Below are positions 1 through 64,000 of a stretch of DNA of 64,000 bases, piece after piece (the stretch's first letter is position 1; every line of letters starts with the position of its first letter). A program made the position numbers and the translations under genes. Below the pieces are notes generated by a model, which was given only the letters and a program-made list of their open reading frames with translations, searched no databases and had not been told where the DNA came from. Source of the DNA: Volvox africanus (lineage: Eukaryota; Chlorophyta; Chlorophyceae; Chlamydomonadales; Volvocaceae); NCBI GenBank assembly GCA_030268105.1, contig BSDZ01000010.1:3138001-3202000 (forward strand), written 5' to 3'.

Positions 1-2467
1 CCCATTTAAATGTGAAACGTGATAATCGCTCCATCCAACGAGCTTGGCGGCGGGATAGCTTATCCGCGCTTTTCTGTTCTTGGAGGTATACCAGTGGTTG
101 GTGATCCGTGATCAACGTTACATCACTGGCGCCTTCAAGGTAACAACGCCACTCTTCCAGGGCTAAGACAGTGCCGAGGCACTCTTGGTCTGTTGTTGAG
201 TAGTTGTACTCTGCCTTATTGAATTTAGAACTGGTATAGGCGACAGGGTGGTCATCCTGCAGGAGGACGGCTCCTGTGCCATGTATTGAGGCATCAGACC
301 AAACCGTGAAAGGTTTATCAAGCTCGGGGAGTTTAAGTACTGGTGCATTTGTCAAGGCATGCTTCACACCCTGGAAGGCTGCCTCGCAGGCTTCGGTCCA
401 GTGGAAGGGCACTTTCTCACTGGTAAGGGTTGTGAGGGGGGCCACAAGGGAGGAATAACCCTGAATAAACCTCCTGAAATAATTGGCTAAGCCAAGGAAC
501 GCCCGCAGTCGCTTAATATCCGTGGGGACAGGCCAGTCTTTAATGACTGTTACTTTGTGGTCGTCCACCTTTAAGCCTTCTTGGCTTACTTTGTGGCCAA
601 GGAAGTGCAGTTCGAACCGGTTGAACTGACACTTCGACAATTTTGCCTTGTATTGGTGCTTTCGGAGCAAGGACAGTACCAAACGGAGGTGCTGTTCATG
701 CTCGGCCGGGGTCTTACTAAAGACCAGTATATCGTCCAAGTACACTAGCACAAATTTGCCAATGTAGTCAGTGAAGACACGATTCATCACTGCTTGGAAC
801 GTTGCAGGGGCATTGGTAAGTCCAAAGCAAAGTACCTTAAACAGAAACTGGCCCATGCCTGGGGCTATGAAGGCCGTTTTCTCCACATCCTGTGGAGAGA
901 TCAGTATTTGATGATACCCCTGCTGTAAGTCCAGGGAGCTGAAAATGGTAGCTCCTTGGAGTTGGTCGAAAAGGTCCGTAATATTGGGCATGGGATACCG
1001 CCGTTTGATGGTCAGTTTATTAAGCGCACGGTAGTCTAAGACCATGCGTAGTCCTTGCCCATTTGCCTTTTCGACAAAGAGAACTGGAGCCCCATAGGGT
1101 GAGGTAGAGGGTTCGATATATCCCTTATTGAGCAGCTCGGTAACTTGCTTCTTGACCTCTTGTTGCTCCAGTTGGGTGAGCCTATAGGCTCGTTTAGCGG
1201 GTGGTATGGCACCATCCACTAAAGGAATCGTGTGACCAATGTCCCGGTCGGGGGGGAGGCTTTGAAGGTCCTCGAATACATCCTTGTATTCCTCCAGTAA
1301 TTCTGATAACTTCGAATTAGCTAGGAGATTATTCCCACCGGAACTGGGGTCAGGAGTTGGAGTGTGTTCCTCTGCTTGCACAAGTAGGAGATAACTCCGT
1401 GCTCCTTTAGCAATTCGTTTGCCTGCTGCTTTCGCAGATACCGTCTCGACAGTAGTCGCTGCATAAAGTGTTGCAGTGACATAGTTCATGAGGGTAATCG
1501 CATCAAGGTTAGCGTCGATACCCGGGGAAGACCAAAGGGATGGCGTAAACGTATACGCATCATTTGGCTTCTTATACACTGTCAGGGTATGAGTTGCCCA
1601 GCACATTGTGGCTTTTCGTTTTCCTAAACAGTCATTAGCCAGGATAATATCAACACCTGGGACATCTTGCTTTAGAACAAGGAGTTTGACTGTGTCATGG
1701 AACTTGTCAATTTGAAGATTGGTAACAACTGAGCCCTCAATCAGTTCTGTGTTGCCATTAGCCACTTTAACTGAGCTGGTAAGTGTGGGTTGGAGAGCAA
1801 GGGCCATTTTCGTAACGGCTGTTATAAACCCGTCTGCGGTACCTTTACAATTGGCACCGGAATCGGCCAAGACTTTGCAGGCCGTTTGGCACAGTTGAGC
1901 ATCAAAGATCATAGAAGGTGTAGAACCAACTATGGAGTTCAAGTGCACGGTAGTGGACGGTCGGTCATACCATAGCTGGAGAGGCCATGGGACACCGGGC
2001 ATAAGCTCCCGTACTCCTGTGCAACTTTTCTTCAGGAACAATTGTTTCCCTGGTGCATATGTTTTGATCAGGCGAAAGCCTGCTGCTCGCATACTGTGCT
2101 CTATTGAGCTCCACTTGGGGACTACAAAGACTGCAGAGGTATTTTCTGGATCTTTGTGTTTGCAGGAGATATAGTGTTTTTGCCATTGAGCAATGTGATT
2201 GTAAGGAGGATTAATCCAAGCAAACTCACCCGCAAGATTATGGGTCGCAAATGGGTTTGATGGAGAGGCAAAACGTGGACAGAGACTATTATCGTTACAT
2301 GTGGCGTCAAAGGTAAATTGACGGCCGAGTTGGGTCTCAACCTGACGGAATTCATCAGGCCGGAACATCCGATCAGTCTGAGGGCTGTCGGTCATGGGCA
2401 ACACAAATTCTCCATCTGGTGCAACCAGTTTAACTGGTTCACATTCCTCCACACGCTTGCCAGCGTC
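1..2467 (-). CDS. Element A Pol (partial): methyltransferase-like, protease, reverse transcriptase, RNase H
   Basis: The frame is open for about 822 codons from just after the TAG at 2468-2470 to the left edge, in the same frame as gag. Domains in order: a DNA N6-adenine-methyltransferase-like module at about 2330-1990, with an FDATCN..CPRF start, the catalytic-type motif WINPPY (NPPY at 2201-2212) and an AVFVVPKW strand; an aspartic protease with active-site DSGA near 1855-1864 and a later DIILANDCLG; an RT with YLDD at 731-742; and an RNase H starting WSDAS near 290, followed by ITDHQPL. Integrase must lie beyond the edge. Protease, RT and RNase H are standard for Ty3/gypsy. The methyltransferase-like module is not, and my assignment rests on the order and spacing of its motifs. 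With no stop inside the window this frame is easy to miss. Confidence 0.85.
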
Positions 2468-4060
2468 CTATTCGTGCATTTTAGATTCGAGCCGGGCAGC
2501 AAGCGCCAACTTCTTTTCCGCCTCAGCCTTGATCGCCTTGGAACAGTCCACTACGTGGTCCGGCCAAGACTGGCCTGGCTTCTTAAAGCCATGGCAATAG
2601 CGGCACCGGGTACTAGGAGGCTTGTCAGAAGTGTGGTCGGTCCGGGGCTTCTTGCTCACGGACTGCCAGCCCTGTTGAAATCGGGAAATAGGGCGTTTTT
2701 GGTAGGGATGTCTGGATTTAGGGGTGGTTACCGTAGCCGCTTTCAGCTCAACGGTGGCAGTCTTATCTTTCCCTGCCTTCCACCGGACCTCTTGGCCGAC
2801 TGCATATAGGATGCATTTATCTAAATCCTGCCAGTCCTTGCCCTAATCGTCGGTTGCACACCGACCCCGAAGTGTTGGAACTAAGCCTTTGATGTACCAG
2901 CTAATCTGGTCGGCTTTATCCATGTCCTTAGCTTCGCGTAGGACATCATGGAAGTGCTGTGTGTACTCAGCAACGGTTTCAGCAGTTTTCATGTCGTATT
3001 CGTGAGAGTGCAAGCGATCCCTTGCTGCCATGGCAGTGTTGCGTTGCGTGTCCCCATATTGCAGGAGAAATGCCGCCCTTAAGGTTTCGCGTGTGAGGGG
3101 TTTCTTGCCCGACTTGTGCATCTCTAGGACATCTGCTGCCCAGACCTGTGCTTTGCCCGTTAAGAAGTACACTATGTGCTCAAATGGGTCCATGTTCATC
3201 AGCTCGAAATATTTCATGAGTACATTGAACCAGGACCGGGTGCAAGTGATGGTGCTATCCTTCTTCCCAGAAAATTTGGGGGGATGTGGAACCCGTCTAT
3301 TAGGGCTTACCTCACTTGGCCGGCTGGATTTTGGGGCGGTTGTCTGAGAATTGCTACCCCCAGCTAGGTGTGCGGTTGCTTCCACCCAAAGGGACTGAAC
3401 CTCCTCGAGTGTTGGCACCGGAACTAGGTGTTTCTCTAGGATGGCTTGCAGCGTTGTTTGCTGGAGGGCATCCTTAGGCAAAAGGGTTGCGATGCTCGAC
3501 CCAGCGATTGTGGAAATAATACCTAGGATCGCTTTTTTGCGTGAGTCGGCCGCTTCAGATGATTGTGAACGCTCCGAAAGGCGTTCGAAAATCTGTTCTA
3601 ATAGGGCTCGCGTGCGGTCCGTATCCGTGCGGAGGGCACCCATCTGATTTTCGAAGGACTCCTTAAGGTGCATGATTTCGCTTTCTAATGCAACAACACG
3701 ATTATGTGTTGTGTTGCGCATTGTTTCTGCGACGTGTTGGGCCGCGCGCGTTTGTTCTGGTGTGCGCTGCGGAAGGCCATTGGGAGGTAACGCGACATCT
3801 CCTTCATCCGGCATTGGTTCTTGGGACCCGCGGATAATAGGAATATTATTATTAAAATTATTGGTGGGAATTACTGGAGCCAAAGGCACCGTTTCCGTAG
3901 GTTCAATGTTTATCCGATGTGGTCGTCGATTGGCGGCTATGGCGGCTAAACGCTCTAGTCGCAAAATTTTATTGGGATTTTTACGTTTAAAACGTAAGAG
4001 TTCCTTCCGCGCTTTTTGCTGCGGAGGATTTGTGGTTGTGGTGGGAGTGTCGCGTGGCAT
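2468..4060 (-). CDS. Element A Gag, split by an internal TAG
   Basis: Starts at ATG 4058-4060 and reads 405 codons to TAG 2843-2845, then continues in the same frame to a second TAG at 2468-2470. The first part has a basic N-terminus, a predicted coiled coil (ALESEIMHLKESF region) and a capsid-like region with retrotransposon-Gag motifs (FLTGKAQ, AEYTQHF, WYIKGLVP, CATDD). The second part (2842-2471) has GKDWQDLDK and a zinc-knuckle-like C-x2-C-x12-H-x3-C, wider than the usual CCHC. The first TAG falls inside the conserved CATD...D(L/Y) stretch of Gag and is probably a CAG-to-TAG mutation or a second recoded codon. The second lies at the gag-pol border, where the other families also have TAG. 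Confidence 0.8.
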
Positions 4061-4094
4061 TGCGCAAGTTTATCTCACCTGAGGAGGATCGTTG

Positions 4095-4112
4095 CTCAGA
4101 CCCTCGCTACCA
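4095..4112 (-). other. Primer-binding site of element A
   Basis: Two bases inside the 5' LTR the minus strand reads TGGTAGCGAGGGTCTGAG. It begins with the TGG that pairs with the CCA end of a tRNA primer. The primer tRNA is not identified. Confidence 0.6.
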
Positions 4113-4114
4113 AT

Positions 4115-4468
4115 TGTAACAGCTCCTTTCAGTATGCTACTAGATTTGTGCGGAAGCGTAGCTTTTGTAGATTTAGAGATAGCTCGCAAGTAAGTTAGCG
4201 TCGCGAAATTGTACATCTATTGGGAATAATCGGTGACAGCGGAGTCTTGAACTCCGAACAATTAGTAGTGTGATACTAAAATGTCAGGCCTTAGCTCTTC
4301 ACCAGGGTGACTTTAATATTGGCTCACCTAGCCAAGATGTACGGCAATCTTCTTTGCCAATCGCGAAGTTTACTCGTAGTTAGTTTTCGGTTAGGCATCA
4401 TGCTTATTGCATGATTGCCTACCGCTTTATCTGGGCCTATTTCTCTAAGGTAAATGTAGTTTCCTTCA
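4115..4468 (-). repeat. 5' LTR of element A, 354 bp
   Basis: Its boundaries are TG...CA, placed by the primer-binding site on the inner side and by the return of B1 RT coding sequence at 4474 on the outer side. The partner LTR is outside the window, so age cannot be estimated. It has no similarity to the B or E LTRs that I can see. Confidence 0.72.
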
Positions 4469-4473
4469 TGGAG

Positions 4474-6772
4474 GATCTTCGGCTCGTGCTCGACCTGATG
4501 AGGCGGGAGCAATTGTTTGCTGTACGCGCCAAATGCTTTTGGGCGCAGCCTCAGGTGGAATATTTGGCCCACATTGTGTCGGCCACTTGTGTGAAGTTGG
4601 ACCCACGGAAGGTCGCCGTGGTTCGTGATTGGCCCGCGCCTCAGAACCTCACGGAGCTGCGTAAGTTCCTTGGCTTGACCAATTATTTCCGAAAGTTCAT
4701 TGAAAAATATTCCATCATTGCGGCCCCGCTTACTAACTTAACTCGCAAAGGTGTTTTCGTTTCGCTCGAGTCATGGACGTCGCAATGCCAGCGGGCATTC
4801 GAAGAGCTCAAGCGAACCGTTGCCGAAGATGTCACCCTCGCATTCCCTGACTACTCGTTGCCGTTTCGTGTTGAGGTTGTGTCTGATGCCTCAATATTTG
4901 GAAGCGGCGCTGTATTGTTACAGGAAGGGCGACCGATCGCCTTCACGAGTAAGAAGTTTTCTGGTGCGGAGATTTGCTACACCACCGGGGAACAGGAGCT
5001 TCTGGCAGTGCTGCATGCTTTAAAGGAATGGCGCTGTTACCTCGAGGGACGCCCATTTACTTTAAAGACTGACCACAAGCCCCTAACGTTTTTGCAAAGC
5101 GTTCCGACGTTGAACCGCTGTCAGGCTAGGTGGATGGAATACCTAGCTAGGTTCGACTGCACCTGGGAGTACATTTCTGGTAAACTGAATATTGCCGATG
5201 CTCTCAGTCGACATCCGTCGCTACACGCTGCAATTTTAGCAGCGCCCGTCGTGCGACCGCATAACGAGGAGGTGCCGATCGCGATGGACCTCGCAGAGCG
5301 GTTGAAGGTGGCCTACAACGCAGATGCCTGGTTCTCGGAGCCGGCTAATGTAGAAAACCTTCACAAGCAGAATGGCCTTTGGCTACGGACGGAGGGTGCA
5401 TATACGCAAATCGTCGTTCCGAACGATGATGCGCTACGCTACGACATCCTTGCGCGGTTCCACGAGGATCCGTTAGCAGGACACCCTGGTAGCAAGCGAT
5501 TGGTCGAGTTGGTGCAACGTTCCTTTTGGTGGCCTCGTTTGGCTAAGGATGCGGCGAACTTCGTACAGACATGCAGTCTGTATCAGCGCAATAAGGCTTT
5601 GTCCGGTAAGGGTCATGGGTTGTTGCAACCGTTGCCTGTCCGGGATGCGCCTTGGGAAAGTGTTTCCATGGACTTCGTAGTCGTGCTGCCCAAAACTGAG
5701 GGGGGATATGATGCGGTGTTCGTTATGGTCGATCGCCTGACTAAGATGGTCCACCTAGCACCATGCACATCATCCTGCACGGCTGAGCAAACCGCACGCT
5801 TGTTTTTCGACAATGTGGTTCGGTTACACGGGGTTCCCAAAAACGTGATCTCGGACCACGGCGGGCAGCTCACGTCTAAGTTTTGGGAAGCGCTCTGCAA
5901 GCTAGTTGGCATGCGCGTCAACCTGAGCACAGCGTACCACCCGCAGACTGATGGTCAAACCGAACGCACAAATCGCACATTGGGTGATATGTTGAGCAAT
6001 TATGCTGGTCGCACACCCCTCGTTTGGGATACATTTTTGACTGCGGCAGAATTCGCGCTTAACAACGCTGTTAACCGCTCTACAGGCAAAAGTCCGTTCT
6101 TTCTCAACTACGGATTTCATCCTGCGCTACCCGTGTGGCGTGAGTTGGAAGTGAACGTGCCTGCTGCTAAGCTTTTTGCCAAGTCTTTTATGTCCCGAAG
6201 TACAGACGCGAAAGCGTGTTTGGACGCGGCGCAGCAACGAACGACGGAGTACTACAACAAATCCAAGCAGGATGTGACGTTTTCGGAAGGGGGGATAATT
6301 GTTACTCGTGTTGCTAAGCACCAAGAACTTGCGTACCTTGGCCGACGGATCCCGAAAACTCTTACCCCGCTGGATTGGTCCGTATCCTGTCATGTGCATG
6401 GTCGGGAATGTGGCTGTTGAGCTTGCATTGCCCGCTGATATGACCATTCACCCCACGTTTCACGTATCGCTTGTCCGTCCTTATCGTGGTACAGAACCCG
6501 TCCCTGAGCCTGCTAACGCCCCTGCAGCGATCGAACCAGTTCCCGAGACCTGGATCGCTGGTAAACAGAAGTTTTACGATGTGGAGCGGGTGTTAGATTA
6601 TCTCGCGCGGCGTGTGGGCCGACACCGACGTAAGCGGACAGTACACGAGTACTTGGTCAAGTGGACAGGGTATACCAGCGAGCACAACTCATGGGAACCG
6701 GCACACAACTTCTCACCGGACATGAAACCCCTGCTCGAAGAAGCCCGCAAACGTGCCACGCAAGCCCAATGA
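4474..6772 (+). pseudogene. B1 pol, 5'-truncated and frameshifted (RT, RNase H, integrase, chromodomain)
   Basis: The frame opens in the RT just after the YLDD region (LRLVLDLMRREQLF), through RNase H ([12 protein letters not shown]) and integrase. The integrase has HHCC residues (H..H in [11 protein letters not shown]; the intact CSLCQ is CSLYQ here, so the second zinc Cys is lost), MDFVVVLP, SDHGGQ and TDGQTERTN. At about 6287-6302 the intact sequence is replaced by a short patch that shifts the frame, so the main frame ends at 6420. The correct frame resumes and ends at TGA 6770-6772 after the chromodomain (VERVLDY...[17 protein letters not shown]). The product would be non-functional. Confidence 0.85.
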
Positions 6773-6831
6773 GCCCTGCAGTCGATGCTGTATTAAGCAG
6801 CGAGGACGCTGCATACGGGAGGGGGGATAAT

Positions 6832-7665
6832 TGTTGTGACACGGTTCGTTTCCCGCCGATGCGCAGGTCGATGTGACGCTACTAGGCGAAGTGCTGTTTT
6901 GATGAACGCATGAACAATCAATGCATATGAATGAACTTGCATGATATAAATGTATTCGTATACATTTATATATGCATTTGGCATGTCACCATTATCTATC
7001 GTGACATCGCATCATGGCAAATCCGCCTAGCATGCATGAAATCCCGAATCATTGAAGTGCGCATTATGCTCGTGCTATGGAATGATAAGTAATATTATTT
7101 GATATAATATTACTTCATTACAGCACACGTTGAGAGTGCCGCACTCGTCGCGATACATGCCCTGCAACCGAATATTGTTATTCGGACCCTTGCATCATGC
7201 GAATGCTGGAAAGGCTTATACGTTGTTATACGTAGACATCGCCTATACGCAGTAGGGTTGTCACACTTAGGATCGGCCTCCTAGTGTGAACCGTATGACA
7301 TCGTGATGCTGCGAGTATAACAGATGCGAGGACGGCTAAGTAAGACAAGACATTCAATACCGGAGAACACTCGTATGTTCTACACTATTACTGCTAATTG
7401 CTATTCTACTTAGCCCGAGCTAAGCCTGAACTTTGCTTATCACCGCCGTGTGATGATTGCTTGCTTCCGGCGCTGACGGTGATTTCGTCCATTGCATCGC
7501 TTCGGTCTGTAAGATTGTAATTTATATCTCTTCTTGTCCTGAAGTCTTCCGCTGTCTCTGTTTGCTCTCGCTTGCCTTGCTGTACTTGCAAGTGCTCGCG
7601 CATTGGTGTCGAAAGCCTTCAGACGCGCAGATACTTATGAGCAAACACGAAGGAGAGGTAAAACA
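6832..7665 (+). repeat. 3' LTR of B1, 834 bp
   Basis: Starts TGTTGTGAC directly after the purine tract GGGAGGGGGGATAAT and ends GGTAAAACA (ACAACA in sister copies). It contains the family's conserved stem-loops: AAATGTAT/ATACATTT, CCGAATA/TATTCGG at 7168-7185, CACACTTAGGA/TCCTAGTGTG at 7262-7288, and the arms around ACTCGTATGTT. Confidence 0.87.
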
Positions 7666-8088
7666 GTCAAGGCGGGGCAAAGGTAGCAATTTTTAACGGT
7701 CGTCGCATTCAAACCCCGGTAATCGATGCATATGCGCTAAGTCCCATCCTTCTTCCCGACAAACAAAATCGGCGCAGAATAGGGGCTTGGGCGAATCATA
7801 CCCTTTGCAAGCAAATCCGTCACCTGGCGCTTCACCTCGTCCAACTCTAGTGGACTTAGCCTGTACATAGGCCGTGCAGTAGGTTGCGCTCCTGGCAGGA
7901 GAGGGATTGTATGATCAACAGGACGCATAGGTGCAAGCCCAGGAATGTCACGAAAGACATCAGCATACTCTTGCAGCAAGGCTTCAATCTCAGGATCCAC
8001 AGAAGTCTGCGCGGTGGTGGCATTCAGCAGCACCCGAGGCCTCACAAGCAGTCCGTGGGCACCCTTCCGTAGCATACGGACGGCTTCC
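7666..8088 (-). pseudogene. Element J: gypsy pol fragment (protease-RT linker and start of RT)
   Basis: On the minus strand this encodes the B-family segment from the [15 protein letters not shown] region through [21 protein letters not shown] to FVGKKDGT. It then meets a TAG where intact copies have TTG (Leu), followed by recognisable RT sequence into 7670. It is cut on the right by the B2 LTR (8089; TSD candidate CTTCC 8084-8088) and on the left by B1. The DTSPYS run has lost residues (PSPYSAP against PSTSPYSAP). Only 423 bp are visible; the rest should lie beyond the other ends of B1 and B2, outside the window. Confidence 0.78.
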
Positions 8089-8505
8089 TGTTGTACCTCT
8101 CCTTTGGGTTTGCTCATAAGTATCTGCGCGTCTGGAGACTTTCGATACCGATGCGTGAGCGCTTGCAAGTACAGCAAGGCAATCGAGAGCAAACAGAGAC
8201 AGCGGAAGACTTCAAGGCAAGAAGAGATATAACTTACAGTCTTACAGATCAAAGCGGTGCAATGGATGTAATCGCCGTCAGCGCCGGAAGCAAGCAATCA
8301 TCACACGGCGGTGACAAGTGAAGTTCAGGCTTAGCTCGGGCTAAGTATAAGAGCGGATAGCAATAATAAGGTTGAACACCGAAGTGTTCTCCAGTATCAA
8401 AATGTCTTATCTTACTTAGCCGTCCTCGCATCTGTTATACTCGCAGCATCGCGACGCTGTACAACTCACACTAGGAGGCCGATCCTAAGTGTGACAACCC
8501 TACTG

Positions 8506-11300
8506 CCTTCCGCAGAGTAATATGGGAGCCGTCTGATATCCCCGCAACACAACTCAGAAGGTTGCCCAACGGACCAAAGGCGATGGAGAGATATGAGCAA
8601 ACGAGGTCGCAGAGTACGAACCCCCTCTCGAAATACCCAAAACCCAAGGACAGCAATCTAACGACCCCCCAGCGGCAGGGCCGATGGGACCCACCCCCCT
8701 TGGAGCAGACCCAGCGGGCACGCCTTATTCGAGCGAACACTACCTTTGAGACCGCGCCGTGCAATCCATACACGGACACGCACCCCACGGGAAAGTACCG
8801 AATCCAGATAGGACTGCTAACCAAAGAGGGCAGCTCGACCGAAGAGAACGCGGCCTTTGCCTACGACCCGAGAGGGAAATGCGTGGGCACCCTCACCCTG
8901 CAACGCCTAGAGACCCTCAGAATGCGATACCAACACACGATCGAAACCTACCCGGAGGTACACAGAAGCCTATCCCCCCTGGACGACTTCGCCGAGGACG
9001 TCGCGCGCCTTCTTCTGCGGTACATAAAGGATGCCAATGGGCGAGAGTCGAAAGACCCGCCACGGTCGCAGGCGACCATGAATAGACAACTGTGCCACAC
9101 GTTGGTTGACGCCCTGCACACTCTAGACGCTGGCCCAGTTGTCGAAAGGTTTTCATCCCCGCTTAACTGCGGCGAAGAGATGCAATACTACTTCAGCGCC
9201 CATGCAGAAGACCAACTCTTTGGGGCGAACATAGATGCATTCTCCCAGCCATTTACAGGCCTCTCGATAGCACACCCAAATCCTGACCCCACCAGCGTCA
9301 AAAAGGCGGTAATGTGGGCAATCGCAGGCGCGTCACACACAATGACATCCGCATTGCCCACTGCTACACTACTCATTGTCCCGCACAGCCGGACCGGTCC
9401 CCACACGCAGCTATACAACACACCGTACGTCTTCCATCTCACGCGACTGAGCCGTGGTGAAGCGTGCATGCTCACCAGCGGGACAGGAACTGACGGCCAA
9501 ACCGCTGGCTACAAGGGAGGCCTGGACCTCGTCGTGGTGGCCAACAACACGGCGATCCGAGGACTAAACGCCCGCTCCATGAAGGCGCTCCTAACTGAAC
9601 TCAAAACGATGGACGCTGTCGGCCTCCCCAGAAAACATCTGCGCATGTGGGACACACCTGAGGGTACCCAATGCGTCGACATCCAGCGTCCCTACCCAAG
9701 CAAAGCTGCTCAGGTCATGGGCAAGATGATGGCCTCAAAGCCGCCTGGACCCAGACCAACCGCCATAGTTCACCAAATGGACGGACAGATGCTCCAGCAG
9801 CACCTCACAGCAGCTTTCCCTGGACAAATACCACTCCGCGTGTACCCACAAGATATCATTTGGACTGACGGTAGCTGCATTAAACCGGCTGAAAACGACG
9901 GCCTGAACAAGCTGGGTGCGGCTGCGTATTGTGGACCCACCGGAAAAACATTGTACATCGACCCAGCAGGCGTCGGATGCACTAATACCATTCAACGGGC
10001 AGAGCTGGCGGCAATACGCGTGGCCCTATCAACGCAAAAGGAAGTGAACAGCGACCTAACAATTGCCACTGATTCACAAGCATCACTGGATCTTATCAAA
10101 AGAGCAATAAACGATCCAAGTAAACTGCACATTTCCAAGCACAAAGCCTTACTCATGGATATCGCCGAACTACTGTACGACTACGCCCACCAGAACATAA
10201 CCGTCCACTTCTTGAAAGTGAAATCGCATACCGGCCTTGATGGTAATGACAAAGCTGACAAAGGAGCAACATCTGTCACACAAGGCGAGATTCCGGCAAC
10301 TTTTACTGAAAAGGCAGACAGCGTCCCGTTCGATAAAGTGTTCTGGCTAAAACAGCGCGACACTTGCTTTTACATTAGCGACCTGAACAAAGGACTCTAT
10401 AAGTGTCTCCAGCAGGATACCTTCGCAGGCTGTACAAACGACACAATCCTAACCGAAAAATGGCGTAACACCGCCTCGAAGTTAGACCCCAAAACCAGCA
10501 ATGCCTACCTCAGCAACCCAAAGACGCCCCACTGGCTCAAACTCCAAATACTGAAAGCTCGATACGGGCTGCTATACAATGCAAAGCTGCAGAAACTTTA
10601 CGGACGTGGCGGAGACCGAAACTACCCTATTTGCCGCAGCTGCGGAACGACCGGCCCCACACCCGACTCAGGAGCCCACATACTCGGCGGGTGCCCCCAC
10701 CCAACCATGAAAGGCATGTACATCAACCGGCATAACCAAGCGACGCGCACTATTGCCGACTGCGTCCAAGGGGGCCGTAACGGTGGTGGCTTCATGATTA
10801 TGGACGCAGGTAAAGAAGTGGATCTCAAACCGTACTGCAGCGGGACGCGCGTCCCCAAATGGATGGTGCCACACCTAGACGAGGAAATCCGCCGCCTCCG
10901 CCCAGACATCATGTTCATTCCCAACCTCCCCACATGCACAACCCAGCGCAAACGATACCAGGGGCCGGAATGCAAGCTCACGCACGATGTGTACATTGTC
11001 GAAGTGGGCTACACTAGCGACCTGCAACACACCGATAAACTCGAACAGAAAACTGCACAACACGCACGGCTAACAGAGGAACTCACGAAAGCAGGATGGA
11101 AGGTGCACTACACTGAGGCGCAAATCGTCACCCTGGGCAGCACAGGGACCCTAACCAAAACGCTAAAACCGCTCCTGTGCAGGCTCGGCTCCTCCACGGA
11201 ACATGCCCAGAAGACCTGCCTGCACCTACACCGGCAAACAATCGAAACAGCGGGTGCCATCATACGGGCGCGGCGAGCACTAGAGGGTGCAGCCAAATGA
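8506..11300 (+). CDS. LINE ORF fragment: unknown region, RNase H, CCHC and restriction-like endonuclease
   Basis: About 930 codons, open from the 5' junction to TGA 11298-11300; the first ATG is at 8583, but the true start is lost. Residues below count from 8562. Residues 195-320 hold an ERFSSPLN...YFSAH..DQLFGANIDAF...HPNPDP...WAI...LLIVP series that resembles a degenerate methyltransferase-like fold. Residues 431-570 are an RNase H with IWTDGS (D436), AELAAI (E481), ATDSQAS (D504) and GNDKADKGA (D566). Residues about 691-713 are a CxxC...H....C finger, followed by RHN. A PD-(D/E)xK-type nuclease follows, with RPDI (D782) and IVEVGY (E814). RNase H plus REL is the C-terminal layout I recall for Dualen/RandI-type elements of green algae; that family link is inference. 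Confidence 0.8.
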
Positions 11301-11425
11301 CCGGTAAAACCAAAACGGCTACCCACGGTGGTGTGGGCATACAGGGACGGCTATGCTGCCCCTCAGTTCCCCACCCCCTTAACACGCGCCAGGCTCCGGC
11401 CGGCGTAGTAATAATATTATTATTA
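11301..11425 (+). other. LINE 3' UTR and (TAA)n tail
   Basis: About 107 bp of GC-rich 3' UTR follows the TGA, then AGTAATAATATTATTATTA directly before the TSD. The tail is short and imperfect. No poly(A) signal is evident. Confidence 0.6.
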
Positions 11426-11775
11426 TGACAACCCTACTGCGTATAGGCGATGTTCATGTATAACAACCGATAAGCCTTTCCGGAATTCGCATGATGCAAG
11501 GGTCTGAATAACGATATTTGGTTGCAAGGCATGTATCGCGACGAGTGTGGTGTTCCCGATGTATGCCACAATGAAGTAATATTATATCAAATAATATTAC
11601 CTATTGCTCCATAGCACGAGCATAATGCGCTTCTCAAATGTTCGGGATTTCATGCATGCTAGGCAGATCAGCCATGATGCGAAGATATGTCGCGATGCAT
11701 AATGGTAACATGCCAAAGCAGATATAAATGTATGCGAATACATTTATCTTCATGCGAATTCATTTATTTGCGTCA

Positions 11776-12175
11776 ATCCGCCTCTTGAGGCCATTCCCTA
11801 AGGATCCGAGCTATAGACTACAAAGTAGCCAGTATGAATCCGGGTCGGGGCGTAAGGGGATTGCAGCTTAGATTGCCCAAATCTTCGGAGTTGGGTCCGA
11901 ATCGACATACATAGCCCGTGATGTGCGCATCTGAGACCCATAACTGGGCTGATGGTGCGGGGTGGACACCCACCTGAAATCCAGTAGGGCCGTAGGGGCT
12001 GGCACATGGATAGGGGACATAGAGAGTAGGAAACTCTGCGTAACCAAAAACCGGTGATTTCTAGCGGCCAAAGATGAAGACGCTGAGGTACGCGTGCCCA
12101 CTCGGTTAAAATCCCGGAGATTTCCATACTACACGCCAGCCCGCAAGGGCGGAGTAACCATAATAATAATAATAA
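11776..12175 (+). mobile_element. Short (TAA)n-tailed insert, SINE-like or truncated LINE 3' end
   Basis: About 400 bp interrupt the B2 LTR. The right end is (TAA)5-6 (12158-12175). It is flanked by imperfect direct repeats, ATTCATTTATTTGCGTCA on the left and ATTCATATGCGTCATG on the right, corresponding to one stretch of intact LTRs. It has no long ORF on the plus strand. It does not match the UTR of the neighbouring LINE apart from the tail type. A weak box-B-like AGTATGAATCC occurs near 11831, but no convincing box A does. Confidence 0.5.
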
Positions 12176-12312
12176 TTCATATGCGTCATGTATTCATCAA
12201 TAGCACACCGCCTTGTAGCGTCGCATCGACCTATGCATCAGCAGGAAACGAACCGTAGCACAACAATTATCCCCCCTCCCGTATGCAGCGTCCTCGCTGC
12301 CTCATACAGCAT

Positions 12313-15300
12313 CGACTGCAGGGGTCATTGGGCTTGCGTGGCACGCTTGTGGGCTTCTTCGAGCAGACGCTTCATGTCTTGCGAGAAGTTACGTGCCGGT
12401 TCCCACGAGTTGTGCTCGCTGGTATACCCTGTCCACTTGACCAAGTACTTGTGTACTGTCCGCTTACGTCGGTGTCGGCCCACACGACGCGCGCGATAAT
12501 CTAACACCCGCTCCACATCGTAAAACTTCTGTTTACCAGCTATCCAGGTCTCGGGAACTGGTTCAATCGCTGCAGGGGCGTTAGCAGGCTCAGGGACGGG
12601 TTCCTTACCACGATACGGACGGACAAGCGATACGTGAAACGTGGGGTGAATGGTCATATCAGCGGGCAATGCGAGTTCAACAGCCACATTCCCGACCATG
12701 CGCACGACAGGATACGGGCCAATCCAGTGGGGTAAAGGTTTCGGGATCCGTCGGCCAAGGTACGCAAGTTCTTGGTGCTTAGCAACACGAGTTGCCCTTC
12801 CAAAAACGTTACATCCTGCTTGGATTTGTTGTAGTACTCCGTCGTTCGTTGCTGCGCCGCGTCCAAACACGCCTTCGTGTCTGTGATTCGGGACATAAAA
12901 GACTTGGCAAAAAGCTTAGCAGCAGGCACGTTCACTTCCAACTCACGCTACACAGGTACCGCGGGATGAAACCCATAGTTAAGGAAGAACGGACTTTTGC
13001 CTGTAGAGCGGTTAACAGTGTTGTTAAGCGCGCATTCTGCTGCAGTCAAATACGTATCCCAAACGAGGGGTGTGCGACCAGCATAATTGCGCAACATATC
13101 ACCCAACGTGCGGTTTGTGCGTTCGGTTTGACCATCAGTTTGAGGGTGGTACGCTGTGCTCAGGTTGACGCGCATGCCAATTAGCTTGCAGAGCGCTTCC
13201 CAAAACTTAGACGTGAACTGCCCACTGCGGTCCGAGATCACGTTTTGGGGAACCCCATGTAACCGAACCACATTGTCGAAAAACAATCATGCCGTTTGCT
13301 CAGCCGTGCAGGACGATGTGCATGGTGCTAGGTGGACCATCTTAGTCAGGCGATCGACCATTCCAAACACCGCATCATATCTCCCCTCAGTTTTGGGCAG
13401 CACGACTACGAAGTCCATGGAAACACTTTCCCAAGGCGCATCCGGGACAGGCAACGGTTGCAACAACCCATGACCCTTACCGGACAGAGCCTTATTGCGC
13501 TGGCACAGACTGCATGTCTGTACGAAGTTCGCCTCATCCTTAGCCAAACGAGGCCACCAGAATGAACGTTGCACCGACTTGACCAACCGCTTGCTACCAG
13601 GGTGTCCTGCTAAAGGGTCCTTGTGGAACCACGCAAGGATATCGTAGTGTAGCGCATCATCGTTCGGAACGACGATTTGCGTAGCTGCACCCTCCGTCCG
13701 TAGCCAAAGGCCATTCTGCTTGCGAAGGTATTCCACATACATTAGCCAGCTCCAAGAACCAGGCATCTGCGTTGTAGGCAACCTTCAACCGCTCTGCAAG
13801 GTCCGTCGCGATCGGCACCTCCTCGTTACGCGGTCGCAAGACAGGCGCTGCCAAAATTGCAGCGTGTAGCGACGGATGTCGACTGAGAGCATCGGCAATA
13901 TTCAGTTTACCAGAAATGTACTCCCAGGTGCAGTCGAACCTAGCTAGGTATTCCATCCACCTAGCCTGACGGCGGTTCAACGTCGGAACGCTTTGCAAAA
14001 ACGCTAGGGGCTTGTGGTCAGTCTTTAAAGTAAATGGGCGTCCCTTGAGGTAACAGCACCATTCTTTTAAAGCATGCAACACTGCCAGAAGCTCCTGTTC
14101 CCCGGTGGTGTAGCGAATCTCCACACCAGAAAACTTCTTACTCGTGAAGGCGATCAGTCGACCTTCCTGTAACAATACAGCGCCGCTTCCATATACTGAG
14201 GCATCGGAAACAACCTCCACACGAAACGGCAACGAGTAGTCAGGGAATGCGAGGGTGACATCTTCGGCAACGGTTCGCTTGAGCTCTTCGAATGCCCGCT
14301 GGCATTGCGACGTCCACGACTCGAGCGAAACAAAAACGCCTTTGCGAGTTAAGTTAGTAAGTGGGGCCGCAATGATGGAATATTTTTCAATGAACTTTCG
14401 GAAATAATTGGTCAAGCCAAGGAACTTACGCAGCTCCGTGAGGTTCTGAGGCGTGGGCCAATCACCGAACCACGGTGACCTTCCGCGGGTCCATCTTCAC
14501 ACCGGTAGCCGACACAATGTGACCCAAATATTCCACCTGAGGCTGCGCCCAAAAGCATTTGGCGCGTTTAGCGACCAATTGCTCCCGCCTCATCACATCG
14601 AGCACGAGCCGCAGATGCTCCAAGTGCTCCTCGCACGTCTTAGAATAAACCAAGATGTCATCCAAGTAGCAAACAACGAACCTGTTGATAAACGGCCTGA
14701 ACATGCGGTCCATGACCGCCTGAAACGTCGCTGGGGCATTGGTCAACCCAAACGATAGGACCGTATACTCGAAATGACCAAAGGGAGTCCAAAAAGCGGT
14801 TTTCGGGATATCAGAGGCAGCGATGCGAATCTGATTATAGCCCTGTTGCAAGTCAACCGAGGAAAAATAAGCCGAGCCCTTCAGCTTATCCAACAGGTCG
14901 TCAACGCGTGGCAAAGGGTAGCGATTCTTCACCGTGCTCGCATTCAAACCCCGATAATCGATGCACATGCGCTAAGTCCCATCCTTCTTCCCGACAAACA
15001 AAATCGGTGCAGAATACGGGGATGTGCTGGGGCGAATCATACCCTTTGCAAGCAAATCCGTCACCTGGCGCTTCACCTCGTCCAGCTCCAATGGACTCAA
15101 CCTGTACATTGGCCGGGCCGTAGGCTGCGCTCCAGGCATGAGGGGGATTGTGTGATCAACAGGACGCATAGGTGGTAGCCCAGGGATATCTTTGAAGACG
15201 TCCTCATACTGCGCCAGTAGGGCCTCAACCTCAGGATCCGCAGAAGTCTGCGCGGTGGTGGCACTGCAGACCACCCAAGGCCTCAAAAGCAGTCCATGGG

Positions 15301-16390
15301 CACCCTTCCGTAACAAACGGACAGCTTCCTTATGCCCGACTAGCTTCGGTTCTGCTCGCGCGGCCATTGCGGTCACGGCAAAATTAACCATAGGCACCGC
15401 CTCAGCTTTGCCCCCCTCAGGTGTGACATGTTCGAACGACAGGAAAGGTACCTTAATCGACAGAGTACCCTTGCACATATGCAGGGTTGTGGTCTCCATG
15501 TCGATGCGCGCGCGGTACTGTCGTAATGTCGCAGACCCCATTATGTACGGTGCAGTCTCTGCCAAGCACTGCATCACGTACGGCCGGGTCACAACACGCA
15601 AAGGGCCTATCGATAGGCTAAGGGTAATCCTGCCCACGATGGGATGCTTACCCCCGTCAGCAAGGGTAACCTGTGGACAATCAGACGACTCTGGGGTCAA
15701 CCCCAGCGCATTCACCTCTGCAACAGAGATGAAGTCGTCGCTGACACCGGTGTCAACGAGTGCCTTCAGGGTACGGCCATTTAGACCGACCTGAATCACC
15801 GGGACACGGTTATCTACGAGCCACTGCCCAGCAGATAACGTCAGTGCACTTAGGGCGGGTCCGTAACCTACGGCACCCTCATCAGGAGCTTCGTACCAAA
15901 CGTCAACCGAGTAGGATGTCCCTGGCCACGGAGCCAGCATACCCTCCCGATCCACACCATTAAACAAAACGGTGCCCGGCTCGAACCGGTGGACACACCG
16001 CATACCCCTTAACGATGCCTCTGCCTTGCGCCGACAGAAAGCAGGGAGTAATACACATGCGGCGGTGCCTGGATATTGACGCCTACATCTCCTGTAAACG
16101 GCCAACTGTTCCGACATCTCACGCAGAGACGAGGGGATGAACAAAACCACGTGGTTTGACAGATCGATAGACGACAGGGGACGGCGAGGTGTAAACAGAT
16201 TACACAGCGGATCGAAGCAGAGAAGTCCCGTGCGTCCGTCAAGCGTGATGTATCACGCAATGACTCGCTCAATGTGTCCAAGTACGCAAGGCAGCAATGC
16301 CTTCATGGCTGGCCGTAAGGATGACCACCGACCACGTGTTAGTTCAGCAATCCCGGGTGGTGCCCCCTCCGCAGGAACCAGGGCAAACCC
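12313..16390 (-). pseudogene. B2 pol (protease to chromodomain), disrupted
   Basis: Read from the right: protease (LVDTGVSDDF, so DTGA is DTGV) and the protease-RT linker (14972-16150); RT (14462-14968, YLDD present); connection/RNase H (13657-14415); integrase (13287-13781 and 12948-13286, with TDGQTERTN); and GPY plus chromodomain (12325-12700, [17 protein letters not shown]). Breaks include TTG-to-TAG at 14971-14973 in RT, frame changes near 14440 and 13750, a stop near 13287 and one near 12948. The same TAG is present in J. Confidence 0.85.
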
Positions 16391-16988
16391 CTATTTCGGC
16401 TTAGGGACAAACGGCGGCAGCAAAGGGCAATCCTTGGTAGGATGGCTCTCTGCGCACCGTAGGCAAACATTGGCCGCTTTCCGACGCTTGAACTCGGATC
16501 GATTGCAATTCCATTTCGGCATCAATGGGTCATCTGTGAGAGTCCGCTTTGCATCGGGGTCAGAGCGCTGCACGGCTGCCGTCGACGGCGCGCCCCGACG
16601 CTTCCTGCTCTTAGCTGGGTCCGAGCTCGGACCTGCTCTTCCTGACCCGTGGACACCTGAGCTGGCGCCCCCTGCGCCGTCTGTTGCTGCGTCGCGCCGT
16701 GGCAACAGATGCGGGGCGAGTAGCTCCAAGTTCCTGGTCCAGAGCCACAGCTTCCCCAAGCGGATCCTGCGCTTGCACAGCATTTGCACGAGGGGTAGAC
16801 TTGACTTCTTCCTCACCGGCAAGGAGTCATACCTCTGTACCCCTAGCAAATGCTACCAAGGCGTCATACGACTTGAACGGCACCCCAGACAAGTCAGTAG
16901 CGCACCATTTAGCCAAAAGTTTCGTTAGGCCTCGCTGAAACCCTAAGACACCCTCATTCTCGGTGAGGTCAGCAATGGGGGTCATTAG
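16391..16988 (-). pseudogene. B2 gag C-terminal part, frameshifted
   Basis: Encodes the capsid end (LAKWCATDLSGVPFKSYDALVAF) and the CCHC knuckle CLRCAESHPTKDC, ending in PFVPKPK and TAG 16391-16393; pol continues in the same frame after the TAG. A frame change lies near 16830-16850. The rest of gag is cut off by the G LTR at 16989, with ATTAG (16984-16988) as the likely TSD. Confidence 0.82.
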
Positions 16989-17754
16989 TGTTGTGCCACA
17001 GTTCGGATTCGTAGGTCGATGCGACACTACGAGGCGAAGTGCTGTTTTGATGAACGCATGAACGATCAATGCATATGAATGAACTTGCATGATATAAATG
17101 TATTCGTATACATTTATATATGCATTTGGCATGTCACCATTATCCATCGTGACATCTCATCATGGCAAATCCGCCTAGCATGCATGAAATCCCGAAGCAT
17201 TGAAGTGCGCATTATGCTCGTGCTATGGAACAATAAGTAATATTATTTGATATAACATAACAGCACACGTTGAGAGCGCCGCACTCGTCGTGATACATAC
17301 CTTGCAACCGAATATCGTTATTCGGACCCTTGCATCATGCGAATGCCGGAAAGGCTTATCGATTGTTATACGTGGACATTACCTATATGCAGTAGGGTTG
17401 TCACACTTAGGATCGGCCTCCTAGTGTGAGTCGTACGGCGTCGTGATGCTGCGAGTATAACAGATGTGAGGACGGCTAAGTAAGACAAGACATTTGATAC
17501 CGGAGAACACTTGTGTGCTCAACATTTTAGTATATATATTACTATACGCTCTTCTACTTAGCCCGAGCTAAGCCTGAACTTCGCTTGTCACCGCCGCGTG
17601 ATGATTGCTTGCTTCCGGCACTGACGGTGATTACGTCCATTGCACCGCTTCGATCTGTAAGACTGTAAGTTATATCTCTTCTTGTCTTGAAGTCTTCTGC
17701 TGTCTCTGTTTGCTCGCGTTTGCCTTGCTGTACTTGCAAGCGCTCACGCATCGG
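16989..17754 (+). repeat. 5' LTR of element G, 3' end deleted
   Basis: Starts TGTTGTGCCACAG and follows the B-type LTR until GCTCACGCATCGG. There it joins E-type LTR sequence directly. About 75 bp of LTR, the primer-binding site and the first part of the G leader are missing, as are the first bases of the E LTR. One deletion spanning the G-E boundary explains this. Confidence 0.78.
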
Positions 17755-18555
17755 TTCGATCACCGTTTACATCAAAATAGGCCGCAATGCATTCAAACAT
17801 CATGAAGCATAATATAATCATATTAGCATGATATACTCAAGTATATTTAGCTAATCAGGCATGCTGCATTATCATCTACGATATCGCGCTGTCGGTCAAC
17901 ATGATTGACTCAACACTGATAATCAATGTGCGATCTATCCATTGGCATATTATATCACGTAATAATACTTTGAATATTATTACCTTATTTACGTCATAAA
18001 CCATACGTGTATGCGAGAAAGGCGACGATCGCGATGGTTGGGTCGGCAACTGAATATCGATATTTGGACCTTTGCATATTGCATGTATTGCATCCAATAA
18101 TATCATTGATTACGCGATATTTAGGACAGTGCTATAAAGGTACTCACACTTGAGATCGAAATCCAGTGAGACCTGTACTGCGCAACGGTATCACGACGTG
18201 ATAGGTGCGAGGACGGCCGCCTAGAGACCAAAGTCGGCTCGTGCTACTTTGGACTAAGTACTTGTGTACTTAACCCAATTTGATTCTATTATACACGTTT
18301 TACTCATTTATATTCGGCCTGAGCTATTCTAGCATCCCATCTGCAGCCGAGTGATGAACATTGCCCGCGGGGTCTGACGGCCATCTACCGATTTGTAAAC
18401 GAAGACTATTGTAAGTTGGATCTTTCCTTATTATTGAGTCTTCCGCTGTCACTTTGCTCGCATTGGATCGCCTTGCTGTTCGTAAGGTTGGTGCGCACTA
18501 GCTAACATCCAGACGTGCAGATTCAGTGCATGATTGAAGAAGGAAGGATACAACA
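17755..18555 (+). repeat. 5' LTR of E (first bases deleted)
   Basis: Runs from the deletion junction to GGATACAACA at 18555 and matches 59080-60713 minus the nested solo LTR. Stem-loops matching those of the B type in position but not in sequence include GTAATAATA/TATTATTAC, CTGAATA/TATTTGG (18050-18067) and TAAGTAC-TTGT-GTACTTA (18255-18272). It also holds GTAAGTTGG near 18411, like the B-type LTR. Confidence 0.8.
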
Positions 18556-18559
18556 AATT

Positions 18560-18573
18560 TGGTATCGAGACGG
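18560..18573 (+). other. Primer-binding site of E
   Basis: TGGTATCGAGACGG begins four bases after the LTR end. The same core TGGTATCGAGAC occurs in the B-type elements and in H, so these families share a primer tRNA. Confidence 0.65.
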
Positions 18574-18622
18574 GTAAATTCACGACTGTCTCATTGTCCC
18601 TCATCAGAAGTAGGTTCTCGCG

Positions 18623-18718
18623 ATGGCGAGCGACAACGACACGCACTGCAGCCCTTTAGACACATTTGCTGAGGACCTTGGCTGCGCCGTCCTGGACGCC
18701 GCCACTTCCGGTTTGTAA
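18623..18718 (+). CDS. E leader ORF, probable first coding exon
   Basis: Encodes a 31-residue peptide (MASDND...PLDTFAEDL...VLDAATSGL) if unspliced. The same ORF, of identical length, occurs in C, D and F (MASSSDEPRGPLDTFAEDLG...). A donor-like G/GTTTGTAA at 18710-18711 and an acceptor GCCGCAG at 18776-18782 would remove 72 bp and join it to an open downstream exon (18783 on) conserved as DQ..LI..TTEIR...LL.LL.S.VG. Function unknown. Conservation at protein level between divergent families suggests selection. Confidence 0.6.
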   Translation: MASDNDTHCSPLDTFAEDLGCAVLDAATSGL

Positions 18719-19019
18719 TCCTAGATATCTGTTGGTAATTATTTGCTGTATTCTCGTTGTGAGCTTGCACTGTGAGCCGCAGGTGAGCGTACGCCAACAC
18801 TAAACGCTGTGTTGGCCGGACAATACCTGAATTCGGATCAGATTAAGGCCTTGATTCAGAAGACTACTGAGATAAGAGACGGCCTTACGGATTACAATGC
18901 TTTTCTTCTCGATTTACTCAGGAGTTCTGTCGGTACACGAGTAATCAAAAATTCCTCTTGTGTTACCTGTTCACAGATCTTTTAGTAAATTCTTGTTCAC
19001 CCGTATAAGTTCGTGTCTT

Positions 19020-19708
19020 ATGTCGGGACGCGAAGATAGTTCCTATCTGGGCACCGCCAGCCAGCCCGACGGCGGTCTTACCGCTAGAACTGCTTTTGTC
19101 GATCCCGATACCGTCGGCACTCGTATTATGTCTGATCCCATTGTTCTTCAGACCCCTTCATACCTCATTGTACCACTGTTGGCAGCGGCTACAACAAGTG
19201 AAGGAGTGGGAGCACAACGGGCCCCAGTAACACCCGTGGTTCAAGAACCCGTCGGAATACCGGAGGTAATGAAGTTGACTATCCCCGTGCCCAAGCTCAA
19301 TATTTCCGCTGACGAAAAAGCAAAGAATTCAGGGCATAGTGTTGCGGATAGGACACGGGCTTACGTTCGCGACGCTAGGCAATATCTGCAAGCGGTGCAC
19401 GGCGGGGGATGCGACTCTATTAAATGCCACAAAGGATTGGTATGACGAATGGACCACCGCTAGAGGCAAGTAAACGTTTGATAACCTGATCGATGCTCTC
19501 CTCGCCCGCTTTGCTACGGAAGTTCCCTCGCGTAGCAATGAGGCTCGTAAGACGCTGGCACAAGGCACGTACCATATGCGTCCGCACGAGACCGTTCCTG
19601 CTTATCAGTCCCGTTTCGAGGCACTGATAACTCCTATCGTCAACTTTCCTGAGGAGGATCGTATCTTCTGGTTTCATCGTGGTCTCACTGAATCTCTTGC
19701 GTGATGGT
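19020..19708 (+). pseudogene. E gag, N-terminal part
   Basis: ATG 19020 begins MSGREDSSYLGTASQPD; the capsid region shows IPEVMKLTIPVPKLNIS and AYVRDARQYLQAVHGG. Frame loss after 19425 (a small deletion near CDSIK), a TAA near 19472 and a TGA at 19703-19705 (LA*W where intact copies have LAKW) break it. The gene resumes at 32271 beyond the CACTA element. Confidence 0.8.
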
Positions 19709-20143
19709 CACTATAACAACAGATTCGTGCGTTAGGCTCACGTTAGGCTGCGTTAGGGCGTGTATGTGTGCGTAAGGCTGCGTTTTGTGCATTAGAGGTT
19801 GCGTTAGCCTAACGCGAGCCTAACGCAAAGAAATAGAAAACTTGACAGAACGTCTGTTATAGTGCGTCGTTTTCAAGTTCGTTTAAATGAAAACAATATT
19901 TATAATGATTATAAAAGTTCCCTGTAATTTTTATTACGTTTCGTGGTGCTCGAAAATTGGGGGCTTGCGTATGTTCTAACGCGAGCCTAACGCAAACCTA
20001 ACGCACGCGTTAACTTTACGCAAACAGCTTGCGTATATCTTGCGTACAGTGCGTTACGATATGCACGTAACGCACTGTAATGCAGTTTACGCAAAGTTTA
20101 TGTAGATAGTGCATAATAATGTTCGGAGCACGGGTTTGCCGGA
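19709..20143. repeat. Left subterminal repeat region of CACTA
   Basis: After the terminal inverted repeat, the 9-10 bp motif GCGTTAGGC and its complement GCCTAACGC recur between 19737 and 20060 in both orientations, with an AT-rich spacer (about 19825-19960). Such arrays bind the transposase or accessory protein in CACTA elements. No gene seen. Confidence 0.75.
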
Positions 20144-20976
20144 TGTTGTACCTCTCCTTCGTGTTTGCTCATAAGTATCTGCGCGTCTGAAGGCTTTCAA
20201 CACTGATGCGTGAGCACTTGCAAATACAGCAAGACAAGCGCGAGCAAACAGAGACAGCGGAAGACTTCAAACAAGAAGAGATATAACTTACAGTCTTACA
20301 GATCGAAGCGGTGCAATGGACGTAATCGCCGTCAGCGCCGGAAGCAAGCAATCATCACGCGGCGGTGAATAGCAAAGTTTAGGCTTAGCTCCGGCTAAGT
20401 AGAATAGCGTATAGTAATAATAGCGTAGAACACATGAGTGTTCTCCGGTATCGAATGTCTTCTCTTGCTTAGCCGTCCTCACATCTGTTATACCCGTAGC
20501 ATCGCAATGCTGTACGATTCACACTAGGAGGCCGATCCTAAGTGTGACAATCCTACTGCGTATAGGCGATGTCTACGCATAACAACGTATAAGCCTTTCC
20601 GGTATTCGCATGATGCAAGGGTCCGAATGACGATATTCGGTTGCAAGGCATGCATCGCGATGAGTGCGGTGCTCTCAACGTGTGCTGTAATGAAGTAATA
20701 TTATGTCAAATAATATTACTTATCGTTTCATAGCATGAGCATAATGCGCACTTCAATGATTCGGTATTTCATGCATGCTAGGCGGATTTGCCATGATGCG
20801 ATGTCGCGATGGATAATTATAACATGCCAAATGCATATATAAATGTATGCGAATACATCTATATCATGCAGGTTCATTCATATGCAATAATCATTCATGC
20901 GTTCATCAGGATAACACTTCGCCTTGTAGGGTCGCATCGACCTACGCATCGGAGGGAAACGAACCGTAGCACAACA
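20144..20976 (-). repeat. Solo LTR, B family, 833 bp
   Basis: Complete minus-strand LTR, from TGTTGTACCTCTCC to GCACAACA, without adjoining internal sequence. The flanks CCGGA (20139-20143) and CTGGA (20977-20981) are a 5-bp TSD with one change. It probably arose by recombination between the two LTRs of a full-length insertion. Confidence 0.83.
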
Positions 20977-21465
20977 CTGGATTTATTTAATTTGCTTACT
21001 TGCTCTTATTGTGCAGTAGTCTCGAGACTTTGTGCATAAAATATCTTCAAAGTTAATTTCAATTTAGGATAGCGCTATGAATACTAGTCGTTGTACAAGA
21101 GATTGCTCTGGTGAACGCTTGTTAACATCGCTAAATCACTACCATTATACGAATTTAGAACCTGTACATGTGGCTTACTTTATAACATAGAACTCTGAAG
21201 TGCCACACATGGCTGTTCAGGGCTACCTTTCTAATTATGGAAGGCATTCTAATTATTGAGCAGCAAGCTGCCGGAGTTAGCAAGTCTGGGTAAGGACCAA
21301 GGAAATTTGGCAACAGCAAACCTTACACAGTAGCCAGGCAACAATGTTTCCAGATGGAGACCCAAACAAAGTCACCAAGAGCCACAGTTACACATCGAGC
21401 AGGCCCCCAAAATTATATAGCCTTGTCCGGCAAGCATCATTGCAGCTTGGCATATGTGTGAAAAT
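20977..21465. other. CACTA internal sequence, no gene recognised
   Basis: AT-rich single-copy sequence between the solo LTR and F. No ORF with supporting features on either strand and no repeat motif. It ends in AAAAT, the F target site. Confidence 0.5.
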
Positions 21466-22289
21466 TGTTGTGCTACGGTTAGTTTCCCGCCGATGCGTAG
21501 GTCGATGTGATCCTACAAGGCGAAGTGCTATTGTGATGAACATATTGCATATGAATGAATCTGCATGATATAAATGTATTCGTATACATTTATATATGCA
21601 TTTGGCATGTTGTCATTATCCATCGCGACATCGCATCATGGCAAATCCGCCTAGCATGCATGAAAGCCCGAAGCATTGAAGTGCGCATTATGCTCGTGCT
21701 ACGAAACGATAAGTAATATTATCTGATATAATATTACTTCATTACAGCACACGTTGAGAGTGCCGCACTCGTCGCGATACATGCCCTGCAACCAGATATC
21801 GTTATCTGGACCCTTGCATCATGCGAATGCCGGAAAGGCTTATACGTTGTTATGCGTAGACATCGCCTAGACGCAGTAGGGTTGTCACATCTAGGATCGG
21901 CCTCCTGATGTGAATCGTACGGCATTGCGATGCTGCGAGTATAACAGATGCGAGGACGGCTAAGCAAAATAAGACATTCGATACCGGAGAACACTCGTGT
22001 GTTCTATACTACTATTGCTATACGCTATTCTACTTAGCCCGAGCTAAGCCTGAACTTCGCTAATCACCGCCGCGTGATGATTGCTTGCTTCCGGCGCTGA
22101 CGGCGATTTCGTCCATTGCATCGTTCCGATCTGTAAGACTGTAAGTTATATCTCTCTTCGTCTTGAAGTCTTCCGCTGTCTCTGTTTGCTCGCGCTTGTC
22201 TTGCTGTACTTGCAAGTGCTCGCGCATCGGTGTCGAAAGTCTCCAGACGTGCAGATACTTATGAGCAAACGCGAAGGAGAGGTACAACA
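21466..22289 (+). repeat. 5' LTR of F
   Basis: TGTTGTGCTACGG...GGTACAACA, 824 bp. At 21792-21809 it carries CCAGATA-TCGT-TATCTGG, whereas the 3' LTR of the same element has CCGGATA-TCGT-TATCCGG: a paired change that keeps the stem. Confidence 0.9.
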
Positions 22290-22292
22290 ATT

Positions 22293-22307
22293 TGGTATCG
22301 AGACAGG
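22293..22307 (+). other. Primer-binding site of F
   Basis: TGGTATCGAGACAGG starts three bases after the LTR end; same core as E and H. Confidence 0.65.
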
Positions 22308-22356
22308 TTCGTTGCCTAACTGTCTCTCTTTGTCTAATCGGAAGTAGGTTCTTTCT

Positions 22357-22452
22357 ATGGCGAGTTCCAGCGACGAACCACGAGGACCGCTAGATACTTT
22401 TGCCGAAGACCTAGGCCGCGCCGTTTTGGACGCCGCCGCTTCCGGTTTGTAA
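22357..22452 (+). CDS. F leader ORF, probable first coding exon
   Basis: A 31-codon ORF with the same sequence as in C (MASSSDEPRGPLDTFAEDLG...), ending TCCG/GTTTGTAA. A downstream open exon (about 22516-22790) contains PDQLATLIAQTTEIRTQLG. Its relation to gag is unresolved. Confidence 0.55.
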   Translation: MASSSDEPRGPLDTFAEDLGRAVLDAAASGL

Positions 22453-22755
22453 TTGTTTAATTGCTTTTGCTTAGATTGCTGCACTTGTTGTGTAAGTGTA
22501 CGCTCTGAGTCGCAGGTAATCTCAGTGCACCGGCATTGCTTGCCGCGGCGACTGAGACCGGCTTTTGTCCGGACCAGTTGGCGACTCTCATTGCCCAAAC
22601 TACGGAGATCAGGACTCAGCTGGGCAATTACTTGCTGAGATTGCTGAATCTTCTCAAGAGTACTGTCGGTAGGCTCACCGAGTTGTTTCGTACTCTTGCC
22701 TTTGCGATAGAAGTCGGCTTCTATTACACAAACCTAGGGTATCGTTTTGTGCTTC

Positions 22756-23991
22756 ATGTCCGCGGAACACGACGATACGCCGCACACTAGCCTAGCTAGC
22801 CAACCCGATTTTGTTGTGGCTGCTAGAGCACCGGATAGAGGTCTTGAGACTGTTGGCGCGCGAGCCACTCAAGAGCCCCTTTTCCTTCAGACCCCTGTTC
22901 ACTTAATTGTGCCGCATTCAGCAGTGAACACGAATATGGACAACACTGCTGGACCAAGGGTTCTGCCATTACCTCAAGCTCGAGGGCATGATGACATCCC
23001 TGAGGTGATGAGATTGTCGATTCCCGTTCCTAGGCTCAATATTTCGCTGACTGACAAGACACCAGGGCATAGCATAGCCGATGCAACTCATGCGTACGTG
23101 CGTGACGCTAAAAAGTATCTCCAGGCTGTTCATGGTGGCGATAATGACGGTATCAGGTGTCTCTTCGTTGGTAACACCCTCGAGGGCTCAGCGAAGGACT
23201 GGTATCGCAATTGGACCAACGCCCGGGGCAACTATACTTTTGATGAGTTGGTCGCCACTTTGCTCGCACGATTCGCTACTGAGGTTCAAGCACGCGATGT
23301 GGAAGCTCGTAAGGTTTTGGCAGCCGGTAGCTACCACATGCGTCGGGATGAAAATGTACCTGCGTACCAGTCACGCTTCGAAGCACTTGTGACTCCCATT
23401 GCTGACCTCACTGAATCCGAGCGTGTCTTTTGGTTTAGGCGAGGCCTGACGAAACTTTTGGCTAAATGGTGCGCTACTGACTTGGTTGGAGCGCAGATCA
23501 AGTCGTATGATGCTTTGGTCGCTTTTGCTAAGGGTACGGAGATACGACTACTTGCCGGTGAGGAAGAAGTCAAGTCTGCCCCTCGTGCAAATGCCGTGCA
23601 AGTGCAGGATCCGCTTGGGGAAGCCGTAGCTCTTGACCAGGACTTCGGAGCGACCCGCCCCACGCCTACTGCCGCGACGCGACGCAGCAACCGGCAACGC
23701 CAGGCGCGCGGGGGCGCTAGCTCGGGTGTCCGTGGGTCAGGAGGAGCTGGTCCGAGCTCGGACCCGGCTAAAAACAGGAAGCATGGTGGTGCGCCGTCGA
23801 CGGCAGCCGCACAGCGTTCCAACCCCAATGCGAAGCAGACTCGCACGGACGACACGTATATGCCAAAATGGAATTGCAATCGATCCGAATTCGAGCGTCG
23901 GAAATTGGCCAACGTTTGTCTACGGTGTGCGGAGAGCCATTCCACGAAGGATTGCCCTCTAATGCCGCCGTTTGTACCTCAGCCGAAATAG
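22756..23991 (+). CDS. F Gag
   Basis: ATG 22756 (MSAEHDDTPHTSLASQPD) to TAG 23989-23991, about 411 residues, matching the C copy nearly throughout. Capsid region: AYVRDAKKYLQAVHGGDND, DWYRNWTNARG, YQSRFEALVTPIADL, LLAKWCATDL. A basic Arg/Ser/Gly-rich linker leads to one CCHC zinc knuckle, CLRCAESHSTKDC. After the TAG the frame stays open into pol. Confidence 0.9.
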   Translation: MSAEHDDTPHTSLASQPDFVVAARAPDRGLETVGARATQEPLFLQTPVHLIVPHSAVNTNMDNTAGPRVLPLPQARGHDDIPEVMRLSIPVPRLNISLTDKTPGHSIADATHAYVRDAKKYLQAVHGGDNDGIRCLFVGNTLEGSAKDWYRNWTNARGNYTFDELVATLLARFATEVQARDVEARKVLAAGSYHMRRDENVPAYQSRFEALVTPIADLTESERVFWFRRGLTKLLAKWCATDLVGAQIKSYDALVAFAKGTEIRLLAGEEEVKSAPRANAVQVQDPLGEAVALDQDFGATRPTPTAATRRSNRQRQARGGASSGVRGSGGAGPSSDPAKNRKHGGAPSTAAAQRSNPNAKQTRTDDTYMPKWNCNRSEFERRKLANVCLRCAESHSTKDCPLMPPFVPQPK

Positions 23992-26900
23992 GGGCTTGCC
24001 CGGGTTCCTGTGGAGGGGGCACCACCTGGGATTTCTGAACTAACACGTGGTCGGTGGTCATCCTTACGGCCAGCCGTTAAGGCATTGTTGCCTTGTGTAC
24101 TTGGACACATCGAGCGAGTCATTGCGCGACGCATCACGCTTGACGGACGCACGGGACTTCTCTGCTTCGACCCGTTGTGTAATTTGTTTACACCTCGCCG
24201 TCCCCTGTCGTCTATCGATCTGTCTAACCACGTGGTTTTGTTCATCCCCTCGTCTCTGCGTGAGATGTCGGAACAGTTGGCCATATACAGGAGGTGTAGG
24301 CGTCAATATCCAGGCACCGCCGCATGTGTTTTACTCCCCGCTTTCTGTCGGCGCAAGGCAGAGGCATCGTTAAGGGGTATTCGGTGTGTCCACCGGTTCG
24401 AGCCGGGCACCGTTTTGTTTAATGGTGTGGATCGGGAGGGTACGCTGGCTCCGTGGCCAAGCACATCCTACTCGGTTGACGTTTGGTACGAAGCTCCTGA
24501 CGGGGGTGCCGTAGGTTACGGACCCGCCCTAAGTGCACTGACGTTGTCTGCTGGGCAGTCGCTCGTAGATAACCGTGTCCCTGTGGTTCAGATCGGTTTG
24601 AATGGCCGTACTCTGAAGGCACTTGTTGACACCGGTGCCAGCGACGACTTCATCTCTGTCGCAGAGGTGAATGCGCTGGGGTTGTCCCCAGAGTCGTCTG
24701 ATTGTCCACAGGTTACCCTTGCTGACGGGGGTAAGCATCCCATCGTGGGCAGGATTACCCTTAGCCTATCGATAGGCCCTTTGCGTGTTGTGACCCGGCC
24801 GTACGTGCTGCAGGGCTTAGCAGAGACTGCACCGTACATCATGGGGTCGTCGACATTACGACAGTACCGCGCGCGCATCGACATGGAGACCGCAACCCTG
24901 CATATGTGCAAGGGTACTCTGTCGATTAAGGTACCTTTCCTGTCGTTCGAACATGTCACACCAAAGGGGGGCGAAACTGAGGCGGTGCTGATGGTTAATT
25001 TCGCTGTGACCGCAATGGCCGCGCGAATCGAACCAGAGCTAGTCGGGCGTAAGGAGGCCGTCCGTTTGTTACGGAAGGGTGCCCACGGACTGCTTTTAAG
25101 GCCTTGGGTGGGCTGCAGTGCCACCACCGCGCAGACTTCTGCGCATGCTGAGGTTGAGGCCCTACTGTCGCAGTATGAGGACGTCTTTAAAGATATCCCT
25201 GGCCTACCACCTATGCGTCCTGTTGATCACACAATCCCTCTCATGCCTGGAGCGCAGCCTACGGCCCGGCCAATGTACAGGTTGAGTCCATTGGAGCTGG
25301 ACGAGGTGAAGCGCCAGGTGATGGATTTGCTCGCGAAGGGTATGATACGCCCCAGCACATCCCCGTATTCTGCACCGATTTTGTTTGTCGGTAAGAAGGA
25401 TGGGACCTTGCGCATGTGCATTGAGTACCTGGGGTAGAATGCGAATACGGTGAAAAATCGCTACCCTTTGCCACGCGTTGACGACCTGTTGGATAAGCTG
25501 AAGGGCTCGGCTTATTCCTCAATTTACTTACAACAGGGCTACAATCAGATTCGCATCGCTGCCTCTGATATCCCGAAAAACGCTTTTCGGACGCCCTTCG
25601 GTCACTTTGAGTATACGGTCCTATCGTTTGGTTTGACTAATGCCCCTGCGACGTTTCAGGCGGTTATGGACCGAATGTTTAGGCCGTTTATCGACAGGTT
25701 CGTTGTTTGCTACCTGGATGACATCTTGGTATATTCTAAGACGCGCGAGAAGCACTTGGAGCATCTTCGGCTCGTGCTCGACGTTATGAGGCGGGAGCAA
25801 TTGTTTGCTAAACGCGCCAAATGCTTTTGGGCGCAGCCTCAGGTGGAATATTTGGGCCACATTGTGTCGGCCACCGGTGTGAAGATGGACCCGCGGAAGG
25901 TCGCCGTGGTTTACGATTGGCCCGCGCCTCAGAACCTCACGGAGCTGCGTAAGTTCCTTGGCTTGACCAATTATTTCCGAAAGTTCATTGAAAAATATTC
26001 CATCATTGCGGCCCCGCTTACTATCTTAACTCGCAAAGGTGTTTTCGTTTCGCTCGAGTCATGGACGTCGCAATGCCAGCGGGCATTCGAAGAGCTCAAA
26101 CGAATCGTTGCCGAAGATGTCACCCTTGCATTCCCTGATTACTCGTTGCCATTTCGTGTTGAGGTAGTGTCTGATGCCTCAATATTTGGAAGCGGCGCTG
26201 TATTGTTACAGGAAGGGCGACCGATCGCCTTCACGAGTAAGAAGTTTTCTGGTGCGGAGATTCGCTACACCACCGGGGAACAGGAGCTTCTGGCAGTGCT
26301 GCATGCTTTAAAGGAATGGCGCTGTTACCTCGAGGGACGCCCGTTTACTTTAAAGACTGACCACAAGCCCCTAACGTTTTTGCAAAGCGTTCCGACGTTG
26401 AACCGCCGTCAAGCTAGGTGGATGGAATATCTAGCTAGGTTCAACTGCACCTGGGAGTATATTTTTGGTAAATTGAATATTGCCGATGCTCTCAGTCGAC
26501 ATCCGTCGCTACACGCTGCAATTTTGGCAGCGCCCGTCGTGCGGCCGTGTAGCGAGGAGGTGCCGATCGCGATGGACCTCGCGGAGCGGTTGAAGGTGGC
26601 CTACAACGCAGACGCCTGGTTTGCGGACCCGGCTAATGTAGAAAACCTTCGCAAGCAGAATGGCCTTTGGCTACGGACGGAGGGTGCAGCTACGCAAATC
26701 GTCGTTCCGAACGATGATGCGCTACGCTACGACATCCTTGCGCGGTTCCACGAGGACCCGTTAGCAGGACACCCTGGTAGCAAGCGATTGATCGAGTTGG
26801 TGCAACGTTCCTTTTGGTGGCCTCGTTTGGCTAAGGATGAGGCGAACTTCGTCCAGACATGCAGTCTGTGCCAGCGCAATAAGGCTTTGTCCGGTAAGGG

Positions 26901-28050
26901 CCATGGGTTGTTGCAACCGTTGCCTGTCCCGGATGCGCCTTGGGAAAGTGTTTCCATGGACTTCGTAGTCGCGCTGCCCAAAACTGAGGGGGGATATGAT
27001 GCGGTGTTCGTAATGGTCGATCGTCTGACTAAGATGGTCCACTTAGCACCATGCACATCATCCTGCACGGGTGAGCAAACCGCACGTTTGTTTTTCGATA
27101 ATGTGGTTCGGTTACACGGGGTTCCCAAAAATGTGATCTCGGACCACGGTGGACAGTTCACGTCTAAGTTTTGGGAAGCGCTCTGCAAACTAGTTGGCAT
27201 GCGCGTCAACCTGAGCACGGCGTATCACCCGCAGACTGATGGTCAAACCGAACGCACAAATCGCACATTGGGTGATATGTTGAGCAATTATGCTGGTCGC
27301 ACACCCCTCGTTTGGGATACATTTTTGACTGCGGCAGAATTTGCGCTTAACAACGCTGTTAACCGCTCTACAGGCAAAAGTCCGTTCTTTCTCAACTACG
27401 GATTTCATCCTGCGCTACCCGTGTGGCGTGAGTTGGAAGTGAACGTGCCTGCTGCTAAGCTTTTTGCCAAGTCTTTTATGTCCCGAATCACAGACGCGAA
27501 GGCGTGTTTGGACGCGGCGCAGCAACGAACGACGGAATACTATAACAAATCTAAGCAGGATGTGACGTTTTCGGAAGGGCAACTCGTGTTGCTAAGCACC
27601 AAGAACTTGCGTTCCTTGGCCGACGGATCCCGAAAACGTTTACCCCGCTGGATTGGTCCGTATCCTGTCGTGCGCATGGTTGGGAATGTGGCTGTTGAGC
27701 TTGCATTGCCCGCTGATATGACCATTCACCCCACATTTCACGTATCGCTTGTTCGTCCGTATCGTGGTACGGAACCCGTCCCTGAGCCTGCTAACACCCC
27801 CGCAGCGATCGAACCAGTTCCCGAGACCTGGATCGCTGGTAAACAGAAGTTTTACGATGTGGAGCGGGTGTTAGATTATCGCACGCGTCGTGTGGGCCGA
27901 CACCGACGTCAGCGGACAGTACACAAGTACTTGGTCAAGTGGACAGGGTATACCGACGAGCACAACTCATGGGAACCGGCACGCAACTTCTCACAGGACA
28001 TGAAGCCCCTGCTCGAAGAAGCCCGCAAACGTGCCACGCAAGCCCAATGA
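23992..28050 (+). pseudogene. F pol, inactivated in RT
   Basis: Continues in the gag frame after TAG. Protease [12 protein letters not shown] start intact to MCIEYLG, then TAG at 25435-25437 ([10 protein letters not shown] in C). Shortly after, SSIDLQQ becomes SIYLQQ, losing three bases and replacing the first catalytic Asp of RT by Tyr. YLDD, RNase H, integrase and chromodomain are otherwise open to TGA 28048-28050. The copy can make Gag but not RT. Confidence 0.9.
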
Positions 28051-28109
28051 CCCTTGCAGTCGATGCTGTATGAAGCAGCGAGGACGCTGCATACGGGAGG
28101 GGGGATAAT

Positions 28110-28933
28110 TGTTGTGCTACGGTTAGTTTCCCGCCGATGCGTAGGTCGATGTGATCCTACAAGGCGAAGTGCTATTGTGATGAACATATTTCATATGAAT
28201 GAATCTGCATGATATAAATGTATTCGTGTACATTTATATATGCATTTGGCATGTCACCATTATCCATCGCGACATCGCATCATGGCAAATCCGCCTAGCA
28301 TGCATGAAAGCCCGAAGCATTGAAGTGCGCATTATGCTCATGCTACGAAACGATAAGTAATATTATCTGATATAATATTACTTCATTACAGCACACGTTG
28401 AGAGTGCCGCACTCGTCGCGATACATGCCCTGCAACCGGATATCGTTATCCGGACCCTTGCATCATGTGAATGCCGGAAAGGCTTATACGTTGTTATGCG
28501 TAGACATCGCCTAGACGCAGTAGGGTTGTCACATCTAGGATCGGCCTCCTGATGTGAATCGTACGGCATTGCGATGCTGCGAGTATAACAGATGCGAGGA
28601 CGGCTAAGCAAAATAAGACATTCGATACCGGAGAACACTCGTGTGTTCTATACTACTATTGCTATACGCTATTCTACTTAGCCCGAGCTAAGCCTGAACT
28701 TCGCTAATCACCGCCGCGTGATGATTGCTTGCTTCCGGCGCTGACGGCGATTTCGTCCATTGCATCGTTCCGATCTGTAAGACTGTAAGTTATATCTCTC
28801 TTCGTCTTGAAGTCTTCCGCTGTCTCTGTTTGCTCGCGCTTGTCTTGCTGTACTTGCAAGTGCTCGCGCATCGGTGTCGAAAGTCTCCAGACGTGCAGAT
28901 ACTTATGAGCAAACGCGAACGAGAGGTACAACA
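28110..28933 (+). repeat. 3' LTR of F
   Basis: 824 bp, directly after the purine tract GGGAGGGGGGATAAT; ends ACAACA and is followed by TSD AAAAT. Confidence 0.9.
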
Positions 28934-30275
28934 AAAATTGACCATGAAAACGAGCATGTGTGAGAGGTACTCTATGACCCCAATGCTTCCCCAATCCAGA
29001 CATATTGCAATGCAGAATAGTTCAATCGCTGCACGGGAATGAATACTTCAACGGATTCACGCCACAATTTTCAGCACGGTCATTATTTTGTCATTGCATC
29101 AAAAACGTCATGCACATTCCTAACCAGAATTGTTTCATGGCTCCAGAAACTCCAAGCACGTGCCTAAGCCGATGACGGCGCTGTACTGAGGGCTGCCCAG
29201 AACCATTGCCTTCCATCCCATCCCGCTGGCCCTGGCTCCCAAGACGGGGCACATAGACGGGGCATCTCAAGTACAAACTTAGGGTTGCAATGGTGATTCT
29301 AAACATCCTCGTCACAATGAAGTCACTTCTCATTGCTACTAAAACCAGGAAGAGCCAAGCTTTGAGCCAAGCGGCTGCTGCCTTGGTCGATGCCATCTAG
29401 CAGATCCGATGCAATGTTGCCTTCTAGTGGCTCCCTTCCAGGCATGACACACTGAAAATGTTCCACTTTCAGGGGAAAAGTGTTTTCGGGATGTAAAGAG
29501 TTTCATACAGGACTTTCCATCATAAGCAGAAGGCGGCTCCATTCGTTACTGAAGCAATTATTATTTCTTTACAAATATATGATTAGCTGTTGATGCTGCA
29601 GAAATTATACGTATGCTGCCTGCGCAAGCAAGGTTGTCCAATAGAACTGCTACCGTATGACATGGACGACCTGACGACTGTGTACAATGGGTGGCATTAA
29701 ATGTACATATAAAGGATGTTGTAAAGCAGGGTTACGAAACATTGTTGCTTACATGGGATTGATTGGCAGCCGCACAACCCTGGACGGAGTACGGAAGCAC
29801 TACTCTTCGCTTTTAAATAGTACGTATGCATAATATTTGTATTTTACTTTAACTAGTAAAAGAATAAATTTTTTTCCTGCGTTTATTTTTGTCATGTACT
29901 TTATTGCCACCAACCCGCAGAAAAACGGCCGAAATGACGTGCCATTAGCAAAGGCCAAAAGCAGCCCGCGCATGGTGAAGATGCATCGATGATGGTGCTG
30001 GCTGCCAACGCAGCTAGCATACATCAGAAGGAGAAGGAGGTCGAGGCCGCTAGACGCTGACAGGTTAGTGCAAATACTAGTAGTACGGAGAGTGCATGAT
30101 GGGGTGTGCAAATTACCAGGCGCGCTTAGCAAAATTATTGCTGGATGGGTGATGTACATTACGGATCTCATATACAGGGATGTACAGATCATTAATGTCC
30201 TTTAACCTGTTTTCTCCTTTCTATCTTTTATGTAATTGTTCCTATTCTCCCCAAACGTACTTCCTTTTTATGTAG
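28934..30275. other. CACTA internal sequence, mostly unassigned
   Basis: Single-copy sequence right of F. A possible exon lies within 29921-30062: after CCGCAG, one frame reads KNGRNDVPLAKAKSSPR, and another reads NAASIHQKEKEVEAARR up to GACAG/GTTAGT. The frames do not join cleanly, so I do not call a CDS here. Two minus-strand ORFs (29091-29396, 29339-29542) have no features that support them. Confidence 0.4.
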
Positions 30276-30353
30276 GCAAAGAGTTCACAGCCCTCTACGA
30301 CAAGGAACTCCAGCAGGAAAGCTAGGAACTCAAGCAAGGCGGCAGCAAAAAAG
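30276..30353 (+). CDS. Exon a of unrecognised CACTA-internal gene
   Basis: 78 bp between TTTATGTAG and AAG/GTACAG, open in phase 0, encoding a basic Ser/Lys/Arg-rich segment (AKSSQPSTTRNSSRKAR then NSSKAAAKK) that looks like a nuclear-localisation-type region. Pyrimidine-rich sequence precedes the acceptor. It joins in phase to the next exon. Confidence 0.5.
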
Positions 30354-30542
30354 GTACAGCCCATTCATCCTGTCTTCCTGTTTTATTGAGCTGTAATTTC
30401 ATGTTTCGTTATATTCTTTTCATTTGCTGTGTGCTTTGTCGTTTGATGTGCCATATGTCAATTTATTTTTCTCTTTTTTGATAGAAGTTGTAAGCTTGTA
30501 ATTTCTCAAATCATACATGTATGCTAACATCGGCCCTTGAAG

Positions 30543-30593
30543 GTAAACAATGATGATGAAGTGAGGCAACCAAGCACGGGCACCAAAAGAAAG
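30543..30593 (+). CDS. Exon b of the same gene
   Basis: 51 bp from AAG to AAG/GTACGA, phase 0, encoding VNNDDEVRQPSTGTKRK. The acceptor (TTGAAG) is weak. The phase agrees with both neighbours. Confidence 0.42.
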
Positions 30594-30681
30594 GTACGAA
30601 ATATTGAGGTCAGACATTACTTACTTTTTAATATAACCTTTTTATTACTACCAAGTCCCTTCACGTATTTTGGACCAGCAG

Positions 30682-30741
30682 GTGCCGTTGGAAGACAAGT
30701 CTACGGATGACGATGACAGTTACAACCACCAGGGACAGAAG
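30682..30741 (+). CDS. Exon c of the same gene
   Basis: 60 bp between CCAGCAG and AAG/GTAATT, phase 0, encoding VPLEDKSTDDDDSYNHQGQK. Good donor and acceptor. Acidic Asp run. Confidence 0.52.
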
Positions 30742-31107
30742 GTAATTTCCTTAGTTCAGCTTATTATCTAAATTTCCTTCATGTTTGAATGTATAATTAT
30801 AATATGTGTTGTTTCGACTGATAAAGGTCAAGAGTGTTTCGGAAGGTGTGCGATGTACACAGGCACTACGTCAACGTGGGAGCTCAGGGAGTTAGCAGAA
30901 ACAGGTAACAAAGTGTCCAAGTACATAGTACAGCAAATGAAAGACTATGCTTTTAGAATGATTAGTGGTACTTAAAAGCACTGCCCACCCTAGACATGAT
31001 TAAGATTATTGTAACCAGAAGTGATAATTGCTGAGTGGTGACAGCTTAATTCACATTTATACATATGCATGTAAATAAGTGTAATTTTCCTTTTCTAAAC
31101 TTTTCAG

Positions 31108-31224
31108 GAGTTGCTTGAGGAGGAGGTGAGCGAGGACGAGAAGATTGAGGACGAGCAAGATGACACCACCACTGCGCCAGAGGAGGACGACAACAGAGAG
31201 AGTGAAATAGAAGATATTAGATAG
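31108..31224 (+). CDS. Terminal exon of the same gene, acidic tail
   Basis: A long pyrimidine tract and TTTTCAG precede a phase-0 exon of 117 bp ending in TAG 31222-31224. It encodes ELLEEEVSEDEKIEDEQDD, then TTTAPEEDDNRESEIEDIR: very acidic and low-complexity. One or more exons may lie between 30742 and 31107. Acidic tails with basic stretches are common in nuclear proteins; the family is not recognisable. It could be a CACTA accessory protein or a captured host-gene end. Confidence 0.55.
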   Translation, partial: ELLEEEVSEDEKIEDEQDDTTTAPEEDDNRESEIEDIR

Positions 31225-31760
31225 AACTAACATCTAACATGTTTGTTTCTAAGCTTATATTAGAGTGGGCTGCTAAATGTGCGGTGGCAGATGAAGTTAG
31301 GATGTATGTACCTAATGATGATTGAAATGATTGGTGCATGGTACAAATGATTATTGAACTCATAAACAAAATTTGATTGGCAGGATTGGATGTGTAGAAA
31401 TTTGATTGTTTCGTTGAATTAATGCGTACTCACCAATGGCTGCTTACCTTGATGCTTTCCGAATATTGAACTGTAAATTATTGCCTGGAATATTTTCATC
31501 TATCAAAACTGAAATCCTATGGATATTCTTCATAACAGCTACGTACATTACGACAGGATAGTTTCCGTACACACAAAAAGAATTCTGCAGCGGGTGGGCA
31601 AAACAGCAAACAATAACAGGAACGATAACTGAAACAGTAAAGAAATAACCAGAACGACCAGTAGTTACAGTGAGCAAGAATGCGAGGCTGCCTCGTACGC
31701 AAAGCGAAAGTGGCGTGAATGTTGCTATCGCACGTGTAAGACCTTGTGAAAGCGTGCGAA
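31225..31760. other. CACTA internal sequence after the gene, nothing recognised
   Basis: AT-rich 3' flank of the exons. The minus-strand ORF 31444-31677 lacks supporting features. The repeat array starts near 31790. Confidence 0.45.
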
Positions 31761-32267
31761 TATGTTAGTCACATGCGTTTAAAACTTTTACGCAACCCAC
31801 AACTGCTACCTGTGTACGCATTATTCGCAGCATACGCAAGCATGCGTAAATGCGCGTTCATGCGCGTTAGGCGTGCGCATATTGTGCGTTAGAGAACTTT
31901 AACTTCCATGCACGCTATGTATTTTTGCTTGCGTATGGGTCTATAATGCTTGCGTTGCGTTAGGCCTAACACACACCTTAGAATCTATGTGGGTGCGTTT
32001 GACATTGCGTAAGTTCGCGTTAGGTTGCGTTAGCTAACGCAAAGTAAACGCAAACATTTTCGTTCCCTCCCAAAAAAGTTTATTTGTGATTGCGTTAGGT
32101 GCGTTAGGATTGCGTTAGCGATACGCAAGCAATAACGCAATGCGTTTGATTTGCGTTAGGCTTTGCGTTAGCTCGTGTTAGTTTGCGTTAAGCTTGCGTT
32201 AGGCTTGTGTTAGGGGTCCCTAACGCGAGCCTAACGCGAGCTAACACACGAATTCCTTGTTATAGTG
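31761..32267. repeat. Right subterminal repeat region of CACTA
   Basis: Dense GCGTTAGG/CCTAACGC motifs in both orientations from about 31790, most compact at 31950-32245, then the terminal inverted repeat ending TTATAGTG at 32267. It mirrors the left end. No gene. Confidence 0.78.
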
Positions 32268-32270
32268 GGT

Positions 32271-32703
32271 GTGCCAGTGACCTCAGTGGGATTCCATTTC
32301 AATCTTATGATGCGTTAGTAGCTTTTGCTAGAGGTGCAGAAGTTCGGAATTTGGCTGGAAAGGACGCTAAGCAACTTAATCCTCGTATTCACGCGATGCG
32401 AGCGCAGGAACCACCTTCGGAATCGACGCTGAAGGACCAGGGTTCTGATCGTCAACACCCCGCGGCGGTATGATAATCACGGACGCCAAAGCCCGAGCAA
32501 TCGTGGGTCTGCGGGAGCTGAGCCGAGCTCGGGCCATGCGAAAGGAAAGTGAAGGGGGAGCACGCCGTCTGTAGCTGCAATGCAGAACGCGGCTCCTAGC
32601 GTCAAAAAGCCATGGACAGAAGACCCATATATGCAAAAGGGGGAGTGTCAACGATCGGAGTTTGATCATTGAAAGTTTGCTAATCTTTGCTTGAGGTGTG
32701 CGG
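32271..32703 (+). pseudogene. E gag, C-terminal part up to the D insertion
   Basis: Resumes after the CACTA TSD as CASDLSGIPFQSYDALVAFARGAEVRNLAGKD, runs through a degraded linker (frame lost near 32470) and reaches ANLCLRCA at the zinc knuckle, where D is inserted (TSD TGCGG 32699-32703). The second half of the knuckle is at 47655. Confidence 0.8.
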
Positions 32704-32938
32704 TGTTGTGCTACGGTTTGTTTCCCGCCGATGCGTAGGTCAGTGTGACGCTACGGGGCGAAGTGCTATTTTGATAAACGCATGAACGATCAATGCATAT
32801 GAATGAGCTTGCATGATATAAATGTATTCGTATACATTTATATATGCATTTGGCATGTCACCATTATCCATCACGACATCACATCGTGGCAAATCCGCCT
32901 AGCATGCATGAAATCCCGAATCATTGAAGTGCGCATTA

Positions 32939-33762
32939 TGTTGTGCTACGATTCATTTCCCGTCGACGTGTAGGTCGACGCGATCCTATGAGTCGAAGTG
33001 CTTTTGTGATGAACGCATTACATATGAATGAATCTGCATGATATAAATGTATTCGCATACATTTATATATGCATCTGGCATGTTGTCATTATCCATTGCG
33101 ACATCGCACCATGGCAAATTCGCCTAGCATGCATGAATGACCTAATCATTGAAGTGCGCATTATGCTCGTGCTACGAAACGATAAGTAATATTATCTGAT
33201 ATAATATTACTTCATTAAAGCACACGTTGAGAGCGCCGCACTCGTCGCGATGCATGCCCTGCAACCGGATATTGTTATCCGGACCCTTGCATCATGCGAA
33301 TGCCGGAAAGGCTTATACGTTGTTATGCGTAGACATCGCCTAGACGCAGTAGGGTTGTCACATCTAGGATCGGCCTCCTAATGTGAATCGTACGGCATTG
33401 CGATGCTGCGAGTATAACAGATGCGAGGACGGCTAAGCTAGCCAAGATATCCGATACCGGAGAACACTCGTGTGTTCTAAATTACTATTCCTATACACTA
33501 TTCTACTTAGCCCGAGCTAAGCCTTAACTTCGCTAATCACCGCCGCGTGATGATTGCTTGCTTCCGGCGCTGACGGCGATTTCGTTCATTGCATCATTCC
33601 GACCTGTAAGACCGTAAGTTATATCTCTCTTCGTCTTGAAGTCTTCCGCTGTCTTTGTTTGCTCTCGCTTGCCTTGCTGTACTTGCAAGTGCTCGCGCAT
33701 CGGTGTCGATAGTCTCCAGACGTGCAGATACTCATGAGCAAACGCGAACGAGAGGTACAACA
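32939..33762 (+). repeat. 5' LTR of C
   Basis: TGTTGTGCTACG...GGTACAACA. Stem-loops: TAAATGTAT/ATACATTTA (33044-33065), AAGTAATATTAT/ATAATATTACTT (33184-33212), CCGGATA-TTGT-TATCCGG (33265-33282), CACAT.TAGGA/TCCTAATGTG (33359-33385), AGAACAC-TCGT-GTGTTCT (33461-33478). The transcription start and poly(A) site cannot be fixed by eye. Confidence 0.93.
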
Positions 33763-33765
33763 ATT

Positions 33766-33780
33766 TGGTATCTAGACAGG
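33766..33780 (+). other. Primer-binding site of C
   Basis: TGGTATCTAGACAGG, three bases after the LTR. Other copies read TGGTATCGAGACAGG, so C differs by one base within the primer-binding site. Confidence 0.65.
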
Positions 33781-33829
33781 TTCGTTGCCTAACTGTCTCT
33801 CTTTGTCTAATCGGAAGTAGGTTCTTTCT

Positions 33830-33925
33830 ATGGCGAGTTCCAGCGACGAACCACGAGGACCGCTAGATACTTTTGCCGAAGACTTAGGCCGCGCCGTTTT
33901 GGACGCCGCCGCTTCCGGTTTGTAA
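33830..33925 (+). CDS. C leader ORF, probable first coding exon
   Basis: 31 codons: MASSSDEPRGPLDTFAEDLG then RAVLDAAASGL. TCCG/GTTTGTAA (33917/33918) and GTCGCAG (33982-33988) would define a 71-bp intron. Splicing keeps the frame open into 33989-34263 (NLSAPALLAAATETGVRPDQ... TTEIRTQLG...). Conservation with E stops exactly at the next GT (STVG/GTAGG), suggesting a second donor, but no acceptor gives a clean fusion to gag. The product could be a small separate protein or a Gag extension. Confidence 0.6.
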   Translation: MASSSDEPRGPLDTFAEDLGRAVLDAAASGL

Positions 33926-34228
33926 TTGTTTAATTGCTTTTACTTAGATTGCTGCACTTGTTGTGTAAGTGTACGCTCTGAGTCGCAGGTAATCTCAGTG
34001 CACCGGCATTGCTTGCCGCGGCGACTGAGACCGGCGTTCGTCCGGACCAGTTGGCGACTCTCATTGCCCAAACTACGGAGATCAGGACTCAGCTGGGCAA
34101 TTACTTGCTGAGTTTGCTGAATCTTCTCAAGAGTACTGTCGGTAGGCTCACCGAATCGCTTTGTACTCTTGCCTTTGCGATAGAAGTCGGCTTCTATTAC
34201 GCAAAACTAGGGTATCGTTTCGTGCTCC

Positions 34229-35464
34229 ATGTCCGCGGAACACGACGATACGCCGCACACTAGCCTAGCTAGCCAACCCGATTTCGTTGTAGCTGCTAGA
34301 GCGCCGGATAGAGGTCTTGAGACTGTTGGCGCGCGAGCCACTCAAGAGCCCCTTTTCCTTCAGACCCCTGCTCACTTAATTGTGCCGCATTCAGCAGTGA
34401 ACACGAATATGGACAACACTGCTGGACCAAGGGTTCTGCCATTACCTCAAGCTCGAGGGCATGATGACATCCCTGAGGTGATGAGATTGTCGATTCCCGT
34501 TCCTAGGCTCAATATTTCGCTGACCGACAAGACACCAGGGCATAGCATAGCCGATGCAACTCGTGCGTACGTGCGTGACGCTAAAAAGTACCTCCAAGCT
34601 GTTCATGGTGGCGATAATGACGGTATCAGGTGTCTCTTCGTTGGTAACACCCTCGAGGGCTCAGCGAAGGACTGGTATCGCAATTGGACCAACGCCCGGG
34701 GCAGCTATACTTTTGACGAGTTAGTCGCCGCTTTGCTCGCACGATTCGCTACTGAGGTTCAAGCACGCGATGTGGAAGCTCGTAACGTTTTGGCAGCGGG
34801 TAGCTACCACATGCGTCGGGATGAAAATGTACCTGCGTACCAGTCACGCTTCGAAGCACTTGTGACTCCCATTGCTGACCTCACCGAATCTGAGCGTGTC
34901 TTTTGGTTTAGACGAGGCCTAACGAAACTTTTGGCTAAATGGTGCGCCACTGACTTGGTTGGAGCGCAGATCAAGTCGTATGACGCGTTGGTCGCTTTTG
35001 CTAAGGGCGCGGAGATACGACTTCTTGCCGGCGAGGAAGAAGTCAAGTCTGCCCCTCGTGCAAATGCCGTGCAAGTGCAGGATCCGTTTGGGGAAGCTGT
35101 GGCTCTCGACCAGGACCTCGGCGCGACCCGCCCCACGCCTACTGCCGCGACGCGACGCAGCAACGGGCAACGCAAGGCGCGCGGGGGCGCTAGCTCGGGT
35201 GTCCGTGGTACAGGAGGGGCAGGTCCGAGCTCGGACCCAGCTAGGAACAGGAAGCGTGGTGGTGCGCCGTCGTCGGCAGCCGCACAGCGTTCCGATCCCA
35301 ACGCGAAGCGTACTCGTACGGACGACACATTTATGCCAAAATGGAATTGCAATCGTTCCGAATTCGAGCGTCGAAAATTGGCCAACGTTTGTCTACGGTG
35401 TGCGGAGAGCCATTCTACGAAGGATTGCCCTCTAATGCCGCCGTTTGTACCTCAGCCGAAATAG
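34229..35464 (+). CDS. C Gag
   Basis: ATG 34229 to TAG 35462-35464, 411 residues. Capsid-like region with IPEVMRLSIPVPRLNIS, AYVRDAKKYLQAVHGG, FVGNTLEGSAKDWY and LLAKWCATDL; an Arg/Gly/Ser-rich basic linker; one CCHC knuckle CLRCAESHSTKDC for RNA packaging. It forms the virus-like particle. The stop context is AAA UAG GGG CUU GCC CGG, and pol follows in frame. Confidence 0.93.
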   Translation: MSAEHDDTPHTSLASQPDFVVAARAPDRGLETVGARATQEPLFLQTPAHLIVPHSAVNTNMDNTAGPRVLPLPQARGHDDIPEVMRLSIPVPRLNISLTDKTPGHSIADATRAYVRDAKKYLQAVHGGDNDGIRCLFVGNTLEGSAKDWYRNWTNARGSYTFDELVAALLARFATEVQARDVEARNVLAAGSYHMRRDENVPAYQSRFEALVTPIADLTESERVFWFRRGLTKLLAKWCATDLVGAQIKSYDALVAFAKGAEIRLLAGEEEVKSAPRANAVQVQDPFGEAVALDQDLGATRPTPTAATRRSNGQRKARGGASSGVRGTGGAGPSSDPARNRKRGGAPSSAAAQRSDPNAKRTRTDDTFMPKWNCNRSEFERRKLANVCLRCAESHSTKDCPLMPPFVPQPK

Positions 35465-38400
35465 GGGCTTGCCCGGGTTCCTGCGGAGGGGGCTCTACCT
35501 GGGTTTTCTGAACTAACGCGTGGTCGGTGGTCATCCTTACGGCCAGCCGTTAAGGCATTGTTGCCTTGTGTACTTGGACACATCGAGCGAGTCATTGCGC
35601 GACGCATCACGCTTGACGGACGCACGGGACTTCTCTGCTTCGACCCGTTGTGTAATTTGTTTACACCTCGCCGTCCCCTGTCGTCTATCGATCTGTCTAA
35701 CCACGTGGTTTTGTTCATCCCCTCGTCTCTGCGTGAGATGTCGGAACAGTTGGCCATGTACAGGAGGTGTAGGCGTCAATATCCAGACACTGCCGCATGT
35801 GTTTTACTCCCCGCTTTCTGTCGGCGCAAGGCAGAGGCATCGTTAAGGGGTATGCAGCATGTCCACCGGTTCGAGCCGGGCACCGTTTTGTTTAATGGTG
35901 TGGATCGGGAGGGTACGTTGGCTCCGTGGCCACACCTATCCTACTCGGTTGACGTTTGGTACGAAGCTCCTGATGGGGGTGCCGTTGGTTACGGGCCCGC
36001 CTTAAGTGCACTGACGTTGTCTGCTGGGCAGTCGCTCGTAGATAACCGTGTCCCTGTGGTTCAGATCGGTTTGAATGGCCGTACTCTGAAGGCACTTGTT
36101 GACACCGGTGCCAGCGACGACTTCATCTCTGTCGCAGAGGTGAATGCGCTGGGGTTGTCCCCAGAGTCGTCTGATTGTACACAGGTTACCCTTGCTGACG
36201 GGGGTAAGCATCCCATCGTGGGCAGGATTACCCTTAGCCTATCGATAGGCCCTTTGCGTGTTGTGACCCGGCCGTACGTGCTGCAGGGCTTAGCAGAGAC
36301 TGCACCGTACATAATGGGGTCGTCGACATTACGACAGTACCGCGCGCGCATCGACATGGAGACCGCAACCCTGCATATGTGCAAGGGTACTCTGTCGATT
36401 AAGGTACCTTTCCTGTCGTTCGAACATGTCACACCAAAGGGGGGCGAAACTGAGGCGGTGCCTATGGTTAATTTCGCTGTGACCGCAATGGCCGCGCGAA
36501 TCGAACCAGAGCTAGTCGGGCGTAAGGAGGCCGTCCGTTTGTTACGGAAGGGTGCCCACGGACTGCTTTTAAGGCCGCGGGTGAGCTGTTGTGTCACCAC
36601 CGCGCAGATTTCTGTGGATCCTGAGGTTGAGGCCCTACTGTCGCAGTATGAGGACGTCTTTAAAGATATCCCTGGCCTACCACCTATGCGTCCTGTTGAT
36701 CACACAATCCCTCTCATGCCTGGAGCGCAGCCTACGGCCCGGCCAATGTACAGGTTGAGTCCATTGGAACTGGACGAGGTGAAGCGCCAGGTGACGGATT
36801 TGCTCGCGAAGGGTATGATACGCCCCAGCACATCCCCGTATTCTGCACCGATTTTGTTTGTCGGTAAGAAGGATGGGACCTTGCGCATGTGCATCGATTA
36901 CCGGGGGTTAAATGCGAATACGGTGAAAAATCGCTACCCTTTGCCACGCGTGGACGACCTGTTGGATAAGCTGAAGGGCTCGGCTTATTTTTCCTCAATT
37001 GACTTACAACAGGGCTACAATCAGATTCGCATCGCTGCCTCTGATATCCCGAAAACCGCTTTTCGGACGCCCTTCGGTCACTTTGAGTATACGGTCCTAT
37101 CGTTTGGTTTGACTAATGCCCCTGCGACGTTTCAGGCGGTTATGGACCGAATGTTTAGGCCGTTTATCGACAGGTTCGTTGTTTGCTACCTGGATGACAT
37201 CTTGGTATATTCTAAGACGCGCGAGGAGCACTTGGAGCATCTGCGGCTCGTGCTCGACGTTATGAGGCGAGAGCAATTGTTTGCTAAACGCGCCAAATGC
37301 TTTTGGGCGCAGCCTCAGGTGGAATATTTGGGCCACATTGTGTCGGCCACCGGTGTGAAGATGGACCCGCGGAAGGTCGCCGTGGTTCGCGATTGGCCCG
37401 CGCCTCAGAACCTCACGGAGCTGCGTAAGTTCCTTGGCTTGACCAATTATTTCCGGAAGTTCATTGAAAAATATTCCATCATTGCGGCCCCGCTTACTAA
37501 CTTAACTCGCAAAGGCGTTTTCGTTTCGCTCGAGTCGTGGACGTCGCAATGCCAGCGGGCATTCGAAGAGCTCAAACGAATCGTTGCCGAAGATGTCACC
37601 CTTGCATTCCCTGATTACTCGTTGCCATTTCGTGTTGAGGTAGTGTCTGATGCCTCAATATTTGGAAGCGGCGCTGTATTGCTACAGGAAGGGCGACCGA
37701 TCGCCTTCACGAGTAAGAAGTTTTCTGGTGCGGAGATTCGCTACACCACCGGGGAACAGGAGCTTCTGGCCGTGCTGCATGCTTTAAAGGAATGGCGCTG
37801 TTACCTCGAGGGACGCCCGTTTACTTTAAAGACTGACCATAAGCCCCTAACGTTTTTGCAAAGCGTTCCGACGTTGAACCGCCGTCAAGCTAGGTGGATG
37901 GAATATCTAGCTAGGTTCAACTGCACCTGGGAGTATATTTCTGGTAAATTGAATATTGCCGATGCTCTCAGTCGACATCCGTCGCTACACGCTGCAATTT
38001 TGGCAGCGCCCGTCGTGCGGCCGCGTAGCGAGGGGGTTCCGATCGCGACGGACCTCGCGGAGCGGTTGAAGGTTGCCTACAGCGCAGACGCCTGGTTCGC
38101 GGACCCGGCTAATGTAGAAAACCTTCGCAAGCAGAATGGCCTTTGGCTACGGACGGAGGGTGCAGCTACGCAAATCGTCGTTCCGAACGACGACGCGCTA
38201 CGCTACGACATCCTTGCGCGGTTCCACGAGGACCCGTTAGCAGGACACCCTGGTAGCAAGCGATTGATCGACTTGGTGCAACGTTCCTTTTGGTGGCCTC
38301 GTTTGGCTAAGGATGCGGCGAACTTCGTCCAGACATGCAGTCTGTGCCAGCGCAATAAGGCTTTGTCCGGTAAGGGCCATGGGTTGTTGCAACCGTTGCC

Positions 38401-39526
38401 TGTCCCGGATGCGCCTTGGGAAAGTGTTTCCATGGACTTCGTAGTCGCGCTGCCCAAAACTGAGGGGGGATACGATGCGGTGTTCGTAATGGTCGATCGT
38501 CTGACTAAGATGGTTCACCTAGCACCATGCACATCATCCTGCACGGCTGAGCAAACCGCGCGTTTGTTTTTCGATAATGTGGTTCGGTTACACGGGATTC
38601 CCAAAAATGTGATCTCGGACCGCGGTGGACAGTTCACGTCTAAGTTTTGGGAAGCGCTCTGCAAACTAGTTGGCATGCGCGTCAACCTGAGCACGGCGTA
38701 TCACCCGCAGACTGATGGTCAAACCGAACGCACAAACCGCACGTTGGGTGATATGTTGCGCAATTATGCTGGTCGCACACCACTTGTTTGGGATACATAT
38801 TTGACTGCGGCAGAATTCGCGCTTAACAACGCTGTTAACCGCTCTACAGGCAAAAGTCCGTTCTTTCTTAACTACGGGTTTCATCCCGCGCTACCCGTGT
38901 GGCGTGAGTTGGAAGTGAACGTGCCTGCTGCTAAACTTTTTACCAAGTCTTTTATGTCCCGAATCACAGACGCGAAGTCGTGTTTGGACGCGGCGCAGCA
39001 ACGAACGATGGAATACTATAACAAATCTAAGCAGGATGTGACGTTTTCGGAAGGGCAACTCGTGTTGCTAAGCACCAAGAACTTGCGTTCCTTGGCCGAC
39101 GGATCCCGAAAACTCTTACCCCGCTGGATTGGTCCGTATCCTGTCGTGCGCATGGTTGGGAATGTGGCTGTGGAGCTTGCATTGCCCGCTGATATGCCCA
39201 TTCACCCCACGTTTCACGTATCGCTTGTTCGTCCGTATCGTGGTACGGAACCCGTCCCTGAGCCTGCTAACGCCCCCGCAGCGATCGAACCAGTTCCCGA
39301 GACCTGGATCGCTGGTAAACAGAAGTTTTACGATGTGGAGCGGGTGTTAGATTATCGCGCGCGTCGTGTGGGCCGACACCGACGTAAGCGAACAGTACAC
39401 GAGTACTTGGTTAAGTGGACAGGGTATACCGACGAGCACAACTCATGGGAACCGGCACGCAACTTCTCACAGGACATGAAACCCCTGCTCGAAGAAGCCC
39501 GCAAACGTGCCACACAAGCCCAATGA
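35465..39526 (+). CDS. C Pol: protease, RT, RNase H, integrase, chromodomain
   Basis: Open in the gag frame from the codon after UAG to TGA 39524-39526, about 1353 codons. In order: aspartic protease ([14 protein letters not shown] at 36101); RT with IDLQQGYNQ and YLDD (37187-37198); RNase H (VSDAS, Asp near 37649; TDHKPL); integrase zinc finger ([11 protein letters not shown]...CSLCQ), catalytic DDE ([24 protein letters not shown]), GPY/F module (WIGPYPV); and a C-terminal chromodomain (VERVLDY...[17 protein letters not shown]). Domain order is that of Ty3/gypsy chromoviruses. No internal stop or catalytic loss seen. Expression would need UAG readthrough as a Gag-Pol fusion. Confidence 0.94.
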
Positions 39527-39542
39527 CCCCTGCAGTCGATGC

Positions 39543-39580
39543 TGTATGATGCAGCGAGGACGCTGCATACGGGAGGGGGG
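39543..39580 (+). promoter_or_regulatory. Hairpin and polypurine tract of C
   Basis: A perfect inverted repeat, ATGCAGCG-AGGA-CGCTGCAT, lies a few bases before the purine tract GGGAGGGGGG (39571-39580), which primes plus-strand DNA next to the 3' LTR. B1 and E keep the hairpin with changes, so it is likely functional. Confidence 0.6.
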
Positions 39581-39585
39581 ATAAT

Positions 39586-40409
39586 TGTTGTGCTACGATT
39601 CATTTCCCGTCGACGTGTAGGTCGACGCGATCCTATGAGTCGAAGTGCTTTTGTGATGAACGCATTACATATGAATGAATCTGCATGATATAAATGTATT
39701 CGCATACATTTATATATGCATCTGGCATGTTGTCATTATCCATTGCGACATCGCACCATGGCAAATTCGCCTAGCATGCATGAATGACCTAATCATTGAA
39801 GTGCGCATTATGCTCGTGCTACGAAACGATAAGTAATATTATCTGATATAATATTACTTCATTAAAGCACACGTTGAGAGCGCCGCACTCGTCGCGATGC
39901 ATGCCCTGCAACCGGATATTGTTATCCGGACCCTTGCATCATGCGAATGCCGGAAAGGCTTATACGTTGTTATGCGTAGACATCGCCTAGACGCAGTAGG
40001 GTTGTCACATCTAGGATCGGCCTCCTAATGTGAATTGTACGGCATTGCGATGCTGCGAGTATAACAGATGCGAGGACGGCTAAGCTAGCCAAGATATCCG
40101 ATACCGGAGAACACTCGTGTGTTCTAAATTACTATTCCTATACACTATTCTACTTAGCCCGAGCTAAGCCTTAACTTCGCTAATCACCGCCGCGTGATGA
40201 TTGCTTGCTTCCGGCGCTGACGGCGATTTCGTTCATTGCATCATTCCGACCTGTAAGACCGTAAGTTATATCTCTCTTCGTCTTGAAGTCTTCCGCTGTC
40301 TTTGTTTGCTCTCGCTTGCCTTGCTGTACTTGCAAGTGCTCGCGCATCGGTGTCGATAGTCTCCAGACGTGCAGATACTCATGAGCAAACGCGAACGAGA
40401 GGTACAACA
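39586..40409 (+). repeat. 3' LTR of C
   Basis: 824 bp, identical to the 5' LTR apart from one base seen (C/T near 40036). Followed by TSD CATTA and the remainder of the D 5' LTR. Confidence 0.94.
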
Positions 40410-41079
40410 CATTATGCTCGTGCTATGGAACGATAAGTAATATTATTTGATATAATATTACTTCAGTACAGCACACGTTGAGAGCGCCGCACTCGTCGCG
40501 ATGCATGCCCTGCAACCGGATATCGTTATCCGGACCCTTGCATCATGCGAATGCCGGAAAGGCTTATACGTTGTTATGCGTAGACATCGCCTAGACGCAG
40601 TAGGGTTGTCACATCTAGGATCGGCCTCCTGATGTGAATCGTACGGCATTGCGATGCTGCGAGTATAACAGATGCGAGGACGGCTAAGCAAGATAAGACA
40701 TTCGATACCAGAGAACACTCGTGTGTTCTACATTATCATTGCTATACGCTCTTCTACTTAGCCCGAGCTAAGCCTAAACTTTGCTATCACCGCGGCGTGA
40801 TGATTGCTTGCTTCCGGCGCTGACAGCGATTACGTCCATTGCACCGCTTCAATCTGTAAGACTGTAAGTTATATCTCTTCTTGTCTTGAAGTCTTCCGCT
40901 GTCTCTGTTTGCTCGTGTTTGCCTTGCTGTACTTGCAAGTGCTCGCGCATCGGTGTCGAAAGCCTTCAGACGTGCAGATACTGATGAGCAAACACGAAGG
41001 AGAGGTACAACAAATTGGTATCGAGACAGGTTCGTTGCCTAACTGTCTCTTTGTATCAAATCGGAAGTAGGTTCTCTCT

Positions 41080-41175
41080 ATGGCAAGTTCCAGTGACGAA
41101 CCACGAGGACCGCTAGATACCTTTGCCGAAGACCTAGGCCGCGCCGTATTGGACGCCGCTGCTTCCGGTTTGTAA
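41080..41175 (+). CDS. D leader ORF, probable first coding exon
   Basis: A 31-codon copy of the C leader ORF (MASSSDEPRGPLDTFAEDLG...) with the same G/GTTTGTAA donor-like end. The downstream segment (41259 on) has PDQLATLIAQTTEIRTQLGK. Confidence 0.5.
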   Translation: MASSSDEPRGPLDTFAEDLGRAVLDAAASGL

Positions 41176-41478
41176 TCGTTTGATTGCTTTTGTCTAGATT
41201 GCTGCACTTGTTGTGTAAGTATACGCTCTGAGTCGCAGGTAATCTCAGCGCTCCGGCATTGCTTGCCGTGACGACTGAGGCCGGCTTTTGTCCGGACCAG
41301 TTGGCGACTCTCATCGCCCAAACTACGGAGATCAGAACTCAGCTGGGCAAGTACTTGCTGAGATTACCGAATCTTCTCAAGAGTACTGTCGGTAGGCTCA
41401 CCGAATCGTTTTGTACTCTTGCCTTTGCGATAGAAGTCGACTTCTGTTACGCAAACCTAGGGTATTGCTTTGTGTTCC

Positions 41479-42704
41479 ATGTCCGTGGAACGTGACGATA
41501 CACCGCACACTAGCTTAGCTAGCCAACCCGATTTTGTTGTGGCTGCTAGAGCTCCGGATAGAGGTCTTGAGACTGTTGGCACGCGAGCCACTCAAGAGCC
41601 CCTTTTCCTTCAGACCCCTGCTCACTTAATTGTGCCGCATTCAGCAGTTAATACGAATATGGACAACACTGCTGGACCAAGGGTTCTGCCGTTACCTCAA
41701 GCGCAAGGGCACGACGCCATCCCTGAAGTGATGAGATTGTCAATTCCCGTTCCTAGGCTTAATATCTTGCTGACTGAAAAGACACCAGGCACTAGCATAG
41801 CCGATGCAACTCGTGCGTACGTGCGTGACGCTAAAAAGTATCTCCAGGCTGTTCATGGTGGTGATAATGATGGTATCAGGTGTCTCTTCGTTGGTAACAC
41901 CCTCGAGGGCTCAGCGAAGGACTGGTATCGCGAATGGACCACTGCCCGGGGCGAATATACTTTTGACGAGATGATCGCCACTCTGCTCGCACGGTTCGCT
42001 ACTGAGGTGCAAGCACGTGATGTGGAGGCTCGTAAGGTTTTGGCGGCCGGTAGCTACCACATGCGTCGAGGTGAAAATGTACCTGCGTACCAGTCACACT
42101 TCGAAGCACTTGTGACCCCCTTTGCTGACCTCACCGAGACCGAGCGTGTCTTTTGGTTTAAGCGAGGCCTGACGAAACTTTTGGCTAAATGGTGCGCTAC
42201 TGACTTGTCTGGGGTGCCGATCAAGTCGTATGATGCCTTGGTCACATTTGCTAAGGGTACGGAGATACGACTACTTGCCGGTGAAGAAGAAGTCAAGTCC
42301 GCCCCTCGTGCAAATGCCGTGCAAGTGCAGGATCCGCTTGGGGAAGCTGTAGCTCTCGACCAGGAACTTGGAGTGACCCGCCCCTCGCCTACTGCCACGA
42401 CGCGATGCAGCAACCGGCAACGCCAGGCGCGCAGGGGCACTAGCTCGGGTGTCCGTGGGTCAGGAGGAGCAGGTCCGAGCTCGGACCCAGCTAAGAGCAG
42501 GAGGCGTGGTGGTGCGCCGTCGACGGCAGCCGCACAGCGCTCTGACCCCAATGAGAAGCGGACTCGCACGGATGACTCGTTTATGCCAAAATGGAATTGC
42601 AATCGTTCTGAGTTCGAGCGGCCAATGTTTGTCTACGGTGCGCGGAGAGTCATCCTACGAAGGATTGCCCGTTACTGCCGCTGTTAGGACCTATGCCGAA
42701 ATAG
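41479..42704 (+). pseudogene. D gag, frameshifted near the zinc knuckle
   Basis: ATG 41479 (MSVERDDTPHTSLASQPD), then collinear with C Gag until about 42620. There GAGCGTCGGAAATTGGCC is shortened to GAGCGGCC, shifting the frame and losing the knuckle. The expected gag-end TAG is at 42702-42704. Confidence 0.88.
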
Positions 42705-45700
42705 GGGCTTGCCCGGGTTCCTGCGGAGGGGACACCGCCCGGGATTTCTGAACTAACACGTGGTCGGTGGTCATCCTTATGGCCAGCCATGAAGGCATTG
42801 TTGCCTTGCGTACTTGGACACATCGAGCGAGTCATTGCGTGACGTATCACGCTTGACGGACGTACGGGACTTCTCTGCTTCGATCCGTTGTGTAATCTGT
42901 TTACACCACGCCGTCCCCTATCGTCTATCGATCTGTCTAACCACGTGGTTTTGTTCATCCCCTCGTCTCTGCGTGAGATGTCGGAACAGTTGGCCGTAGA
43001 CAGGAGATGAAGGCGTCAATATCCGGGCACCGCCGCATGTGTATTACTCCCTGCTTTCTGTCGGCGCAAGGCAGAGGCATCGTTAAGGGGTATGCGGTGT
43101 GTCCACCGGTTCGAGCCGGGCACCGTTTTGTTTAATGGTGTGGATCGGGAGGGTATGCTGGCTCCGTGGCCAGGGACATCCTACTCGGTTGACGTTTGGT
43201 ACAAAGCTCCTGATGAGGGTTCTGTAAGTTACGGACCCGCCCTAAGTGCACTGACGTTGTCTGCTGGGCAGTCGCTCGTAGATAACCGTGTCCCTGTAGT
43301 TCAGATTGGTTTGAACGGCCGTACTCTGAAGGCACTTGTTGACACCGGTGCCAGCGATGACTTCATCTCTGTCGCAGAGGTGAATGGGCTGGGGTTGACC
43401 CCAGGTTCCTCTGATTGTCCACAGGTTACCCTTGCTGACGGGGGTAAGCATCCCATCGTGGGCAGGATCACCCTTAGCCTATCGATAGGCCCTTAACGTG
43501 TTGTGACCCGGCCGTACGTGCTGCAGGGCTTAGCAGAGACTGCACTGTACATAATGGGGTCGTCGACATTACGGCAGTACCGCGCGCGCATCGACATGGA
43601 GACCGCAACCCTGCATATGTGCAAGGGTACTCTGTCGATTAAGGTACCTTTCCTGTCGTTCGAACATGTCACACCAAAGGAGGGCGAAACTGAGGCGGTG
43701 CTTATGGTTAATTTTGCTGTGACCGCAATGGCCGAGAGAATCGAACCAGAGCTAGTCGGGCATAAGGAAGCCGTCCGTGTGTTACGGAAGAATGCCCACG
43801 GACTGCTTTTGAGGCCACGGGTGGGCTGTTGTGCCACCACCGCGCAGACTTCTGCGGATCCTGAGGTTGAGGCCCTACTGGCGCAGTATGAGGACGTCTT
43901 CAAAGATATCCCTGGGCTGCCACCTATGCGTCCTGTTGATCACACAATCCCTCTCATGCCTGGAGCGCAGCCTACGGCCCGGCCAATGTACAGGTTGAGT
44001 CCATTGGAGCTGGACGAGGTGAAGCGCCAGGTGACGGATTTGCTCGCGAAGGGTATGATTCGCCCCAGCACATCCCCGTATTCTGCGCCGATTTTGTTCG
44101 TCGGTAAGAAGGATGGGACCTTGTGCATGTGCATCGATTACCGGGGGTTAAATGCGAATACGGTGAAGAATCGCTACCCTTTGCCACGCGTTGACGACCT
44201 GTTGGATAAGCTGAAGGGCTCGGCTTATTTTTCCTCGATTGACTTACAACAGGGCTATAATCAGATCCGCATCGCTGCCTCTGATATCCCGAAAACCGCT
44301 TTTCGGACGCCCTTCGGTCACTTCGAGTATACGGTCCTATCGTTTGGTTTGACTAATGCCCCTGCGACGTTTCAGACGGTCATGGACCGCATGTTCAGGC
44401 CGTTTATCAACAGGTTCGTTGTTTGCTACTTGGATGACATCTTGGTTTATTCTAAGACGCGCGAGGAGCACTTGGAGCATCTTCGGCTCGTGCTCGACGT
44501 TATGAGGCGGGAGCAATTGTTTGCTAAACGCGCCAAATGCTTTTGGGCGCAGCCTCAGGTGGAATATTTGGGCCACATTGTGTTGGCCACCGGTGTGAAG
44601 ATGGACCCACGGAAGGTCGCCGTGGTTCGCGATTGGCCTGCGCCTCAGAACCTCACGGAGCTGCGTAAGTTCCTTGGCTTGACCAATTATTTCCGAAAGT
44701 TCATTGAAAAATATTCCATCATTGCAGCCCCGCTTACTAACTTAACTCGCAAAGGCGTTTTCGTTTCACTCGAGTCATGGACGTCGCAATGCCAGCGGGC
44801 ATTCGAAGAGCTCAAGCAAACCGTTGCCGAAGATGTCACCCTCGCATTCCCTGATTACTCGTTGCCGTTTCGTGTTGAGGTAGTGTCTGATGCCTCAGTA
44901 TTTGGAAGCGGCGCTGTATTGTTACAGGAAGGGCGACCGATCGCCTTCACGAGTAAGAAGTTTTCTGGTGCGGAGATTCGCTACACCACCGGGGAACAGG
45001 AGCTTCTGGCAGTGCTGCATGCTTTAAAGGAATGGCGTTGTTACCTCGAGGGACGCCCATTTACTTTAAAGACTGACCACAAGCCCCTAACATTTTTGCA
45101 AAGCGTTCTGACGTTGAACCGCCATCAGGCTAGGTGGATGGAATACCTAGCTAGGTTCGACTGCACCTGGGAGTACATTGCTGGTAAACTTAATATTGCC
45201 AATGCTCTCAGTCGACATCCGTCGCTACACGCTGCAATTTTGGCAGCGCCCCTCTTGTGACCGCAGAACGAGGAGGTGCCGATCGTGACGGACCTCGCAG
45301 AGCGGTTGAAGGTTGCTTACAATGCAGATGCCTGGTTTTCGGAGCCGGCTAATGTAGAAAACCTTCACAAGCCTTTGGCTACGGACGGAGGGTGCAGCTA
45401 CACAAATCGTCGTTCTCAACGATGACGAGCTACACTACGACATCCTTGCGCGGTTCCACGAGGACCCATTAGCAGGACACCCTGGTAGCAAGCGGTTGGT
45501 CGAGTTGGTGCAACGTTCATTCTGGTGGTCTCACTTGGCTAAAGATGCGGCGAACTTCGTACAGACATGCAGTCTGTGCCAGCGCAATAAGGCTTTGTCC
45601 GGTAAGGGCCATGGGTTGTTGCAACCGTTGCCTGTCCCGGATGCGCCTTGGGAAAGTGTTTCCATGGACTTCGTAGTCGTGCTGCCCAAAACTGAGGGGG

Positions 45701-46755
45701 TATATTATGCGGTGTTTATAATGGTCGATCATCTAACTAAGATGGTCCACCTAGCACCATGCACATCATCCTGCACGGCTGAGCAAACCGCACGCTTGTT
45801 TTTCGATAATGTGGTTCGGTTACACGGGGTTCCCTAAAACGTGATCTCGGACCACGGTGGGCAGTTCATGTCTAAGTTTTGGGAAGCGCTCTGCAAGCTA
45901 GTTGGCATGCGCGTCAACCTGAGCACAGCGTACCACCCGCAGACTGATGGTCAAACAGAATGCACAAACTGCACGTTGGGTGATATGTTGAGCAATTATG
46001 CTGGTCGCACACCTCTCGTTTGGGATACATTTTTGACTGCGGCAGAATTCGCGCTTAACAACGCTGTTAACCGCTCTACAGGCAAAAGTCCGTTCTTTCT
46101 CAACTACGGATTTCATCCCGCGCTACCCGTGTGGCGTGAGTTGGAAGTGAACGTGCCTGCTGCTAAGATCTTTGCCAAGTTTTTTATGTCCCGAATCACA
46201 GACGCGAAGGCGTGTTTGGACGCGGCGCAGCAACGAACGACGGAATACTACAACAAATCCAAGCAGGATGTGACGTTTTTGGAAGGGCGACACATGTTGC
46301 TAAGCACCAAGAACTTGCGTTCCTTGGCTGACGGATCCCGAAAACTCTTACCCCCGTGGATTGGTCCGTATCCTGTCGTGCGCATGGTTGGGAATGTGGC
46401 TGTGGAGCTTGCATTGCCCGCTGATATGACCATTCACCCCACGTTTCACGTATCGCTTGTCCGTCCTTATCGTGGTACGGAACCTGTCTCTGAGCCTGCT
46501 AACGCCCCCGCAGCGATCGAACCAGTTCCCGAGACCTGGATCACTGGTAAACAGAAGTTTTACGATGTGGAGAGGGTGTTAGATTATATCGCGCGTCGTG
46601 TGGGCCGACACCGACGTAAGCGGACAGTACACGAGTACTTGGTTAAGTGGACAGGGTATACCAGTGAGCACAATTTTGGGAACCGGCACACAACTTCTCG
46701 CAGGACATGAAGCCCCTGCTTGAAGAAGCCCGCAAATGTGCCACGCAAGCCCAAT
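42705..46755 (+). pseudogene. D pol, multiple stops and frameshifts
   Basis: Protease ([10 protein letters not shown]) in 43092-43496 ends at TAA 43494-43496 (GGCCCTTAACGT for GGCCCTTTGCGT). RT and RNase H run 43503-45260 with YLDD intact, to TGA where intact copies have an Arg codon. A small deletion near 45373 shifts the frame. Integrase continues 45496-45837, then TAA (CCCTAAAAC for CCCAAAAAC) and 45841-46710. Near 46672 a deletion removes the HNSWEPAR end of the chromodomain. Non-functional. Confidence 0.88.
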
Positions 46756-46816
46756 AACCCCTGCAGTCGATGCTGTATGAAGCAGCGAGGACGCTGCATA
46801 CGGGAGGGGGGATAAT

Positions 46817-47649
46817 TGTTGTGCTACGGTTCGTTTCCCGCCGATGCGTAGGTCAGTGCGACACTACGGGGCAAAGTGCTATTTTGATGAACGCATGAAC
46901 GATCAATGCATATGAATGAACTTGCATGATATAAATGTATTTGTATACATTTATATATGCATTTGGCATGTCACCATTATCCATCGCGACATCACATTGT
47001 GGCAAATCTGCCTAGCATGCATGAAATCCCGAATCATTGAAGTGCGCATTATCCTCGTGCTACGAAACGATAAGTAATATTATCTGATATAATATTACTT
47101 CATTACAGCACACGTTGAGAGCGCCACACTCGTCGTGATGCATGCCTTGCAACCGAATATCGTCATTCGGACCCTTGCATCATGTGAATGCTGGAAAGGC
47201 TTATACGTTGTTATGCTTGGACATCGCCTATACGCAGTAGGGTTGTCACACTTAGGATCGGCCTCCTAGTGTGAATCGTACGGCATTGCGATGCTGCGAG
47301 TATAACAGATGCGAGGACGGCTAAGCAAAATAAGATATTCGACACCGGAGAACACTCGTGTGTTCTACATTATCATTGCTATACGCTCTTCTACTTAGCC
47401 CGAGCTAAGCCTAAACTTCGCTATCACCGTGGTGTGATGATTGCTTGCTTCCGGCGCTGACGGCGATTACGTCCATTGCACCGCTTCGATCTGTAAGACT
47501 GTAAGTTATATCTCTCTTCGTCTTGAAGTCTTCCGCTGTCTCTGTTTGCTCGCGTTTGCCTTGCTGTACTTGCAAGTGCTTGCGCATCGGTGTCGAAAGC
47601 CTTCAGACGTGCAGATACTTATGAGCAAACACGAAGGAGAGGTACAACA
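46817..47649 (+). repeat. 3' LTR of D
   Basis: 833 bp, TGTTGTGCTACGG...GGTACAACA, followed by TSD TGCGG and the second half of the E zinc knuckle. Confidence 0.9.
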
Positions 47650-47654
47650 TGCGG

Positions 47655-50603
47655 GAGAGCACCCTACTCGTGACTGCCCTCTATTACCACCTTTCGTGCC
47701 TAAGTCGACTTACGAAGTTGCCCGGGATGCGGAGGAAGGGACTTCTCTCGGGATTGAAGAAAGTGGACGTGGCCGCTGGCCGTCATTGCGTCTGGCTGTA
47801 AAGGGTCTTTTACCTTCCGTCTTTGGACAAATAGAGCACATTATCGGACGATGTTTTTCGCTCGACAGACGCACGGGACTAAACCACTTTGACCCGCTGT
47901 GTAATTTATTTGCACCGCGCTGCCCTCTTTCTTCCCTCGATTTCTTTTTGGTTACGCTATTTATCCCTTCATCTTCCTGTGAGCTGTGCGAGCAGCTCAC
48001 TAGGTATAAGAGATACCGCCGTCAAAATTCGGACACTGCGGCTTGCGTATTAATTCCCTCTTTTAGCCAACGTAAAGTGGCGTCTTTGTTGGAGGGTATG
48101 CAATGTGTCCTCTGATTCGAGTCGGGCACCGCTTTGTTTAAGGTGTAGATGTGACGGGTAAACCGACGGTACTGCCTAAGCTATCTTATACTGTTGAAGT
48201 TTGGTTTGAGGCCCCTCTTTTGAGTCCTACCAGGTTCGAACCTGCTATAGGATCACTTTTGCTTTCTGCGGAGTTGACTCCGACATGGAATCGTGTCGCT
48301 ATTATCGTGTCCCTATTATTGAAATCAGCCTCGGAGGTCGACTGATGAAGGCGCTCGTGGATACCGGCGCCAGCGACGACTTCATCTCTGTCGCAGAGGT
48401 GAATGCTTTGGGGTTGACCCCTCAGTCGTCTGATTGTGCACAGGTTACCCTCGCTGATGGAGGTAAGCATCCCATCGTGGGCAGGATCACCCTGAGCCTA
48501 TCGATAGGCCCTCTGCGTGTTAGGGCCCAACTGTATGTGCTACAAGGTCTCTCGGAGACGGCACAGTACATTTTGGGTGCCGCGACATTACGGCAGTACC
48601 GCGCGCGCATCGATATGGAGTCCACCACACTTAGTTTGTGCAAAGGGAACCTATCGACTAAGGTACCTTTCCTGTCGTACCAAGATGTCACACCAGAGGA
48701 GGGCGGAACTGTTGCGGAGCCTGAGGTTAATTTCACTTTGACAGCGATCATCAGCGGAAATCAAGAACCCAAGCTAATTGGGCGCAAAGAAACCGATCAG
48801 ATGATACAGAAAGGCGCCCATGTGTTGCTTGTGAGGCCACGGGTGCAATCGAATGCTACCACCGCGCAGTCCACCGTGAAGGATCTTGAGGTCGAAGCCC
48901 TCCTGCATAAATATGCTGATGTCTTTGGCGACATCCCAGGGCTCCCACCTATGCGACCTGTTGACCATACGATCCCTCTTGTGCCCGGAGCACAACCCGT
49001 TTCACGACCTATGTACAGGTTAAGCCCATTGGAGCTGGATGAGGTGAAGCGGCAAGTGGGGGATCTGCTCGCAAAGGGTATGATACGGCCCAGCACGTCG
49101 CCATATTCTGCGCCGATATTGTTTGTCGGTAAGAAGGATGGGACGTTGCGCATGTGCATTGATTATCGGGGCTTGAATGCGACCACGATTAAAAATCGCT
49201 ACCCTTTGCCGCACGTCAATGACCTGCTCGATAAGCTGAAGGGCTCAGCTTATTTTTCCCTCGATTGATCTACAGCAGGGGTATAATCAGATACGCATTG
49301 CTGCTTCTGATATTCCGAAAACCGCTTTCCGGACCCCCTTTGGTCACTTCAAGTACACGGTCTTGTCGTTTGGACTTACTAATGCGCCCGCCACAATTCA
49401 AGCAGTGATGGACCGCATGTTCAGACCGTATATCGACAGGTTCGTCATCTGTTATTTGGATGATATTTTAATATATTCCAAGACGCGCGAGGAACACCTG
49501 AAGCATCTCAAGCTCGTGCTTGAGGTGATGGAGCGGGAGCAATTGTTTGCTAAATGCGCAAAATGTTTTTGGGCGCAGCCTCAGGTGGAGTATTTGGGTC
49601 ACATCGTGTCGGCCACTGGAATAAGGATGGACCCACGGAAAGTAGCTGTGGTTCGCGAGTGGCCCGCGCCGCAGAACCTCACCGAACTACGCCAGTTCTT
49701 GGGTTTGACCAACTACTTCCGTAAGTTTATTAATATATACTCTATCCTTGCGGCCCCGCTTACGAATTTGACGAAGAAAGGAGGTTTCGCTTCTCTCGAA
49801 GCCTGGACACCCGAGTGCCAGCGGGCATTCAAAGAGCTCAAGCAAATCATCGCCGACGACGTTACCCTCTCTTTCCCTGATTACTCGTTGCCATTCCGTG
49901 TTGAAGTTGTATCGGATGCTTCCTTGCATGGAAGCGGCGCTGTATTGTTGCAGGAAGGACGACCGATCGCCTTCACGAGTAAAACGTTCTCGGGTGCGGA
50001 GACCCGATATACAACCGGAGAGCAGGAGCTGTTGGCAGCTCTACATGCTTTGAAGGAGTGGCGTTGTTATCTCGAAGGCTGCCCTTTTACGCTGAAGACC
50101 GATCATAAGCCGCTGACATTCTTGCAGAGTGTCCCCACGCTTAACCGATGACAAGCCCGGTGGATGGAATATCTATCTCGTTTCGATTGTACGTGGGAGT
50201 ATATCGCCGGCAGAATTAATATTGCTGACGCCCTCAGTCGACATCCATCATTGCATGCTGCGATTCTGGCAGCACCGGTTACTCATTCGCGCAGTCAGGA
50301 GGTGCCGATAGCAGCGGATCTCGCGCAGCGACTTAAGATGGCATATCAGGCAGATCCATGGTTTGCTTCACCAAGTAATGTGGAACATTTGCACAAGCAC
50401 AATGATTTGTGGCTACGGAAAGATGGTTCGACCACACAAATCGTCATGCCGAACGATGAAGCTTTGCGCTACGATATTCTTGCACGGTTCCACGAGGACC
50501 CGTTAGCAGGACATCCTGGAAGTACGCGTCTGGCAGAGCTCGTACGACGCTCATTCTGGTGGCCGCGCGTGGTGAAGGATGCGGAAAACTTCGTGCAAAG
50601 ATG
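47655..50603 (+). pseudogene. E gag end and pol through early integrase
   Basis: Resumes in the zinc knuckle (GEHPTRDC), LPPFVPKS, then TAC GAA GTT GCC CGG: the codon that is UAG in relatives is TAC (Tyr, 47711-47713), so Gag and Pol are fused. Then GRGRWPSLR and a pre-protease region broken near 48114; protease [10 protein letters not shown] (about 48350-48390); RT with YLDD near 49455; RNase H VVSDASLHGSGAV; integrase finger start [11 protein letters not shown]. Breaks include an extra C near 49258 and TGA for Arg at 50148-50150. Element H cuts the integrase at 50604. Confidence 0.85.
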
Positions 50604-51025
50604 TGTTGTATATGGTACCCATGAAGGGTGGTATCAAAAGATACCGGTTGTTGTGCCAGAGCCCGATTAAGTAGAGCCGCCGACTAGGTCGTACTTGAGA
50701 GACCATAAGGCCTCGAACCGGGCGTGACCTTCAGAAGTCACCACTACAACCGGAGATTCAGTGAACCAGGAACCAGATGTTCCACCATTTACCATTCAGG
50801 CGGTAAATGGCCCATTCCATACAGGTTATGGAGTAACCGACAGGTTCGGATGTTTCAGGAAATCGGTTAGTATTGGTCGTCGACAGCCGAGACCAAATCC
50901 ACAAATCGAATGTCAGATGGGAACATGAAACAGTTAATCTGATAATTAAATATATTATATCATAAAATAATAAACAGATAATTATTATACTTAATGAATT
51001 ACCAAAATGCATTAAGGATACAACA
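50604..51025 (-). repeat. 3' LTR of H, 422 bp
   Basis: TGTTGTATATGG...GGATACAACA on the plus strand. No coding capacity of note; about 90% of the sequence between 50690 and 51000 is featureless to the eye apart from an AT-rich stretch (50930-51000) that could hold the promoter. Confidence 0.9.
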
Positions 51026-51094
51026 ATTGTTCCCCCTCTAGATGCAGCGTCCCGATGCATGAAACGAGAGCAGACAGGTTGAGGTAGGACAGCG

Positions 51095-54000
51095 TCAGAG
51101 AGGTCCGTCCTTAGACTGTGCCCGCAGCCTAGCTTCATCAAGCAGGGGTTTCATGTCAGGGGTGAAGTTACGTGCCGGTTCCCAGCTGTTGTGTTCAGAT
51201 GAATACCCAGACCACTTAACCAGGTACTCATGTACGTTACGCTTACACCTGCCCTTGCCAACACGTCGTGCACGGTAATCTAGGATACGTTTGACAGAAT
51301 ACAGGGTCTGCTTACCCGATAACCAGGTAGAGGGATTAGCTTCCGTAACAGGAGGGATGCTATCGTTAGCCTCAGGCAGAGTACCCCGATATGGACGTAC
51401 GAGAGATACATGAAATATGGGATGAATGCGTAGGTCAGATGGGAGTTGTAACTCTACAGCCACCGACCCTACCATGCGTACGACAGGATAAGGCCCCACA
51501 AAGCGCGGTAATAACTTGCGAGACCCATCAGCCAGGGAACGAAGGTTTTTTGTGCTCAACATAACCAGCTGGCCCTTAGTGAACGTGACGTCCTTTTTGG
51601 ACTTGTTATAATAGTCCATAGCCCGTTGCTGTGCAGCTTCCAGGCAAGCTTTAGCGTCAGTTAGACGGGACACGAAAGACTTAGCAAATGTTTTTGCAGC
51701 TGGGACATTTACGTCCAATTCCGCCAAACAGGCAAATCAGGGTTAAAACCGTAATTCAGGAAAAACGGACTATTACCAACAGACCGGTTAGTAGCATTAT
51801 TAATGGCAAACTCAGCAGCGGTTAGGTAGGTATCCCATGCAGTAGGGGTGCGTCCTGCAAAGTTACGGAGCATATCACCCAGGACACGGTTAACACGCTC
51901 TGTTTGCCCATCAGATTGGGGGTGGTAGGCGGTGGACAGGTTCACCCGCATTCCTACCAGAGTCCCCAGGGCGCCCCAAAACAGATTGGGGGTGGTAGGC
52001 AGTGGACAGGTTCACCCGCATTCCTACCAGAGTCCCCAGGGCGCCCCAAAACTTACTTGCAAATTGAGTGCCGCGGTCAGATACCACGGACTTGGGGACC
52101 CCATGCAAACGTACCACATTGTCAAAGAATAGACGGGCCGTTTGCTCAGCTGCGCAGGATGATGTCATGGGGGCCAGGTGGACCATCTTAGTGAAACGGT
52201 CGACCAGGACCAGCACGGCGTCGTATCCTCCCTCAGTTTTGGGCAGCGCAACAATAAAGTCCATAGAAACGCTTTCCCACGGAGCGTCAGGAATAGGAAG
52301 AGGTTGGAGATGCCCATGTGATTTACCAGACTGGGCCTTATTGCGCTGGCACAGGTCACAACATAGGACATAATTTTCGGTATCCTTAGCCATGCGGGGC
52401 CACCAGAATTGACTCCGCAAAAGCTCCAGTAACCGCGTGCAGCCAGGATGCCCAGCAAGAGGGCCGTCATGAAAACGTGAGAGAAGTTCACGACGTAATG
52501 AATCATCGTTAGGTACGACAATCTGACGGTGGGATCCTTCCGATCGGATCCATAAGCCATGCTCCTGTACCAAGTGCCCCGTGTTGTTGTGAATTGTGAA
52601 CCACGGGTCGGCTGCATAAGCCTGTTTCAAGCACTTGGCAAAATCGGAGGGCACGAAGTTAGGTTTTGCCTGAGACCTACTCCGTGTGCTTACCGCCAGA
52701 ATGGCTGCATGCAGTGAGGGGTGCCTACTGAGAGCATCAGCTATGTTAAGTGAGCCGCTCAGGTACTCCCAATCAAAGTTAAACCGTGCCAGGTATTCCA
52801 TCCAGCGGGCCTGGCGTCGGTTAAGGGAGGGCACACCTTGCAGAAACGTAAGGGGTTTGTGATCAGTCTTGAGGGCAAAAGGCCGGCCCTCAAGGTAACA
52901 TCGCCATTCCTTCAAGGCATGTAGGACCGCCAGAAATTCCTGTTCCCCAGTGGTATAACGGGTTTCAGCCCCCGAAAACTTCTTACTCGTGTATGCAATG
53001 GGGCGTCCCTGCTGCAACAGAACTCCCCCCGTCCCATGTATAGATGCATCAGTTATGACCTCTACACGGAACGGCAATGAGTAGTCAGGGAAGTGCAGGA
53101 TAATATCATCAGAGATAGCACGCTTCAAAGCATCAAAAGCTTCTTGGCATGCGGGGGTCCAGGCCTCAGGTGAAGAGAAGGCTCCCTTACGTGTGAGTTT
53201 TGTTAGCGGTGCAGCAATGACTGAGTAGCGCTCTATGAACTTACGAAAGTAGTTGGTCAGGCCCAAAAACTTACGCAGTTCCTGAAGGTTGGAGGGCAAT
53301 GGCCAATCCCAAACAACAGCAGTTTTCCGGGGGTCCATCCGTATGCCACCCTGAGACACTATATGCCCCAGATACTCCACCTGTGGTTGTGCCCAGTGGC
53401 ACTTAGAACGCTTAGCATACAGCTGCTCACACCGCAGAACCTCAAAGACCAGGCGGAGGTGTTGTATGTGCTCCTCACGGGTCTTTGAAAACACCAGGAT
53501 ATCGTCTAGATAACAGATGACGAATTTGTCGATGTATGGCCTGAAGATGCGGTCCATGACGGCTTGGAACGTTGCAGGGGCGTTCGTCAGTCCGAAACTA
53601 AGGACGGTATATTCAAAATGGCCAAACGGCGTACGGAAAGCCGTTTTAGGGATGTCAGATTCTGCTATACGAATCTGATTATACCCCTGCTGGAGGTCAA
53701 TAGAGCTAAAGAATGCAGAATCTTTTAGCTTATCCAGCAGATCATCGACACGTGGGGGGGGGGTAACGGTTCTTAACCGTTGCGGCATTTAACCCCCTAT
53801 AGTCAATGCACATTCTCAGAGTCCCATCCTTCTTTCCCACAAACAGAATAGGGGCGGAGTATGGGGATGTGCTTGGCCGTATCATACCTTTTTTCAGCAG
53901 CTCAGTAACCTGTCGTTTGACCTCGTCCAGCTCCAAGGGGCTTAGCCGATACATGGGGCGGGAAACGGGTACTGCACCAGGCACCAAAGGTATGGTGTGA

Positions 54001-55235
54001 TCCACAGGCCGCATTGGAGGCTTACCAGGGACCTCCTGGAATATATCTGCATATTCCTGTAACAGGGCCTCAAGCTCAGGGTCAGTGGCATCAGCTGGGA
54101 TAGAAGTTGCATTCAGGTGCAACTTGGGCCGTACTAGTAAAGCATGGGCCCCCTTGCGAATCATGCAAACTGCTGCTTTTCTGCCAACAACTTCAGGGTC
54201 AGTGTGCTGACAGATAGCAGTGGTTGCATAATTAAAGCAAGGCGCAGGTGTCATCTGATCTGGTGGCTGTCCGGCAGTAGTAAAGGGTACCTTGCAGACT
54301 AGATTCCCCTTGCGCAGGCACAAAGATTTAGACTCATAGTCAAGGACAGCCCCATACTGTGCTAGCGTGGAAGAACCCAAGATATACGTGGCAGCGTCAG
54401 TTAGCTCAGGCAACACGTATGGGCGGACATTTTACCTTAAAGGACCTGCAGATAGACGAAGATTAACCTGCCCCAAGATAGCCTGCTTACCCCCATCAGC
54501 AAGGGTAACTTCTGACCAGGAGCATGGGCTAGGTTTCAGGCCAAGCTGCGTAACCACTGATGCCGAAATGAAATCATCACTGGCTCCAGAGTCGGCTAGG
54601 GTGGTGAACGTACGACCTGCCGTACTTACGGTGATCAGAGGTACGCCAGCACCTATCAGGGCAGCAGCTTTAGGCAAGCAGAGAACTGAAATACAGGGTT
54701 CAGTCTCAGGCAAGCCCTCCTGAACCGGTTTAGGAGCAGCAAACCAGACGTCAACAGAGTATGGGCTTCCAGGGAGCTGAACGACCTCACCTGCCATATC
54801 AAGGCTATGGAAAAGAGCCGTCCCTGGATTAAACCTTAAGACCCGTTGCATTCCCGACAGAAAAGAAGGGTTGCGTCGGGACAAATACTCAGGAAGCAAG
54901 ATGCATGCTGAGGTATCAGGGTGTTGACGTTTGCATGCCCTAAAGTGAGCTAATTGCTTCTGTAGCTCGCAGAGTGAAGAGGGAGTGAACAAGATAGTAT
55001 GCCCACCCAAGTTAGCGGAGGATAGGGGGCGACCTTGAGGCTCAAACAGATTACAAAAGCCATCAAAGCCGGCACGGACAGTTCGTGCATCAAAAGAAAA
55101 ACGTCTCCCTATCACCTGCTCCACTTGGTTTAAAACAGAGGGCAAAAGAGCCCGTACTGCACGGCACTTTGCTACCATCTGGCCCACAGCAAAGACCCCA
55201 GGTGGTGATCCCTCTATACCAGCCTGGGCAAGTTC
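51095..55235 (-). pseudogene. H pol: protease, RT, RNase H, integrase, chromodomain, disrupted
   Basis: Follows gag in frame after TAG 55236-55238. Protease [12 protein letters not shown] (DSGA); RT with YLDD near 53510; RNase H VITDASIHGTGGV; integrase finger HDGPLAGHPGC...CDLCQ, MDFIVALP, SDRGTQF and TDGQTERVN; GPY (FVGPYPV); chromodomain YLVKWSGYSSEHNSWEP; end TGA 51095-51097. Breaks: TAA near 54430 (GPLR*NVRPYVL), a run of ten G at 53754-53763 shifting the frame, a 70-bp tandem duplication at 51912-52051 in integrase, and a one-base loss near 51721. Confidence 0.88.
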
Positions 55236-56615
55236 CTAGTGGTCCTTACCCTTATTTTTCTCCGCCCCCAGCATTGGGCAGGAGTCGACCCTATGTTGGT
55301 CGGAACCGCAACGGAGGCACATCCCATGTTGTTTACGAAAATGGAACTCCCGTCTAGTACATTTGAATGTGGTTAGATACTCCGCCAGGTTCTGCTTAGG
55401 CCCCTTCTTCTGCACGTGGCCCCCTTTTGGGGCCAAGTGCCTCCCCTGCTGTCCGCCGCCCCTCTTAGACTTACCGGCGCCCTTAACCTGCCGCGGCTGA
55501 TCCTCGTGCCCGGTGATGCCTGGACGAACGGATGCAGCCCGCGGTTTTTTGGTCGGGGGCGCCGGGGTCTCCTCGTCAGGGTCGTTGCAGGCCATGTCCT
55601 GTACCGACAGCATGTTCATTTTGGGACGGGCCAGTTTGTCAGATTCCCGTCGGGCCAGTAACCTAAGTTCAGCTCCCAGGGAGAACTGAACCAAGTCTGT
55701 ATATGACTTAAAGGTTTTACACGACAGGTCAGTTGCACAGTCCCCACTAAGGTCGGATGAGAGGCCCTGCTGAAACCAAAACACACGCTCACTATCAGAC
55801 AGGTCCGCAATGGGCGTGACAAGAGCCTCAAAGCGGCTCTGATAGGCAGAGACAGTTTCTCCAGGGCGCATGCGGTATTTGCCAGCATTTAATTTCAGGC
55901 GTGCCTCAGTGTCACGTGACTGGACCTGGGGTGCAAAACGGACAAGCAGTGCTTCTAGCAGTTCCTCAGATGTATAGGAATCCCTTGCGTTAGTCCATTG
56001 ATCGTGCCATAATCTTGCCGCGCCTTCAAAGGCAGTGGCCAAGAAAAGACGGCGCGTAGAGTCCTGTTGACCCCCACGGGCTGTGGCAAAGTAGTTCCTA
56101 ACATTACGGACAAAGGCCCGTGTTAGAGGCGCAGCAACTCGTCCAAAATCAGAAAGCTTAACATCCATAGGGATACTCAGCTTAGGCACTGCGATCGCTA
56201 TTTTTATCACCTCGTCCTCATGTCCAGTATGAGGAGGCCCAGGTGGCCTGGAAGAGGTGCCCGCAACAGCAGCACAAGTTGTTGCGGCAGTAGCGGGAGC
56301 CATCCCAGGAATATCCACGGCACCAGGTGTCAAATGGTTTGACACTACAGCAGGGCCATGAACATAAAAAGGGGATGGGGCATAAATAGGTGATGTAGGT
56401 GCCTCAGGGGATGCTGTGCCGCCTTGCCTGGGAATAGGTGAAGGCTGGTTCGGAAGGTCGATACCACCTGCCACAGCAGCATTTGGTGGCTGTGTCAACC
56501 TAGAGAGCCATTCCCACCTATTCTCTTGGCTAGCATTAGCAGCAATCCGGCCAACAAACTGAAAGGTGTTGGCAGCAAGAGCCGAGACAGCATTCGCTAA
56601 GTTCGAGGCTTGCAT
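55236..56615 (-). CDS. H Gag
   Basis: Up to 459 residues to TAG 55236-55238. Pro-rich region (SPIYAPSPF), capsid part with IAIAVPKLSIPM, AFVRNVRNYFATARGG, WHDQWTNARDSY, YQSRFEALVTPIADL and GDCATDLS; a basic Lys/Gly-rich linker (KGAGKSKRGGGQQGRH); CCHC knuckle CLRCGSDQHRVDSC. The frame may extend upstream through splicing from a leader exon (see 57155-57262). The stop context is CAC UAG GAA CUU GCC CAG, and pol continues in frame. Confidence 0.87.
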   Translation of the reverse strand: MQASNLANAVSALAANTFQFVGRIAANASQENRWEWLSRLTQPPNAAVAGGIDLPNQPSPIPRQGGTASPEAPTSPIYAPSPFYVHGPAVVSNHLTPGAVDIPGMAPATAATTCAAVAGTSSRPPGPPHTGHEDEVIKIAIAVPKLSIPMDVKLSDFGRVAAPLTRAFVRNVRNYFATARGGQQDSTRRLFLATAFEGAARLWHDQWTNARDSYTSEELLEALLVRFAPQVQSRDTEARLKLNAGKYRMRPGETVSAYQSRFEALVTPIADLSDSERVFWFQQGLSSDLSGDCATDLSCKTFKSYTDLVQFSLGAELRLLARRESDKLARPKMNMLSVQDMACNDPDEETPAPPTKKPRAASVRPGITGHEDQPRQVKGAGKSKRGGGQQGRHLAPKGGHVQKKGPKQNLAEYLTTFKCTRREFHFRKQHGMCLRCGSDQHRVDSCPMLGAEKNKGKDH

Positions 56616-57154
56616 ATTGTATGCCTGAAAGCCTAACAGATCGAACTGCGAGTGACTGTTCTGGCGAAAGGCAAAGCAAAGGCAAGGACCAGGGCCTACC
56701 CAACGCTTGGATGCCTTCGATGAACTTCAAAAATTTTGAAGTCCGCGCGTGAAGTTGATTTGCGATGGATCGGAGTGACTGGGCAGAAGTGCCACTCCGA
56801 CGGGTCTGAGGTGTTGACACTGCAGAAGCACTCACGGCGGTTGGAACAAACACAATACCTTTCAAGTAATGGAGATATATATGTATTAGTGGAAGCTGAA
56901 GTAAATTCACGAAGTCGGATTCGATGCAAAGGTACTATCGAACCCGCAACTACAGGGATTCCTCAGCAAAACTGCAATACAAGTTCTAGATAGAAAGCAG
57001 TGTTGCAGGAAGATATTACCTAACAGAGAAGGCAGAATTGTCTAGGTCGCGAGCCATGTTGACCGCGACTAACTTAGAGATTGACTTTAACAGAAAGCAC
57101 AGCCGAACTCACAGAGAGCAGGTTCTAAGTGTCACTAGACTAATTTCGTGAATA

Positions 57155-57262
57155 TTACAGACCGGTGGTAGCCGCAGCGAAAATGGCGGCGCTCAGCTCC
57201 TCAGGCAATGTCTCCATGTCCAGAGGGATGTCGGCAGGAGGAAGATCATGGTCAATGTCCAT
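57155..57262 (-). CDS. H leader ORF, probable first coding exon
   Basis: ATG 57260-57262, 35 residues (MDIDHDLPPADIPLDMETLP then EELSAAIFAAATTGL). It has the same layout as the C, D, F and E leader ORFs: acidic start, an L..DL/EEL helix, an AA(A/T)(S/T)G end, and ACCG/GTCTGTAA where the others have TCCG/GTTTGTAA. The similarity persists although the LTR and most of gag have diverged. Confidence 0.58.
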   Translation of the reverse strand: MDIDHDLPPADIPLDMETLPEELSAAIFAAATTGL

Positions 57263-57388
57263 TTATAAAAGGCCAGCTTGAGTGGTTTGAGCGCGTTGAG
57301 CGGTTAGAGTGGCTTGAGCAGTTACCACAGAAAGACTTGAGAAGGCTTGAACGATTTCAGCGGAAGACTTGACGAGACGTCCCAGGGA

Positions 57389-57406
57389 GGAACAGTCTCG
57401 ATACCA
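57389..57406 (-). other. Primer-binding site of H
   Basis: Minus strand TGGTATCGAGACTGTTCC, three bases from the LTR end; the first 12 bases equal those of E and F. Confidence 0.68.
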
Positions 57407-57409
57407 GCT

Positions 57410-57831
57410 TGTTGTATATGGTACCCACTAAGGGTGGTATCAAAAGATACCGGTTGTTGTGCCAGAGCCCGATTAAGTAGAGCCGCCGACTAGGTCGTAC
57501 TTGAGAGACCATAAGGCCTCGAACCGGGCGTGACCTTCAGAAGTCACCACTACAACCGGAGATTCAGTGAACCAGGAACCAGATGTTCCACCATTTACCA
57601 TTCAGGCGGTAAATGGCCCATTCCATACAGGTTATGGAGTAACCGACAGGTTCGGATGTTTCAGGAAATCGGTTAGTATTGGTCGTCGACAGCCGAGACC
57701 AAATCCACAAATCGAATGTCAGATGGGAACATGAAACAGTTAATCTGATAATTAAATATATTATATCATAAAATAATAAACAGATAATTATTATACTTAA
57801 TGAATTACCAAAATGCATTAAGGATACAACA
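57410..57831 (-). repeat. 5' LTR of H, 422 bp
   Basis: Near-identical partner of 50604-51025, followed on the right by AGGTG and resumed E integrase. Confidence 0.9.
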
Positions 57832-57836
57832 AGGTG

Positions 57837-59019
57837 CAGTTTATGTCAGCGCAATAAAGCACTATCCAGTAAGGGCCAGGGTTTATTACAACCTTTACCT
57901 ATACCAGATGCCCCTTGGGAAAGTGTTTCAATGGACTTGGTAGTCGCGCTGCCCAAAACTGAGGGCGGATACGACTCGGTGTTCGTTATGGTCGATCATT
58001 TGACCAAAATGGTTCACTTAGCCCCCTGCACCTCGTCTTGCACCGCTGAGCAAACAGCACGATTATTTTTCGATAATGTGGTCTGATTGCATGGCGTTCC
58101 TAAAAATGTGATATCCGATCACGGTGGTCAATTCACGTCTAAGTTTTGGGAAGCGCTATGTGAGCTCGTCGGTATGCGCGTTCATTTGAGCACAGCATAT
58201 CATCCACAATCCGATGGGCAAACTGAATGCACAAATCGCACGCTGGGCGACATGTTGAGGAATTTCGCGGGACGCACACCCTCTGTTTGGGATACATTTC
58301 TGACTTCGGCAGAATTTGCCCTTAACAACGCTGTTAACTGCTCTACAGGTCAAAGCCCTTTCTTTCTGAATTATGGATTCCATCCTGCGCTACCCGTGTG
58401 GTGAGAGTTGGAGATGAATATCCCAGCGGCTAAAACCTTCGCCAAGTCGTTCCTATCCCGCATGACAGACGTGAAGGCATGTTTGGACGCGGCACAACAA
58501 CGGACGACGGACTACTATAATAAATCCAAACGAGACGTAACGTTTTCGGTGGGACAAATGGTATTATGGAGCACTAATAACTTGCGTTCACTCGCCGACG
58601 GTTCCCGTAAATTGCTACCTCGCTGGATTTGTCCATATCCCGTTGTTCGCATGGTAGGGAATGTAGCTGTGGAGCTATCCCTACCCTCTGACATGAATAT
58701 CCACCCCACGTTTCATACTTCACTCATCCGTCCTTATCGTGGCACGGAGCCTGTTACAAACAACACCGATACCCCTGCAGTAATGGATCCCGGTCCCGAG
58801 ACCTGGATCGCAGGCAAGCAAAAAGTGTATGATGTGGAGCGAATATTGGATTATCGGGTTCGTCGTATAGGTCGACAACGACGAAAGCGGAAGGTGCACG
58901 AATATCTGGTCAAGTGGACTGGCTATTCTAGCGAGCATAATTCATGGGATGCGTAACTTCTTGCCGGAAATGAAGCCCCTATTGGAGGAAGCTTGCCTAC
59001 GTGCCACGCAGACCCAATG
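57837..59019 (+). pseudogene. E integrase and chromodomain, end of pol
   Basis: Resumes in the integrase finger (CAGCGCAATAAAGC, QRNKAL), then [47 protein letters not shown], a GPY-like WICPYPV (G to C) and a chromodomain [18 protein letters not shown] replaces Arg at 58084-58086 and at 58402-58404. A frameshift near 58949 breaks the last turn. The frame would end at TGA 59017-59019. Confidence 0.85.
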
Positions 59020-59079
59020 ATCTTTGCAGTCGATGCTGTCCGATGCAGTGAGGACGCTGCATACGGGAGGGGGGATAGT

Positions 59080-60713
59080 TATTGTACGCCGGTTTGATCA
59101 CTGTTTGCATCGAAATAGGCCGCAATGCATTCGAGCATGATGAGGCATGATACAATCATATTAGCATGATATACTCGAGTATATCTAGCTAATCAGGCAT
59201 GCTGCATTATCATCTACGATATCGTGCTGTCGGTCAACATGTTTGACTTGACGCTGATAATTAATGTGCGATCTATCCATTGGCATATTATATCACGTAA
59301 TAATACTTTGAATATTATTACCTTATTTACGTCATAAACCATACGCGTATGCGAGAAAGGCGACGATCGCGATGGTTGGGTCGGCAACTGAATATCGATA
59401 TTCGGACCTTTGCATATTGCATGTATTGCATCCAATAATATCACGGATTACGCGATATTTGGGACAGTGCTATAAAGGTACTCACACTTGAGATCGAAAT
59501 CCAGTGAGACCTGTACTGCGCATCGGTATCACGACGTGATAGGTGCGAGGATGGCCGCCTAGAGACCGAAGTCGGCTCGTGCTACTTTGGACTAAGTACT
59601 TGTGTACTTAACTCTATCTAATTCGCATACATACATTATACTCATTTATATTCGGCCTGAGCTATTCTAGCATCCCATCTGCAGCCGAGTGATGAACATT
59701 GCCCGCTGTTGTATCCTTCCTTCTTCGATTATGCACTGAATCTGCGTGTCTGAGTATTAGCTACACGTGCATGGTGCTTACAAACAGCAAGACACTTCAG
59801 TGCAAGCAATGTGACAGCGGAAGACTTATAAATAAGGAAAGATTCAACTTACAATTATCTTCAGTTGCAAATTAGGAGTCTGCCGTCAGACCCCGCGGGC
59901 AGCGTTCATCATCCGGCTGGGAATGCTATGCTGGAATAGCTCAGGCCGATAATAAATGAGTAAAACGTATATATCAGAATCAGACCGAGTTAAGTACACG
60001 AGTACTTGACCCCCATTAGCGTCAAGCCGACTTCGGTCTCTAGGCGGCCATCCTCGCACCTATCACATCGTGATACCGATGTGCAGTACGGGTCTCACTG
60101 GATTCCGATCTCAAGTGTGAGTACCTTCGTAGCACTGTTCTAAATATCGTGTCATCCGTGATGTTAATGGATGCAACATATGTAATATGCGAAGGTCCGA
60201 ATATCGATATTTGGTTGCCGACCCAACCATCGCGATCGTCGCATTCTTGCATACGCGTATGGTTTATGATGTAGATGAGGTAATAATATTTAAAGTATTA
60301 TTACGTGATATAATATGCCAATAGATAGATCGCGCATTAATTATCAGCATCGAGACAAACATGTTGACCGACAGTGCGATGTCGTAGATGGTAATGCAGT
60401 ATGTCTGATTAGCCAGATATACTCAAGTATATCATGCTAATATGATTGTATTATGCTTCACAATACTTGAATGCGTTGCGGCCTTCATTAGTGCGAATGG
60501 TGATCGAACCTGTGTACAACACCCGCGGGGTCTGACGGCCATCTACCGATTTGTAAACGAAGACTATTGTAAGTTGGATCTTTCCTTATTATTGAGTCTT
60601 CCGCTGTCACTTTGCTCGCATAGGATTGCCTTGCTGTTCGTAAGCTTGGTGCGCACTAGCTAACATCCAGAGGTGCAGATTCAGTGCATGATTGAAGAAG
60701 GAAGGATACAACA
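59080..60713 (+). repeat. 3' LTR of E, split by a solo LTR
   Basis: Pieces 59080-59706 and 60527-60713, starting TATTGTACGCCGG (TG to TA at the terminus) after the purine tract GGGAGGGGGGATAGT, and ending GGATACAACA. It matches 17755-18555 closely. Confidence 0.84.
59707..60521 (-). repeat. Solo LTR of the E family, 815 bp
   Basis: Minus-strand LTR, TGTTGTATCCTTCC to TGTGTACAACA, with TSD CCCGC at 59702-59706 and 60522-60526. The uninterrupted target is seen at 18356-18375 in the E 5' LTR (GCCCGCGGGGTCTGACGG). It provides the intact E-type terminus TGTTGTACACAGG. Confidence 0.9.
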
Positions 60714-63700
60714 CCGTATTGGACGCCGCTGCTTCCGGTTTGTAATCGTTAAATTGCTTTTGTCTAGGTTGCTGCACTTGTTGTGTAAGTGTACGCTCTG
60801 AGTTGCAGGTAATCTCAGCGCTCCGGCATTGCTTGCCGTGACGACTGAGACCGGCTTTCGTCCGGACCAGTTGGCGACTCTTATTGCCCAAACCATGGAG
60901 ATTAAGACCCAGCTGGGCAAGTACCTGCTGAATTTGCTAAATCTCCTCAAGAGTACTGTCGGTAGGCTCACCGAATCGTTTTGTACTCTTGCCTTCGCGA
61001 TAGAAGTCGTCTTCTATTATGCAAGCCTAGGGTATTGTTTCGTGTTCCATGTCTGCGGAACGCAACGATACACCGCTCACTAGCTTACGTAGGGTACGCC
61101 TAGGGTACGCAGATACGACTCCTTGCTGGTGAAGAAGAAGTCAAGTCTGCCCCTCGTGCAAATGCCGTGCAAGTGCAGGATCCGCTTGGGGAAGCTGTAG
61201 CTCTGGACCAGGAACTTGGAGCTACCCGCCCCGCGCCTACTGCCGCAACGCGACACAGCAACCGGCAACGCAAGGCACGCGGGGGCGCTAGCTCAGGTGT
61301 CCACGGGTCAGGAGGAGCAGGTCCGAGCTCGGACCCAGCCAAGGGCAGGAAGCGTGGGGGCGCGCCGTCGACGGCAGCCGCACAGCGCCCTGACCCCGAT
61401 GCAAAGCAGACTCGCACGGATGACCCGTTGATGCCAAAATGGAATTGCAATCGTCCCGAGTTCGAACGTCGGAAAGCGGCCAATGTTTGTCTACGGTGCG
61501 CGGAGAGCCATCCTACCAAGGATTGCCCGTTACTGCCGCTGTTAGGACCTATGCCGAAATAGGGGTTTGCCCGGGTTCCTGCGGAGGGGGCACCGCCCGG
61601 GATTTCTGAACTAACACGTGGTCGGTGGTCATCCTTACGGCCAGCCATGAAGGCATTGTTGCCTTGCGTACTTGGACACATTGAGCAAGTCATTGCGTGA
61701 CGCATTACGCTTGACGGACGCACGGGACTTCTCTGCTTCAATCCGCTGTGTAACCTGTTTACACCACGCCGTCCCCTGTCGTCTATCGATCTGTCTAACC
61801 ACGTGGTTTTGTTCATCCCCTCGTCTCTGCGTGAGATGTCGGAACAGTTGGCCGTATGTAGGAGATGTAGGCGTCAATACCCGGGCACCGCCGCATGTGT
61901 ATTACTCCCTGCTTTCTGTCGGCGCAAGGCAGAGGCATCGTTAAGGGGTATGCGGTGTGTCCACCGGTTCGAGCCGGGCACCGTTTTGTTTAACGGTGTG
62001 GATCGGGAGGGTATGCTGGCTCCGTGGCCAGGGACATCCTACTCAGTTGACGTTTGGTACGAAGCTCCTGATGAGGGTTCTGTAAGTTCAGAACCCGCCC
62101 TAAGTGCACTGACGTTATCTGCTGGGCAGTCGCTCGTAGATAACCGTGTCCCGGTGGTTCAGATCAATTTAAACGGCCGTACTCTGAAGGCACTCGTTGA
62201 CACCGGTGCCAGCGACGACTTCATCTCTGTCGCAGAGGTGAATGCGCTGGGGTTGACCCCAGAGTCGTCTGATTGTCCACAGGTTACCCTTGCTGACAGG
62301 GGTAAGCATCCCATCGTGGGCAGGATCACCCTTAGCCTATCAATAGGCCCTTTGTGTGTTGTGACCCGGCCGTACGTGCTGCAGGGCTTAGCAGAGACTG
62401 CACCGTACATAATGGGGTCGTCGACATTACGGCAGTACCGCGCGCGCATCGACATGGAGACCGCAACCCTGCATATGTGCAAGGGTACTCTGTCGATTAA
62501 GGTACCTTTCCTGTCGTTCGAACATGTCACACCAAAGGAGGGCGAAGCTGAGGCGGTGCTTATGGTTAATTTTGCTGTGACCGCAATGGCCGAGAGAATC
62601 GAACCAGAGCTAGTCGGGCGTAAGGAAGCCGTCCGTTTGTTACAGAAAGGTGCCCACGGACTGCTTTTGAGGCCACGGGTGGGCTGCAGTGCCACCACCG
62701 CGCAAACTTCTGTGGATCCTGAGGTTGAGGCCCTACTGTCGCAGTATGAGGACGTCTTCAAAGATATCCCTGGGCTGCCACCTATGCATCCTGTTGATCA
62801 CACAATCCCTCTCATGCCTGGAGCGCAGCCTACGGCCCGGCCAATGTACAGGTTGAGTCCATTGGAGCTGGACGAGGTGAAGCGCCAGGTGACGGATTTG
62901 CTCGCAAAGGGTATGATACGCCCCAGCACATCCCTGTATTCTGCGCCGATTTTGTTTGTCGGTAGAAGGATGGGACCTTGTGCATGTGCATCAATTACCG
63001 GGGGTTAAATGCGAGTACGGTGAAAAATCGCTACCCTTTGCCACGCGTTGACGACCTGTTGGATAAGCTGAAGGGCTCGGCTTATTTTTCCTCGATTGAC
63101 TTACAACAGGGCTATAATCAGATCCGCATCGCTGCCTCTGATATTCCGAAAACCGCTTTTCGGACTCCCTTCGGTCACTTCGAGTATATGGTCCTATCGT
63201 TTGGGTTGACCAATGCCCCTGCGACGTTTCAGGCGGTCATGGACCGCATGTTTAGGCCGTTTATCGACAGGTTCGTTGTTTGCTATCTGAATGACATCTT
63301 AGTTTATTCTTAGACGCGCGAGGAGCACTTGGAGCATCTTCGGCTTGTGCTCGACGTGATGAGGCGGGAGCAATTGTTTGCTAAATGCGCCAAATGCTTT
63401 TGGGCGCAGCCTCAGGTGGAATATTTGGGCCACATTGTGTCGGCCACCGGTGTGAAGATGGACCCGTGGAAGGTCGCCGTGGTTTGTGATTGGCCCGCGC
63501 CTCAGAACCTCACGGAGCTGCGTAAGTTCCTTGGCTTGACCAATTATTTCCGAAAGTTCATTGAAAAATATTCCATCATTGCGGCCCCACTTACTAACTT
63601 AACTCGCAAAGGTGTTTTCGTTTCGCTAGAGTCGTGGATGTCGCAATGCCAGCGGGCATTCGAAGAGCTCAAGCAAACCGTTGCCGAAGACGTCACCCTC

Positions 63701-63875
63701 GCATTCCCTGACTACTCTTTGCCATATCGTGTAGAGGTTGTGTCTGATGCCTCAGTGTTTGGAAGCGGCGCTGTATTGTTACAGGAAGGGCGACCGATCG
63801 CCTTCACGAGTCAGAAGTTTTCTGGTGTGGAGATTCGCTACACCACCAGGGAACAGGAGCTTCTGGCAGTGCTGC
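60714..63875 (+). mobile_element. Element G: internal part (leader to RNase H), interrupted by I
   Basis: B-family leader, gag remnant and pol after the E insertion; its 5' LTR is 16989-17754. It ends in the RNase H at the I LTR (63876). Its remaining integrase and 3' LTR should lie right of the window. Confidence 0.85.
61077..63875 (+). pseudogene. G gag-pol with deletion in gag and dead RT
   Basis: The gag start (about 61051) is joined after about 30 bases to late gag (RYDSLLVKKK region; usable frame 61167-61562) with filler TACGCCTAGGGTACGC, deleting about 0.8 kb of capsid. Knuckle CLRCAESHPTKDC, TAG 61560-61562, then TGA near 61698. Protease [10 protein letters not shown] (about 62200). 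RT: a two-base loss near 62964 shifts the frame, the catalytic YLDD is YLND (63286 region), and TAG follows at 63311-63313. RNase H VSDASVFGSGAV is cut at 63875. Non-functional. Confidence 0.86.
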
Positions 63876-64000
63876 TGTTGTGCTACGGTTAGTTTCCCGC
63901 CGATGCGTAGGTCGATGTAATCCTACAAGGCGAAGTGCTATTGTGATGAACACATTTCATATGAATGAATCTGCATGATATAAATGTATTCGTGTACATT
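63876..64000 (+). repeat. Element I: start of a B-family LTR, off the right edge
   Basis: TGTTGTGCTACGGTTAG..., matching the F LTRs best (GATGTAATCCTACAAGGCG, GAACACATTTCATATG). It interrupts G RNase H after GCTGC (63871-63875), the likely TSD. Plus orientation; solo or full-length cannot be told. Confidence 0.82.

Follow-up and report, generated by a model that had tools for sequence, protein, structure and literature searches.

The Pol polyprotein of a Ty3/gypsy element from the green alga Volvox africanus contains, upstream of its protease, a domain resembling the Dam-type N6-adenine methyltransferases of phages and bacteria. This reading, proposed in a preliminary description made from the sequence alone, is supported by profile, profile-profile and predicted-fold comparisons. 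Since the domain recurs in many families and copies, it belongs to the standard layout of Pol, at the N-terminus, in several related gypsy families and is not an isolated insertion. Here, a gypsy chromovirus is combined with an adenine-type domain in a host lineage that has a 6mA system. We found no report of an adenine-type methyltransferase in LTR/gypsy elements in the CC-licensed PMC literature, as far as its accessible text goes.

Element A and its methyltransferase-like domain

The element (element A) was found in a window of 64,000 nucleotides, and its relatives were sought in the genome (140,993,249 bases in 126 contigs). Element A is an LTR Ty3/gypsy chromovirus, as seen from its two LTRs, the order of protease, reverse transcriptase (RT), RNase H and integrase, and the C-terminal chromodomain (Table 1). 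Integrase and chromodomain come next beyond the window (Integrase_H2C2, rve and Chromo in locus L029; 85.4 bits for H2C2, rve weak). The PF08284 protease match is weak in element A (0.11) and ranges from 6.8e-6 to 5.4e-12 in the public-database relatives P0001, P0004, and P0006. Assignment of element A to the DIRS retroelements was ruled out by the presence of an integrase and a protease and by the position of the methyltransferase-like domain before the latter. The Gag frame matches Retrotrans_gag (E 2.5e-6, 28.0 bits, cut-off 24.1); it is broken by an extra in-frame TAG at 2843-2845, which has no counterpart in several sisters whose Gag frame is open for up to 533 aa. By eye, the zinc-finger spacing in Gag is CX2C-X12-H-X3-C in fam1, the family of element A, and CX2CX4HX4C in fam2a and fam2b.

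The Pol frame (minus strand, 2467 to 2) begins immediately 3' of an in-frame TAG and reaches the left edge of the window. It was correctly described as uninterrupted, with 822 open codons in the window and a total of 1345 aa when followed into the contig. All four motifs of the described series (FTFDA, NPPY, AVFVVPKW, and GFRLIKTYAPG) are located in this frame, and the domain does lie between the Gag zinc knuckle and the protease. It had been placed at 1990-2330; it is indeed there, with slightly wider limits.

Table 1. Features of element A and further copies of the domain in the window
Feature	Position	Strand	Remarks
5' LTR of element A	4115..4469	-	355 bp; direct repeat, 97.7% identical
Partner LTR of element A	contig 3136041-3136395, beyond window		355-bp repeat, 97.7%
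Gag frame, element A	2843..4069	-	408 aa stop to stop; PF03732
Zinc-knuckle-like Gag segment	about 2545..2605	-	sequence, by eye
TAG between Gag and Pol, then G	2468..2470	-	candidate readthrough stop
N6-adenine-methyltransferase-like domain	1958..2371	-	Pol aa 33-170; profiles and predicted fold
FTFDA, acidic first-strand motif	2303..2317	-	sequence; aligned to phage Dam
NPPY, catalytic motif	2201..2212	-	aligns with phage NPPY
AVFVVPKW	2111..2134	-	sequence
GFRLIKTYAPG	2048..2080	-	sequence
Retropepsin-type protease	1538..1876	-	approximate limits; active-site DSGA 1853-1864
Reverse transcriptase	587..1069	-	PF00078 6e-33
RNase H	14..400	-	PF17917 1e-30, PF17919 7.6e-30
fam2a copy	54714..55235	-	TPSS in place of NPPY; protease next
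fam2d copy	35465..35986	+	IPSS; opens 1353-aa Pol
Second fam2d copy of domain	23992..24513	+	
Third fam2d copy	61701..62192	+	domain start missing from frame
Fourth fam2d copy	14972..16252	-	domain, protease, start of RT region; domain start missing; by eye
Fifth fam2d copy	42702..43496	+	frame broken

Several profiles recognize the domain. PF05869 (Dam) matches a 172-aa piece of element A with E 1.2e-5 and the whole 822 aa with E 1.2e-4, phrog_111 (PHROG DNA methyltransferase) matches the piece with E 4.8e-6, and TIGR01712 (phage N6-adenine methyltransferase) matches the domain with E 0.001. The scores are under the curated cut-offs (25.4 vs. 28.1 bits for PF05869 and 18.6 vs. 97.05 for TIGR01712), and the Pfam match of the window copy spans only positions 19-85 of the 169 in the profile. 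P0004, P0001, and P0006 match PF05869 and TIGR01712 too, P0001 alone reaching the PF05869 cut-off, and barely (28.2). Thus, the gypsy domain is to be filed as a remote, derived relative of PF05869/TIGR01712 and not as a member. A tblastn search of phages with P0001 yielded 88 records within an E limit of 10, the best among the matches listed having E 0.02; the phage matches listed fall in the methyltransferase part of P0001. In the best 20 of the 88 records, the annotation there is a methyltransferase in 14 cases and a hypothetical protein in three, the other three having none.

Profiles were also compared with each other by hhalign, in which 11 gypsy domains aligned with six phage Dam proteins over 109 columns (probability 96.8%, E 2.6e-10, score 68.5). 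The motifs are co-linear, with NPPY paired with NPPY and FDA with LDA. Because the E-values refer to single pairs, shuffled profiles are a fairer yardstick: 100 column shuffles gave a maximum score of 19.8, and the reversed profile gave 16.1. The fold predicted for the element A domain (pLDDT 77.6, with low confidence at residues 53-56 and 59-65 in the loop after FDA) matches phage DNA N-6-adenine-methyltransferases in BFVD and, in PDB, PCIF1, Erm, KsgA/Dim1, METTL5, and E. coli Dam. When PDB alone was searched with Foldseek, the best match had E 3.9e-3 and so none reached 0.001. By this model, the domain has the class I methyltransferase fold. Profile and structural matches, on which the preliminary description had made its reading depend, are thus present, and the segment is conserved among sister copies, so it is not the non-conserved filler that had been considered as the alternative. 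With the phage and bacterial enzymes (PF05869, TIGR01712, phrog_111), the domain shares the order FDA...N..C...NPPY, the spacing, and the predicted fold; it differs from them in residing within a retroelement polyprotein and in that several of its families are devoid of the catalytic motif.

Families, motif loss, and the Gag/Pol border

By hand count, at least 54 of 150 scored rows of the genome search match the element A piece at 94% identity or more over its full length, and 51 of these 54 have no internal stop. Some of the other rows are fragments or diverged fam1 copies (50-99% identity), the rest belonging to other gypsy families (27-36%). NPPY is present in all 18 fam1 rows tallied; the tally leaves out L045 and L046, more distant broken copies that read NSAY. 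Element A lacks three residues in the loop after FDA that are present in the other fam1 rows aligned; the loop is equally short in P0004, an independent relative. Four fam1 copies about 15.7 kb apart (G000 C32:477250-524919) and six copies 3.1-3.7 kb apart (G000 C100:1965737-1983508) are evenly spaced, which suggests tandem arrays.

Other families of the same genome read differently at the motif site: TPSS in fam2a; IPSS in fam2b, fam2c, and fam2d; DPSS or NPSS in fam3; and NARL in the single fragment of fam4. The public relatives read NPPY (P0004), NPPF (P0001), NPPV (P0006), and VPLS (P0005); identity to the window piece is 59% (about 60%) for P0004, 38% for P0001, and 30% for P0006. The aspartate of the first motif is kept in all seven families tabulated. 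The families fam2a and fam2d are abundant, with at least 150 rows each that are no less than 96% identical to the query, many of them having frames open over 1353-1356 aa, and the fold predicted for the fam2a domain best matches N6-adenine methyltransferases. The window contains one fam2a copy and at least five fam2d copies carrying the domain. The Pol of the fam2d copy at 35465 includes protease, RT, RNase H, integrase, and chromodomain and is preceded by Gag at 34211-35464. The partial hypothetical protein P0003 (VaNZ11_007807, Volvox africanus) represents part of a fam2a Pol, with the methyltransferase-derived domain and protease; it shares 97% identity with the second copy of the domain in the window. 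A 941-aa open frame at 8475-11300 (plus strand) appears by eye unlike the surrounding gypsy elements.

A tree separates the phage enzymes from every gypsy domain (100/100) and unites the TPSS, IPSS, and VPLS families in one clade (100/100); branching among the NPP families is partly without support.

The border between Gag and Pol has a common structure. TAG followed by G immediately precedes the frame of the domain in 24 of the 26 rows from fam1, where three loci enter the count twice, in 16 of 18 fam2a and fam2b rows, and in three fam2d copies of the window (23989-23991, 35462-35464, and 42702-42704). The four gypsy families share the stop and the next base while their flanking codons differ, and hence the arrangement looks like UAG readthrough between Gag and Pol. 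None of the nested RNA folds downstream of the TAG was significantly better than in shuffled sequences (z from -0.24 to -1.88). In gammaretroviruses, Gag and Pol lie in one frame, separated by a single UAG followed by G. The layout is the same here, where it makes readthrough a candidate mechanism; the first Pol domain of element A is methyltransferase-like, however, and not a protease.

Origin and possible role of the domain

The scenario that we favor starts from an ancestor of this green-algal chromovirus group that would have taken up a phage or bacterial Dam-type (PF05869-like) N6-adenine methyltransferase domain. The captured domain would then have become fixed as the first domain of Pol, right behind the UAG, so that Gag-Pol would need ribosomal readthrough; judging from this layout, the domain would be made in small amounts, solely as part of Gag-Pol, and would be packaged together with protease, RT, and integrase. 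In fam1, where NPPY is kept, the domain has most likely remained an adenine methyltransferase that acts on nucleic acid of the element itself, the substrate probably being newly made cDNA prior to or during integration. In the related alga Chlamydomonas, according to the available text of PMC12695648, 6mA marks expressed genes and 5mC marks transposons, and MT-A70 matches are present in the Volvox genome; 6mA on cDNA could present new copies as permissive or active chromatin. In the abundant TPSS and IPSS families, catalysis has probably been lost, to judge from the motif site, and the domain would persist in Pol without catalytic function, as a module for folding or for binding nucleic acids. 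We consider this account as a whole to be on balance probable. Its most specific form, in which a phage-type adenine methyltransferase within Gag-Pol writes 6mA on the element's own cDNA, a minority keeping the enzyme and hundreds of copies holding a dead structural version, is held tentatively, as possible rather than probable; if true, one genome contains the catalytic and the dead state together. Both states named in the preliminary description, an active NPPY-keeping domain and a motif-less structural relic, may accordingly occur in different families, as the sequences suggest. The co-occurrence of NPPY-bearing and motif-less families, in many copies, within one genome makes the benefit that a retroelement may draw from a methyltransferase directly testable.

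Two alternatives concern the origin of the domain. An ordinary gypsy linker without relation to methyltransferases, showing NPPY by coincidence, would be compatible with the Pfam score that the window copy reaches on its own, which is below the curated cut-off; however, independent relatives match the same models, shuffled controls fail, and the predicted fold agrees with a methyltransferase, so that chance likeness is hardly credible. Derivation from a DIRS methyltransferase by recombination between elements has in its favor that the genome also contains DIRS-type elements, in which a Dam domain follows RNase H, and that both kinds of domain match PF05869. But comparison of the gypsy profile with the same-genome DIRS profile fails (probability 3.4, E 0.013), whereas both match phage Dam (96.8 for gypsy and 95.9 for DIRS); the DIRS profile was built from 19 near-identical local sequences, so this miss carries less weight than the hits. 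Moreover, the domain of the DIRS/PAT-like loci L009-L028 has GCPPL where phage enzymes read NPPY, and it lies after RNase H rather than before the protease. A DIRS origin thus seems quite improbable, and the simplest reading of these sequences is two independent captures from the phage and bacterial pool.

Between fam1 and a 68%-identical lineage, dN/dS is 0.23-0.24 for the domain and 0.23 for the protease; among young fam1 copies, it is 0.68 for the domain, 0.64 for the protease, and 0.43 for RT. Constraint on the domain in young copies is thus close to that on the protease and weaker than that on RT. The domain might be non-catalytic in all families, including fam1, as a Dam-derived structural or nucleic-acid-binding spacer with the fam1 NPPY as a remnant. 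Consistent with this, the TPSS, IPSS, VPLS, DPSS, and NARL families retain the domain despite motif loss, and young fam1 copies constrain it no more strongly than the protease; as further families of this genome do without the motif, elements of this kind do not in general require catalysis. Yet four lineages that differ by up to 70% in the domain have retained NPP followed by Y, F, or V, and fam1 and P0004 both have NPPY itself. In six pairs within the NPP group, the domain on average exceeds the protease in likeness, the differences being 0, +13, -1, +12, +6, and +9 points, whereas in most pairs that include a motif-less family the domain is no more alike than the protease; these pairs are not independent of one another. 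We regard a universally non-catalytic domain as unlikely, though deserving serious attention. Somewhat less probable still is a catalytic domain acting on RNA, either the element's genomic RNA or a cap-proximal adenosine. It is suggested by PCIF1, the cap-specific adenosine N6-methyltransferase of capped mRNA, which is the best solved structural match of the domain, with 9-15% sequence identity in the aligned chains. Given this likeness of the predicted fold, RNA methylation would be the main catalytic alternative to the DNA substrate that we prefer.

Capture of methyltransferases by retroelements has precedents. According to the available text of PMC5890265, cytosine methyltransferases occur in gypsy, DIRS, and LINE elements. 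One such element, KnitGypsy-Dnmt3 of Klebsormidium, is likewise a green-lineage gypsy with a captured DNA methyltransferase in Pol, for which purifying selection is reported there; its enzyme is a Dnmt3-type cytosine-5 methyltransferase, structurally unrelated to Dam according to that text. KnitGypsy-Dnmt3 and the adenine-type gypsy domain are independent captures. In another gypsy lineage, an accessory domain is likewise fixed at the Pol N-terminus, the domain and the host being different. DIRS retrotransposons carry a Dam-type methyltransferase domain, according to the accessible parts of PMC3783388 and PMC3266345, and are similar to element A in having a Dam-like domain in Pol. However, they have a tyrosine recombinase, lack both protease and DDE integrase, and carry the methyltransferase after RNase H, whereas element A has LTRs, protease, integrase, and chromodomain, with the methyltransferase-like domain before the protease. 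The comparison with DIRS drawn in the preliminary description therefore holds as an analogy and does not extend to the domain itself, which matches phage Dam and not the same-genome DIRS methyltransferase as represented by its narrow profile. Pfam scores the DIRS domains of L009-L028 above the NPPY-bearing gypsy domain.
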